Positions 1 through 29,107 of a DNA stretch of 29,107 nt are shown in pieces. The number at the start of each line of letters is the position of its first letter. The first letter of the stretch is position 1. The position numbers were made by a program, and so were the translations under genes. Below the pieces are notes generated by a model, which was not told the origin of the DNA, ran no database searches, and saw only the letters and a program-made list of their open reading frames with translations. Source of the stretch: a virus; the IMG/VR virus record IMGVR_UViG_3300006754_003315, positions 1 to 29,107 of that record, one strand, 5' to 3'.

Positions 1-1061
1 CTGCCGCTGTAGCTAATGCTGTGACTGACAACTGGATTTCTCAAGGCCCAAGAGTTAAGGAGTTTGAGCAAAAGGTTGCGAACCAGACAGGAAAGACTTA
101 TGGTTCTGCCTGTAACTCAGGTACTACCGCTCTCCATCTCGCTCTGCATGTATGCGATGTTGGTCCTGGTGATGAGGTCATCATACCAAACTTGACAATG
201 ATAGCTCTTGCTAATGCTGTCCTATTGACTGGTGCTACTCCGGTATTTGCAGACTCTTCTGCTTATAGTGAGGTGGGAAACCTAGACTTTCTATCTGTCT
301 ATGAGCAGATAACAAAAAGAACTAAGGCTGTAATTCTTGTCCATACATACGGTGAGCCAGTAGAAGAGATAGAAAAGATAACGGACTACTGCCATAGAAA
401 TAACATTGATGTTATTGAAGATTGTGCCGAGTGTCATTTTGGGCAGTATAAGGATAGGCCGTTAGGATCATTTGGAGATGTTTCTATCTTCTCTTTTTAT
501 TCTAATAAAAATATTACAACTGGTGAAGGGGGAATGGTAACAACTGATTGTCCAGACACAAAGGCTCGTCTAGACCGTGTACGTATGCACGCCTTTACTC
601 CAGGGCAACACTTCTGTCATACCGAGAGAGCATTTGGCTATAGAATGACTGATATGCAGGCAGCAATTGGTCTAGAGCAACTAAAGAGGGCTCCTGATTT
701 TATGAAGAGGCGTGCTGAGATTAGAATAAAGTATGAGGAAGGACTGGGAGATGTTCCGCATCTAACTATCCCCGTCACCACAGAGCACTCTGCTTATTGG
801 GTCATGCCTCTACTGGCAGACAGCTTAGAGGAGCGTGATAATATTAGGCAGCATATTGCTAGTCATGGCATTGATTCTCGCACATATTTCCAGCCAATGA
901 GCGAACAAGTCTTTCTAAAAGAGTTCGTAGGAGCATGGACCTATCCTCATTCAGAAGAGTTGGCATCAAGAGGATTCTACGTTCCCCTTTATCCAAAGCT
1001 GGCAGATGAATCCATCGAATACATTATAGATGTATTGAGGAGCTATAAGCCATGTCAATAA
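1..1061 (+). CDS. DegT/DnrJ/EryC1-type PLP-dependent sugar aminotransferase (5' partial)
   Basis: Members of this family transfer an amino group to a 4-keto or 3-keto nucleotide sugar, using pyridoxal phosphate. The frame is open to the left edge, and the residues before the GTG at 21 already read like family sequence (ANAVTDNWIS), so the true start lies upstream. Counting from 21: the cofactor loop CNSGTTALHL is at 31-40, the cofactor-contacting Asp is in VIEDCAE near 134, and the Schiff-base lysine is K163 in SFYSNKN followed by GEGG. The last codons overlap the HAD gene. Neighbours suggest synthesis of a modified sugar for glycosylation of virion, host surface or DNA. The exact substrate cannot be read from sequence. 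Confidence 0.9.
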   Translation, partial: AAVANAVTDNWISQGPRVKEFEQKVANQTGKTYGSACNSGTTALHLALHVCDVGPGDEVIIPNLTMIALANAVLLTGATPVFADSSAYSEVGNLDFLSVYEQITKRTKAVILVHTYGEPVEEIEKITDYCHRNNIDVIEDCAECHFGQYKDRPLGSFGDVSIFSFYSNKNITTGEGGMVTTDCPDTKARLDRVRMHAFTPGQHFCHTERAFGYRMTDMQAAIGLEQLKRAPDFMKRRAEIRIKYEEGLGDVPHLTIPVTTEHSAYWVMPLLADSLEERDNIRQHIASHGIDSRTYFQPMSEQVFLKEFVGAWTYPHSEELASRGFYVPLYPKLADESIEYIIDVLRSYKPCQ

Positions 1062-1675
1062 AAGCTATTCTGTTTGATCTGGATGGGGTCATTAGCGATA
1101 CTCATCTTCTCCACTATGAGGCATATATAGCCGCAGTAAAAAAGGTATACAACCTTGTTGTCTCGTCAGAGTTGTATGAGTCTATGGGAAACATTCCTAC
1201 CAGAGGACGCACAGAGTTCTTGTGTGATAAGGACTATATCTTATATGATAAAGAGAAAGTAGCTGCACTACATGATGCTAAGAAGAGAAATACTCAGCAT
1301 CTAATATCTGAAATGGGCCGAGACGATAACCTTATAGACTTGCTTCATCAGGGTAAAGATAAATATAATCTCAAGTATGCCGTAGCATCCAATGCATCGG
1401 ACGAGTTTGTCCACGAGGTATTGAAACGCAAAGAGATTTCCTTGTTTTTTGATTCTGTTATTGGTAGCTATTCTATAGCTAAAACAAAGCCTGACCCTCT
1501 GATGTATAACTTATCAATGGTAAGACTAGGAGTAGCTCCCGATGAGTGCATTGTCGTTGAAGATTCTAATACAGGCATATTAGCGGGATATAGAAGCGGT
1601 GCTTATATGTATCGTGTTAATGGTCCTCAAGATATCAACCAAGGTCTTTTAGATTTAGTAGGAAAAATGCAATGA
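1052..1675 (+). CDS. HAD-superfamily phosphatase/phosphomutase-like protein
   Basis: A 207-residue HAD hydrolase of the beta-phosphoglucomutase-like group. Motif I is FDLDGV with nucleophile D9 and acid/base D11. Motif II is around the Ser of VASNAS, motif III is the Lys in KTKPDP, and motif IV is VVEDSNTG. The alpha-helical cap is inserted after motif I, as in subfamily IA. It overlaps the aminotransferase stop by 10 bases and the next gene by 4, so it is translationally coupled inside a sugar-nucleotide operon. It probably dephosphorylates or isomerises a sugar phosphate. The substrate is not known. Confidence 0.88.
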   Translation: MSIKAILFDLDGVISDTHLLHYEAYIAAVKKVYNLVVSSELYESMGNIPTRGRTEFLCDKDYILYDKEKVAALHDAKKRNTQHLISEMGRDDNLIDLLHQGKDKYNLKYAVASNASDEFVHEVLKRKEISLFFDSVIGSYSIAKTKPDPLMYNLSMVRLGVAPDECIVVEDSNTGILAGYRSGAYMYRVNGPQDINQGLLDLVGKMQ

Positions 1676-2403
1676 ATATTGTGATCCCTATGGCTGGTGA
1701 GGGAAGCCGTTTTAAATCTGCGGGATACACATTCCCCAAACCTTTAATCGAGGTCGGTCATGGAGTGCCTATGATCCAGGCAGTGGTAAACAATCTCACT
1801 TATCCCTATGCGAACTACATCTTTCTTGTTCGGGCAGAGCATGAAAAAAAATATCATATAAAAGAAATGCTAAAGCGTATTATCCCTATCAACACTACAA
1901 TGCAGGTAGTATTAGTTAATGGTCTCACTGCTGGAGCAGCATGTACTACTCTGCTCGCAAAGCCACATCTAGTAGAGAAGCAACCTCTTGTTATTGCTAA
2001 TACTGATCAGCTTGTAGAATGGAGAGGCTTAGCCTACTTTATTGAAGAGATGGAGGAAGAGAATGCTGATGGGGGAATGCTAACTTTTCAATCAGTTCAT
2101 CCTAAATGGAGCTATGCCAGACTGGATAGCAAGGGAAGGGTGGTTGAGGTAGCAGAGAAAAGACCTATCAGTACCAATGCTACAGCAGGTATCTACTACT
2201 GGAAAAGAGCATGGGATTATATTAAATATGCTCAACAAATGATAGAGAAGAATCTTACGGTGAACGGAGAGTTCTATGTATGTCCCGTATTTAATGAGGC
2301 TATCTCTGATGGGAAGATCATACGTACTTCTGAAGCGGCTAAGATGTGGGGGCTTGGTACACCGGAAGATCTTCAGTATTTTCAACGGAACACAAACTTA
2401 TGA
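1672..2403 (+). CDS. Sugar-phosphate nucleotidyltransferase (NTP_transferase family)
   Basis: A 243-residue Rossmann-like nucleotidyltransferase. The nucleotide-binding signature IPMAGEGSRF starts at residue 5, the conserved FPKPLIEV follows at 21-28, and ANTDQLVEW contains the metal-binding Asp. Such enzymes join NTP and a sugar 1-phosphate to give an NDP-sugar. It starts with an ATG overlapping the HAD stop (ATGA) and ends in an ATGA overlap with the next gene. With the aminotransferase and HAD protein it forms a minimal activated-sugar pathway. At about 243 residues it is compact: only the catalytic domain is present. Confidence 0.85.
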   Translation: MNIVIPMAGEGSRFKSAGYTFPKPLIEVGHGVPMIQAVVNNLTYPYANYIFLVRAEHEKKYHIKEMLKRIIPINTTMQVVLVNGLTAGAACTTLLAKPHLVEKQPLVIANTDQLVEWRGLAYFIEEMEEENADGGMLTFQSVHPKWSYARLDSKGRVVEVAEKRPISTNATAGIYYWKRAWDYIKYAQQMIEKNLTVNGEFYVCPVFNEAISDGKIIRTSEAAKMWGLGTPEDLQYFQRNTNL

Positions 2404-3122
2404 CAAAGGTAGCAGTCTTGTGGGCTGGAGGCATTCGTGACTTCAGACGCACATGGTCAAATTATAGGGGGGCTATCCTGCAATCTTGTAGGCATGGAGA
2501 CAACGATCTTGAGGTAGATCTATATGTTAGCACCTATGAGTCCGAAGATGTGGAAGAATTTACTGAACTTTATCAGCCTGTTCATATAGATGTAGAGAGC
2601 CTAGAGAAAGTCACCGCCAAATCACAAGAGGCTATGCTAGATCTTCAAAAGACACACTATGATAAGTGGCCAGAGTCAAATCCTATCAGTACGGTTTCAA
2701 CGCTCTATAAGCTAGACCGTGTATATAAAACATTCGAGAAACATTCATTATACAACTATGACTATGTGGTTAGGTATAGAGATAGGATATTACTATCTCA
2801 TCAGCTAGATCATGCCTTGCCTCCAGTAGGAGAATATGGACGTGGAATTCTTATTCCTCAATTTGGAAACTGGAAGGGTGGTCTATGCGATGTTTTTGCT
2901 GTAGGATCTGAACTACAGATGAAGAAGTATCATTGTGGAATATTAGATAATCTATATAGCTATCTTGAGCAAGGCTGTTATCTTCAAGTTGAAAATATTT
3001 TACTATGGCATCTAGTAGCTCAGAATATTAAGCTCATTAGAAAACCTTACGGTGTTTCGATTCTTCAAGAGACTCCTAACAAAGACTTAGATACTGCCAC
3101 TTACACAAAGAGATTCTCATGA
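2400..3122 (+). CDS. Putative glycosyltransferase-like protein, family unassigned
   Basis: 240 residues from the ATG at 2400, which overlaps the previous stop (ATGA); a longer in-frame extension from 2346 would overlap the nucleotidyltransferase and is rejected. N-terminal MTKVAVLWAGGIRDF and the central YDYVVRYRDRIL then LCDVFAVGS resemble the nucleotide-sugar and metal-binding layout of GT-A-like phage or giant-virus glycosyltransferases (an R-x-R/D-type turn after a hydrophobic strand). There is no signal peptide or membrane segment. Its place between a nucleotidyltransferase and a DUF5672-like protein supports transfer of the sugar made upstream. The assignment rests on context and weak motif likeness. 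Confidence 0.5.
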   Translation: MTKVAVLWAGGIRDFRRTWSNYRGAILQSCRHGDNDLEVDLYVSTYESEDVEEFTELYQPVHIDVESLEKVTAKSQEAMLDLQKTHYDKWPESNPISTVSTLYKLDRVYKTFEKHSLYNYDYVVRYRDRILLSHQLDHALPPVGEYGRGILIPQFGNWKGGLCDVFAVGSELQMKKYHCGILDNLYSYLEQGCYLQVENILLWHLVAQNIKLIRKPYGVSILQETPNKDLDTATYTKRFS

Positions 3123-3922
3123 TATCGTGCGTTTTAATTGACTGTGCTGTTCATGAAGATCTTGCGTTAGAGAACTTTAATAGCTTCTGTGGGTTTCTTG
3201 GGGAGCATCTGCAAGATTTTAGCTGCTTCGATAAGATTTATTTTGCCACCCATACTAAAATTGATAGAGACTATCGCGTTAAAGGTATAGCTTATATGCC
3301 TATGCCCCAGTTGTCTTATGAGGAGTACCAGCTTCTTTCTGTCTTTAAGTTATATGATATGTTCACCGAGGATTTTGTCGTATCCTGTCAGTTGGATGGT
3401 TTTCCTCTGTATCCAGAAAACTGGAAAGAGGAATTCCTAGAGTATGATTACATAGGTGCTCCGTGGAGCCCGGTAAATTTAAAAGCTCACTTAGATAATT
3501 ACTATAACGTGGGCGACGATGAAATAGACTTAGAAACAGTACCCAATAGATATCTAGTTGGCAATAGCGGGTTCTGCTTAAGGAGTAGAAAGTTCTTAGA
3601 GGTCAGCTCTAAATCAACTTACCCTTTGCATGTTTGTCCTGTACACTTTAACCATTTTACTACTGCTCCGAAGTTTGATGATTTCTTTTTCTGTGTCGGA
3701 GCAAGATCATACTTTGATATAAGAGGAATTAATTTTGCTCCTGTAGACGTGGCTTCTAGATTTTCTTTGGAAGCTGTTAGTGAAGAGGCTACTAGATATA
3801 CAGCACGCAAGGAAGGCTTTATGATGCAGCACCTACCAATAGGTGAATGCATTGACCAAAGACTAAGCTTTGGTTATCATGGCAGACCAGCCCTTAATCA
3901 TATATTAGGAATTAAAAAATGA
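3119..3922 (+). CDS. DUF5672-like glycosyltransferase
   Basis: 267 residues. The centre shows the pattern I associate with DUF5672: SCQLDGFPL, then FLEYDYIGAPW near 110-125, then VGNSGFCLRSRKFLE near 148-162. QLDG is a plausible DxD-like metal site and GNSGFCLRS a sugar-binding loop. It is predicted cytosolic, with no signal peptide. It overlaps the upstream stop by 4 bases (ATGA) and the downstream ATG by 4. Proteins of this type sit in polysaccharide or glycan clusters and are thought to transfer hexoses; the acceptor here is unknown. Confidence 0.7.
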   Translation: MISCVLIDCAVHEDLALENFNSFCGFLGEHLQDFSCFDKIYFATHTKIDRDYRVKGIAYMPMPQLSYEEYQLLSVFKLYDMFTEDFVVSCQLDGFPLYPENWKEEFLEYDYIGAPWSPVNLKAHLDNYYNVGDDEIDLETVPNRYLVGNSGFCLRSRKFLEVSSKSTYPLHVCPVHFNHFTTAPKFDDFFFCVGARSYFDIRGINFAPVDVASRFSLEAVSEEATRYTARKEGFMMQHLPIGECIDQRLSFGYHGRPALNHILGIKK

Positions 3923-4602
3923 AACACGTATTTATTATTCCCGTAGACCAAGACATACAAGATGTGATCAAGTCTCAGGCTCTTAAATTTATTGATGAGA
4001 AAGACTTGGTGTTCTTAGCCCCAGATATAAACAAGAGCCACAAAGAGACTCTTCAAGCACTACAGGACGTGGATCTAGGAGAGTGCCTTATTTTTAATCC
4101 TCCCTGGACAGTATTGCTAGAAGCCCCTAACTTTAAGGCTCTTGAGGTAGTAGCTGGAGAGATGATTAGTAGAAACTTATCTTACGTTCGACTACGTAAG
4201 ATAGGTCGATCTTCCTTTACAAAGATAGAGGGGTCAGATAACCTGTGTCCTGATGCAGGAGGAAGTTTTTTCTTAACTCCTCATATTTGGAAGACCTCTG
4301 AATTTCATGAGTGGATTAACTCTAGTCGTGACAAGAATATGTTGTATTGGGAATCATTAGAAGTAGGAAAAATAGACGGAGCCTTCTTTCATCGGGCATC
4401 AGACCAGCCAAGCATGAAGATAACCTATTGGAGATGCGGGATTTATAATGCGGTCTCTGATATTATTACTGGTTCGTTATGGAGTGATACTTATTTGGAT
4501 TTTAACGGGAAGCCCCTACGATCTATATTATCTGATCTAGAGATAGACCCTGAAACTCGTGGTATTGGCTCAGTAGGAGGATGTTGTTATGATATGGGAT
4601 GA
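3919..4602 (+). CDS. Uncharacterised protein of the glycan cassette
   Basis: 227 residues, not recognised. A beta-alpha start (MKHVFIIPVDQDIQD), a hydrophobic strand at LGECLIFNPPW, then PDAGGSFFLTPHIWKTSEF could be a glycosyltransferase-like fold: GGSFFLTPHIW is similar in shape to the GNSGFCLRS loop of the preceding gene. No signal peptide or membrane helix is seen. The start overlaps the DUF5672-like stop (ATGA), and the 3' end overlaps the next gene by 14 bases, so it belongs to the same translation unit. Function unknown. Confidence 0.6.
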   Translation: MKHVFIIPVDQDIQDVIKSQALKFIDEKDLVFLAPDINKSHKETLQALQDVDLGECLIFNPPWTVLLEAPNFKALEVVAGEMISRNLSYVRLRKIGRSSFTKIEGSDNLCPDAGGSFFLTPHIWKTSEFHEWINSSRDKNMLYWESLEVGKIDGAFFHRASDQPSMKITYWRCGIYNAVSDIITGSLWSDTYLDFNGKPLRSILSDLEIDPETRGIGSVGGCCYDMG

Positions 4603-4930
4603 AGCAGCTAAGAGGTATTTGGCAGCTTTTGCGGCAAAAGATGAAAAAGGTCTTCAGGAAATGTACTCTAGCGAAGTAGAATTCATTGATCCAGAAGCCC
4701 ACTTCGTTGGGAAAGCTGATTTAATGGAGGATCATCGTGGGGTTTGGGAAGAGTTCGATACAATAAGTATCCAAATCAAAAATACCTGTTATCGAGACAA
4801 GCTTGTTTGTGTTGAATCTTCTATTTTTACAGAAAAAAAGGGAGACATTGAAACAGAAACCCCTATAGTAAGCCTTATTTTATTCGATAGTTGGGGTAAA
4901 ATTAAACAAGTACGAACTTATATACAGTAA
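4589..4930 (+). CDS. SnoaL-like / NTF2-like small protein
   Basis: 113 residues with the cone-shaped NTF2 pattern: an N-terminal helix pair (AAKRYLAAFAAKDEKGLQEM), then YSSEVEFIDPEAHFVGKADL, then strands ending in SLILFDSWGKIKQVRTYI. This matches the SnoaL-like layout of short polyketide cyclases, isomerases and ligand-binding proteins. It overlaps the previous gene by 14 bases and closes the glycan cassette. It might bind or isomerise a sugar intermediate, but family members vary too much to predict a reaction. Confidence 0.75.
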   Translation: MIWDEAAKRYLAAFAAKDEKGLQEMYSSEVEFIDPEAHFVGKADLMEDHRGVWEEFDTISIQIKNTCYRDKLVCVESSIFTEKKGDIETETPIVSLILFDSWGKIKQVRTYIQ

Positions 4931-4939
4931 GGAGAAAAA

Positions 4940-5221
4940 ATGGTTGCACCTAATGTAACACAAATGGCTCAAGCATATATCGCTAGTGTACGTCTGGAGA
5001 TAGATAGACATAAGCTTACTGCTGACGAGCACCGGAAGCGTTTGGCGGATCTAGAAGTACACCTAGAGGAGTGTCTTGAGGAGATCCGAAATCAAACGGA
5101 GATCCCTACCTTCTCTGATAGTAAAGATGAGAGACCGCTGAGCGAACATCACGTTGACCCTAAAGATAGGACCGAAAGCATAAAATTACCAAATCCTTTT
5201 GAGATGATCAAGAAAAAATGA
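4940..5221 (+). CDS. Hypothetical protein with helical N-terminus
   Basis: 93 residues, preceded by the ribosome-binding site AAGGAG 9 bases before the ATG. Residues 1-55 are predicted helical with a heptad-like run (IDRHKLTADEHRKRLADLEVH), likely a coiled coil; the C-terminal part is charged and probably disordered. There is no cysteine-metal motif or membrane helix. It starts a new set of short genes between the glycan cassette and ssb. Function unknown. Confidence 0.65.
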   Translation: MVAPNVTQMAQAYIASVRLEIDRHKLTADEHRKRLADLEVHLEECLEEIRNQTEIPTFSDSKDERPLSEHHVDPKDRTESIKLPNPFEMIKKK

Positions 5222-5231
5222 GATTCCAGAG

Positions 5232-5237
5232 TATAAT
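5232..5237 (+). promoter_or_regulatory. Possible -10 element (TATAAT)
   Basis: A perfect TATAAT lies in the short gap before the gene at 5284. The matching -35 position (about 5209-5214, CAAGAA) is poor, so this would need an activator or a phage-modified polymerase. The surrounding AGAGTATAAT resembles AGAGTACAAT at 13009 and 22753. Confidence 0.35.
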
Positions 5238-5283
5238 ATAGGGTGAAGACATAACACTTTTTAAAAAGAGAGGATTTTAGGAC

Positions 5284-5517
5284 ATGAAAACAGTGAATTC
5301 TGTGGACTGGCGACTACTTTTAGAGACTGACAATGACGCAAAAAAGGTCATTGGACGTTGGAGTTCTGGCCAATTAACAACCCGAGAGGCATCTAGCCAA
5401 CTCGCACATACGACCTTTGCTGGTGAATTCAGGCACCTAGTGCGTGAAAATGGCACTACTTATGGTCGTCGTTTAGCTCGGAAAGCCTTGAAGTACCGTG
5501 GCCTTTCGACCCTTTAA
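5284..5517 (+). CDS. Small basic hypothetical protein
   Basis: 77 residues, start chosen for the upstream GAGAGGATTTTAGGAC purine run. Mostly helical and basic (RRLARKALKYRG at the C-terminus), with an SGQLTTREASSQLAH segment of helix-turn-helix-like size, but no recognised DNA-binding signature. It sits immediately before ssb, separated by 31 bases. A DNA-associated or regulatory role is possible from its charge, but not shown. Confidence 0.6.
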   Translation: MKTVNSVDWRLLLETDNDAKKVIGRWSSGQLTTREASSQLAHTTFAGEFRHLVRENGTTYGRRLARKALKYRGLSTL

Positions 5518-5548
5518 TTTTTTGTTGGTGTACTAGGAGAGATAAAGA

Positions 5549-5950
5549 ATGAGTGATCTTAACAAATGGATGGGTTCAGGTAGATTAACGCGAGACGCTG
5601 AACTACGATTTACCCCCGCAGGTACGGCTGTTACCGATGTTTCGGTATGCAGTAATCGTGTCTGGTCGAAGGATGGTGAGAAACAAGAGGAAGCCTGCTT
5701 TGTAGACGTTACCGTCTGGGGGAAGCAGGGAGAAGCAATTGCAGAGTATTTAAAGAAGGGGCAATACATTATGGTAGAAGGTAGGCTCAAGCTAGACACT
5801 TGGGAGACCGATGGGAATAAGCGTTCGAAGCTGCGTGTGGTCGCAGATCGAATCCACTTGGCCCCTCGTTCGACCTCCCCAAAAACCAGTAGTGGTTCCG
5901 CCCCTGCTGCAAATACGAACGTTCCAGCGGACGAAGAAATTCCGTTTTAA
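5549..5950 (+). CDS. ssb: Single-stranded DNA-binding protein
   Basis: 133 residues. An OB fold spans about 1-105 (MSDLNKWMGSGRLTRDAELR, then FVDVTVWGKQGEAIAEYLKKG, then MVEGRLKLDTWE). A short Ser/Pro/Ala linker follows, and the tail ends DEEIPF. That tail is the bacterial SSB peptide that docks partner proteins, so this SSB should interact with host-type or phage replication and repair proteins. It is shorter than E. coli SSB because the linker is short. RBS AGGAGAGATAAAG precedes the ATG. It is the last gene before the tRNA island and its transcription meets the terminator at 5983. Confidence 0.95.
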   Translation: MSDLNKWMGSGRLTRDAELRFTPAGTAVTDVSVCSNRVWSKDGEKQEEACFVDVTVWGKQGEAIAEYLKKGQYIMVEGRLKLDTWETDGNKRSKLRVVADRIHLAPRSTSPKTSSGSAPAANTNVPADEEIPF

Positions 5951-5954
5951 AGGA

Positions 5955-5982
5955 TTGACTCACCTCTAATAGATGTTATAAT
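5955..5982 (+). promoter_or_regulatory. Sigma70-type promoter of the tRNA island
   Basis: TTGACT (5955-5960) and a perfect TATAAT (5977-5982) are separated by 16 bases. Initiation would fall near 5988-5991, about 20 bases before the first tRNA-like RNA. The -10 directly touches the terminator stem that starts at 5983. Confidence 0.75.
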
Positions 5983-6009
5983 GGGGTGTGAAAGCACCTC
6001 ATTTTTTTT
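5983..6009 (+). terminator. Intrinsic terminator after ssb, overlapping the tRNA promoter region
   Basis: GGGGTG (5983-5988) pairs with CACCTC (5995-6000), with one G-U pair and a 6-base loop, and is followed by eight Ts (6002-6009). RNA coming from ssb can fold the stem. RNA started at the adjacent promoter would lack most of the 5' arm and could escape. Confidence 0.65.
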
Positions 6010-6095
6010 GGGTCACTGGCGTTAGCCTAGATCACATTGTTCCGGTAACATGCGGCAGTGCTAGGTGAAAGAGGGTTCGAATCCCGAATGGCCCA
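6010..6095 (+). tRNA. tRNA-like RNA, degenerate, isotype not assignable
   Basis: The acceptor pairs GGGTCA with TGGCCC, followed by discriminator A, and the T-loop GGGTTCGAATCCC is intact. The middle does not fold as a tRNA. Only a 3-bp D-like hairpin (GGC/GCC) is present, and the putative anticodon hairpin TGTT-CCGGT-AACA lacks U33 in a 7-base loop. Instead CCTAG and CTAGG (about 6025-6064) enclose the centre as one long hairpin. Either a decayed class II tRNA or a tRNA-shaped RNA with another role. Confidence 0.5.
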
Positions 6096-6100
6096 CTTGT

Positions 6101-6160
6101 GCGGGTTGCTGAAAATCCAGCTACAGTGCGTTAAATCGCGTAAGACTGTCTGTAGCCCGC
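6101..6160 (+). ncRNA. Structured 60-nt RNA element
   Basis: GCGGG (6101) pairs with CCCGC (6156-6160). Inside are a GCTG/CAGC hairpin and a longer hairpin built on CTACAG/CTGTAG or ACAGT/ACTGT with a GCG/CGC tip. The shape recalls a tRNA without T-arm, but there is no 7-base anticodon loop. It is probably part of the tRNA-island transcript. Confidence 0.4.
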
Positions 6161-6192
6161 CTTATTCCAGAGAATCGCCGTAGGTCGGGGAG

Positions 6193-6209
6193 CGTGACTG
6201 TTAATCACG
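6193..6209 (+). tRNA. tRNA-Asn(GTT)-like anticodon arm without T-arm
   Basis: CGTGA-CTGTTAA-TCACG is a perfect 5-bp stem with a 7-base loop, U33 and anticodon GTT. The preceding TAGGTCGGGGAG could be a D-arm remnant with the GG pair. No GTTCGA T-loop and no complementary acceptor strand follow within 180 bases. It looks like a remnant or a highly reduced tRNA. Confidence 0.4.
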
Positions 6210-6221
6210 TTGTGGTAGGTT

Positions 6222-6383
6222 TTGCTTTTAGAAAAAGAAGACTCCTTAGAGCCTCAAGAAGAAGTGCTGCTATGGTCAAGTCATATCGTTTTTCAAGAGA
6301 TGCCTAACGGCAGGCTAAAAAAGATCAAAGACAGATGGGATCATCCTAGATCAAAAAAAGTAACTATCTCAATACCAGGATAA
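6222..6383 (+). CDS. Small ORF between tRNA genes (TTG start), tentative
   Basis: 53 codons from TTG at 6222; the upstream frame is closed by TAG at 6216. The product is charged and protein-like (LEKEDSLEPQEEVLLW early, DRWDHPRSKKVTISIPG at the end), not the random mix expected from structured RNA. A GGTAGG purine run precedes the start but the spacing is short. It ends 15 bases before tRNA-Thr. Alternatively it is the 3' remainder of a longer gene. Confidence 0.4.
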   Translation: MLLEKEDSLEPQEEVLLWSSHIVFQEMPNGRLKKIKDRWDHPRSKKVTISIPG

Positions 6384-6398
6384 TTAAAACCGCCGTAT

Positions 6399-6473
6399 GG
6401 TTCCGTGACCGGAAATGGCAATCGGTCTTGATTTGTAATCAAGAATATGTGGGTTCGAGTCCCATCGGAACCT
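6399..6473 (+). tRNA. tRNA-Thr(TGT)
   Basis: Acceptor GGTTCCG/CGGAACC, D stem ACCG/CGGT, anticodon stem CTTGA/TCAAG with loop TTTGTAA (anticodon TGT), T arm GTGGG/CCCAT with TTCGAGT, discriminator T. CCA is not encoded. Confidence 0.93.
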
Positions 6474-6478
6474 CTTAT

Positions 6479-6536
6479 GGGCTGGGTTGGATCTATACTA
6501 GTTGCTGCGGGGTTCGATTCCCCGATCAGTCCACCA
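6479..6536 (+). tRNA. Minimal tRNA-like RNA with encoded CCA
   Basis: A 58-base element: acceptor GGGCTGG/TCAGTCC, a perfect T arm CGGGG-TTCGATT-CCCCG, discriminator A and a genomic CCA. Only 22 bases remain between acceptor and T arm, too few for both D and anticodon arms. The canonical tRNAs here lack CCA, so its presence suggests a functional tRNA-like 3' end. It may be a processed tRNA mimic or a deletion product. Confidence 0.5.
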
Positions 6537-6550
6537 TACAAGGAGAGAAT

Positions 6551-6700
6551 ATGATTCACTGGATACTGAATAAGTTTTTTCCAGTCTGTAACGACTGTCG
6601 TTCCTTTAATATGATGGATGTTTCACCTACTTCAGAGTTTAGAACGTTTTTTCTTTGCAAGAGTTGTAGTGGCACTAACACTTATAGAGAGGGTCGGTAA
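6551..6700 (+). CDS. Small zinc-ribbon-like protein
   Basis: 49 residues. Start at 6551 follows AAGGAGAGAAT; the frame also extends upstream through two tRNA elements, which is rejected. Two pairs, CNDC and CKSC, about 24 residues apart, predict a single zinc ribbon. Its stop overlaps the next ATG (TAATG), so the two are coupled. Possible nucleic-acid or protein binding; no family recognised. Confidence 0.65.
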   Translation: MIHWILNKFFPVCNDCRSFNMMDVSPTSEFRTFFLCKSCSGTNTYREGR

Positions 6701-6864
6701 TGACTGATTGGCAAAAAGAAATACTGGAACAAGAGAGATTGATTAAGGAGCGTATGGCTAAGATAGATCATCAGATAGCTACGGCAAACTGGGCTATATA
6801 TTCTTCAGTAGTCCTTGCTGTCCTTGCTACGATGGTTGTGATTGTTGTTAAGTTCTACCTTTAA
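6700..6864 (+). CDS. Small C-tail-anchored membrane protein
   Basis: 54 residues, starting in a TAATG overlap with the zinc-ribbon gene. Residues 1-30 are a charged amphipathic helix or short coiled coil (QKEILEQERLIKERMAKID). A single membrane segment follows (YSSVVLAVLATMVVIVVKF) close to the C-terminus. This layout, with a cytosolic coiled coil and one C-terminal helix, is common in phage small membrane proteins. It ends 4 bases before tRNA-Ser. Confidence 0.65.
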   Translation: MTDWQKEILEQERLIKERMAKIDHQIATANWAIYSSVVLAVLATMVVIVVKFYL

Positions 6865-6868
6865 AAAT

Positions 6869-6953
6869 GGAAGGTATGCGAATTGGAAAGCAGACTGTTT
6901 TGAAAACAGCCGCCCCTAAGACGGGTTGATGGGTTCGAGTCCCTCACCTTCCG
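6869..6953 (+). tRNA. tRNA-Ser(TGA)
   Basis: Acceptor GGAAGGT/ACCTTCC with discriminator G (serine type). Anticodon hairpin CTGT-TTTGAAA-ACAG (TGA). A long variable region around CCGCCCCTAAGACGGG marks class II. The T loop TTCGAGT is closed by three G-C pairs. CCA is not encoded. Confidence 0.9.
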
Positions 6954-6987
6954 CTTTAAAGGGCATTATTATGAAAGGATCTTAAGC

Positions 6988-7386
6988 ATGAAGAAACTGT
7001 ACAAGTTTCATTGGGACTGCGGAAGACACGGTGATATACATGGGTTGTTTGTTGCCGAAGAAGAGGATGTAGAGCGGGCCGTAGGAGAAATAGTTTATTT
7101 TGGAGAGGCTTTAGGCAAGCACCCCGAGATCCGTGGCGAGCTTGATTGGGACGACCTAGAAGTTTTATCTGATGATCAAAAGAAGATAGAATGGCTAGTA
7201 GGGCTGATGGGGACAACAGATATTTCTGGTTCTAATCCGCTCGACTACATAAGAATTAACTGTGCCAAGTGCGGTTATGAGATTTGTGAAGACGGGGCAT
7301 GGTCTGAGCATCAAATAATCGACGAAGAATACTACTGTAAAGTGTATAATAAAGAAGACGATGAATGTCATCACGAGGTTTATTAA
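6988..7386 (+). CDS. Hypothetical acidic protein with CxxC
   Basis: 132 residues. The start ATG follows GAAAGGATCTTAAGC. The N-terminal part (MKKLYKFHWDCGRHGDIHGL) looks like a small alpha/beta domain. A late CAKCGYEIC motif plus a C-terminal CHHE could bind a metal. Strongly acidic overall. It overlaps the next ORF by one base (TAATG). Function unknown; the position inside the tRNA island may reflect early expression. Confidence 0.65.
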   Translation: MKKLYKFHWDCGRHGDIHGLFVAEEEDVERAVGEIVYFGEALGKHPEIRGELDWDDLEVLSDDQKKIEWLVGLMGTTDISGSNPLDYIRINCAKCGYEICEDGAWSEHQIIDEEYYCKVYNKEDDECHHEVY

Positions 7387-7589
7387 TGGAACATGCTATC
7401 TGGGTACTTGAAGCAATTATAAGAGGTGGTTTTAATGGTGATGATCCGCAGAATTGTCATCTAGCTCAGCTAGGACGCAACGAGCTATCTGAACTAAAGG
7501 ACTTGCTCGTCGAACTCAGAGACGAGGCTGCAAACGATGGAATGCCAGACCTAAGCGGTAGGATTCAGGCATTTATTACGGGGCTGTGA
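7386..7589 (+). CDS. Small helical hypothetical protein ending inside tRNA-Lys
   Basis: 67 residues from the ATG at 7386, which shares a base with the upstream stop; the longer start at 7365 would only deepen the overlap. Predicted all-helical and acidic (NELSELKDLLVELRDEA). The last three codons lie in tRNA-Lys, and the stop TGA is tRNA positions 8-10. Full-length translation and tRNA maturation therefore compete on the same RNA. Confidence 0.6.
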   Translation: MEHAIWVLEAIIRGGFNGDDPQNCHLAQLGRNELSELKDLLVELRDEAANDGMPDLSGRIQAFITGL

Positions 7590-7652
7590 CAGATAAGGTA
7601 ATGTACTTGACTTTTAATCAAGGCAATGTGGGCTCGATTCCCACCGGCCCCA
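7580..7652 (+). tRNA. tRNA-Lys(TTT)
   Basis: Acceptor GGGGCTG/CGGCCCC, D stem ACA/TGT, anticodon CTTGA-CTTTTAA-TCAAG (TTT), T arm GTGGG-CTCGATT-CCCAC, discriminator A. The 5' ten bases overlap the end of the preceding ORF. CCA is not encoded. Confidence 0.94.
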
Positions 7653-7663
7653 CTGTCAATCAT

Positions 7664-7735
7664 GGGCGGTTGATGAAATTGGGATCATCCTAGCCTTGCA
7701 AGCTGGTTTTACGGGTTCGAGTCCCGTACTGTCCA
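7664..7735 (+). tRNA. tRNA-Ala(TGC)
   Basis: Acceptor GGGCGGT/ACTGTCC keeps the G3-U70 pair that marks alanine. D stem ATGA/TCAT, anticodon CTAGC-CTTGCAA-GCTGG (TGC), T arm ACGGG/CCCGT, discriminator A. CCA is not encoded. Confidence 0.94.
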
Positions 7736-7736
7736 C

Positions 7737-7789
7737 TGCGGATAACCTGATCAGTGGCTACTCTTCATGGGGGTAGTCGTCCGCAACCA
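7737..7789 (+). tRNA. T-arm-less tRNA-like RNA with CAT anticodon and encoded CCA
   Basis: A 53-base element: acceptor TGCGGAT/GTCCGCA (7 bp), discriminator A and CCA. The single large hairpin GGCTACTC-TTCATGG-GGGTAGTC has a 7-base loop with U33 and anticodon CAT (Met, or Ile if modified). A small CTGATCAG palindrome sits where the D arm should be, and there is no T arm. Not a standard bacterial tRNA. Confidence 0.5.
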
Positions 7790-7905
7790 ATACGGCCTTT
7801 GAATGTAGGTCGGAACATTACCCTACCTTGGTCCTCTTTACAGAGTTAAATTGGCCAGCCAAGGTTCAGTTCAAGGGGCACGCAGGAACTCGTGAGCCTG
7901 CACAC
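7790..7905 (+). ncRNA. Structured non-coding spacer RNA before tRNA-Ile
   Basis: No ORF is supported. Several stems can form: AATGT/ACATT and GTAGG/CCTAC, which overlap and are mutually exclusive; CCTTGGT/GCCAAGG enclosing CTC/GAG; and GCAGG/CCTGC enclosing CTC/GAG. They may be processing signals or decayed tRNAs. Confidence 0.35.
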
Positions 7906-7978
7906 CGTACTCGCTGCATCGGTTATGCGGTTTTCCCTGATAAGGAAGACGTACTGTGTTCGACTCACAGGAGTACGA
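7906..7978 (+). tRNA. tRNA-Ile(GAT)
   Basis: Acceptor CGTACTC/GAGTACG, D stem TGCA/TGCG with a GG-containing loop, anticodon TTTCC-CTGATAA-GGAAG (GAT), T arm CTGTG-TTCGACT-CACAG, discriminator A. The first base C is unusual for bacteria. One extra base sits between D and anticodon stems. Confidence 0.85.
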
Positions 7979-8002
7979 CTTACTTAACAAAAGGAAGAAG
8001 AG

Positions 8003-8371
8003 ATGAATAAGAAAGACCTAAAGATTTCTTACTACAAAGGGAAAGGCCCTGGTGGTCAGAATAAGAATAAGGTAGAGACAGGATGTAGGATTGTTCATAT
8101 CCCCACAGGACTAAAGGTGGAGATAGACGAACAGCGTACCCGCAAGCAGAATCATCGCATAGCTCTTAAGCGTATCGAGGAAAAAATAAAAGAACAACAA
8201 GACGAGCAGCAGGCAGCAGAGAAGAAGGCGAGACGCGACGATAAGATTAAAAACACTCCAAGGATTCGCACATACGATTTCAAAAAGGGAATTGTCACGA
8301 ACCATACTAACGGCAAGACAGCTCCTTTGAAAGAAGTGCTAGAGAAAGGTAGGATTGATCTTCTACATTAA
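8003..8371 (+). CDS. GGQ release-factor-like peptidyl-tRNA hydrolase
   Basis: 122 residues. The catalytic loop GKGPGGQNKNK (GGQ at 17-19) followed by CRIVHIPTGLKVEIDEQRTR is the class I release-factor catalytic domain, which enters the peptidyl-transferase centre and hydrolyses peptidyl-tRNA. The C-terminus keeps PRIRTYDFKKGIVTNHT, like the end of RF1/RF2. The N-terminal domain and codon-recognition domain are absent, so it cannot read stop codons as RF1/RF2 do. That architecture resembles rescue factors (ArfB/YaeJ, PrfH relatives). The basic linker (KKARRDDKIKN) could touch rRNA. RBS AAGGAAGAAGAG precedes the ATG. With the tmRNA downstream it points to ribosome rescue. Confidence 0.88.
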   Translation: MNKKDLKISYYKGKGPGGQNKNKVETGCRIVHIPTGLKVEIDEQRTRKQNHRIALKRIEEKIKEQQDEQQAAEKKARRDDKIKNTPRIRTYDFKKGIVTNHTNGKTAPLKEVLEKGRIDLLH

Positions 8372-8388
8372 TTAAGGAGGCTGGCTCA

Positions 8389-8787
8389 ATGGCGGCACTG
8401 CTCCTATTGTTTTGTTTTGCATTACAACCCAACGAAGAAGTTGCCCTTGAAGAGACAGTAGATCTAATAGAGGTCAATCACTTTTATGATGATGAGGCTA
8501 GACTGGTCTTTGACCAAGCTATCTTCTATGACTGGTCCTGTTATTCCAACCGTTATCAAGTTAAAGCCTGGAGACTTTTGAAAGATAGATCCCAAATTCC
8601 AACGTACAATTATCAGACGGGACTTTACGAGTGTATATGGATGGATGGGAAATTACTTAGAAGAATAAAATGTAAGATAGTACGCGAGTCTTGGACCCAG
8701 GAAGATCCTGAAATACAAGAGAGGCTACTCTTACCAAAAGAATATAGAAAAGGACTAAGAAAACTTAGGGAAATAAAGAAGAAGTAG
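8389..8787 (+). CDS. Hypothetical protein with hydrophobic N-terminus
   Basis: 132 residues, strong RBS AAGGAGG. Residues 1-14 (MAALLLLFCFALQP) are hydrophobic without basic residues, so they may be a weak signal sequence or lipoprotein-like anchor (a Cys is at 9). The rest is mixed and charged, with aromatic DWSCYSNRYQVKAWRLL and a basic C-terminus (KGLRKLREIKKK). It directly precedes an HNH remnant whose frame overlaps its last codons. Function unknown. Confidence 0.6.
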   Translation: MAALLLLFCFALQPNEEVALEETVDLIEVNHFYDDEARLVFDQAIFYDWSCYSNRYQVKAWRLLKDRSQIPTYNYQTGLYECIWMDGKLLRRIKCKIVRESWTQEDPEIQERLLLPKEYRKGLRKLREIKKK

Positions 8788-8863
8788 AATACTAGAAGAG
8801 ATAAAAAAGTGTGAAGTTCTATGTGCTAATTGTCATAGAAAAGAACATAAAGCGGGCGATTAA
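8777..8863 (+). pseudogene. C-terminal remnant of an HNH endonuclease, ending in tRNA-Val
   Basis: The frame from 8777 reads RRSRILEEIKKCEVLCANCH and then RKEHKAGD. The CEVLCANCHRKEH core is the typical zinc-binding C-terminus of small phage HNH endonucleases. No start codon or catalytic N-terminal part is present: TAA at 8774 closes the frame. Its stop TAA lies at tRNA-Val positions 8-10. A second remnant of the same kind ends in tRNA-Gly at 11090. Confidence 0.7.
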
Positions 8864-8926
8864 CTCAGCGGCTAGAGTGTTTGGCTTACATCCAAATGGT
8901 CGGGGGTTCGAATCCCTCATTGCCCA
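8854..8926 (+). tRNA. tRNA-Val(TAC)
   Basis: Acceptor GGGCGAT/ATTGCCC, D stem ACTC/GAGT, anticodon TTTGG-CTTACAT-CCAAA (TAC), T arm GGGGG/CCCTC with TTCGAAT, discriminator A. The 5' end overlaps the HNH remnant. CCA is not encoded. Confidence 0.95.
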
Positions 8927-8929
8927 CTA

Positions 8930-9187
8930 CCCCGAAGGCCGTTCAATTCGACCGTGACCTTGGTGAACCTCTAGGACGGGTCGCGACCGTGTACGTTTTG
9001 GGCAGGGGACAATTTATTAGCGAAGACTACTAGGATGTGGGCTTAGAAGCAGCCATCATTTAAAGAGTGATTCCCTTCCGTAGAAAGAAGGGGGCGTATG
9101 GTAACAACCAACTCTCGCGGAAAGCATGTGCGGGGGCGTCATGCGAACATGCAGCATGGTCTTTGGCGTAGTAGCACACTGGTATAG
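8930..9187 (+). ncRNA. Structured RNA containing a 23S rRNA GTPase-associated-centre mimic
   Basis: Bases 9032-9066 match E. coli 23S positions 1054-1088 at 34 of 35 sites, as I recall that sequence, including TTAGAAGCA with A1067. Bases 9166-9183 match 1091-1108 at 16 of 18 sites, including A1095. The closing helix H42 is kept by pairing rather than identity: ACTAG (9029-9033) with CTGGT (9179-9183). A 99-base insert (9067-9165) replaces two bases in H44 and has its own stems (CCCTTC/GAAGGG, GCATGT/ACATGC, AGAGT/ACTCT). Upstream, CCCC (about 8931) can pair with GGGG (about 9005), enclosing more hairpins. In ribosomes this fold binds uL11 and recruits bL12 and translational GTPases. The boundaries are estimates; the role is unknown. 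Confidence 0.8.
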
Positions 9188-9197
9188 CTAATAACAC

Positions 9198-9272
9198 GGT
9201 GCCGTATCCCAACTGGTAGAGGAACAAGACTTAAAATCTTGTAGTTTGTGGGTTCGACCCCCACCGGCATCA
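9198..9272 (+). tRNA. tRNA-Leu(TAA), short variable loop
   Basis: Acceptor GGTGCCG/CGGCATC, D stem TCC/GGA with CTGGTAGA, anticodon CAAGA-CTTAAAA-TCTTG (TAA), T arm GTGGG-TTCGACC-CCCAC, discriminator A. The variable region is only TAGTTT, not the long class II arm usual for leucine. It starts 11 bases after the rRNA-like element. Confidence 0.92.
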
Positions 9273-9371
9273 CTAAATGAGATACCCTGATTGGCGAGGA
9301 TTGGCAATCTGGACTTGTGATATTTTAATTTGTTGGATAGACTTAATACTTAGGGGACTAGGTATTCGTTA

Positions 9372-9445
9372 GGTGTGGTATCCCAACAGGTAGAGGAGCT
9401 AAGCTCAAACCTTAGTAGTTGAGGGTTCGACCCCCTCCCACACCA
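9372..9445 (+). tRNA. tRNA-Leu(CAA), short variable loop
   Basis: Acceptor GGTGTGG/CCACACC, D arm TCCCAACAGGTAGAGGA, anticodon CTAAG-CTCAAAC-CTTAG (CAA), variable TAGTT, T arm GAGGG-TTCGACC-CCCTC, discriminator A. Same D-arm type as the TAA and TAG leucine tRNAs, so the three likely arose by duplication. Confidence 0.92.
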
Positions 9446-9450
9446 CTCAT

Positions 9451-9524
9451 GGTACGGTACGCCAACTGGCAGAGCGACTAGTTTTAGGAACTAGTGTTTG
9501 AGGGTTCGACTCCCTCCCGTACTA
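9451..9524 (+). tRNA. tRNA-Leu(TAG), short variable loop
   Basis: Acceptor GGTACGG/CCGTACT (G1-U72), D arm CGCCAACTGGCAGAGCGA, anticodon CTAGT-TTTAGGA-ACTAG (TAG), variable TGTTT, T arm GAGGG-TTCGACT-CCCTC, discriminator A. CCA is not encoded. Confidence 0.92.
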
Positions 9525-9529
9525 CTAAT

Positions 9530-9615
9530 GGAGGGTAACCAAATTGGCTACGGAAGCTGCTTGCTAAGCAGTAGCCCCTAAGACGGGTTGGCGGGTTCGA
9601 TTCCCTCACCCTCCG
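9530..9615 (+). tRNA. tRNA-Ser(GCT)
   Basis: Acceptor GGAGGGT/ACCCTCC with discriminator G, anticodon GCTGC-TTGCTAA-GCAGT (GCT). The long variable region GCCCCTAAGACGGG is shared with tRNA-Ser(TGA). T loop TTCGATT. Confidence 0.92.
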
Positions 9616-9646
9616 CTTACTTACTTGGAACTCGAAAGGACAGGAC

Positions 9647-9982
9647 ATGCCTTACATCCCACAGGAACATAGAAACTTAATAGACGATAGTATTGATGTA
9701 TTAATAGAAGATTCTCTTCACGTCCCAAAGGAAAAAAGAGGAGGTGCTCTGAACTATATCATCTGTCGATTGACGTTGGGGATTTTAGACCCTCGTGGAT
9801 ATACCGAACTAAGTAATGCGTTAGGTCATATCTCTTCTGCCGAAACTGAGATCAGACGTAGGCTCTTGGACCCGTATGAGGATAAATGCATAGTTGATAA
9901 TGGAGACTTAGATGACATTAAAAACCTGTGTGAAATTGCATTGGAGGACTTAGAACGTTCTCAAATGGGCTTGAAAAGATGA
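9647..9982 (+). CDS. Small protein resembling DUF6899-type phage proteins
   Basis: 111 residues, RBS GAAAGGACAGGAC. The pattern MPYIPQEHRNLID at the N-terminus, GALNYIICRLTLGIL in the middle and RLLDPYEDKCIVDNGDL late matches, from memory, the small DUF6899-like family, found in phages and microbes without known function (members usually show PYEDxKIxENGD). All-helical and cytosolic. The last codon region overlaps the next ATG by 4 bases. Confidence 0.7.
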   Translation: MPYIPQEHRNLIDDSIDVLIEDSLHVPKEKRGGALNYIICRLTLGILDPRGYTELSNALGHISSAETEIRRRLLDPYEDKCIVDNGDLDDIKNLCEIALEDLERSQMGLKR

Positions 9983-10167
9983 CTATCTCACAGGAATATT
10001 TTGAAGCTTTAGAGCCTTTTGACCGTGGTTACGTGGTATACTTATATGGAAGACGAGACGACGAGCCTAATATTCCTAACGAAGAAGAACCTCCTTACGA
10101 GCTAGGGAGTATAGAATACACTCAGTATCTATCTGGAAAAAGACAAGCAATTTCAGCAACAGGATAA
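9979..10167 (+). CDS. Small acidic hypothetical protein
   Basis: 62 residues, coupled to the previous gene by an ATGA overlap. Acidic and proline-rich in the middle (DEPNIPNEEEPPYELGS). No motif, membrane segment or metal site. Probably an accessory early protein. Confidence 0.55.
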   Translation: MTISQEYFEALEPFDRGYVVYLYGRRDDEPNIPNEEEPPYELGSIEYTQYLSGKRQAISATG

Positions 10168-10173
10168 TTTATT

Positions 10174-10491
10174 ATGACAGATACACTAGAAACTACTCAA
10201 CTATACCGCTTTCGCATTTGGAAAGAGGTAGGTTCCGATGAATACAGTATGGACGATGACGTTTATACGAACGAGGTTCCGCTGGAATTTATTGAGAAAT
10301 TTAATCAGTCGGGCAAGGTCTTTACTATCTTCGCAGATTCAGGATCTATTGATAATGCCGAGGGGCCTGTCCTCTTAATTCTAAGTCAAGATAAAGAAAG
10401 TATGAAGTCTTATATGGCTGGCTTTTTCTTGATGCAAAAGCTAGATGAGATATTTGAGTCTGGACTAGAAAACATAGAGATTAGAGAATAA
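10174..10491 (+). CDS. Hypothetical acidic protein
   Basis: 105 residues, acidic. Alternating strands (LYRFRIWKEV, then KVFTIFADS, then PVLLILSQD) and a C-terminal helix (SYMAGFFLMQKLDEIF) suggest a small alpha/beta fold. The RBS is weak (AGGATAATTTATT), so translation may depend on the gene 6 bases upstream. It ends just before tRNA-Arg. No family recognised. Confidence 0.58.
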   Translation: MTDTLETTQLYRFRIWKEVGSDEYSMDDDVYTNEVPLEFIEKFNQSGKVFTIFADSGSIDNAEGPVLLILSQDKESMKSYMAGFFLMQKLDEIFESGLENIEIRE

Positions 10492-10496
10492 TATTT

Positions 10497-10569
10497 GGGC
10501 GATGAGTGTGACGGAATAGCACGCTAGTCTACGGAACTAGAAGAAGGGGTTCGACTCCCTTATTGCCTA
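10497..10569 (+). tRNA. tRNA-Arg(ACG)
   Basis: Acceptor GGGCGAT/ATTGCCT, D stem GTGT/GCAC, anticodon CTAGT-CTACGGA-ACTAG (ACG, wobble A that would need deamination to inosine by host TadA), T arm AGGGG/CCCTT, discriminator A. Confidence 0.92.
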
Positions 10570-10596
10570 CTTCACTAACGTGATAAGGAGAATTTG

Positions 10597-10641
10597 ATGA
10601 ATACCTTAACTTTTGGTGAACTTGAAGAAGTGCTGTGGTAG
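10597..10641 (+). CDS. 14-codon ORF with strong RBS (leader peptide candidate)
   Basis: Reads MNTLTFGELEEVLW. It follows AAGGAGAATTTG, one of the better ribosome-binding sites in the island, and stops just where a strongly structured non-coding stretch begins. It may be a leader peptide or a truncated gene. Confidence 0.4.
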   Translation: MNTLTFGELEEVLW

Positions 10642-10852
10642 CGGGGGCGTCTATGGACGCTGTGAGCGGTTGTATGGCTTATTCGGACGCTGAAAAGTTT
10701 TCGTTAAGTCAGGATGACTAAGAGTGATGATAAGGCTCGGCATCTGTTCTAGAAGGATGCGAAATTCGGTACGTTGTAGCCGACGTTTAAATAAGAATGT
10801 GGGAGGACTTTATGAGGGTCCGTTAGTACCACCAGCCGAGGCGGGCTTTAAC
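10642..10852 (+). ncRNA. Structured non-coding stretch, function unknown
   Basis: No ORF is supported. Visible stems: GCGTC/GACGC near 10648, AGTC/GACT near 10712, GCATC/GATGC near 10740-10760 inside GGCT/AGCC, GGAC/GTCC near 10805, and CCGTTA/TAACGG (about 10820-10853) enclosing AGCC/GGGCT. The first hairpin contains GCGGGGGCGTC, also found in the insert of the rRNA-like RNA at about 9130. Confidence 0.4.
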
Positions 10853-10925
10853 GGGAGTGTGGCAGATAAGGTAATGCACTTGGCTCTTAACCAAGATAAT
10901 GTGGGTTCGATTCCCACCGCTCTCA
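10853..10925 (+). tRNA. tRNA-Lys(CTT)
   Basis: Acceptor GGGAGTG/CGCTCTC, D stem GCA/TGC, anticodon CTTGG-CTCTTAA-CCAAG (CTT), T arm GTGGG-TTCGATT-CCCAC, discriminator A. Close in sequence to tRNA-Lys(TTT) at 7580, a likely duplicate. Confidence 0.94.
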
Positions 10926-10950
10926 CTGAAACGTTGATAAACGGACATAG

Positions 10951-10975
10951 GTGGGTTCGATTCCCACGCAGATCA
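10951..10975 (+). pseudogene. Orphan 3' tRNA half
   Basis: T arm GTGGG-TTCGATT-CCCAC followed by GCAGATC and A has the layout of a tRNA 3' end. The complementary 5' acceptor strand (GATCTGC) is not found nearby; only a small CGTT-GATA-AACG hairpin precedes it. Likely a recombination remnant of a Lys-type tRNA T arm. Confidence 0.55.
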
Positions 10976-10990
10976 TAGGCTGACGGGCCT

Positions 10991-11090
10991 ACCTCAAGAC
11001 GTTGGGGGCGTTTCCAAAATCTTCAAAGAAATTGAAAAATGTGTAGTTCTATGTGCCAACTGTCACGCAAAGGAACATTGGCAAGATTAG
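10991..11090 (+). pseudogene. C-terminal remnant of a second HNH endonuclease, ending in tRNA-Gly
   Basis: After a TGA in the same frame at 10982, the frame reads KIFKEIEKCVVLCANCHAKE, then HWQD and stop TAG at 11088-11090. CVVLCANCHAKEH is the HNH C-terminal zinc motif. The catalytic region is missing. The stop is formed by tRNA-Gly positions 8-10, as at the first remnant. The two remnants share sequence but are not identical. Confidence 0.68.
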
Positions 11091-11151
11091 TTTAGTGGTA
11101 AAACATTTGACTTCCACTCAAAGGTCATCGGTTCGATTCCGATATCTTGCA
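11081..11151 (+). tRNA. tRNA-Gly(TCC)
   Basis: Acceptor GCAAGAT/ATCTTGC, anticodon TTTGA-CTTCCAC-TCAAA (TCC), T arm ATCGG-TTCGATT-CCGAT, discriminator A. The D arm TAGTTTAGTGGTAAAAC is the usual glycine type. The 5' ten bases overlap the HNH remnant. Confidence 0.95.
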
Positions 11152-11169
11152 CTCTATAAAGGTGATGTA

Positions 11170-11499
11170 ATGAAGAAGCTACTTTTAATCTTGTTCTTTT
11201 TCTTTGTCCAATTGATGTTCTTTTCCCTTGGCTTCTTTGCAAGCGATGCCTTTGGTCAGCACCATCACAACGGACACTGGCACGCACATCCCCACGCAGG
11301 GCTACACAGGCATGGGCCTGTGATCGCCTATCGCCCAGTTGTTACTTGGTATCCAACCGGGACATACATGAGTATCGGGCCAACTTACATCTCGCCACAG
11401 AGGTATGTAAGATTTGGCGTTAATGTTAATTTTTCTCAGTACCGGGGATATAGTACGTTCGATTTTAGAGCTGGAAAAACACGGTACTATCGGAGGTAG
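11170..11499 (+). CDS. Exported histidine-rich small protein
   Basis: 109 residues from the ATG at 11170; an upstream extension to 11053 would read through tRNA-Gly and is rejected. A clear signal peptide covers residues 1 to about 28 (MKKLLLILFFFFVQ, then a cleavage region near SDAFGQ). A His-rich stretch follows (HHHNGHWHAHPHAGLHRHG), able to bind Zn, Ni or Cu. The remainder is Tyr/Arg-rich beta-type sequence. Likely periplasmic or cell-surface; role unknown (metal handling or envelope modification are guesses). Confidence 0.7.
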   Translation: MKKLLLILFFFFVQLMFFSLGFFASDAFGQHHHNGHWHAHPHAGLHRHGPVIAYRPVVTWYPTGTYMSIGPTYISPQRYVRFGVNVNFSQYRGYSTFDFRAGKTRYYRR

Positions 11500-11503
11500 T
11501 ATT

Positions 11504-11695
11504 ATGAATACTATTAATGTTGCACTTAAGTGCGGTAAGACATTCGAACATAAGAATGCACGCAGACGCCTACTTTCCCTTCCGTTTTGGTTGGTGATCG
11601 TAGAGCATGATGAACACGGTCATAAAATGGTACACTGGTATCAAAGACGAGAGGTTTGTCATTGGAGCAAGCAAGTCAAGGATCATAGTCATTAA
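11504..11695 (+). CDS. Small basic hypothetical protein
   Basis: 63 residues with RBS GGAGGTAG. Basic and His-rich C-terminus (EHDEHGHKMVHWYQRRE). The short hydrophobic piece LLSLPFWLVIVE is too short for a firm membrane prediction. Its last 89 bases overlap the next ORF in another frame. Function unknown. Confidence 0.55.
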   Translation: MNTINVALKCGKTFEHKNARRRLLSLPFWLVIVEHDEHGHKMVHWYQRREVCHWSKQVKDHSH

Positions 11696-11966
11696 AAACA
11701 ACAGGAAAACTCAACGACAAGATATTGTTGAGAGAGTTAGGGGCTGGTTAAAGCCTGAAGGTATCGAACTTTTCCGTGACTACTATAGAGAGTATGGCAG
11801 AGTTGATCCTGTAATCTTTAACGGGGCAGTCCCTCACCCTGTTCATTTTCGAGAGGGTATGGCTGTTAGGAATCAGATTCGCAAGATGTTTCCTGGCGAC
11901 TTTACCGATCACGAACTTGATGATATGTGGGTAGGAATTGTTAGAGAAGCAATTGAGGAAGAATAG
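11607..11966 (+). CDS. Hypothetical protein overlapping its neighbour by 89 bases
   Basis: 119 residues from the first ATG. A basic strand-rich N-terminus (RFVIGASKSRIIVIKNNRK) precedes a helical part (IVERVRGWLKPEGIELFRD) and an acidic end. The start is uncertain, because no RBS or later ATG marks a shorter form before the overlap ends. Both overlapping frames read as protein-like. The stop is immediately followed by tRNA-Gly(GCC). Confidence 0.58.
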   Translation: MMNTVIKWYTGIKDERFVIGASKSRIIVIKNNRKTQRQDIVERVRGWLKPEGIELFRDYYREYGRVDPVIFNGAVPHPVHFREGMAVRNQIRKMFPGDFTDHELDDMWVGIVREAIEEE

Positions 11967-12038
11967 GCAGCTATCGTACAAAGGCTAGTATATAACGTTG
12001 CCAACGTTGAGATCGGAGTTCGATTCTCCGTAGCTGCA
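11967..12038 (+). tRNA. tRNA-Gly(GCC)
   Basis: Acceptor GCAGCTA/TAGCTGC, D stem GTAC/GTAT, anticodon TAACG-TTGCCAA-CGTTG (GCC), T arm CGGAG-TTCGATT-CTCCG, discriminator A. It begins on the base after the preceding ORF's stop. Confidence 0.93.
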
Positions 12039-12044
12039 CTTTTA

Positions 12045-12116
12045 GAGCGAGTGGCCGAGAGGCAAGGCGTCTGACTGCAACTCAGATCTACGGGGGTTCG
12101 AATCCCTCTTCGCTCT
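12045..12116 (+). tRNA. tRNA-Cys(GCA)
   Basis: Acceptor GAGCGAG/TTCGCTC with discriminator T, the cysteine identity base. D stem GCC/GGC, anticodon TCTGA-CTGCAAC-TCAGA (GCA), T arm GGGGG/CCCTC. CCA is not encoded. Confidence 0.93.
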
Positions 12117-12122
12117 CTGTTT

Positions 12123-12427
12123 GGGGCCGACTTGGTTTCGACCTATTGGACGGATGTAAAGTTGCGTGTGGTAGTTGGTCAAAGGGCTACCTAAAAAATT
12201 GACTAACATTTAATTGCAAACGAAAACTTTGCTTTAGCTGCGTAAGCAGTAGGGGTTATCTAGCACCCTGTTAACCAAAGCTAGATACCTGTTTTGAAGC
12301 TGGACTGTAAGAGGTCATTAAACTATCCTGCCCCTTGGTCGTGCAGGGCTTAGCTCGACACAAACACGTAGACGCTTTATTGAAAACAATTAGGGACGGG
12401 GGGTTCGAATCCCCCCCGGCTCCACCA
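12123..12427 (+). ncRNA. ssrA: Transfer-messenger RNA (tmRNA)
   Basis: The tRNA-like ends are complete: GGGGCCG pairs with CGGCTCC including the G3-U70 alanine signal, the 5' part has the typical GGTTTCGAC, the T arm has GGTTCGAATCC, and A-CCA is encoded. The resume codon and tag frame at 12216-12245 read GCA onward as ANENFALAA then TAA, a standard LAA-ending degradation tag. The interior has room for the usual pseudoknots. tmRNA with SmpB frees stalled ribosomes and tags the protein for ClpXP; no smpB is seen here, so host SmpB would be used. Confidence 0.96.
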
Positions 12428-12431
12428 AAAA

Positions 12432-12461
12432 TTCACAGTATCTCCACTATTGGTGTATAAT
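12432..12461 (+). promoter_or_regulatory. Sigma70-type promoter before the HNH gene
   Basis: TTCACA (12432-12437) and a perfect TATAAT (12456-12461) with 18-base spacing, 5 bases after the tmRNA CCA and 21 bases before the HNH start. Confidence 0.6.
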
Positions 12462-12481
12462 TAGCCAAGGAGGATGCTGAT

Positions 12482-13000
12482 ATGAAATATATTGAAATTG
12501 TTTGCGATCACTGTGGTCAAAAATGCGAAAAAAGAAAGGCCGAGATTGTCCGTCAGCGTAAGAGGGGCAGAACGGCCTTTTTTTGTAGCCTCAAGTGTTC
12601 GGGATCGAAGCACTGCGATCATCTTAAACAACACAATAACTCTGACAACTTAATACCAGAAAATAGACGTGACGAATTTTCAAACTTCAGATATTACATC
12701 AAGCTATGCAAACAAAGAAATAAAAGTTTTGACCTTGATGCAAAATACTTGAAGTGTCTTTGGGAAGATCAGGCAGGAAGTTGTCCTTTTACTGGGTGGA
12801 ATTTAATCCTCAGAAACCATCAGTCTTATAAGACTGAAGCTCTTAGGCCAGAACATGCATCGCTTGACCGTATCGACAATGGAAGGGGATACGTAAAGGG
12901 CAATGTTAGATTTGTCTCTGTGATGTTTAATCTAGCACGAAATAAATTTTCTGACGAAGAAGTTATAGGGTTTTGTGAAGCGGTGAGGCGGTCACTATAA
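12482..13000 (+). CDS. HNH endonuclease (homing-type)
   Basis: 172 residues. The N-terminal zinc motif has C8, C11, C35 and C39 (CDHCGQKC, then FFCSLKCSG). The HNH-like nuclease core is SCPFTGWNL, then ASLDRIDNGRGYVKGNVRFV, where the DRIDN and KGNVRFV parts carry the catalytic His-equivalent and Asn positions typical of this phage group. RBS CAAGGAGGATGCTGAT. It lies next to tmRNA at the end of the tRNA cluster, a common site for selfish endonucleases. It has its own promoter and terminator, as a mobile cassette would. The two HNH remnants upstream may be decayed members of a different HNH type. Confidence 0.85.
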   Translation: MKYIEIVCDHCGQKCEKRKAEIVRQRKRGRTAFFCSLKCSGSKHCDHLKQHNNSDNLIPENRRDEFSNFRYYIKLCKQRNKSFDLDAKYLKCLWEDQAGSCPFTGWNLILRNHQSYKTEALRPEHASLDRIDNGRGYVKGNVRFVSVMFNLARNKFSDEEVIGFCEAVRRSL

Positions 13001-13020
13001 ACCTAGCAGAGTACAATTAA

Positions 13021-13051
13021 CCGTGAGAGGCTTTTCCTCTTGCGGTTTTTT
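13021..13051 (+). terminator. Intrinsic terminator after the HNH gene
   Basis: CCGTGAGAGG pairs with CCTCTTGCGG (10 bp, two G-U pairs) around a CTTTT loop, followed by TTTTTT. Confidence 0.88.
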
Positions 13052-13071
13052 ATTACATATAGGAGAGACTA

Positions 13072-13293
13072 ATGTATCCTATACATATTGAGGTTCGTGG
13101 TCCTGGCGGGACTATCTGGCCACAGATGGATTCGATTAAGAAGTTGATCGAGGACGCTGGCGGAGAGGTGGAGGTTGTGGACGACTATCCGCATAAAGCA
13201 GACAGTCCCCTTCCCTCACAGGAACAGACATTGGAGTACCTGGGAAAGACAAAGGTTGTATTGACTGCTGTTCATTTACCGTGGGGAGGATAG
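13072..13293 (+). CDS. Small hypothetical protein
   Basis: 73 residues, RBS AGGAGAGACTA. The N-terminus IHIEVRGPGGT followed by a helix (MDSIKKLIEDAGGEVEVVDDY) is a compact alpha/beta pattern. No known motif. The next gene starts 5 bases later, so they form a pair. Confidence 0.58.
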   Translation: MYPIHIEVRGPGGTIWPQMDSIKKLIEDAGGEVEVVDDYPHKADSPLPSQEQTLEYLGKTKVVLTAVHLPWGG

Positions 13294-13297
13294 AGGT

Positions 13298-13585
13298 ATG
13301 GGTTCTACTGAACAGATAACATATAGAGAAATGTGCGAAGCTGTCGCACAAGACTGGAATCGGGAGCAGGAGGCAGCAAAGGGTCGCGGTGCTAAAGATA
13401 TTATATTCTTAACAGCCGATGATATTTGGAATTTTCGATTAGTTCAGAAATTTCCCGCACTCTATGTTCCCCGACTGTATGATGCAGCCAAGACAGGAGA
13501 CTTGATGGGATTAATATTGACTGATAATACTTGTGCTAAGATGTTCTTCGATCATCTGTACGAGGCTGGCAAAAAGGAAGAGTAG
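13298..13585 (+). CDS. Hypothetical protein
   Basis: 95 residues, start after GGGGAGGATAGAGGT. Mostly helical (ITYREMCEAVAQDWNREQEA, then a second half with FPALYVPRLYDAA). No cysteine motif, signal or membrane segment. Cytosolic protein of unknown role, paired with the preceding gene. Confidence 0.58.
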   Translation: MGSTEQITYREMCEAVAQDWNREQEAAKGRGAKDIIFLTADDIWNFRLVQKFPALYVPRLYDAAKTGDLMGLILTDNTCAKMFFDHLYEAGKKEE

Positions 13586-13620
13586 AGTTGCAGTAACCAT
13601 CTAATATATAAGGATCTAAT

Positions 13621-14712
13621 ATGAAGAAAGTAAATCTGTTTTGCCCCATCAATTCTCTGGGATATGGAGTAGTAAGTTATAATGTATGGAAGGAGCTAAA
13701 CAAGACTGATGATGTGACTCTCTGGCCTGTCAGTAATCAGATAAGCACTCCTATTAAAATGAACGAGGAGCAGACTCATCAGTTTCAGATTGATATCATG
13801 AAGCAAAATGAGTTTGATCCTACTGCTCCATGCTTGAAGATTTGGCATGAGAACCATCTAGGGGAACGTATTGGGGTTGGTCCTTTAACAAATCTTTCTT
13901 TCTTTGAAGTAAATAAGTTTGATGCTCGCCGCAAGTCTCATCTTAAGTCGGCAGATCGAATAGCAGTCCCCTCTCTCTGGGCCGCTGCCATTGTTATTGA
14001 CCAGCTAAAGATCAAACCTGCTGACGAGAAGCCTCATATCGTACCTATGGGCGTGGACCGCACCATCTTTAACGAGACGTTTAATAACACTGATCCCCAT
14101 AAGTGTATCTTTTTTAATTGCGGCAAGTGGGAGGTTCGTAAGGGCCATGATATTCTACATAAAGCTTTCAAAGATGCGTTTCCGAACGTTCATGACGTAG
14201 AATTATGGATGATGGCAGACAATCCATTCCTCAATGAGAATCAGAAGAGTCAATGGGAGTCTTCTTATAAGGGAGACTATCGAATCAAGCTGATAGAGAA
14301 GGTTCAATACCAGGACGAACTAGCAAGAATTATGGCTAGAATTAACTGCGGGGTCTTCCCTGCTCGTGCTGAGGGCTGGAACCTTGAGATATTAGAGCTT
14401 ATGAGTATGGGCAAGCAAGTTATTGCTACGGACTACTCAGCACATACTGAGTTCTGCAATAAGGACAATTGCAACCTAGTTAAAATAACAGAAGAAGAAC
14501 CTATGTTTGATGGGTACTGGTTCACGGGAGATAATGGTACATGGGCATCACTAGAAGGTGACGCTTATGATGAGTTAATCAACCGTCTACGAGAAGTATA
14601 TAAGCGATGGCAGAGTGATCGTGAGATGCCTAACGAGGCAGGTATCGAAACAGCAAAAGAACTCTCTTGGGAAAAAACAGCCGCCTCATTATTGGAGATA
14701 ACTACTGCATGA
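13621..14712 (+). CDS. Family 4-type (GT-B) glycosyltransferase
   Basis: 363 residues, GT-B fold with two Rossmann domains. The donor-binding C-terminal domain has FFNCGKWEVRKGHDIL near 160-175 and the EX7E pair E251/E259 in AEGWNLEILELMSMGKQV, followed by ATDYSAHTEF. This is the GT4 layout of retaining transferases using NDP-sugars. The N-terminal half (LFCPINSLGYGVVSYNVW) is the acceptor domain. A second glycosylation gene, separate from the cassette at the left, suggests more than one glycan step. The stop overlaps the dUTPase start (ATGA). Confidence 0.9.
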   Translation: MKKVNLFCPINSLGYGVVSYNVWKELNKTDDVTLWPVSNQISTPIKMNEEQTHQFQIDIMKQNEFDPTAPCLKIWHENHLGERIGVGPLTNLSFFEVNKFDARRKSHLKSADRIAVPSLWAAAIVIDQLKIKPADEKPHIVPMGVDRTIFNETFNNTDPHKCIFFNCGKWEVRKGHDILHKAFKDAFPNVHDVELWMMADNPFLNENQKSQWESSYKGDYRIKLIEKVQYQDELARIMARINCGVFPARAEGWNLEILELMSMGKQVIATDYSAHTEFCNKDNCNLVKITEEEPMFDGYWFTGDNGTWASLEGDAYDELINRLREVYKRWQSDREMPNEAGIETAKELSWEKTAASLLEITTA

Positions 14713-15161
14713 AAGTCAAACTTCTACATGAAGACGCAAAGGTTCCAACAAAAGCCAATAAATCTGATGCAGGCTGGGATCTGTATGCCATCGAAGACGT
14801 TACAATAAATGGAGGGGAAAGGAAGACGGTTAAGACAGGAATTTCTATTGAGATACCAGAGGGCTATGCCGGTCTTATCTGGCCTCGATCAGGACTTGCT
14901 GTTAAAAAAGGAATAGATGTACTGGCAGGAGTAATAGATCAGGGCTACCGTGGAGAGATCATGGTGTGCCTGTTCAACTCTACTATACCTCTTCCTCTTT
15001 TTGAAACCCCTCAAGATGAGAATGTTCAAGTGAGGATTAAGAAGGGAGATAGAATAGCACAAATACTATTCCATGAGACTTATCAGTTTAAAATGCACGC
15101 AGTATCAGAACTAACAACCTCTGAACGTGGAGGCTCTGGGTTTGGGAGCAGTGGAAAATGA
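14709..15161 (+). CDS. dut: dUTP diphosphatase (dUTPase, trimeric type)
   Basis: 150 residues from the ATG at 14709, which overlaps the previous stop; the upstream extension to 14667 is rejected. All five motifs are present: SDAGWDLYA (1), PRSGLAVKKG (2), GVIDQGYRGE with the catalytic Asp (3), KGDRIAQILF (4), and RGGSGFGSSG (5). It converts dUTP to dUMP, which keeps uracil out of DNA and supplies thymidylate synthase at 18941. Coupled to the next gene by a 4-base overlap. Confidence 0.96.
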   Translation: MKVKLLHEDAKVPTKANKSDAGWDLYAIEDVTINGGERKTVKTGISIEIPEGYAGLIWPRSGLAVKKGIDVLAGVIDQGYRGEIMVCLFNSTIPLPLFETPQDENVQVRIKKGDRIAQILFHETYQFKMHAVSELTTSERGGSGFGSSGK

Positions 15162-15391
15162 CTCTATACAAAATCGGAACCGAAGTAGAGATATGGCAAT
15201 CTGATGGAAAGAGCATCAAGGGGCATGTTCATGCTATAACTATTCGTGAATCGGGGGTTATATACAATGTCGTTTGGTGGAATGGTGATGCTAGACATGA
15301 TAAATGGTTGGCTGAGTATGAAGTTCGTGATCACGCCCGTTCTGAAAAACACAAGATAGGATTTGCTAGTAATGTCGCTAATAAAGAATGA
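15158..15391 (+). CDS. Small SH3/Tudor-like hypothetical protein
   Basis: 77 residues, ATGA-coupled to dut. Strand-rich: LYKIGTEVEIWQSDGKSIKG, HVHAITIR, YNVVWWNGDARHD. This is a small barrel of the KOW/Tudor/SH3 kind, often used to bind RNA or proteins. The 3' end overlaps the GMP reductase start by 20 bases. The specific role is unknown. Confidence 0.55.
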   Translation: MTLYKIGTEVEIWQSDGKSIKGHVHAITIRESGVIYNVVWWNGDARHDKWLAEYEVRDHARSEKHKIGFASNVANKE

Positions 15392-16541
15392 TCTGAAGCT
15401 TGACTTTGATGATGTTCTCTTGGTCCCTAAGCGTACTAGGGCAGCATCTCGCAAGAGCGTATCTGTCGAGAGAGACTTTCAGTTTTATCACTCGAATAGA
15501 ACCTGGAGTGGCACGCCTATCATGGCTGCTAACATGGATACTACAGGAACTATAGATATGGCTGATCGTTTATGGGCTCATGACATGATTACGTGTCTTC
15601 ATAAGCATTATACCTATCCCGAATTAGCAGAGTTCTTTAACGATGTTCACGAAGCAGAAAAGAGCTGGCTAATGGCTCACGCCTGGGTTAGTATAGGCAT
15701 CAAAGACCATGATTTTGATAGACTGGACGCACTAGTCACTGAGATAGAAGGCGTTCCTAATATATGTATTGATGTAGCTAATGGATACACAGACGATTTT
15801 GTTAAGCATTGCTCTAAGATTAGAGAACACTATGCCACCAATGATGAGTACCCTATTATTATGGCTGGCAACGTCTGTACTCCTGAGATGGTTCAAGAGC
15901 TAATCTTGCATGGAGGAGTGGATATTGTCAAGGTTGGCATCGGTCCTGGCTCAGCCTGTACGACACGCCTCAAGACAGGAGTGGGCTATCCTCAGCTCTC
16001 GGCCATAGCAGAGTGTTCTCATGCTGCCCACGGCCTCAAGAGCTACGAGAAACGGCTAGGACTGATCTGTGCTGACGGTGGTTGTCGCACGCCTGGAGAT
16101 GTTTGTAAGGCTTTCGCGGCGAACGCAGATTTTGTGATGCTTGGGGGCATGTTGGCTGGTACAGACGAGTGTGAGGGTAAATGGTTATATCGTGATCCTA
16201 CCTTCCCCAAAAACACCCTAAAAGACCTTTCTCTTCTAGAAGAACTAGAGAGGGAGAGTATCATAAGCTCGGAAAGTCTAGTAAAAGCACAGCTTGAATT
16301 CTATGGAATGTCATCAGAGCACGCACAAGACAAACACTGTGGTGAAATGAAAAACTATAAGACCAGCGAAGGTCGAGTAAAATATATTGATTATAAGGGA
16401 TCAGCAGAACACGTATTAAGAGATATAGTAGGAGGTATACGTAGCTGCTGTTCGTATATTGGTTCAACATCAATTAAAGATATGAGCAAGTGTGCAGATT
16501 TCGTTCGCGTAGCACGAACACATTATGATCAAACAATCTAG
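15372..16541 (+). CDS. guaC: GMP reductase
   Basis: 389 residues from the ATG at 15372; a TTG three codons upstream is less likely. A TIM barrel of the IMPDH/GMPR family: [12 protein letters not shown] at the start, catalytic C196 in [19 protein letters not shown], then [11 protein letters not shown] and [10 protein letters not shown], and the flap FYGMSSEHA. No CBS domains, and GMPR-type [17 protein letters not shown], so reductase rather than dehydrogenase. It turns GMP into IMP with NADPH and shifts purines toward adenine. Compared with typical GMPRs (about 345), about 25-30 extra residues lie before FYGMSS. A rare phage gene. Confidence 0.9.
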
Positions 16542-16571
16542 TAGTCAGGCTCATTTGGAGGCACGCGAGTT

Positions 16572-17657
16572 ATGAAGATAGCTATATTCGGAACAGGTGG
16601 AATGGGAAAGGCCATCATCCACCTACTGAAAACGGTCTACTTCTCAGAACCTATTTCTATAGTAGCGTTTGATAGAGAAGAGGAATGCCCTAGAGGTTTA
16701 CAGTGTGATGAATATCATAGTATTGATGTTAATCAATCATATAGTCATGAGACAAGTCCTATATATGGAAAAGATTTTGACCTTGTATTCTCGGCCCTGC
16801 CCTACTTCTATAATCCCAAGGTTGCAAGCCTAGCGGTAGCGGCAGACGTTCCGTATTTTGATCTTGGTGGGTCAGTACCTATCAGCCGCAAAATCAACGA
16901 GAGATATAAAAATGCTACAGTATTCACTGATCTAGGGCTTGCACCGGGATGGGTAAATATAATGGCAGAGGAAGCCTATAGAGAGCTGTCTCGTACAGGT
17001 GCAGTAGAAGAAATAAGAATGCGTTGCGGAGGTCTTTCAGCACAGCAGCTACCAAAGCACGAAGATCCGTTCGGGTATGCAAAAACATGGTCTGCTGATG
17101 GATTGTACAACGAGTATGCAGACGACTGTGAAGTGCTAGAGGGCGGAAAGATTACTACAGTGCCGGGAATGTTGTGGCTAGAGGATGTAAAAACTCAGGG
17201 GGTTCTCAATTGGCAGGGGTGTCATACCCCGCTTGAAGCCTTTTTTACTAGCGGTGGAGCATCGCATACTCTCCAGTTAATGAAAGACAGAGGGGTTAAG
17301 CATTGCTCATACAAGACACTAAGATACCAAGGACATAGAGATCTTGTCCACTACTTTATTCATACCAAAGGATTCTCTCCAAAGGGATTATCAGAATTGT
17401 TTGCCCCTCATAGAGAAAAAGATATTGTTATTTTAGATGTATGGGGATACTCAGATCGTTTCGAGTATCGCGTCTCTCACGCTATCCATGCTGACTTTGA
17501 AACAGATGGGTATAGTGCTATGCAAAAGGCTACAGCCGCAGGGTTTATTGCTGCGGCATTATCGTCTGATGTTAGTCAGCGTAGACCACTAACATATGCA
17601 GATGTAGATATAGATCTATTCAATTCAACAATAAATAAAATGGGGATTATGAAATGA
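16572..17657 (+). CDS. Saccharopine dehydrogenase-like NAD(P)-dependent enzyme
   Basis: 361 residues. The N-terminal Rossmann motif IFGTGGMGKAIIHLL is at 5-19, DLVFSALPYFYNP follows near 70-82, then TDLGLAPGWVNIMA. The C-terminal dimer domain is like that of saccharopine dehydrogenase and related carboxynorspermidine enzymes. These enzymes make or split imino-acid linkages (lysine, saccharopine or polyamine precursors). RBS TGGAGGCACGCGAG. Unusual in phages: it may alter host amino-acid or polyamine pools, or make a DNA or protein modification. The 3' end overlaps the next gene by 4 bases. Confidence 0.85.
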   Translation: MKIAIFGTGGMGKAIIHLLKTVYFSEPISIVAFDREEECPRGLQCDEYHSIDVNQSYSHETSPIYGKDFDLVFSALPYFYNPKVASLAVAADVPYFDLGGSVPISRKINERYKNATVFTDLGLAPGWVNIMAEEAYRELSRTGAVEEIRMRCGGLSAQQLPKHEDPFGYAKTWSADGLYNEYADDCEVLEGGKITTVPGMLWLEDVKTQGVLNWQGCHTPLEAFFTSGGASHTLQLMKDRGVKHCSYKTLRYQGHRDLVHYFIHTKGFSPKGLSELFAPHREKDIVILDVWGYSDRFEYRVSHAIHADFETDGYSAMQKATAAGFIAAALSSDVSQRRPLTYADVDIDLFNSTINKMGIMK

Positions 17658-18505
17658 CAGGACGCAGAGATTTTTTTAAAAAATTAGGACTTGGCATTGG
17701 TGCTCTAGCAGCAGCACCTTTAGTAAAAAAAGTAGAAGCGATAGAGCAGGCGACGATTGAAAAGGATGCCGCAGTCACCTATACTAAGACTACGTTTCCA
17801 GACGAAACAACTTCCGTTAACGGAGTTAGAACAGAGTGGCCAAAGTGGCTAGAGAATAAGGTCATAAACGGTGGGTCGGGAAATCTTCTTCCTCTTGGCG
17901 AAGATTTTAAAATTGAGTATTATGAAAGCCTTGATGATTGTATCCATGAGATACATAGTCCTGACAGCCCCTCTCCTATGACGACCCACAACTATGGAGT
18001 TTCTCCTCTTTCGGGAACTCTTGATCTATGGGACACTGGTACGGCGAAAGGCTTAAGGGCACAGAGAGATATTCGAGAGGTGGACTCATCCTTTTTTATG
18101 GATCAGGTGGCAGAGAAAGGCTCTGTAGTAACCTACGATGGGATAAGTCATCCTGAGTGCCCAGTAGAATGCGTTAGACTACAACAAGGAGACGAGCCTG
18201 TTGCAGGTATTCTTCTAAACGATGTAGTAAACATTGATTTAACCAATTCTCACTACCCTCTTGCCTCAGATGTTATGAAGGGCGGTAAGGTTCAGGTGTT
18301 GCGAAAAGGCACAATCATTACGAGACCTTTGGGAGAACCTACCCCAGGAGCCAACGCCTATGCTAATGGCTCTTATATAACAACCGACTATAGCGATAGC
18401 TCAGTACCTCAAGAGTTTCGATTAGGGGTGGCACGTAAGATTGGGACATTTTTAAGCGGAAAGGATCAAGATGGTTTTGCGAAAGTTAGTATCACTAATC
18501 TTTGA
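17654..18505 (+). CDS. Virion-like protein with a twin-arginine signal
   Basis: 283 residues. The N-terminus TGRRDFFKKLGLGIGALAAA is a textbook Tat signal (RR at 4-5, basic then hydrophobic h-region, cleavage near KKVEA). The mature part is beta-rich, with a C-terminal region (GILLNDVVNIDLTNS, KVQVLRKGTIITRPLG, RLGVARKIGTFLS) that resembles phage head-decoration or minor structural proteins. If both readings are right, a structural-type domain is exported folded to the periplasm. Alternatively it is an exported enzyme or envelope protein not recognised here. Overlaps the next ORF by 35 bases. Confidence 0.6.
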   Translation: MTGRRDFFKKLGLGIGALAAAPLVKKVEAIEQATIEKDAAVTYTKTTFPDETTSVNGVRTEWPKWLENKVINGGSGNLLPLGEDFKIEYYESLDDCIHEIHSPDSPSPMTTHNYGVSPLSGTLDLWDTGTAKGLRAQRDIREVDSSFFMDQVAEKGSVVTYDGISHPECPVECVRLQQGDEPVAGILLNDVVNIDLTNSHYPLASDVMKGGKVQVLRKGTIITRPLGEPTPGANAYANGSYITTDYSDSSVPQEFRLGVARKIGTFLSGKDQDGFAKVSITNL

Positions 18506-18944
18506 TTATAATGCCAAGCCCCCTGCCTCCGTAGATTGTGCCGACTGTGGTAAGTCCTGCGACCCTGTCTACTGGGCTGGAACCTCAGCACGATGTACTG
18601 ATTGTCATAATGCTCGTATGGGAGAAGACGAGGAGTGCGATGGCAAGATAGGTATTGAGTATAGCTGTAAGGATGGGCAGCTATATGTCTCAGCAGCGGT
18701 AGAGGATGCTTCCGAAACATCTGCTGATCTACTGGCTCGTACTTGTCTTCGAATAGAGACTGGAGAGATAGCAGAGTTTGTATATCAGGCTCTCAGTGTA
18801 TGGGCACAGGAAGATATTCATAGATTGCAATTTATGGAGAAGGTAGCGATACGACTAATGGAGCTTCGTGGTACAGAGAAAGGTAAAAAGAAGCTGGCAG
18901 TTGACCCCTCACAAGTTTTTGATTTTAGGAACATAAAAGAATGA
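18471..18944 (+). CDS. Hypothetical protein with zinc-binding cysteines
   Basis: 157 residues; the ATG at 18471 lies inside the previous gene. CADCGKSC and CTDCHNAR, about 20 residues apart, form a likely zinc ribbon near residues 23-50. The rest is acidic and helical (EDIHRLQFMEKVAIRLMEL). It couples to thyA by a 4-base overlap. Unknown role; a nucleic-acid-binding or regulatory part is possible. Confidence 0.6.
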   Translation: MVLRKLVSLIFDYNAKPPASVDCADCGKSCDPVYWAGTSARCTDCHNARMGEDEECDGKIGIEYSCKDGQLYVSAAVEDASETSADLLARTCLRIETGEIAEFVYQALSVWAQEDIHRLQFMEKVAIRLMELRGTEKGKKKLAVDPSQVFDFRNIKE

Positions 18945-19894
18945 AGCAGTATCTTGACATAGTGCGGAACGTTATGGAGAACGGACACTTGAAAGGGAAT
19001 CGTACCGGAGTGCGAGCAAAGACCACTTTTTGTGAAGTATTCAGACATAATATGGCTGACGGTTTTCCACTTTTAACAACCAAAAAAACATATATGCATG
19101 GGATTGCTGTCGAACTAGAAGGCTTTCTCAACGGTATAACAAGTAAGGGATGGTATCAGGAGCGGAGATGTAAGATATGGAACGAGTGGGCAAACCCTAA
19201 GTCGGTAGAGAGTATGAAGGCAGAGTTAAAGGAGGCTCATCCTACTAAGGAAGACTACTCAACAGAGATGGTACAGGAGATAGCCAATGATCTCGGTCCT
19301 ATATATGGCTATCAATGGCGTAATTTTGATGAGCATTATCCTGTACAATGGGACGCAGGACCAGAAGACTTTGGGGATAGAGCTTCTCTAGATTGGCCGG
19401 TAAACGGAATAGAGAAGGGGTGTGACCAACTAAAAAATGTAATTAATACATTAAAAACTAATCCAGACGACCGCAGGATGGTCATATCTGCCTGGAATCC
19501 TAACCAAATACACTTGATGGCACTTCCTCCCTGCCATTACGCCTTTACTTTAGTTCATATCAATGGTGTATTAAATTTATGTTGGAAGCAAAGATCCTGC
19601 GATCTTATGCTAGGAGTACCGTTTAATATTGCCAGCTATGCACTGCTTTTAGAGTTGATTTGTAAAGAAAGTGGCTTAATACCGGGAGAGTTGGTAGGTA
19701 TTTTAGAGGATTGTCATATCTATGAAGACAAAATGAAAGGTGCAGTCCAGCAGCTTGAGCGTGACCCCAGACGATTACCGACTATCACGATCCCATATGG
19801 TGGCTTTGATATCTTTAATTGGACGCATGAGGATTATAGTTTAAATAATTACGACCCCCATCCAAAAATAGACTTTGGCAAAGTCGCAGTATGA
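18941..19894 (+). CDS. thyA: Thymidylate synthase (ThyA type)
   Basis: 317 residues. Phosphate-binding R21 in GNRTG, the LTTKK segment at 45-49, catalytic C198 in ALPPCHYAF, then QRSCDLMLGVPFNIASYA, and the C-terminal region with DCHIYED. It makes dTMP from dUMP with methylene-tetrahydrofolate. Together with dUTPase and dCMP deaminase in this window it gives a full dUMP-to-dTMP route. ATG overlaps the upstream stop. Confidence 0.96.
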   Translation: MKQYLDIVRNVMENGHLKGNRTGVRAKTTFCEVFRHNMADGFPLLTTKKTYMHGIAVELEGFLNGITSKGWYQERRCKIWNEWANPKSVESMKAELKEAHPTKEDYSTEMVQEIANDLGPIYGYQWRNFDEHYPVQWDAGPEDFGDRASLDWPVNGIEKGCDQLKNVINTLKTNPDDRRMVISAWNPNQIHLMALPPCHYAFTLVHINGVLNLCWKQRSCDLMLGVPFNIASYALLLELICKESGLIPGELVGILEDCHIYEDKMKGAVQQLERDPRRLPTITIPYGGFDIFNWTHEDYSLNNYDPHPKIDFGKVAV

Positions 19895-19903
19895 GGTGAG
19901 CAG

Positions 19904-20407
19904 ATGAGCGAGCACAATGAGTTAACTGTTAATGGTGAACTTGTACCATACCCATCAGGGAATGATGTTTATTGGGAGCATTGGGTTGATGCCTATAACA
20001 ATGAAGGTATTGACAACACAAAAAAAATGATTCAAGAGATTGAAGAAGAGACAGATGCAATGCTGGCAGGAGAACCTGTTGCTTATAATGACGACTTCGA
20101 TGAAGAGGATATACCTTTTTTTAATCCTCAAATAAAAACAATGATGACCCCCTTTGGAGTGCTGCCTCTAACAGAAGATTCTTTTGCAAGCAAGCACTTT
20201 AAGTTTTGGGTAGGACATACCAACTTTAAATTATGGGAGCACTACTACGAAGTTATTGGAAATGTTCTAGGCGTAGAATCCGTTGATATACTAACTCCGC
20301 TTCGTTTTAGGATAGCGGTAGGAAAGATGTTTCAGGATAATGAGGTTAAGGAAAAAGTAAAAGAGGCACTTCTTGAGGCGTTAAAAAATGAGTCTAAAAA
20401 ATCGTGA
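19904..20407 (+). CDS. Hypothetical acidic protein before the ClpP-like gene
   Basis: 167 residues, start after TGAGGTGAGCAG. The N-terminal half is very acidic (DFDEEDIPFFNPQ), the second half aromatic and mixed (HFKFWVGHTNFKLWEHYYE), with a lysine-rich helical C-terminus. It overlaps the ClpP-like gene by 20 bases, so expression is coupled. Function unknown; an adaptor or substrate of the protease is only a guess. Confidence 0.58.
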   Translation: MSEHNELTVNGELVPYPSGNDVYWEHWVDAYNNEGIDNTKKMIQEIEEETDAMLAGEPVAYNDDFDEEDIPFFNPQIKTMMTPFGVLPLTEDSFASKHFKFWVGHTNFKLWEHYYEVIGNVLGVESVDILTPLRFRIAVGKMFQDNEVKEKVKEALLEALKNESKKS

Positions 20408-21071
20408 TAGGGTATCAAAGGGATATATTGTTGATGAGATGCATCGCTTTAATATCCTGTTAGAGTCAAGAGAAGTTTTTTTACATGCGTGTTTTGACAA
20501 TGATGGTGACCCTGGTGTCGATTATCGCATGTCTAATAACTTTGTTAAAAATATGACCTTGCTAGATCGTATAGACGATCAAAAACCTATCATTGTACAT
20601 CAGCATTCGACTGGTGGTGAGTGGACAGAGGGTATGATGATCTTTGATGCTATTGCTACATGCACTTGTCCAGTAGTTATAATTATGCATGGTATAGCTG
20701 CTTCTATGGGCAGCATAATCCCCCAGGCAGCAGACCTTCGCATAAATATGCCTAATTGTTGGTGGCTAATCCATGATGGGACAACAGATGTTCAATCCGA
20801 CTTCTCTATCAGAATGGCAAAGGCATGGGCAAACTGGGAAGATATCACAGGCAAAGAGATGATGAACATATATGCGGGAGCATGTGCAAATGGGGCTGTC
20901 TATAAGGAAATGAGCGAAAGACAAATCAAAAACCACATCGCTAAGAAGCTTGAGAAGAAACAGGATTGGTGGCTATCGTCCGGGGACGCTGTAAGTCACG
21001 GTTTTGCTGATGCCATATGGGGCACAGAAAACTACGAGTCCTTAGAAGCAATCAAAAGCCATGTACTTTGA
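20388..21071 (+). CDS. ClpP-like serine protease
   Basis: 227 residues, ClpP/crotonase fold. Catalytic S106 lies in HGIAASMGSII and H129 in WWLIHDG, at ClpP spacing. The acidic third residue would be in the following helices (candidates in WANWEDITGKEM). IIVHQHSTGGEWTEGM is the strand and oxyanion region, and GDAVSHGFADAIWG matches the ClpP C-terminal GxAxxxGLxDxI. Phage ClpP-like enzymes serve as prohead proteases or as cytosolic Clp partners. Here the location among metabolic genes leaves both open. The last 11 bases overlap the next ORF. Confidence 0.87.
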   Translation: MSLKNRDRVSKGYIVDEMHRFNILLESREVFLHACFDNDGDPGVDYRMSNNFVKNMTLLDRIDDQKPIIVHQHSTGGEWTEGMMIFDAIATCTCPVVIIMHGIAASMGSIIPQAADLRINMPNCWWLIHDGTTDVQSDFSIRMAKAWANWEDITGKEMMNIYAGACANGAVYKEMSERQIKNHIAKKLEKKQDWWLSSGDAVSHGFADAIWGTENYESLEAIKSHVL

Positions 21072-21705
21072 ATACTGCAACTACAATAAATATATAGATG
21101 ATTACGGCAAAGAGCTTACCCATATCTTTGGGGCCGTTGATAAAGGGTTAGGGGGCTTAGCCCTACCTATCCATCTGATTCGCGAAGTGAAAGAATATAT
21201 GCCAGCAGGAACGGTCCTAGCTACGGCCATAGACTATCCTTCTGGCTATAGCTCCCCCAAGACCCGTAGTCATGCTGTGCTCACTGCTCTTAAATCGAAC
21301 GTCACAGCCATTGACTACGTACCCAACCAATATTTCGTTCGCAATAAGTTCACTGAGGTAAGCGAAGAGGTTAAGACTGCTCTGGCAATGTGCAAGGACT
21401 ATGGGGCCACTCTAAGGGTATTTTTAGACTATCATCATATCAGTAATATCATCACATTCTCTCGTCAATTGGAGAAACTAGGGGTAGAGATAGTCTTTCC
21501 TACTCTTGGATATCATCATGACGATTTTTTTGATAACCTACTTAATGCAAAGATGGTAGAGAAACAAACTAGCCTTTCCGTCATCTTTAATGGGTATATG
21601 TGGACCCCCGAACACATGGAAATAATTAAAAAATCTAAGTTATTTGGTGCTAGACTGTATAATCTATCCCTTTGGTGTAAATATAAGCAGGAACAGGACT
21701 TGTAA
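21061..21705 (+). CDS. DeoC/aldolase-like TIM-barrel protein
   Basis: 214 residues. LALPIHLIREVKEYM, then AIDYPSGYSSPKTRSHAV, then VTAIDYVPNQYFV follows the deoxyribose-phosphate aldolase pattern (glycine-proline turn, helix, then an xxIDxV strand). Late TSLSVIFNGYMWT and GARLYNLS fit the last barrel strands. The aldolase Schiff-base Lys in the KTSTGF motif is not evident, so activity may differ or be lost. If active, it would split deoxyribose 5-phosphate and feed carbon from host DNA breakdown. Confidence 0.6.
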   Translation: MYFEYCNYNKYIDDYGKELTHIFGAVDKGLGGLALPIHLIREVKEYMPAGTVLATAIDYPSGYSSPKTRSHAVLTALKSNVTAIDYVPNQYFVRNKFTEVSEEVKTALAMCKDYGATLRVFLDYHHISNIITFSRQLEKLGVEIVFPTLGYHHDDFFDNLLNAKMVEKQTSLSVIFNGYMWTPEHMEIIKKSKLFGARLYNLSLWCKYKQEQDL

Positions 21706-21727
21706 TGTTGGAATTAAAGGGACACTA

Positions 21728-21740
21728 CGACTAAAAGTCG
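21728..21740 (+). promoter_or_regulatory. 5' hairpin before the gene at 21751
   Basis: CGACT pairs with AGTCG around an AAA loop, just upstream of the RBS GGAGTAAT. It could stabilise the mRNA of a highly expressed structural gene. Confidence 0.4.
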
Positions 21741-21750
21741 GAGTAATATT

Positions 21751-22344
21751 ATGACTGATTTTAATATCTCGCTAGGTATAGACCACGGAATAACCAATGG
21801 TCTGCCTACATCTGGAGACAACGACATTGGAACCATTCGATATGGTGGCAATGTTGCAGACTCAACCTTCTTCAATGCAACAGCATTGGGTGGGCCAAAC
21901 CGCGTAACAACCCTCGTATCTGGTGTTGATGGATTAAGTGGCATTTTGAGTGCTGGTCCTTTCAATGGTGGTGACCAAGTTATCCGTCGAGTGACAACCG
22001 ATATCGCTAATGTTGCGAACAATGTTCTCTTGGCCGGTGCTTCTAACTCTGCGAATGGTCAATCTATCCATACTGTATTCAAGAATGCTGTCGTATACTA
22101 CAAGAGAGGTATCCGTGAAAATCACTGGAATCATTTCTCTGGAGTATGGGAAGCTGGCTTTCCTGAAACTGCGAACTCTGGTATTTGGGATCAAGCAACT
22201 GATGCCGATCAAGGTGATGATGCCAGAACCAACACCACTGATGATGCAGCTCACCCAACTGCTGCTATTCCTGGTGAATTCGTTTATCGTGATGGTAGTC
22301 CAACTCCAGTACAGGATGACTACGCAGCCAAGACCCTATTTTAA
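21751..22344 (+). CDS. Putative virion structural protein
   Basis: 197 residues, Gly/Asn/Asp/Thr-rich (GIDHGITNGLPTSGDNDIG, GILSAGPFNGGDQVIRR). Basic residues are few, and codon use favours GGT, GCT and AAC more than in its neighbours, as in abundant proteins. No signal peptide. Beta-rich composition fits a capsid-decoration, fibre or tail component. Neither repeats nor a named domain were recognised. Confidence 0.5.
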   Translation: MTDFNISLGIDHGITNGLPTSGDNDIGTIRYGGNVADSTFFNATALGGPNRVTTLVSGVDGLSGILSAGPFNGGDQVIRRVTTDIANVANNVLLAGASNSANGQSIHTVFKNAVVYYKRGIRENHWNHFSGVWEAGFPETANSGIWDQATDADQGDDARTNTTDDAAHPTAAIPGEFVYRDGSPTPVQDDYAAKTLF

Positions 22345-22376
22345 GCTAGCCCTTTAACTCCTTTGAGGAAATCATC

Positions 22377-22727
22377 ATGAGTGATCCTGCAATAATTGGA
22401 GGGATAGTTGCTATTTCAATAGCCCTGGTTAAGATACTAGACCTTGTAGTTAGCTCTTTCATTAAAAAGCTATTCCCTAGTGATGGGTGGCAAGAAGAAG
22501 AGAAAGACAGGGCTTTATCGTATTTGAATAGGTTGTATGAAATGCATGACAAGGTAGACGGCGATGGGACTCCTATTTGGTACGTTCCTAGATCATGGAC
22601 AAAGACTCAAAAAGAAATCTTACAAACTGTTAGCGAAGTGGCTCATACCCAAGCCTTACTAGCCAACACAATGGAAAGATGCGTTGAGATCCTTGACCGG
22701 ATTGATCGTCGAAACGGTCGCGAATAA
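22377..22727 (+). CDS. Membrane-anchored small protein (holin- or spanin-region-like)
   Basis: 116 residues, RBS TTTGAGGAAATCATC. An N-terminal membrane segment (AIIGGIVAISIALVKILDLVV) is followed by a charged helical cytosolic or periplasmic part (KTQKEILQTVSEVAHTQALL) that may form a coiled coil. This layout recalls small phage membrane proteins near lysis genes, but nothing specific to holins is seen. It is followed by a strong terminator. Confidence 0.58.
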   Translation: MSDPAIIGGIVAISIALVKILDLVVSSFIKKLFPSDGWQEEEKDRALSYLNRLYEMHDKVDGDGTPIWYVPRSWTKTQKEILQTVSEVAHTQALLANTMERCVEILDRIDRRNGRE

Positions 22728-22748
22728 TCCTATCGAGAAACTGCATAA

Positions 22749-22797
22749 GGCAGAGTACAATTCCTTAACGGGTTTTGTACTTTGCCTTTTTTTATTG
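22749..22797 (+). terminator. Intrinsic terminator
   Basis: GGCAGAGTACAA pairs with TTGTACTTTGCC (12 bp, one G-U pair) around a 12-base loop, followed by TTTTTTT. It contains GCAGAGTACAATT, also present just before the terminator at 13021. Confidence 0.92.
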
Positions 22798-22805
22798 GGG
22801 AAGAT

Positions 22806-23024
22806 ATGGATGACAAGGAATCAAAGAGTTTTCGCTATAGATTTAAAGTAGATGAAGAAGTAGCAGAAATGTATGCTAAGAGCAACTGCAAGGAGTGCTT
22901 TGGCAAGGGAGTAGTTCGCTCACAACAGGGGACTGGAGGAGGGACTATTAGACGTGGAGGCTCTGTAATTCAGTCTATTAATTACTGTCAGTGCGTCAGA
23001 AAGAATCAAAGGAAATATGGATGA
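22806..23024 (+). CDS. Small zinc-motif protein
   Basis: 72 residues from the ATG at 22806 with RBS GGGGAAGAT; the TTG at 22782 lies in the terminator stem and is rejected. A DnaJ-like CKECFGKGVV and YCQCV pair predicts one zinc site, separated by a Gly-rich loop. Unknown role. The stop overlaps the dCMP deaminase start (ATGA). Confidence 0.65.
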   Translation: MDDKESKSFRYRFKVDEEVAEMYAKSNCKECFGKGVVRSQQGTGGGTIRRGGSVIQSINYCQCVRKNQRKYG

Positions 23025-23518
23025 ATAAAGAACTGTCATGGGATGAATTTTTTATTGGAATGTGCCTACATGCTTCTAAAAAATCAAAGGATAAGAGTAC
23101 TAAGCTGGGAGCAGTTATAGTTTCTCCAGACAACACCGTATTGTCTATTGGTTTTAATGGATTTCCGCGTGGTCTTGATGACGAGATCAAAGAATATCAC
23201 CTTCGCCCTATGAAATACAGCATTACAGAACATGCGGAGCGTAATGCTATCTATAACGCGGCCCGCAAAGGTGTTCGTCTAGAGGGCTCCATTATGTACT
23301 TGCCGTTTGAGCCTACTCCATGCACCGATTGTACTAGGGGTGTGATTCAGGCGGGGATTGTCGAGGTTCGAGGAACAGACTTTAAGTTTACCGGAAAGGG
23401 AAAGCAGTGGGATGACAACTTAGCTATTGCAAAAGAAATGTTGGTTCATGCGGGCATCAAAAGAACCATAGTTCCAGTTTCTTCTGAGTATGATATTAGA
23501 AACTTGTACAAATCTTAA
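23021..23518 (+). CDS. Deoxycytidylate (dCMP) deaminase
   Basis: 165 residues from the ATG at 23021. Zinc and catalytic motif HAE (H71-E73, in TEHAERNAIYNA) and PCTDC (C101, C104) are complete, with SKDKSTKLGAVIV at the start. It deaminates dCMP to dUMP, feeding thymidylate synthase. The length and the FNGFPRG segment are typical of phage and bacterial dCMP deaminases. Confidence 0.93.
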   Translation: MNKELSWDEFFIGMCLHASKKSKDKSTKLGAVIVSPDNTVLSIGFNGFPRGLDDEIKEYHLRPMKYSITEHAERNAIYNAARKGVRLEGSIMYLPFEPTPCTDCTRGVIQAGIVEVRGTDFKFTGKGKQWDDNLAIAKEMLVHAGIKRTIVPVSSEYDIRNLYKS

Positions 23519-23553
23519 TTTTAAAAGTTGAGCGTAACTTTTTTTGGTAGAGT

Positions 23554-23748
23554 AACGGTGTATATTATAGAGGTCGGGAAGAAACGAGCGAGTCAAATTC
23601 TCACCGTTAAAGCGACACATCCCGATCATTTCTAGAATGGTTGTAAGGCTACCATGATAAGCGTCAGGTTGGATGATTACTTTTAATGAACAACAAACTT
23701 ACAATTAACCCCTAGTAGTCTGACTTCAGCCATCATACGTGTCGCTTT
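23554..23748 (+). promoter_or_regulatory. Structured leader upstream of nrdJ, candidate riboswitch
   Basis: No ORF is supported between 23519 and 23814. Long helices can form: GGTCGGGA (23572-23579) with TCCCGATC (23620-23627), AAAGCGACAC (23609-23618) with GTGTCGCTTT (23739-23748), AACGGTG (23554) with CACCGTT (23602), TTGTAAG (23641) with CTTACAA (23698), and GTCAG with CTGAC. The first two cross each other, which implies a pseudoknot or alternative states. The leader ends in a terminator just before a B12-dependent reductase. GGGAA followed by a hairpin with GUCAAAUU and later GCGUCAGG recalls cobalamin riboswitches weakly. The ligand is not proven. Confidence 0.55.
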
Positions 23749-23758
23749 TAAAAATTAC

Positions 23759-23801
23759 GACCCACTCTGTCTGTACACGCATACGGAGTGGGTCTTTTTT
23801 T
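23759..23801 (+). terminator. Terminator directly before nrdJ (attenuator)
   Basis: GACCCACTC (23759-23767) pairs with GAGTGGGTC (23786-23794), followed by TTTTTTT. The nrdJ RBS starts only a few bases later, so transcription from the leader must pass this site. CGACC within it can also pair with GGTCG at 23572. Confidence 0.9.
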
Positions 23802-23814
23802 ATGGAGGAAATAA

Positions 23815-26367
23815 ATGAGTGCGTTTACCAATTCGTTCTCGGAAGAGACGTGGTTTCAGAAGTATAAGTTCAAGGATGATACTTGTGTAGAGGACACATG
23901 GAAGAGAGTAGCAGTCAACCTAGCAGGGGTAGAAAAAGATAAAGAAAAGTGGACTAAGAAATTCTATCAAGCTCTAGAAAATTTCAAATTTGTTCCTGGC
24001 GGTCGCATTACCTCAAATGCTGGGACCGGAATCAAAGGAACGACCTATATCAACTGCTTCGTTGATGGGTTCGAAGGCCGAGACAAAGACTCCATAGAGG
24101 GTATCTACGGCACTCTTACAAAGCAAGCCCAAATCCTTAAGTCAGAGGGTGGCTATGGCTTCTGTGCTGATATTATGCGTCCTTGCGGGTCTCATATTCA
24201 CGGCATAGCCAACCAATCTCCTGGCTCAGTTAAGTTCTTAGAGCTATGGGACAAGTCTTCTGAAATTATTACTGCTGGCTCAAATAAAAAGTCAAATAAG
24301 AATGAAAAGAACTTCATTCGTAAAGGTGCCCAGATGGTAACAATGTCATGCTGGCACCCCGATGTTCTAGAGTTTATAGAGGCCAAGAAAACCCCTGGTC
24401 GTCTGACTAAGTTCAATATGTCGGTGCTATGTACTGATGAATTTATGAATGCTGTAGAAAACGATCAGCCTTGGGAGCTAGTCTTTCCTAACTATGAGGC
24501 ATATCCAAAGCTATACAAAGAGGGCTGGGATGGGAGCATAGAGAGGTGGGTTGATAACGTAGAGAAAGCGGAGTCATTCAACTCTATCATACGCCTAGAG
24601 GAACCAAAAGACCCTTTGGTTGTTCACCATAAATTTGATTCGGCTCGTGAGCTATGGGATCTTATCATGAGCAATACATATAACCGGAACGAACCGGGAG
24701 TATTGTTTGTTGATACTATGAATCGCATGAATAATTTGCACTGGTTGGAATGGATAAATGCGACCAATCCCTGTGGAGAACAAGTTCTTCCTATAGGTGC
24801 TGTTTGTCTACTTGGTTCTATTAATTTAGTTCACTTCATTGATCCGTTAACAAAAGAATGGAAGTGGAAAGAGCTAAAGGAAAATATACATACAGCCGTA
24901 AGGTTTATGGATAATGTAAATGATATTACAAACGTTCCATTGTCTTCTCAAAAGAAAAACCTGAAAGACAAACGACGTATTGGTCTCGGTGTCTTGGGCT
25001 ATGGCTCTGCTATGCTCATGGCTCGTGTTAAATATGGTAGTCCAAAAGCGTTGAAGATGACAGAAGAACTAATGGAATTCTTTACCAATGAGGCGTACAA
25101 GGCATCTGCTTTATTAGCAAAAGAGAAGGGGTCTTTTGACCTATATGATGAAGAACAGTACTTAAGGGGAGAGTTTATTGAGAAGCTTGACCCATCAACT
25201 ATAGCATTGATTAAGAAGCATGGAATGAGAAATTCTCATGTCACCTCAATTCAACCTACCGGCAATAGTTCGTGTTTCGCGAACCTTGTTAGCGGTGGTC
25301 TTGAGCCCTTATTTATGCATGGTTATGTCAGAACTTCCATACAGCCTGTTCCTCCAGAAGGGTTAGCTGTTCCAAAAAATGTGAGCTGGGAAAACAAGAA
25401 GTTTGATATAGACAGTTATAACGGAAGCCCTCATACTGATTGGAAATGGATAAAAGAAGGAGATGAAAATCTCTTAGCTACTTCATTTGAAGATAAGACC
25501 TGGAAGTTTGACCGTAATAGAGGTCTAACTAAAGAGGAGTGGGTCGAAGACTATGGAGTGTCTATTCTGAAGGGGCTCGACAAGTGGAATCCTGAAGCTC
25601 AGTGGGCATCATGTTCTATGGAGCTAGATGTAGATGCCCATGTTAATACAATGTCAATCTTCGCAAAATGGGTAGACTCTGCCATCTCTAAAACCATTAA
25701 CCTGACCAAAGAATACCCATATGATGACTTTAAAATGGTGTATACCAAGGCGTGGAAAAATGGTATCAAGGGTTTTACTACCTATAGAGCAGGCACCATG
25801 ACCTTTGTTCTCGCTGCGGAATCATCTTTGGATGATAACGAGGACAAAATCAAACCTACCGTTTCACCCGACCGTCCCCGCGAATTACCGTGTGATGTCT
25901 ACCACATTAAGGTAAAGGGCGAGTCATACTTCGTTTTAGTTGGATTATATAATGGTGATCCTTATGAAGTATTTGCGGGTAAGAATGGATTCATAGACAA
26001 AAAGGTATTAAATGGAACTATAATAAAGTTGGGTAGACCTAAAGGGGTGTACAAGGCCATTTTAGAAGACGGCTTAGAACTTTCCCCAATAAACCAAACG
26101 TGTTCCGCTGAAGAAGATGCCTTGACCCGTATGACCTCACTAGGTCTACGACATGGTGCAGATATACATCTGATTGTACAGCAGCTTGAGAAGGTAAAGG
26201 GCGATATGACATGCTTTGCGAAAAGTATGGCTAGAGCCATTAAAAAATACATCCCTGATGGTGCTAAAGAAAACTGTGCTTGTCCTGAATGCGAGGGAAA
26301 AGAGAGTCTGATCCGTCAAGAAGGATGTATTACCTGTACTCAATGTGGCTTTTCGAAGTGTGCTTAG
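23815..26367 (+). CDS. nrdJ: Class II (adenosylcobalamin-dependent) ribonucleotide reductase
   Basis: 850 residues. The radical-site region holds NATNPCGEQVLP (C320 in NPCGE), GRITSNAGT and the loop QPTGNSSCFANLVSGGLEP. The C-terminus has a TSCPD-like domain (YHIKVKGESYFVLVGLYNG) and a final cysteine cluster CACPEC, GCITCTQCGFSKC, typical of NrdJ. It needs B12, not an NrdB partner, and reduces ribonucleotides to deoxyribonucleotides. Together with thyA, dut and dCMP deaminase it completes phage dNTP supply. RBS ATGGAGGAAATAA. No intein or frameshift is seen. Confidence 0.97.
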   Translation: MSAFTNSFSEETWFQKYKFKDDTCVEDTWKRVAVNLAGVEKDKEKWTKKFYQALENFKFVPGGRITSNAGTGIKGTTYINCFVDGFEGRDKDSIEGIYGTLTKQAQILKSEGGYGFCADIMRPCGSHIHGIANQSPGSVKFLELWDKSSEIITAGSNKKSNKNEKNFIRKGAQMVTMSCWHPDVLEFIEAKKTPGRLTKFNMSVLCTDEFMNAVENDQPWELVFPNYEAYPKLYKEGWDGSIERWVDNVEKAESFNSIIRLEEPKDPLVVHHKFDSARELWDLIMSNTYNRNEPGVLFVDTMNRMNNLHWLEWINATNPCGEQVLPIGAVCLLGSINLVHFIDPLTKEWKWKELKENIHTAVRFMDNVNDITNVPLSSQKKNLKDKRRIGLGVLGYGSAMLMARVKYGSPKALKMTEELMEFFTNEAYKASALLAKEKGSFDLYDEEQYLRGEFIEKLDPSTIALIKKHGMRNSHVTSIQPTGNSSCFANLVSGGLEPLFMHGYVRTSIQPVPPEGLAVPKNVSWENKKFDIDSYNGSPHTDWKWIKEGDENLLATSFEDKTWKFDRNRGLTKEEWVEDYGVSILKGLDKWNPEAQWASCSMELDVDAHVNTMSIFAKWVDSAISKTINLTKEYPYDDFKMVYTKAWKNGIKGFTTYRAGTMTFVLAAESSLDDNEDKIKPTVSPDRPRELPCDVYHIKVKGESYFVLVGLYNGDPYEVFAGKNGFIDKKVLNGTIIKLGRPKGVYKAILEDGLELSPINQTCSAEEDALTRMTSLGLRHGADIHLIVQQLEKVKGDMTCFAKSMARAIKKYIPDGAKENCACPECEGKESLIRQEGCITCTQCGFSKCA

Positions 26368-26388
26368 TGTATTTATATTAGGTATGGC

Positions 26389-26415
26389 TTGCTTTGCCTA
26401 TCTAATTTTTATAAT
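26389..26415 (+). promoter_or_regulatory. Possible promoter before the protease gene
   Basis: TTGCTT (26389-26394) and TATAAT (26410-26415) with a 15-base spacer in an AT-rich gap. The spacing is short, so this is tentative. Confidence 0.4.
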
Positions 26416-26437
26416 AAAATAAAAAGGGAAAGATTTA

Positions 26438-27364
26438 ATGGATGACTATAATTCTCCAGAAGAACTCGTTGAAGCCTATACACAGGGCTTTGCGGGAGCA
26501 GAGTGTGATCCAGAAGACCTAAAGGCTCTTTTGGGAGAGCTGCCTATGCCTATGTTTGGTGCGGCAGCGTGGGAACTATCTGAGAGCGGGGCTGGAAAGC
26601 TCAGTCTGCCGTTTAAATCTTTAATAAAATTTGATCCTGGGTATGGTCCTTCGGAGCGTCAAACTACGGGCGACTGTGTAAGCCATGCTACTAGAGGTGC
26701 CGTTGATATTACTCGGGCTGTAGAAATAGATATTAAAGGAGAGGCTGAATCTTGGGAAGCACGAGGTGCTACTGAGGGGATTTACCAGTCAAGAGACCAC
26801 AGAGGACAAGGAATGTCTTGTTCTGGTGCGGCACGATATGTAAATCAAACAGGAGGAGTATTGCTTCGTAAAGCATATCCTGATTTCGACTTGTCTGTTT
26901 ATGATTCATCTAGTGGTGCTAAGCATCGGATACCAGATTCAGTATATAGAACAGAGGCACGTAAGCATCCTGTTAATACTATCTCTTTAGTGTCAACTGT
27001 TGAAGAGGCTAGAGACGCATTAGGTAATGGATACGCCTTGTCATGCTGTAGTAGTCTGGGCTTTTCGTCTACTCGTGATGCTCAGGGCATTGCAAGACGC
27101 TCTGGCTCTTGGAATCATGCGATGGCCTGGATAGCCTGTGATGATACTCGCGAACTTTTTGATGAGATGTTGTTTTTAATTCAGAATAGCTGGGGAAAAT
27201 GGAATGGTGGTCCCAAGCGTCACGGTCAACCTGATGGAAGCTTTTGGGTGCGTGAGCGTGATGCTCGATCCATTTTGAATGCTCGCGGTTCCTTTGCGTT
27301 CAGCGATGTAAAAGGATTTCCTGCACGTCAGTTACCAAATTATGGCTTAGGAGGTTGGGTATAA
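26438..27364 (+). CDS. Papain-like (C1-type) cysteine protease
   Basis: 308 residues. Oxyanion Q75 and catalytic C80 in RQTTGDCVSHATRG, H227 in SWNHAMAWIA and N250 in IQNSWGKW form the C1 triad in the right order and spacing. Residues 1-60 could be a propeptide. No secretion signal. A cysteine protease of this class is unusual in phages. Possible roles include cleaving a host protein or virion maturation. RBS AAAGGGAAAG. The stop overlaps the next ATG. Confidence 0.88.
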   Translation: MDDYNSPEELVEAYTQGFAGAECDPEDLKALLGELPMPMFGAAAWELSESGAGKLSLPFKSLIKFDPGYGPSERQTTGDCVSHATRGAVDITRAVEIDIKGEAESWEARGATEGIYQSRDHRGQGMSCSGAARYVNQTGGVLLRKAYPDFDLSVYDSSSGAKHRIPDSVYRTEARKHPVNTISLVSTVEEARDALGNGYALSCCSSLGFSSTRDAQGIARRSGSWNHAMAWIACDDTRELFDEMLFLIQNSWGKWNGGPKRHGQPDGSFWVRERDARSILNARGSFAFSDVKGFPARQLPNYGLGGWV

Positions 27365-28176
27365 TGGAAAAAGAGAGTAGGTTAAATTTTAGGGGGCTGC
27401 TAGGAATTTTGCTTATCGCTATAGCGTTTTTGTATAAGTCTGGAGGAATATTACCTCTAGGTGATGCAAAGCTGGAGAAGCCAGAAGCAGATATCGTTGC
27501 ACTTGTTGACGGTATTAGTGTTTCAGATGATGCTGGCTCTAGTAAGCTGGCAGGACTGTTCAATGCTTTATCAGAGAAGCTCGATAAGGTTACGCTTAAC
27601 ACGAATCTCCAAGTCCAATACCTTATGGATTTTATTGGCAAGAAAACATTTGGTTCGGAGCTTATGGACAACGGGTCTCCTAAATATCCAAAGTTCTCTC
27701 CATCCGTTGCGAAAGCTATGACTAAAGTTTTAGGGCCACAGACTGATACGGACCCTATAACTGGAGATAAAAAAAGAAGATTAGCTCGACTCTTCTATGG
27801 CTTGTCATGGAAACTATATAAGTCTGAACAAGATAAAGAATACGAGTCGTATAAAGCGAAGGCATTGTCAGCGATTAAGGAATATGCTAATGTAGAGCCC
27901 GACCCTCCAGACGAAGACGAAGACGAAGACTGTCCGTGCGAGGGGCTGGGATATATTATTCATGGAGATGGGCACCGTACTCCATGCCCATGCATAGAAT
28001 CTGGTAAGAAATGCACCCATAACCCTAAGTGTGGTACTGAGGCTCCTCCTGTAGAGGTTCCAAAGAAGAAAGAGTGTGTCTCTTGTAAGAAGGCATCTCC
28101 ACCTAAAGTTTCACCACCCTCGTCTAATAGAAGATATAGACGTAGGGGTATTTTCGGAGGTCTATTTAGACGATGA
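27364..28176 (+). CDS. Membrane protein with Cys-rich and basic C-terminus
   Basis: 270 residues from the ATG at 27364 (TAATG overlap). One membrane segment near 10-25 (GLLGILLIAIAFLY), then a mixed helical domain, an acidic run DEDEDED, a Cys-rich segment (CPCEGLGY, TPCPCIESGKKC, then CGTE and CVSCK) that could bind zinc, and a basic tail RRYRRRGIFGGLFRR. The order of acidic run, Cys cluster and basic tail is uncommon. The zinc-like cysteines could bind nucleic acid or a partner protein. Function unknown. Confidence 0.58.
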   Translation: MEKESRLNFRGLLGILLIAIAFLYKSGGILPLGDAKLEKPEADIVALVDGISVSDDAGSSKLAGLFNALSEKLDKVTLNTNLQVQYLMDFIGKKTFGSELMDNGSPKYPKFSPSVAKAMTKVLGPQTDTDPITGDKKRRLARLFYGLSWKLYKSEQDKEYESYKAKALSAIKEYANVEPDPPDEDEDEDCPCEGLGYIIHGDGHRTPCPCIESGKKCTHNPKCGTEAPPVEVPKKKECVSCKKASPPKVSPPSSNRRYRRRGIFGGLFRR

Positions 28177-28550
28177 AATTAGAAGAAATACAGGCTCGGT
28201 TTGGGTCAGAAGTTGATCATCCTGAGCTACTTCCATTAGCAGCAAAGGTCTATGATCTAGCTAGTGAAGATGCAAAAGAAGACAATTATACCTTTGATAT
28301 AGTCACTATAATCATGTTAGTGAATCTATTATACCGGATTGGAATGATAATCTGGAACTGGTATCATCGAGATAAAGAGCTGGCTATTAGAAAAAGCTGT
28401 AAGCTTTCAATTTTTCAAAGATTTATCCTATGGACTGTCGTAGCACGCAAGGTTCCGAGAAAAGAAAGAGCCTATTTGTATGACGGTGTTGTGGGTATGG
28501 TGTATAAGTTTACTGACGATGAACGTAAACTTTGGTTTAAATCGTATTAA
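28173..28550 (+). CDS. Small membrane-associated protein
   Basis: 125 residues, starting in an ATGA overlap. A hydrophobic segment near 43-63 (IVTIIMLVNLLYRIGMIIW) is flanked by acidic N-terminal and basic C-terminal regions (RDKELAIRKSCK). It may be one of a set of small membrane proteins that follow the protease gene. Function unknown. Confidence 0.58.
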   Translation: MKLEEIQARFGSEVDHPELLPLAAKVYDLASEDAKEDNYTFDIVTIIMLVNLLYRIGMIIWNWYHRDKELAIRKSCKLSIFQRFILWTVVARKVPRKERAYLYDGVVGMVYKFTDDERKLWFKSY

Positions 28551-28568
28551 TCCTGAAAGGGGAACATA

Positions 28569-28748
28569 ATGAAAAATAAACTATCAACGCTTTTAAAATC
28601 CCGTAGATTCTGGGCAGCAGCAGCAGGTTTGGTGGCTGTAGTTGGTCAAGATGTGTTTGGTGTGGAATTAGATACCGAGCAACTGGTTGCTATCTCTACT
28701 ATAGTTGTGGCATGGATCATCGGTGATGCTGTTCGTGAAACCAAATAA
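28569..28748 (+). CDS. Holin-like small membrane protein
   Basis: 59 residues, RBS GAAAGGGGAACATA. Basic start MKNKLSTLLKSRRFW, then hydrophobic AAAAGLVAVVGQDVFG, a short acidic turn (VELDTEQ), and a second hydrophobic run LVAISTIVVAWIIGDAV. This is the size and charge plan of two-helix phage holins. The lysozyme partner is not in the window, so the call rests on topology. Confidence 0.6.
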   Translation: MKNKLSTLLKSRRFWAAAAGLVAVVGQDVFGVELDTEQLVAISTIVVAWIIGDAVRETK

Positions 28749-28763
28749 GAGAAGGGGCGAGTA

Positions 28764-29093
28764 ATGGATAATATTTTAGGATTTGTAAAAAACCTTGATA
28801 CCTTTCAACTTATTCTTCTTGCGGCGGGTGCGTTTTTACTATGGCCTACCATCCAAGGGTACTTAGGTGACTTCTGGGATGACTCAGAGAAAAAGCCTGT
28901 CGTGCATAATGAATCTGAGTTGGCCGATCTAGTATGTAAATGGGAATGTCTTGCTGATGGTTGTCGTGAGCACGGCTTAGACGAGGCTTGCGTTAAGCTT
29001 AAAGAAGTCTTCCCTATGTTAGTTGACGCACACAAAGAGGAAGAAGAAAACGATGTCGAAAAAGAGAGAAGAGAGAGCGGGGTCACTACGTAG
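28764..29093 (+). CDS. Membrane-anchored acidic hypothetical protein
   Basis: 109 residues, start after AGAAGGGGCGAGTA. One membrane segment near 14-30 (FQLILLAAGAFLLWPTI), then an acidic soluble region with paired cysteines (VCKWECLADGC) and a very acidic C-terminal tail. It resembles small phage inner-membrane proteins. The last 40 bases overlap the next ORF. Confidence 0.58.
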   Translation: MDNILGFVKNLDTFQLILLAAGAFLLWPTIQGYLGDFWDDSEKKPVVHNESELADLVCKWECLADGCREHGLDEACVKLKEVFPMLVDAHKEEEENDVEKERRESGVTT

Positions 29094-29107
29094 TTGGATG
29101 ATAGACA
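29054..29107 (+). CDS. 3'-partial gene start
   Basis: An ATG at 29054 after GAGGAAGAAGAAA opens a frame (MSKKREERAGSLRSWMID) that runs off the window. The basic start and RBS suggest a real gene. Too short to identify. Confidence 0.45.

Follow-up and report, generated by a model that had tools for sequence, protein, structure and literature searches.

What can a release factor do for a phage when the part that reads the stop codon is gone? This question is raised by a short ORF in the window, by which we mean the whole stretch of DNA that was analysed, i.e. the entire IMG/VR record IMGVR_UViG_3300006754_003315, a phage fragment of 29,107 bases. The ORF lies within a cluster of 15 tRNAs and one tmRNA that extends from 6399 to 12427. 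Scans of viral contigs revealed ten further distinct viral genes of the same architecture, and together with the window gene they are called class A here. The features of the gene and its surroundings are:

7906..7979, + strand, tRNA-Ile (gat), directly upstream of the factor ORF
7992..8002, + strand, Shine-Dalgarno-like AGGAAGAAGAG, purine-rich, directly before the ATG (from the sequence)
8003..8371, + strand, ORF of the compact RF1-derived factor, 122 amino acids, ATG start, stop codon included
8003..8248, + strand, domain 3 (GGQ domain), residues 1–82 (from the predicted model and structural superposition)
8051..8059, + strand, codons of the GGQ motif, residues 17–19 (from the sequence; invariant in 11 of 11 class A proteins)
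8240..8266, + strand, shortened switch-loop region, residues 80–88 (from the alignment, 9 of 9 class A rows)
8267..8368, + strand, RF1-like tail, the C-terminal half of the codon-recognition domain (domain 4), residues 89–122 (from profile, alignment and model)
8854..8927, + strand, tRNA-Val (tac), downstream of the factor ORF
12123..12427, + strand, tmRNA gene with the tag ANENFALAA (116.9 bits, full length)

An earlier note on this DNA had described the product as a release-factor catalytic domain inside the tRNA cluster that keeps GGQ and an RF1-like C-terminal segment and has lost codon recognition, and all of these points held. There is no room for domain 2 upstream of the ORF because only 23 bases separate the end of tRNA-Ile (7979) from the start, and a regular-expression search of the window in six frames for domain-2 start and PxT motifs gave no credible match. 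With the same cut also present in ten further viral genes, these findings ruled out that the ORF is an incompletely called full-length release factor. A 132-residue ORF with a hydrophobic N-terminus (8389–8787) starts 17 bases past the stop codon of the factor and matched no Pfam or PHROG family; a DUF6899 protein (62.2 bits) is encoded at 9647–9982, within the tRNA cluster, and PADLOC found nothing in this case. A very large phage is the probable source of the fragment, because the nearest relatives of its ribonucleotide reductase are found in the huge phages LR756502 (642 kb, 54%) and LR756501 (735 kb, 51%). The reductase gene of the latter (L036 2001–5468; LR756501 623427–630894) forms a single open frame, in which an intein-like insertion follows the cysteine at query residue 320.

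To which family does the protein belong? It matched Pfam RF-1 with 86.5 bits (E 1.6e-24; cut-off 35), and its best NCBIfam model was RF1, with 90.7 and 86.7 bits over profile positions 212–332 of 347. Because the match spans these positions, the protein corresponds to no more than the final third of RF1, and the score is well below the RF1 (PrfA) equivalog cut-off of 400 bits. The NCBIfam RF2 model gave 71.8 bits. The earlier note had regarded the protein as ArfB/PrfH-like and had proposed an HMM comparison with ArfB, PrfH and RF1. This comparison agreed with its view that the C-terminus is RF-like rather than ArfB-like, but not with the family identity: PrfH reached 63.8 bits against a cut-off of 166.65, ArfB reached 26.8 bits against a cut-off of 100 with only residues 2–29 aligned, and the tree described below placed the protein with RF1-type phage factors. 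The best PHROG was phrog_19918 (64.9 bits over residues 2–113), and phrog_3122 gave 44.3 bits over residues 5–66. No PHROG is specific to class A; phrog_19918, its top score, is a family of full-length factors.

When the protein is compared with RF1, the GGQ and RTY motifs and the tail line up along its whole length. The tail aligns with RF1 domain 4 and the long helix preceding it (residues 47–84) corresponds to the RF helix, whereas domain 1 and the codon-recognition domain 2 with its PxT motif are absent and the switch loop is three residues shorter. With ArfB (YaeJ) and ICT1 the protein shares a standalone GGQ domain, a basic character and, as we propose below, codon-independent rescue, but an RF1-type tail stands where ArfB has its basic C-terminal mRNA-tunnel helix. 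PrfH (RFH) also lacks domain 1 and has a rescue-type role like the one proposed here, but it is characterized by the presence of domain 2, which is missing from the window protein as well. The phage family phrog_3122 ('RF-1 domain peptide chain release factor') likewise represents a phage-borne GGQ domain without codon reading; its members L025, L028, L075 and L087 (80–93 bits to phrog_3122) differ in having no RF1 tail. Judged by membership in these sequence families, the window protein is a compact RF1 derivative and neither ArfB nor PrfH.

The ten further members of class A (L042, L043, L044, L090, L091, L092, L093, L094, L097 and L101) are 42–53% identical to the window protein. Columns invariant in all 11 proteins include GGQ, N22-K23, T35-G36, R45, A54, K75, R89-T90-Y91, K110 and L113, the RTY triplet lying within RIRTYDFKKGIV (residues 87–98 of the window protein). 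Most of the genes start at the same point, about 14–20 residues ahead of GGQ, and a Shine-Dalgarno-like stretch was visible by eye in 8 of 10 of them, being not evident for L090 and L101. The latter two (80% identity) gave a dN of 0.144 and a dS of 1.37, and the pair L043/L094 a dN of 0.207 with saturated synonymous sites (pS 0.758). Close class A pairs are under purifying selection. A single-protein scan of viral contigs yielded solely a near copy of the window, L002, with 2 differences in 6,733 bases.

Two deviating cases were noticed. In L093 (about 4986–5354) the codons ATG AAA CTT CGC are followed by an in-frame TAG ahead of the conserved part; no other usual start codon is present, and this is the sole class A gene with an internal stop. 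In L099 (1740–1952) and L100 (5001–5213), near-identical contigs of one phage, the class A tail is kept, 62% identical to residues 57–121 of class A, and the GGQ half is gone. We also searched 11 records, all of them fragments, for a second RF-1 domain: none was found in the ten class A records, and the eleventh, G021, the tail-only case, contained no RF-1 domain at all.

A tree of domain-3 sequences was calculated for 64 of 65 proteins; the one left out, L074, is a PrfH-like fragment below the 90-residue minimum. Ten of the 11 class A proteins formed one branch (87/98), situated on the side of bacterial RF1, PrfH-like proteins and the larger phage factors, and 11 ArfB-like phage proteins stood apart (98/97); those of them that were checked are the four phrog_3122 members named above. 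The remaining class A protein, L044, grouped together with L086 with the ArfB-like phage proteins, although weakly (72/92). Class A as a whole corresponds to two changes on the tree and had one origin in 16% of bootstrap trees; a single origin that includes L044 is thus not supported by these sequences.

An AlphaFold2 prediction made on the 11-row class A alignment gave a model (pLDDT 88.6, pTM 0.58) with a GGQ domain, one long helix at residues 47–84 and a small tail in which three strands are combined with two short helices. Residues 1–82 of the model superpose on RF2 domain 3 at 1.4 Å (82 residues), and the whole chain matches RF1 and RF2 on the ribosome with Z 11–12 and rmsd 5–6. Because the whole chain fits RF1 217–341 only at 5.3 Å (Z 11.7), the tail of the model is placed differently from that of ribosome-bound RF1, and domain 3 and the tail are not superposable as one rigid body. 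The top structural match, tied with others, was 6bok, a solved RF1 from which residues 302–304 have been deleted.

The switch loop lies between domains 3 and 4 and couples the reading of the stop codon to GGQ placement and catalysis, as described in PMC3418547 and PMC5378476. Compared with E. coli RF1, three residues of this loop are missing in all nine aligned class A rows, by this alignment G299-S300-G301. A further difference concerns charge: the mean net charge of domain 3 is +10.4 in class A (range 5 to 15, 11 rows) versus +2.3 (0 to 5) in 15 bacterial RF1s, and that of the tail is +5.2 versus +0.4. Among the larger phage relatives the tail is just as basic (+5.1 and +5.4). The guess in the earlier note that the protein may have its own mode of recruitment fits both the three-residue deletion and the raised positive charge.

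Is the compact protein peculiar to phages? In one scan of cellular genomes we examined the best 80 of at least 592 candidate stretches. The top identity among these 80 was 40% and 76 of them lay in open frames of at least 300 residues. Of the remaining four, L125, L176 and L179 are cut by the end of a contig, and L163 (255 residues) lacks only domain 1 and keeps domain 2. No compact protein of the class A type was present among the best 80 of at least 592 candidates, a sample in which more distant forms may be missed, and on these grounds bacterial contamination or a general bacterial protein is disfavoured. As for 'phage' matches from Acinetobacter, Salmonella and Listeria, the one inspected was a host prfA-hemK segment. 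We found neither a compact phage factor of domains 3 and 4 nor a frameshift in a phage release-factor gene in the open-access literature, which is weak evidence of absence. Huge phages carry RF1 and RF2 genes beside tRNAs, tmRNA and SmpB (PMC7162821); these are also phage-borne release factors, and the compact form is not mentioned in the accessible part of that paper. The tRNA arrays of mycobacteria and mycobacteriophages hold an RF-1-domain gene and a tmRNA, for which the authors suggested extra ribosome rescue (PMC5966550); the likeness to the window factor considered here is one of neighbourhood.

Because the parts in front of the catalytic domain, including the PxT motif, have been lost, the usual way of reading stop codons is closed to class A. 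An RF1 would have lost domain 1 and domain 2, which contacts the codon, and would have retained GGQ domain 3 and the domain 4 tail; the shortened switch loop would remove the stop-codon gate. Since GGQ is intact, the gate is shortened and the positive charge is raised, the simplest interpretation is codon-independent release on stalled ribosomes, and we assign a probability of about 0.55 to the window protein being an RF1-derived compact phage factor, made of domains 3 and 4, that acts in this manner. The standalone GGQ proteins of known function, ArfB and ICT1, are rescue factors (PMC6514570), and by analogy a rescue role of the compact factor is probable. In this way ribosomes would stay available to the phage if mRNAs or tRNAs suffer damage in the course of infection. 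Several findings speak against codon-independent release as the explanation: the tail is not an ArfB-type helix and its partner domain 2 is gone; the pTM of the model is only 0.58, and its tail and domain 3 do not superpose as one rigid body; a pure hydrolase role does not explain why L099/L100 keep the tail without the GGQ half; L044 groups with ArfB-like proteins; and a partnership with tmRNA or tRNA clusters is not general.

The decoding centre would not be needed if the compact factor hydrolysed peptidyl-tRNA on split large subunits, like the mitochondrial mtRF-R (C12orf65), which acts there with MTRES1, its own tail binding the 50S subunit or a partner protein. The model matches mtRF-R on the split large subunit (7a5h; Z 8.7, 71 residues, 2.2 Å) with a quality similar to that for ArfB (6yss; Z 7.9 over 70 residues), and mtRF-R also possesses a GGQ domain with a basic C-terminal extension (PMC6514570). 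The likeness concerns the fold of the GGQ domain, which is common to all these families. The tail is, however, conserved RF1 domain-4 sequence, in RF1 a part of the region seated on the 30S subunit, and we consider this explanation unlikely.

For a large phage that encodes many tRNAs together with a tmRNA, a codon-independent compact factor would constitute a second rescue path. The earlier note had proposed such a route next to tmRNA; a tmRNA is indeed encoded nearby in the window, but the pairing is not general. A tmRNA above the cut-off occurred in 3 of the 24 records searched, which represent two distinct phages (the window with its near copy L002, and the L090 contig). The second of these, G012, contains a full tmRNA gene at 79017–79362 (113.1 bits). 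Of the 11 class A loci, 4 had tRNAs within the flanking sequence retrieved (window, L090, L093 and L101), and SmpB was present in 2 of the 24 records, both of them huge phages of our class B and neither of them class A. A link of class A with tmRNA or tRNA clusters is not general.

The larger phage relatives start at domain 2 (MI.EIRAAEGG...) and consist of domains 2, 3 and 4, with PPTE as an RF1-type PxT motif; RF1 was the best profile in 12 of 12 members scanned. Nearly all of them are interrupted by stop codons, an interruption that the window gene does not have. One scan gave 80 loci (L186–L265), 73 of them distinct after 7 duplicates were taken out; they were classed by a script and four unclassed loci were read separately. 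A +1 shift is needed in 54 of the 73, and in all 54 CTT stands directly before the stop (40 TGA, 12 TAG, 2 TAA). The slip context is often CGG AGG GGT CTT TGA, and a purine-rich triplet is found within nine bases before CTT in 44 of the 50 shift loci classed by the script. Bacterial prfB uses the same CTT-stop slip site; further relatives with such a prfB-like +1 site are L006, L013, L014, L016, L017, L019 and L050. In 16 of the 73 loci the only interrupting stops are in-frame UGA codons, one or two per gene, and three loci (L235, L242 and L246) have no interruption. The in-frame UGA codons stand at matching places in domain 2, also in L005, L008–L012, L037 and L045 (sets overlapping with the 16), and the release-factor genes of the huge phages LR756501 and LR756502 are of this kind. 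In L059 an in-frame TGA is followed by a CTT-TAG slip where others have UGA, and L051 has GTT-TGA and a +1 offset near its start. We infer recoding of the larger genes because the sequence is conserved on both sides of the stop.

Readthrough would be the simplest reading of the in-frame UGA codons. The use of TGA as a sense codon in these huge phages was rejected for LR756502, where TGA is an ordinary stop elsewhere: in 42 kb, TGA terminates 12 of 42 ORFs of at least 120 residues, the read-on past it never exceeds 28 codons, and TGG is used 136 times. Its ribonucleotide reductase has no in-frame TGA. The other class B loci are less well tested, with few TGA-ended ORFs: each locus has 1 to 5 of them, except L036 and L045, which have none. 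One of these ORFs has 305 codons of read-on and another 44. Genetic code 15 (TAG=Q) was rejected for L005 and L008–L012, in which the interrupting codon is TGA.

These interruptions also bear on the possibility that the class A protein has a modulating rather than a rescuing role, in which decoding or recruitment is provided in trans by a protein of the host or of the phage, or the factor competes with host RF1 and lowers termination. Domain 4, which normally belongs to the codon-reading superdomain, is kept without domain 2, the tail is all that L099/L100 retain, and nearly all larger phage relatives appear to be regulated at stop codons. Against this, GGQ is invariant in 11 of 11 proteins, the window encodes no domain-2 protein and the fragmentary class A records have one RF-1 domain each (10 of 11); we regard such modulation as quite improbable. 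That the gene is a decaying phage RF1 without a function of its own, as the absence of the GGQ half in a related phage and the early TAG of L093 might suggest, is very improbable given one architecture in eleven genes, mostly with the same start and in 8 of 10 with a ribosome-binding site seen by eye, dN well under dS and all catalytic residues kept.

Returning to codon-independent release, we put forward tentatively, and with more doubt than conviction, a wider proposal based on these sequences: the RF1-type family of large phages would be mostly gated at stop codons, by a CTT-stop +1 shift or an in-frame UGA, and the compact, codon-blind factor of domains 3 and 4 would have arisen from it, escaping the gate and rescuing ribosomes by a mode unlike those of ArfB, PrfH and ArfA-RF2. 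The recoded larger relatives are more surprising than the compact factor. A 2025 survey reported that TAG occurs in 0 of 8,164 prfB motifs and that prfA shows no convincing case of a programmed shift (PMC12421855), and all CUU-stop shifts in RECODE belong to prfB (PMC10885494); as far as the accessible text of these two papers goes, a phage RF1-type gene with CTT-TAG falls outside both.

The compact factor extends the known GGQ-only rescue factors by an architecture in which a catalytic domain is combined with the rear half of the domain that reads codons. It also bears on whether a hydrolase can reach the ribosome by means of domain 4 alone. Its larger relatives raise the question of why phage RF1-type genes have stop-codon gates, with UAG at 12 of 54 slip sites, and bacterial prfA none. 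If the proposal is true, phages would sense the termination capacity of the cell through their own release-factor genes, and this would include a UAG-gated control of RF1-type genes, which the accessible part of the 2025 survey (PMC12421855) did not find in bacteria.

Follow-up and report, generated by a model that had tools for sequence, protein, structure and literature searches.

A phage RNA family resembling the GTPase-associated centre of 23S rRNA, with an inserted domain in H44

What is a segment nearly identical to part of 23S rRNA doing between two tRNA genes of a phage? The question is raised by a 29,107-nucleotide stretch of viral DNA (the window; positions 1 to 29,107 of IMG/VR record IMGVR_UViG_3300006754_003315), for which a first-pass annotation had proposed a phage RNA copying the GTPase-associated centre (GAC) of 23S rRNA. 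The element lies, as stated there, between tRNA-Val and tRNA-Leu (8854-8927 and 9198-9273); the phage record contains 15 tRNAs and a tmRNA. In comparison with the E. coli 23S sequence, window positions 9032-9066 are identical to 1054-1088 at 34 of 35 bases (the sole change being U1061 to G) and positions 9166-9183 to 1091-1108 at 16 of 18 (A1096 to G and U1101 to A), which reproduces exactly the 50 of 53 identities reported earlier. Both A1067 and A1095 are retained in the window, also as reported. The ungapped correspondence runs from 1054 (9032) to 1090 (9068) and from 1091 (9166) to 1108 (9183). The insert in H44 had been given as 99 bases, which is the distance between the two ranges compared; because the equivalents of G1089 and U1090 are still present at 9067-9068, the true insert is 97 nt long (9069-9165). 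It sits between the equivalents of U1090 and G1091 and ends in UUUG. Outside the stem formed by ACTAG and CTGGT, a further 8-bp helix (TTATTAGC/GCTAATAA) closes the element (Table 1).

The match exceeds what chance would give. In a cmscan of 270 nt of the window, LSU_rRNA_bacteria (RF02541, positions 1077-1160; 34.9 bits, E=2.5e-9) was the only match among 4227 Rfam families, at a score under the Rfam gathering cut-off of 50 bits; when the window was scanned at gathering cut-offs, only tRNA and tmRNA were found. The covariance models of GOLLD, ROOL and other Rfam ncRNAs, a check that had been suggested along with the original proposal, gave no match to the element. A covariance model (R1) built from 29 other phage members, with the window left out, recovered the element at 67.1 bits (E=1.6e-15) and had no other hit in the window. 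Unconstrained RNAfold gave z=-1.5 and a core that is not GAC-like, which is expected because the domain is held by tertiary contacts; the comparative evidence is stronger.

Table 1. Positions of the parts of the GAC-like RNA element in the window
Feature	Positions	Strand	Basis or remark
Complete GAC-mimic RNA element, both outer closing helices included	9014..9194	+	tRNA-Leu follows 3 nt downstream
Outer closing helix, 5' strand TTATTAGC	9014..9021	+	Pairs with 9187-9194; in RNAfold MFE and centroid; paired by cmscan
Internal loop GAAGACT, like the AGAC bulge of 23S H42 (uL10 region)	9022..9028	+	cmscan alignment; also in L007
H42-like helix P1, 5' strand ACTAG	9029..9033	+	Pairs with CTGGT, 9179-9183; P1 covaries in the family
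GAC 5' half = 23S 1054-1090 (H43 and H44 5' strand)	9032..9068	+	Sequence match, cmscan, covariance model
H43 stem-loop GGC-TTAGAAGCA-GCC (1062-1076), A1067 at 9045	9040..9054	+	Sequence match, cmscan
1082-1086 loop	9060..9064	+	Pair U1082:A1086 covaries among members (UA/CG/AU)
Phage-specific inserted domain in H44, closed by P2 (GATT 9069-9072/GGTC 9158-9161)	9069..9161	+	Sequence, covariance model; P2 covaries in the family
Insert sub-element GCATRTGCGGGGKCGTSATGCRAAYATGCRGCA, common to L006 and L014	9124..9157	+	Insert comparison
UUUG linker, kept in the family, not in 23S	9162..9165	+	Family versus 23S comparison
GAC 3' half = 23S 1091-1108; H44 tip A1095 at 9170, derived A1101 at 9176	9166..9183	+	Sequence match, cmscan, covariance model
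Outer closing helix, 3' strand GCTAATAA	9187..9194	+	Sequence; RNAfold

The element is not confined to this phage; many large bacterial viruses have it, usually amid tRNA genes. Two scans of IMG/VR with short exact patterns returned at least 120 matches each, and one pattern scan of bacterial genomes returned 19 contigs; all member counts are lower bounds. Both halves were recovered in at least 181 loci, at least 111 of them non-redundant: among the matches listed, 181 loci with both halves yielded 151 distinct elements and 111 non-redundant ones of canonical length, and two of the 181 loci (L025 and L036) are true 23S. At least 111 members map without gaps to 23S 1054-1105. When 27 IMG/VR loci bearing the 5' motif were inspected, 26 were without any other 23S motif tested, and all share a derived 3' half (TTTGGCGTARNAGCRCAC; GAAAGCGTAATAGCTCAC in 23S). 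A BLAST search of annotated phages showed that the piece also occurs in isolation, without annotation as rRNA, in Cronobacter phage GAP32, Pectobacterium phage CBB, Xanthomonas phages XaC1 and XacN1, Aeromonas phage 4_4572 and Pseudomonas phages pf16, UNO-G1W1, Milchi and Astolliot; further carriers are Xanthomonas phage XbC2, Erwinia phages (Kaldavass and SNUABM phages), Serratia phage BF and Acinetobacter phage ME3, so that a dozen or so cultured phages contain it. The carriers are attributed to several bacterial phyla (most contigs have no assigned host). In most of the carriers searched there is a single copy, and three contigs (that of L170 and carriers G031 and G036) have two; the copies at L170 lie in tandem about 318 nt apart and have different inserts. 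Another locus, L009, carries a near-copy of the window element. When 150 Bacillota genomes were searched with R1, the hits were about 70 nt long and look like ordinary 23S by length, except in the seed genome Flintibacter muris, where the match is longer; the contig bearing this match also encodes a phage-type RNA ligase and methyltransferases.

Covariation was assessed in the set of at least 111 non-redundant members and scored in an ungapped alignment of 29 sequences (A1). Strong covariation was found in the closing helix H42, in H43, in the 1082:1086 loop pair and in the new helix that closes the insert. Among the listed matches, the positions of P1, the H42 equivalent (1050-1055), are paired in 92-111 of 111 members with all pair types (shuffled means, 45-101), 1058:1080 is paired in 110 of 111 with four Watson-Crick types, and 1082:1086 is paired in 102 of 111 (UA 57, CG 32, AU 13); the first three positions of P2 are paired in 111, 109 and 101 of the same 111. 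The covariation score of A1 was 0.636, versus 0.151 when shuffled and at most 0.212 with slid partners. Both bases of the tertiary pair U1060:A1088 are invariant (111/111 listed matches), as are the tertiary-pair columns 17 and 45 of A1. The criteria for a GAC fold, i.e. the standard pairs of H43, H44 and the closing H42 and the tertiary pairs U1060:A1088 and 1082:1086, are met. RNAalifold proposed a local hairpin (UG-GC/GC-A-CA) in place of the GAC-type H44. Its j:1102 pair holds in 136 of 145 listed matches, versus 143 of 145 for 1087:1102, and the tandem copies at L170 replace the G:C pair of the GAC form with C1087:G1102 in one copy and A1087:U1102 in the other. Because L170 compensates 1087:1102 only, the GAC form of H44 is favoured and the local hairpin is disfavoured.

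These data bear out the suggestion of the first-pass annotation that the closing stem is maintained by pairing and that the fold is selected, since P1 covaries strongly across the family. Loss of the pairings and loops in related phages would have overturned the proposal; instead, both are kept, with massive covariation. The idea that a phage RNA copies the GAC has withstood each of the listed tests that could be run, and we regard the mimicry as near certain. The shared derived features (the UUUG linker, A1101 and the insert) further show that this is one ncRNA family under selection and not the fragment of a single phage. The original annotation knew of no such phage RNA, and no free-standing mimic of an rRNA domain in any virus was found in Rfam or in the literature searched (preprints and most subscription journals were outside its scope). 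The family is large and apparently previously undescribed, although an unpublished or paywalled description is not excluded.

The inserted domain varies in length from 45 to 365 nt (median 130) among the listed matches, and the inserts form recurrent classes with conserved modules and class-specific ends. One module, CACCCCGUAACUGGUAAGG, is common to 31 of the listed elements (e.g. L111, L139 and L054) and consists of CACCCC-hairpin-GGUAAGG, the hairpin having a compensated stem and a GNRA or UAAC-like tetraloop; its flanking UAAG is conserved, and the module resembles a tertiary docking motif. Another class (GAP32/XacN1 type) shares GACCCUUAGAG ends and a further one a GUGCGAAAUG module, and the 3' part of the window insert is common to L006 and L014. 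The insert is thus a set of real domains rather than filler. An extra hairpin after A1077 was observed in L007, L011, L015, L043, L110, L115, L132, L135 and L154, which makes this the second site at which the GAC core accommodates additions.

Which parts of the domain are preserved was determined by comparison with 21 distinct 23S sequences from three phylum samples, each half being scored only in members recruited through the other half (unbiased samples). Among the listed matches, the bases of the fold, the uL11-contact bases and the H44 core are kept at 98-100%, with U1060, C1072, A1077, A1084, A1085, G1087, A1088, G1093, U1094, A1098 and A1103 at 100%. Relaxed positions among the same matches are A1067 (81%), G1068 (81%), A1070 (79%), A1095 (89%), A1096 (74%) and U1097 (46%), whereas A1067, G1068, A1070, A1095 and A1096 are all 100% conserved in the 21 23S sequences. 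In the unbiased samples of listed matches, A1067 is replaced by another base (G, C or U) in 19% and A1095 is altered in 11%, and about a fifth of the listed members have G at 1070. Conservation of A1067 and A1095 as in 23S is thus a criterion that the family fails, though the window keeps both. The 58-nt domain of 23S is the L11 site and folds autonomously, thiostrepton has been placed near A1067 and A1095, which are close together in the fold, and A1070 has been described as buried (PMC4409310). From this pattern it may be inferred that selection seems to act on the fold and on the site for uL11, and not on the factor/drug tip; A1070 also varies between A and G. Among the functions suggested initially, uL11 binding remains favoured by inference; titration of factors or binding of thiostrepton is less probable, because the tips A1067 and A1095 are relaxed and the uL11-contact bases are kept. 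The site had also been described as one that recruits bL12. An H42 bulge like that of the uL10/bL12 site is retained by the window and a few relatives alone: among the listed matches, AGAC occurs near that place in only 7 of 151 members, including the near-copy of the window element, and a clear 23S-like bulge (AGAC, uL10 region) only in the window/L009 and L007. The family does not meet the criterion for a uL10-(bL12) binding RNA, namely a conserved AGAC bulge in H42.

The elements are linked to tRNA genes. Of the 151 listed elements, 73 have a tRNA no more than 200 nt away, compared with 29% of positions drawn at random in these loci, and a tRNA within 1 kb is always on the same strand (89/89). 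The element start is within 10 nt of a tRNA in 34 of these 151 listed elements and the end in 23, an arrangement that would fit release by RNase P and tRNA 3' processing, an inference made without expression data. In XacN1, a promoter (TTGACT-17-TAATAT) is located just upstream of the element, and a GC-rich hairpin with a T-run, terminator-like by eye, directly follows P1. Together with the ends that abut tRNAs, these signals hint at a discrete RNA; overall, terminator-like sites are not enriched (18/151 versus 67/755, listed matches). The tmRNA of the window (12123-12427; tag ANENFALAA; cmscan, 116.9 bits) lies in the 15-tRNA cluster, and tmRNAs are also present in loci L062, L082, L132, L143, L160 and L185 as well as L009. 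The window additionally contains a large set of auxiliary genes (21-3922 and 13621-26367), including those for a sugar aminotransferase, a HAD hydrolase, a glycosyltransferase, IMP dehydrogenase-like and saccharopine dehydrogenase-like proteins, thymidylate synthase, a Clp protease and ribonucleotide reductase.

No protein-coding gene consistently accompanies the RNA. There is no conserved downstream gene (89 ORFs, mutually unrelated, largest cluster 3), so the element probably acts in trans, in the absence of expression data. No common neighbour family was detected either, the largest occurring in 7 of 150 loci among the listed matches; two of the top three have, by eye, the look of homing-type endonucleases. 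A DUF2828/DUF7788 protein (phrog_850, 'RNA-binding protein') is encoded in 15 of 52 carrier genomes, and in seven carriers (G003, G005, G006, G029, G033, Milchi and Aeromonas 4_4572) its gene is located about 6 kb or less from the RNA, versus a reckoned one or so expected by chance; it is possibly a partner of the RNA, or the two may merely share residence near tRNA arrays. A uL11 gene was found in none of the 52 carriers searched, so any such partner would be the uL11 of the host. Proteins of about 125-196 aa with an above-cut-off match to the C-terminal domain of bL12 (PF00542), through which translational GTPases are recruited, were observed in 4 of the 52 (G004, G026, G029 and UNO-G1W1).

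Our main reading, to which we assign a probability of about 0.5, is that the family consists of trans-acting phage ncRNAs whose GAC fold binds host uL11 and whose insert provides a lineage-specific surface; binding, expression and function are untested. The RNA would fold as a free-standing GAC and bind host uL11 in trans, mainly through the site for the uL11 C-terminal domain, and the inserted domain would serve as an effector or docking surface specific to the phage lineage. If the RNA held uL11 that is free or exchangeable, or linked an object bound to uL11 with the target of the insert, it might shift a uL11-dependent state of host translation. As a speculative example, activation of RelA could be dampened while phage tRNAs flood the cell, an attractive possibility because RelA activation needs uL11 and phage tRNA arrays may raise the level of uncharged tRNA. 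The partner is inferred, whereas the family, its fold and selection, the tRNA linkage and the lack of a conserved downstream gene are documented; a sponge or adaptor for uL11 carrying a variable domain is our best guess. A bolder version, in which viral RNAs capture host uL11 through a stolen rRNA domain and reprogram ribosomes (e.g. by blunting the stringent response) with the hypervariable insert as effector, is tentative and considerably less probable. Against uL11 binding stand the absence of binding, expression or phenotype data, the possibility that the H44 insert disturbs uL11 docking, and the G found in about a fifth of members at A1070, which has been described as buried in the fold (PMC4409310). 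A pure sponge would in addition have to be expressed at a very high level, there being tens of thousands of ribosomes per host.

The conservation that supports uL11 binding could also arise if the GAC were merely a stable scaffold, of a kind typical of abundant RNA, that presents a functional insert, uL11 binding being incidental. The recurrent insert classes, with their modules and class-specific ends, are compatible with this explanation, which we nevertheless consider unlikely, since U1060, A1077, A1084 and A1088 are invariant and have a tertiary or uL11 role but none in secondary structure, and a mere scaffold would be expected to be swapped for other folds. A decoy, substituting for the GAC as the target of a host defence nuclease, modifying enzyme or ribosome-targeting toxin and thereby sparing phage translation, appears to be no more probable. 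The exposed loop tips are the very positions that are most relaxed, no GAC-acting defence factor was found, and we know of none, whereas carriers often encode RNA repair functions (T4-type RNA ligase in 18 of 52) and phage escape from ToxIN provides a precedent for RNA mimicry as counter-defence (PMC3475682). That the RNA instead diverts translational GTPases (EF-G, EF-Tu) or thiopeptide antibiotics would suit the window, with its intact A1067 and A1095, but is improbable for a family in which these bases change as often as described above and from which the sarcin-ricin loop and bL12, also needed for factor binding, are absent. Regulation of a downstream gene in cis through ribosomal-protein binding finds some support in the RBS-preceded ORFs located within 100 nt of 44 of the 151 listed elements; these ORFs are unrelated to one another and many elements are followed by a tRNA or a terminator, and such a leader, hardly tenable on these grounds, was rejected. 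Phage-labelled records such as OR845016, OR847528, KM209255 and MZ092003 contain ordinary bacterial 23S, apparently from the host, and such records were left out of the family. Chance insertion of 23S or rRNA contamination of assemblies, which does account for real 23S in some phage records (Listeria, Staphylococcus and Salmonella entries; L025 and L036), is refuted for the family and excluded for all loci but those two by the lack of other 23S motifs near the elements, the shared and derived 3' half, linker and insert, the extensive covariation and the matching places of the element in related cultured jumbo phages.

Capture of host uL11 by such an RNA would, if true, represent a novel type of translational control by phages, and the family suggests a hitherto unrecognised mode of interaction between viruses and the host protein-making machinery. 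It is testable at once because cultured phages carry the RNA. The finding lies close to an unsolved problem, namely what makes phages retain tRNA arrays and unusual structured RNAs such as GOLLD and ROOL, and it supplies more than 100 naturally occurring versions of an RNA fold that is among the most thoroughly studied, including insertions in H44 of the GAC, which to our knowledge nobody has examined. Screens for ncRNAs that mask rRNA-like sequence would have missed this family.

Compared with the uL11-binding domain of 23S (H42-H44, 1051-1108; RF02541 1077-1160), the phage RNA has the same secondary structure and tertiary pairs, a nearly identical core sequence and, usually, the A1067 and A1095 loops, but it is free-standing with no other rRNA around it, contains the 45-365 nt H44 insert, the UUUG linker and A1101, and has a variable closing helix and relaxed loop tips. 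It does not satisfy the criteria for bacterial LSU rRNA, i.e. the RF02541 gathering score (34.9 versus 50 bits) and the remaining domains. GOLLD and ROOL are likewise phage-encoded structured ncRNAs, often near tRNA islands, and GOLLD has been reported to bind ribosomes in pull-downs (PMC12286853); the GAC-like RNA is much smaller and is built around an rRNA domain. The leaders of ribosomal-protein mRNAs (L1, L10, L20 and S15) also imitate the rRNA site of a protein, but they are cis-regulatory, whereas the phage element has no conserved or ribosomal-protein gene downstream and so fails the defining position of such leaders, upstream of a conserved ribosomal-protein gene. The pseudo-ToxI of phage PhiTE, directed against ToxIN, is another phage RNA that imitates a host RNA, its model being an antitoxin RNA and that of the present family a domain of rRNA.

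Follow-up and report, generated by a model that had tools for sequence, protein, structure and literature searches.

The window analyzed in this study is a stretch of 29,107 bases from an IMG/VR virus record and belongs to a large, unclassified phage. At positions 12123-12427 it carries a tmRNA gene; RNAs of this kind release stalled ribosomes and label the incomplete proteins for degradation. The features of the locus and its surroundings are as follows:

5955-5982, + strand: promoter-like site upstream of the tRNA array (11/12 matches, extended -10; consensus match only)
6399-12117, + strand: array of 15 tRNA genes (ARAGORN), closed by the tmRNA gene
8003-8371, + strand: 122-aa protein with an RF-1 (GGQ) domain (PF00472, 86.5 bits), inside the tRNA array
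12123-12427, + strand: one-piece tmRNA gene (ssrA), 305 nt
12123-12142, + strand: 5' part of the tRNA-like domain (acceptor strand GGGGCCG, in which G3 is 12125, followed by the D-loop GGUUUCGAC)
12168-12207, + strand: pseudoknot PK1, upstream of the tag
12216-12245, + strand: tag reading frame, from the GCA resume codon to TAA (ANENFALAA*)
12231-12256, + strand: helix surrounding the stop codon of the tag (limits approximate, from the Rfam alignment)
12252-12287, + strand: pseudoknot PK2
12326-12359, + strand: pseudoknot PK4
12398-12427, + strand: 3' part of the tRNA-like domain (T-arm, acceptor strand in which U70 is 12421, discriminator A and CCA)
12432-12461, + strand: promoter-like site just 3' of the tmRNA gene, before an HNH endonuclease gene (11/12 matches; consensus match only)

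ARAGORN called the tmRNA gene with the tag ANENFALAA*, and the Rfam model RF00023 matched it over its full length (model positions 1-374) at 116.9 bits (E 2.4e-45), far over the gathering score of 47, which excludes a chance match. Direct reading of the sequence, in agreement with the Rfam alignment, revealed that GGGGCCG (12123-12129) pairs with CGGCTCC (12417-12423) in the acceptor stem, which contains the G3-U70 pair (G12125-U12421) and is followed by the discriminator A12424 and an encoded CCA (12425-12427). The tag frame reads GCA AAC GAA AAC TTT GCT TTA GCT GCG TAA. The sequence-only reading had proposed a complete tmRNA with these limits, and had named G3-U70, the encoded CCA, the GCA resume codon, the LAA tag end and TAA as its hallmarks; these limits and features are correct. 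The locus is thus confirmed as a complete and compact one-piece ssrA gene.

Pseudoknots were sought as crossing stems, whose energies were compared with those of 300 dinucleotide shuffles. PK1, upstream of the tag, was equalled by 1/300 shuffles, and of the downstream pseudoknots PK2 was equalled by none (0/300) and PK4 by 12/300. PK3 found no support at 12288-12325, where 214/300 shuffles were as good. The free energy of the molecule is only moderately better than that of shuffles (z -2.26). All features needed by a working tmRNA for charging and tagging are intact, and three of the four pseudoknots are kept.

The tmRNA gene is the last of the array. Only 5 nt separate it from the end of the tRNA-Cys gene, which leaves no room for a promoter of its own, and we infer that it is co-transcribed with the tRNAs. 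The window is overlapped by three more contigs from this virus (99.97-99.98% identity); in two of them (L016 and L019) the tmRNA is identical in 305/305 bases and has the same tRNA neighbours. Its repetition without any difference in independent contigs precludes an assembly accident, but it is not by itself a sign of selection, since the contigs of this population are 99.97% identical overall. The window could not be lengthened by any contig: nothing matches its left end, and its right end matches only L009, which stops at the same place.

Several other observations were made in this region. None of the 15 tRNA genes (15/15) encodes CCA, so that within the array the tmRNA alone does, and in each of them C-T directly follows the discriminator base, which is possibly a 3'-processing signal; at this position C-A is frequent in two huge phages, while other phage contigs show a mixture. 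A lone T-arm sequence at 10951-10967, perhaps a tRNA remnant, is identical to the T-arm of tRNA-Lys (10901-10917), located 50 bases upstream of it. Further downstream, a GMP reductase gene (15363-16541; NCBIfam PRK05096, over cut-off) adjoins a gene for a saccharopine-dehydrogenase-like protein (16572-17657), and the pair lies near genes for thymidylate synthase, a deaminase and ribonucleotide reductase.

A scan of genome contigs for ANEN[FY]ALAA* yielded 98 loci. According to ARAGORN, the identical tag ANENFALAA occurs in Spirochaetota, Bacillota (Fusibacter and other clostridia), Lentisphaerota (Victivallis) and Cloacimonadota. Being used by bacteria of at least four phyla, this canonical tag is neither new nor a pointer to the host, and it is too widespread to single out one to which it might be matched. 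The suggestion that it might be a variant evading or redirecting degradation finds no support, as bacteria of several phyla use it unchanged. That its end would direct products to ClpXP, as had also been proposed, is expected from established knowledge, LAA ends being read by this protease.

In the search for the nearest bacterial tmRNA, about 390 genomes were covered from each of the two phyla to which L063 (Spirochaetota) and L061 (Victivallis) belong. All matches were short and local, none exceeding 50.9 bits, and for this reason no donor or host can be named; no recent capture from a bacterium is visible in the sampled genomes. In a phylogenetic tree, no other sequence was more than 56% identical to the tmRNA of the window, which shared a long branch with L040; the program flagged this join as unreliable. 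The bacteria in this tree had been picked by tag and the phages by 5' end, and we therefore did not use it to address the origin of the gene.

A search for SmpB, which found the protein in 10/10 bacterial controls, was negative for the window (a 29-kb fragment of the genome) and for 25 other records included in the same search; eleven of the SmpB-negative records exceed 85 kb and carry a one-piece tmRNA. The earlier impression that no SmpB is visible in the window was thus correct. A gene for this protein may lie outside the 29-kb fragment; its absence from 26/26 records fits the use of host SmpB, which would be the simplest reading of the sequence data.

Two huge phages (LR756501 and LR756502) encode the ribonucleotide reductases nearest to that of the window (54% and 51% identity). 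Both encode SmpB, and neither has a tmRNA over the cut-off. In a third huge phage (LR756500) we found a tmRNA with the tag GNNAEMRMAA and no SmpB. Different parts of the tmRNA/SmpB system are thus borne by different phages. A tmRNA-like match in LR756501 (718388-718731; L163 1501-1844) was rejected as a candidate, as it scored a sub-threshold 21 bits and ARAGORN found no tmRNA there. This match, which might represent a very diverged tmRNA, is located in a 735-kb phage that also encodes SmpB.

The gene, its structure and tag, its position in the array and its presence across the virus population, all of which were observed here, probably reflect a working phage tmRNA that takes part in trans-translation together with host SmpB. 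From transcription onward we infer the following steps. The tmRNA would be transcribed as the final unit of the tRNA array, its 5' end would be made by RNase P, and exonucleases would trim its 3' end back as far as the encoded CCA. It would be charged via G3-U70 by the alanyl-tRNA synthetase of the host, and host SmpB and EF-Tu would deliver it to ribosomes that have stalled on broken mRNA, where translation would resume at GCA and end at TAA. The product, with ANENFALAA appended, would be destroyed by host ClpXP. The phage would benefit in that ribosomes are not lost to translation when mRNAs are cleaved by phage or host nucleases and transcription in the host ceases; keeping ribosomes available during infection is the most likely role of such host-SmpB-dependent trans-translation.

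Three other explanations were considered, each of them less likely. The tmRNA could be a decoy which ties up host SmpB and so blocks trans-translation in the host, as suggested for mycobacteriophage DS6A. Inhibition of tmRNA by a TLD-only molecule, perhaps through titration of SmpB, has been described (PMC4131195), and a phage tmRNA unaccompanied by SmpB could compete for the host protein. Whereas the DS6A tmRNA is TLD-only, that of the window keeps the tag frame with its resume codon and stop, as well as three pseudoknots, which a decoy would not need, and we consider this role improbable.

It is even less probable that the tmRNA serves mainly to tag proteins selectively, for amino-acid recycling or redirected degradation, possibly via a ClpP-like protease encoded by the phage (20388-21071). 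Tagging of host proteins for amino-acid recycling has been proposed (PMC9004378), and the window does encode a ClpP-family protein (PF00574, 79.6 bits). This protein, however, falls far below the NCBIfam cut-offs for ClpP and also matches phage head-maturation proteases; moreover, the tag is of the ordinary LAA type, and tmRNA acts on stalled ribosomes rather than on chosen proteins. In the sequence of the ClpP-family protein, two residues of the catalytic triad (Ser and His) can be recognized; the protein could serve in head maturation or as a free protease. The co-occurrence of ClpP with phage tmRNA (10/26 records) was dropped as an argument, since it lacks a baseline and head proteases resembling ClpP are widespread among phages. 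The matches to ClpP-like genes in three tmRNA-bearing phage contigs (L147, L148 and G009:C1:88736-89131) were each reported with one internal in-frame stop codon, for which an insert, a split gene or recoding may be considered.

The ssrA gene is a known integration site: it frequently serves temperate elements for attachment, and part of it then travels with them. The gene is very unlikely to be a leftover of such an integration, of the kind represented by the 23-bp stretch of host tmRNA that mycobacteriophages CrimD and Angelica carry and use for integration (PMC3029335), because it is whole rather than a 3' fragment, lies in three contigs inside the phage tRNA array, between tRNA-Cys and the HNH gene, has no integrase-type gene among the window ORFs that were checked (part of the total), and has no close bacterial counterpart among the sampled genomes.

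The 122-aa GGQ protein encoded within the array aligns to residues 231-351 of a 371-aa RF1 and thus corresponds to domain 3/4 of this factor without its N-terminal and codon-reading domains. It keeps GPGGQ, followed by an RF1-like RTY...H segment. A tblastn search against phages at 1e-5 gave no match, but a family search found similar proteins of the same truncated form in the huge phages LR756501 and LR756502 (34% and 32% identical). The protein scored below the membership cut-offs of RF1 (90.7 vs 400 bits, over the last third of the profile only) and, in NCBIfam, of PrfH (63.8 vs 166.65 bits) and ArfB (26.8 vs 100 bits). Like ArfB/ICT1, it has a GGQ-bearing RF-1 domain and lacks the N-terminal domains for codon reading; unlike ArfB, it has the RF1-type RTY...H segment in place of the ArfB-type tail. 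The N-terminal domain of ArfB is homologous to RF domain III (PMC8012679). By analogy, codon-independent peptide release is a possible function of the GGQ protein.

The phage may therefore carry two ribosome-release tools, the tmRNA and the GGQ protein. A more far-reaching idea, which we put forward tentatively and regard as rather unlikely, is that the array constitutes a ribosome-rescue kit, in which a compact tmRNA using host SmpB and a phage-specific, codon-independent release factor reduced to RF1 domain 3/4 would, along with the tRNAs, sustain translation against mRNA- and tRNA-cutting host defences. The main interest of the tmRNA lies in this pairing with the GGQ protein, which is open to laboratory test and raises the question of whether the phage brings its own ribosome rescue, and against what.

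The earlier description of phage tmRNA genes as rare can be upheld only in the sense that they are not common: a published survey found tmRNA in 402 of 18,146 phage genomes (PMC9004378), and tmRNA, SmpB and release factors have been listed for huge phages (PMC7162821), which makes "uncommon" the better word. Phage tmRNAs have already been listed in the literature (PMC4131195), in which we came across no test of their function in the course of an infection. Among 50,697 phage records there was no nucleotide relative of the tmRNA region of the window. A 20-base pattern of the tmRNA 5' end matched 36 viral contigs, many with a predicted tmRNA, and full tmRNA genes are also present in other, unrelated large phage contigs. 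The tags of one-piece genes starting with this 5' end are varied (e.g. ANDNALVPMQMAA, ANNTKHYASEPARMVA, ANNDVELDNFAQAA and ANDDVDSEFYALAA), and that of the window is among the most canonical of them. Four IMG/VR contigs of large phages (L015, L020, L021 and L032) resemble the window in form, if not demonstrably by close kinship, in having a compact one-piece tmRNA (287-289 nt), and differ from it in their longer tags (ANNDVELDNFAQAA, ANDDVDSEFYALAA and ANNDVELDDFALAA).

With the bacterial one-piece tmRNA (RF00023, ssrA) the gene shares the full-length model match, G3-U70, CCA, GCA, the LAA tag, PK1, PK2 and PK4. It differs in its unsupported PK3, in its length of 305 nt, as compared with 340-420 nt in the bacterial genes examined (which had been selected for ANEN[FY]ALAA), and in an identity of at most 56% to those genes. 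With the tmRNAs described in mycobacteriophages Bxz1, Catera and Wildcat, Bacillus phage G, the marine phage Melnitz and huge phages it has in common that it is phage-encoded; these are often found together with many tRNAs (PMC4131195, PMC4472892, PMC9004378, PMC7162821). The tmRNA of Melnitz is a two-piece molecule, in contrast to the one-piece molecule of the window. The tmRNA described here is a further example of the known phage tmRNAs rather than a new sort of thing.
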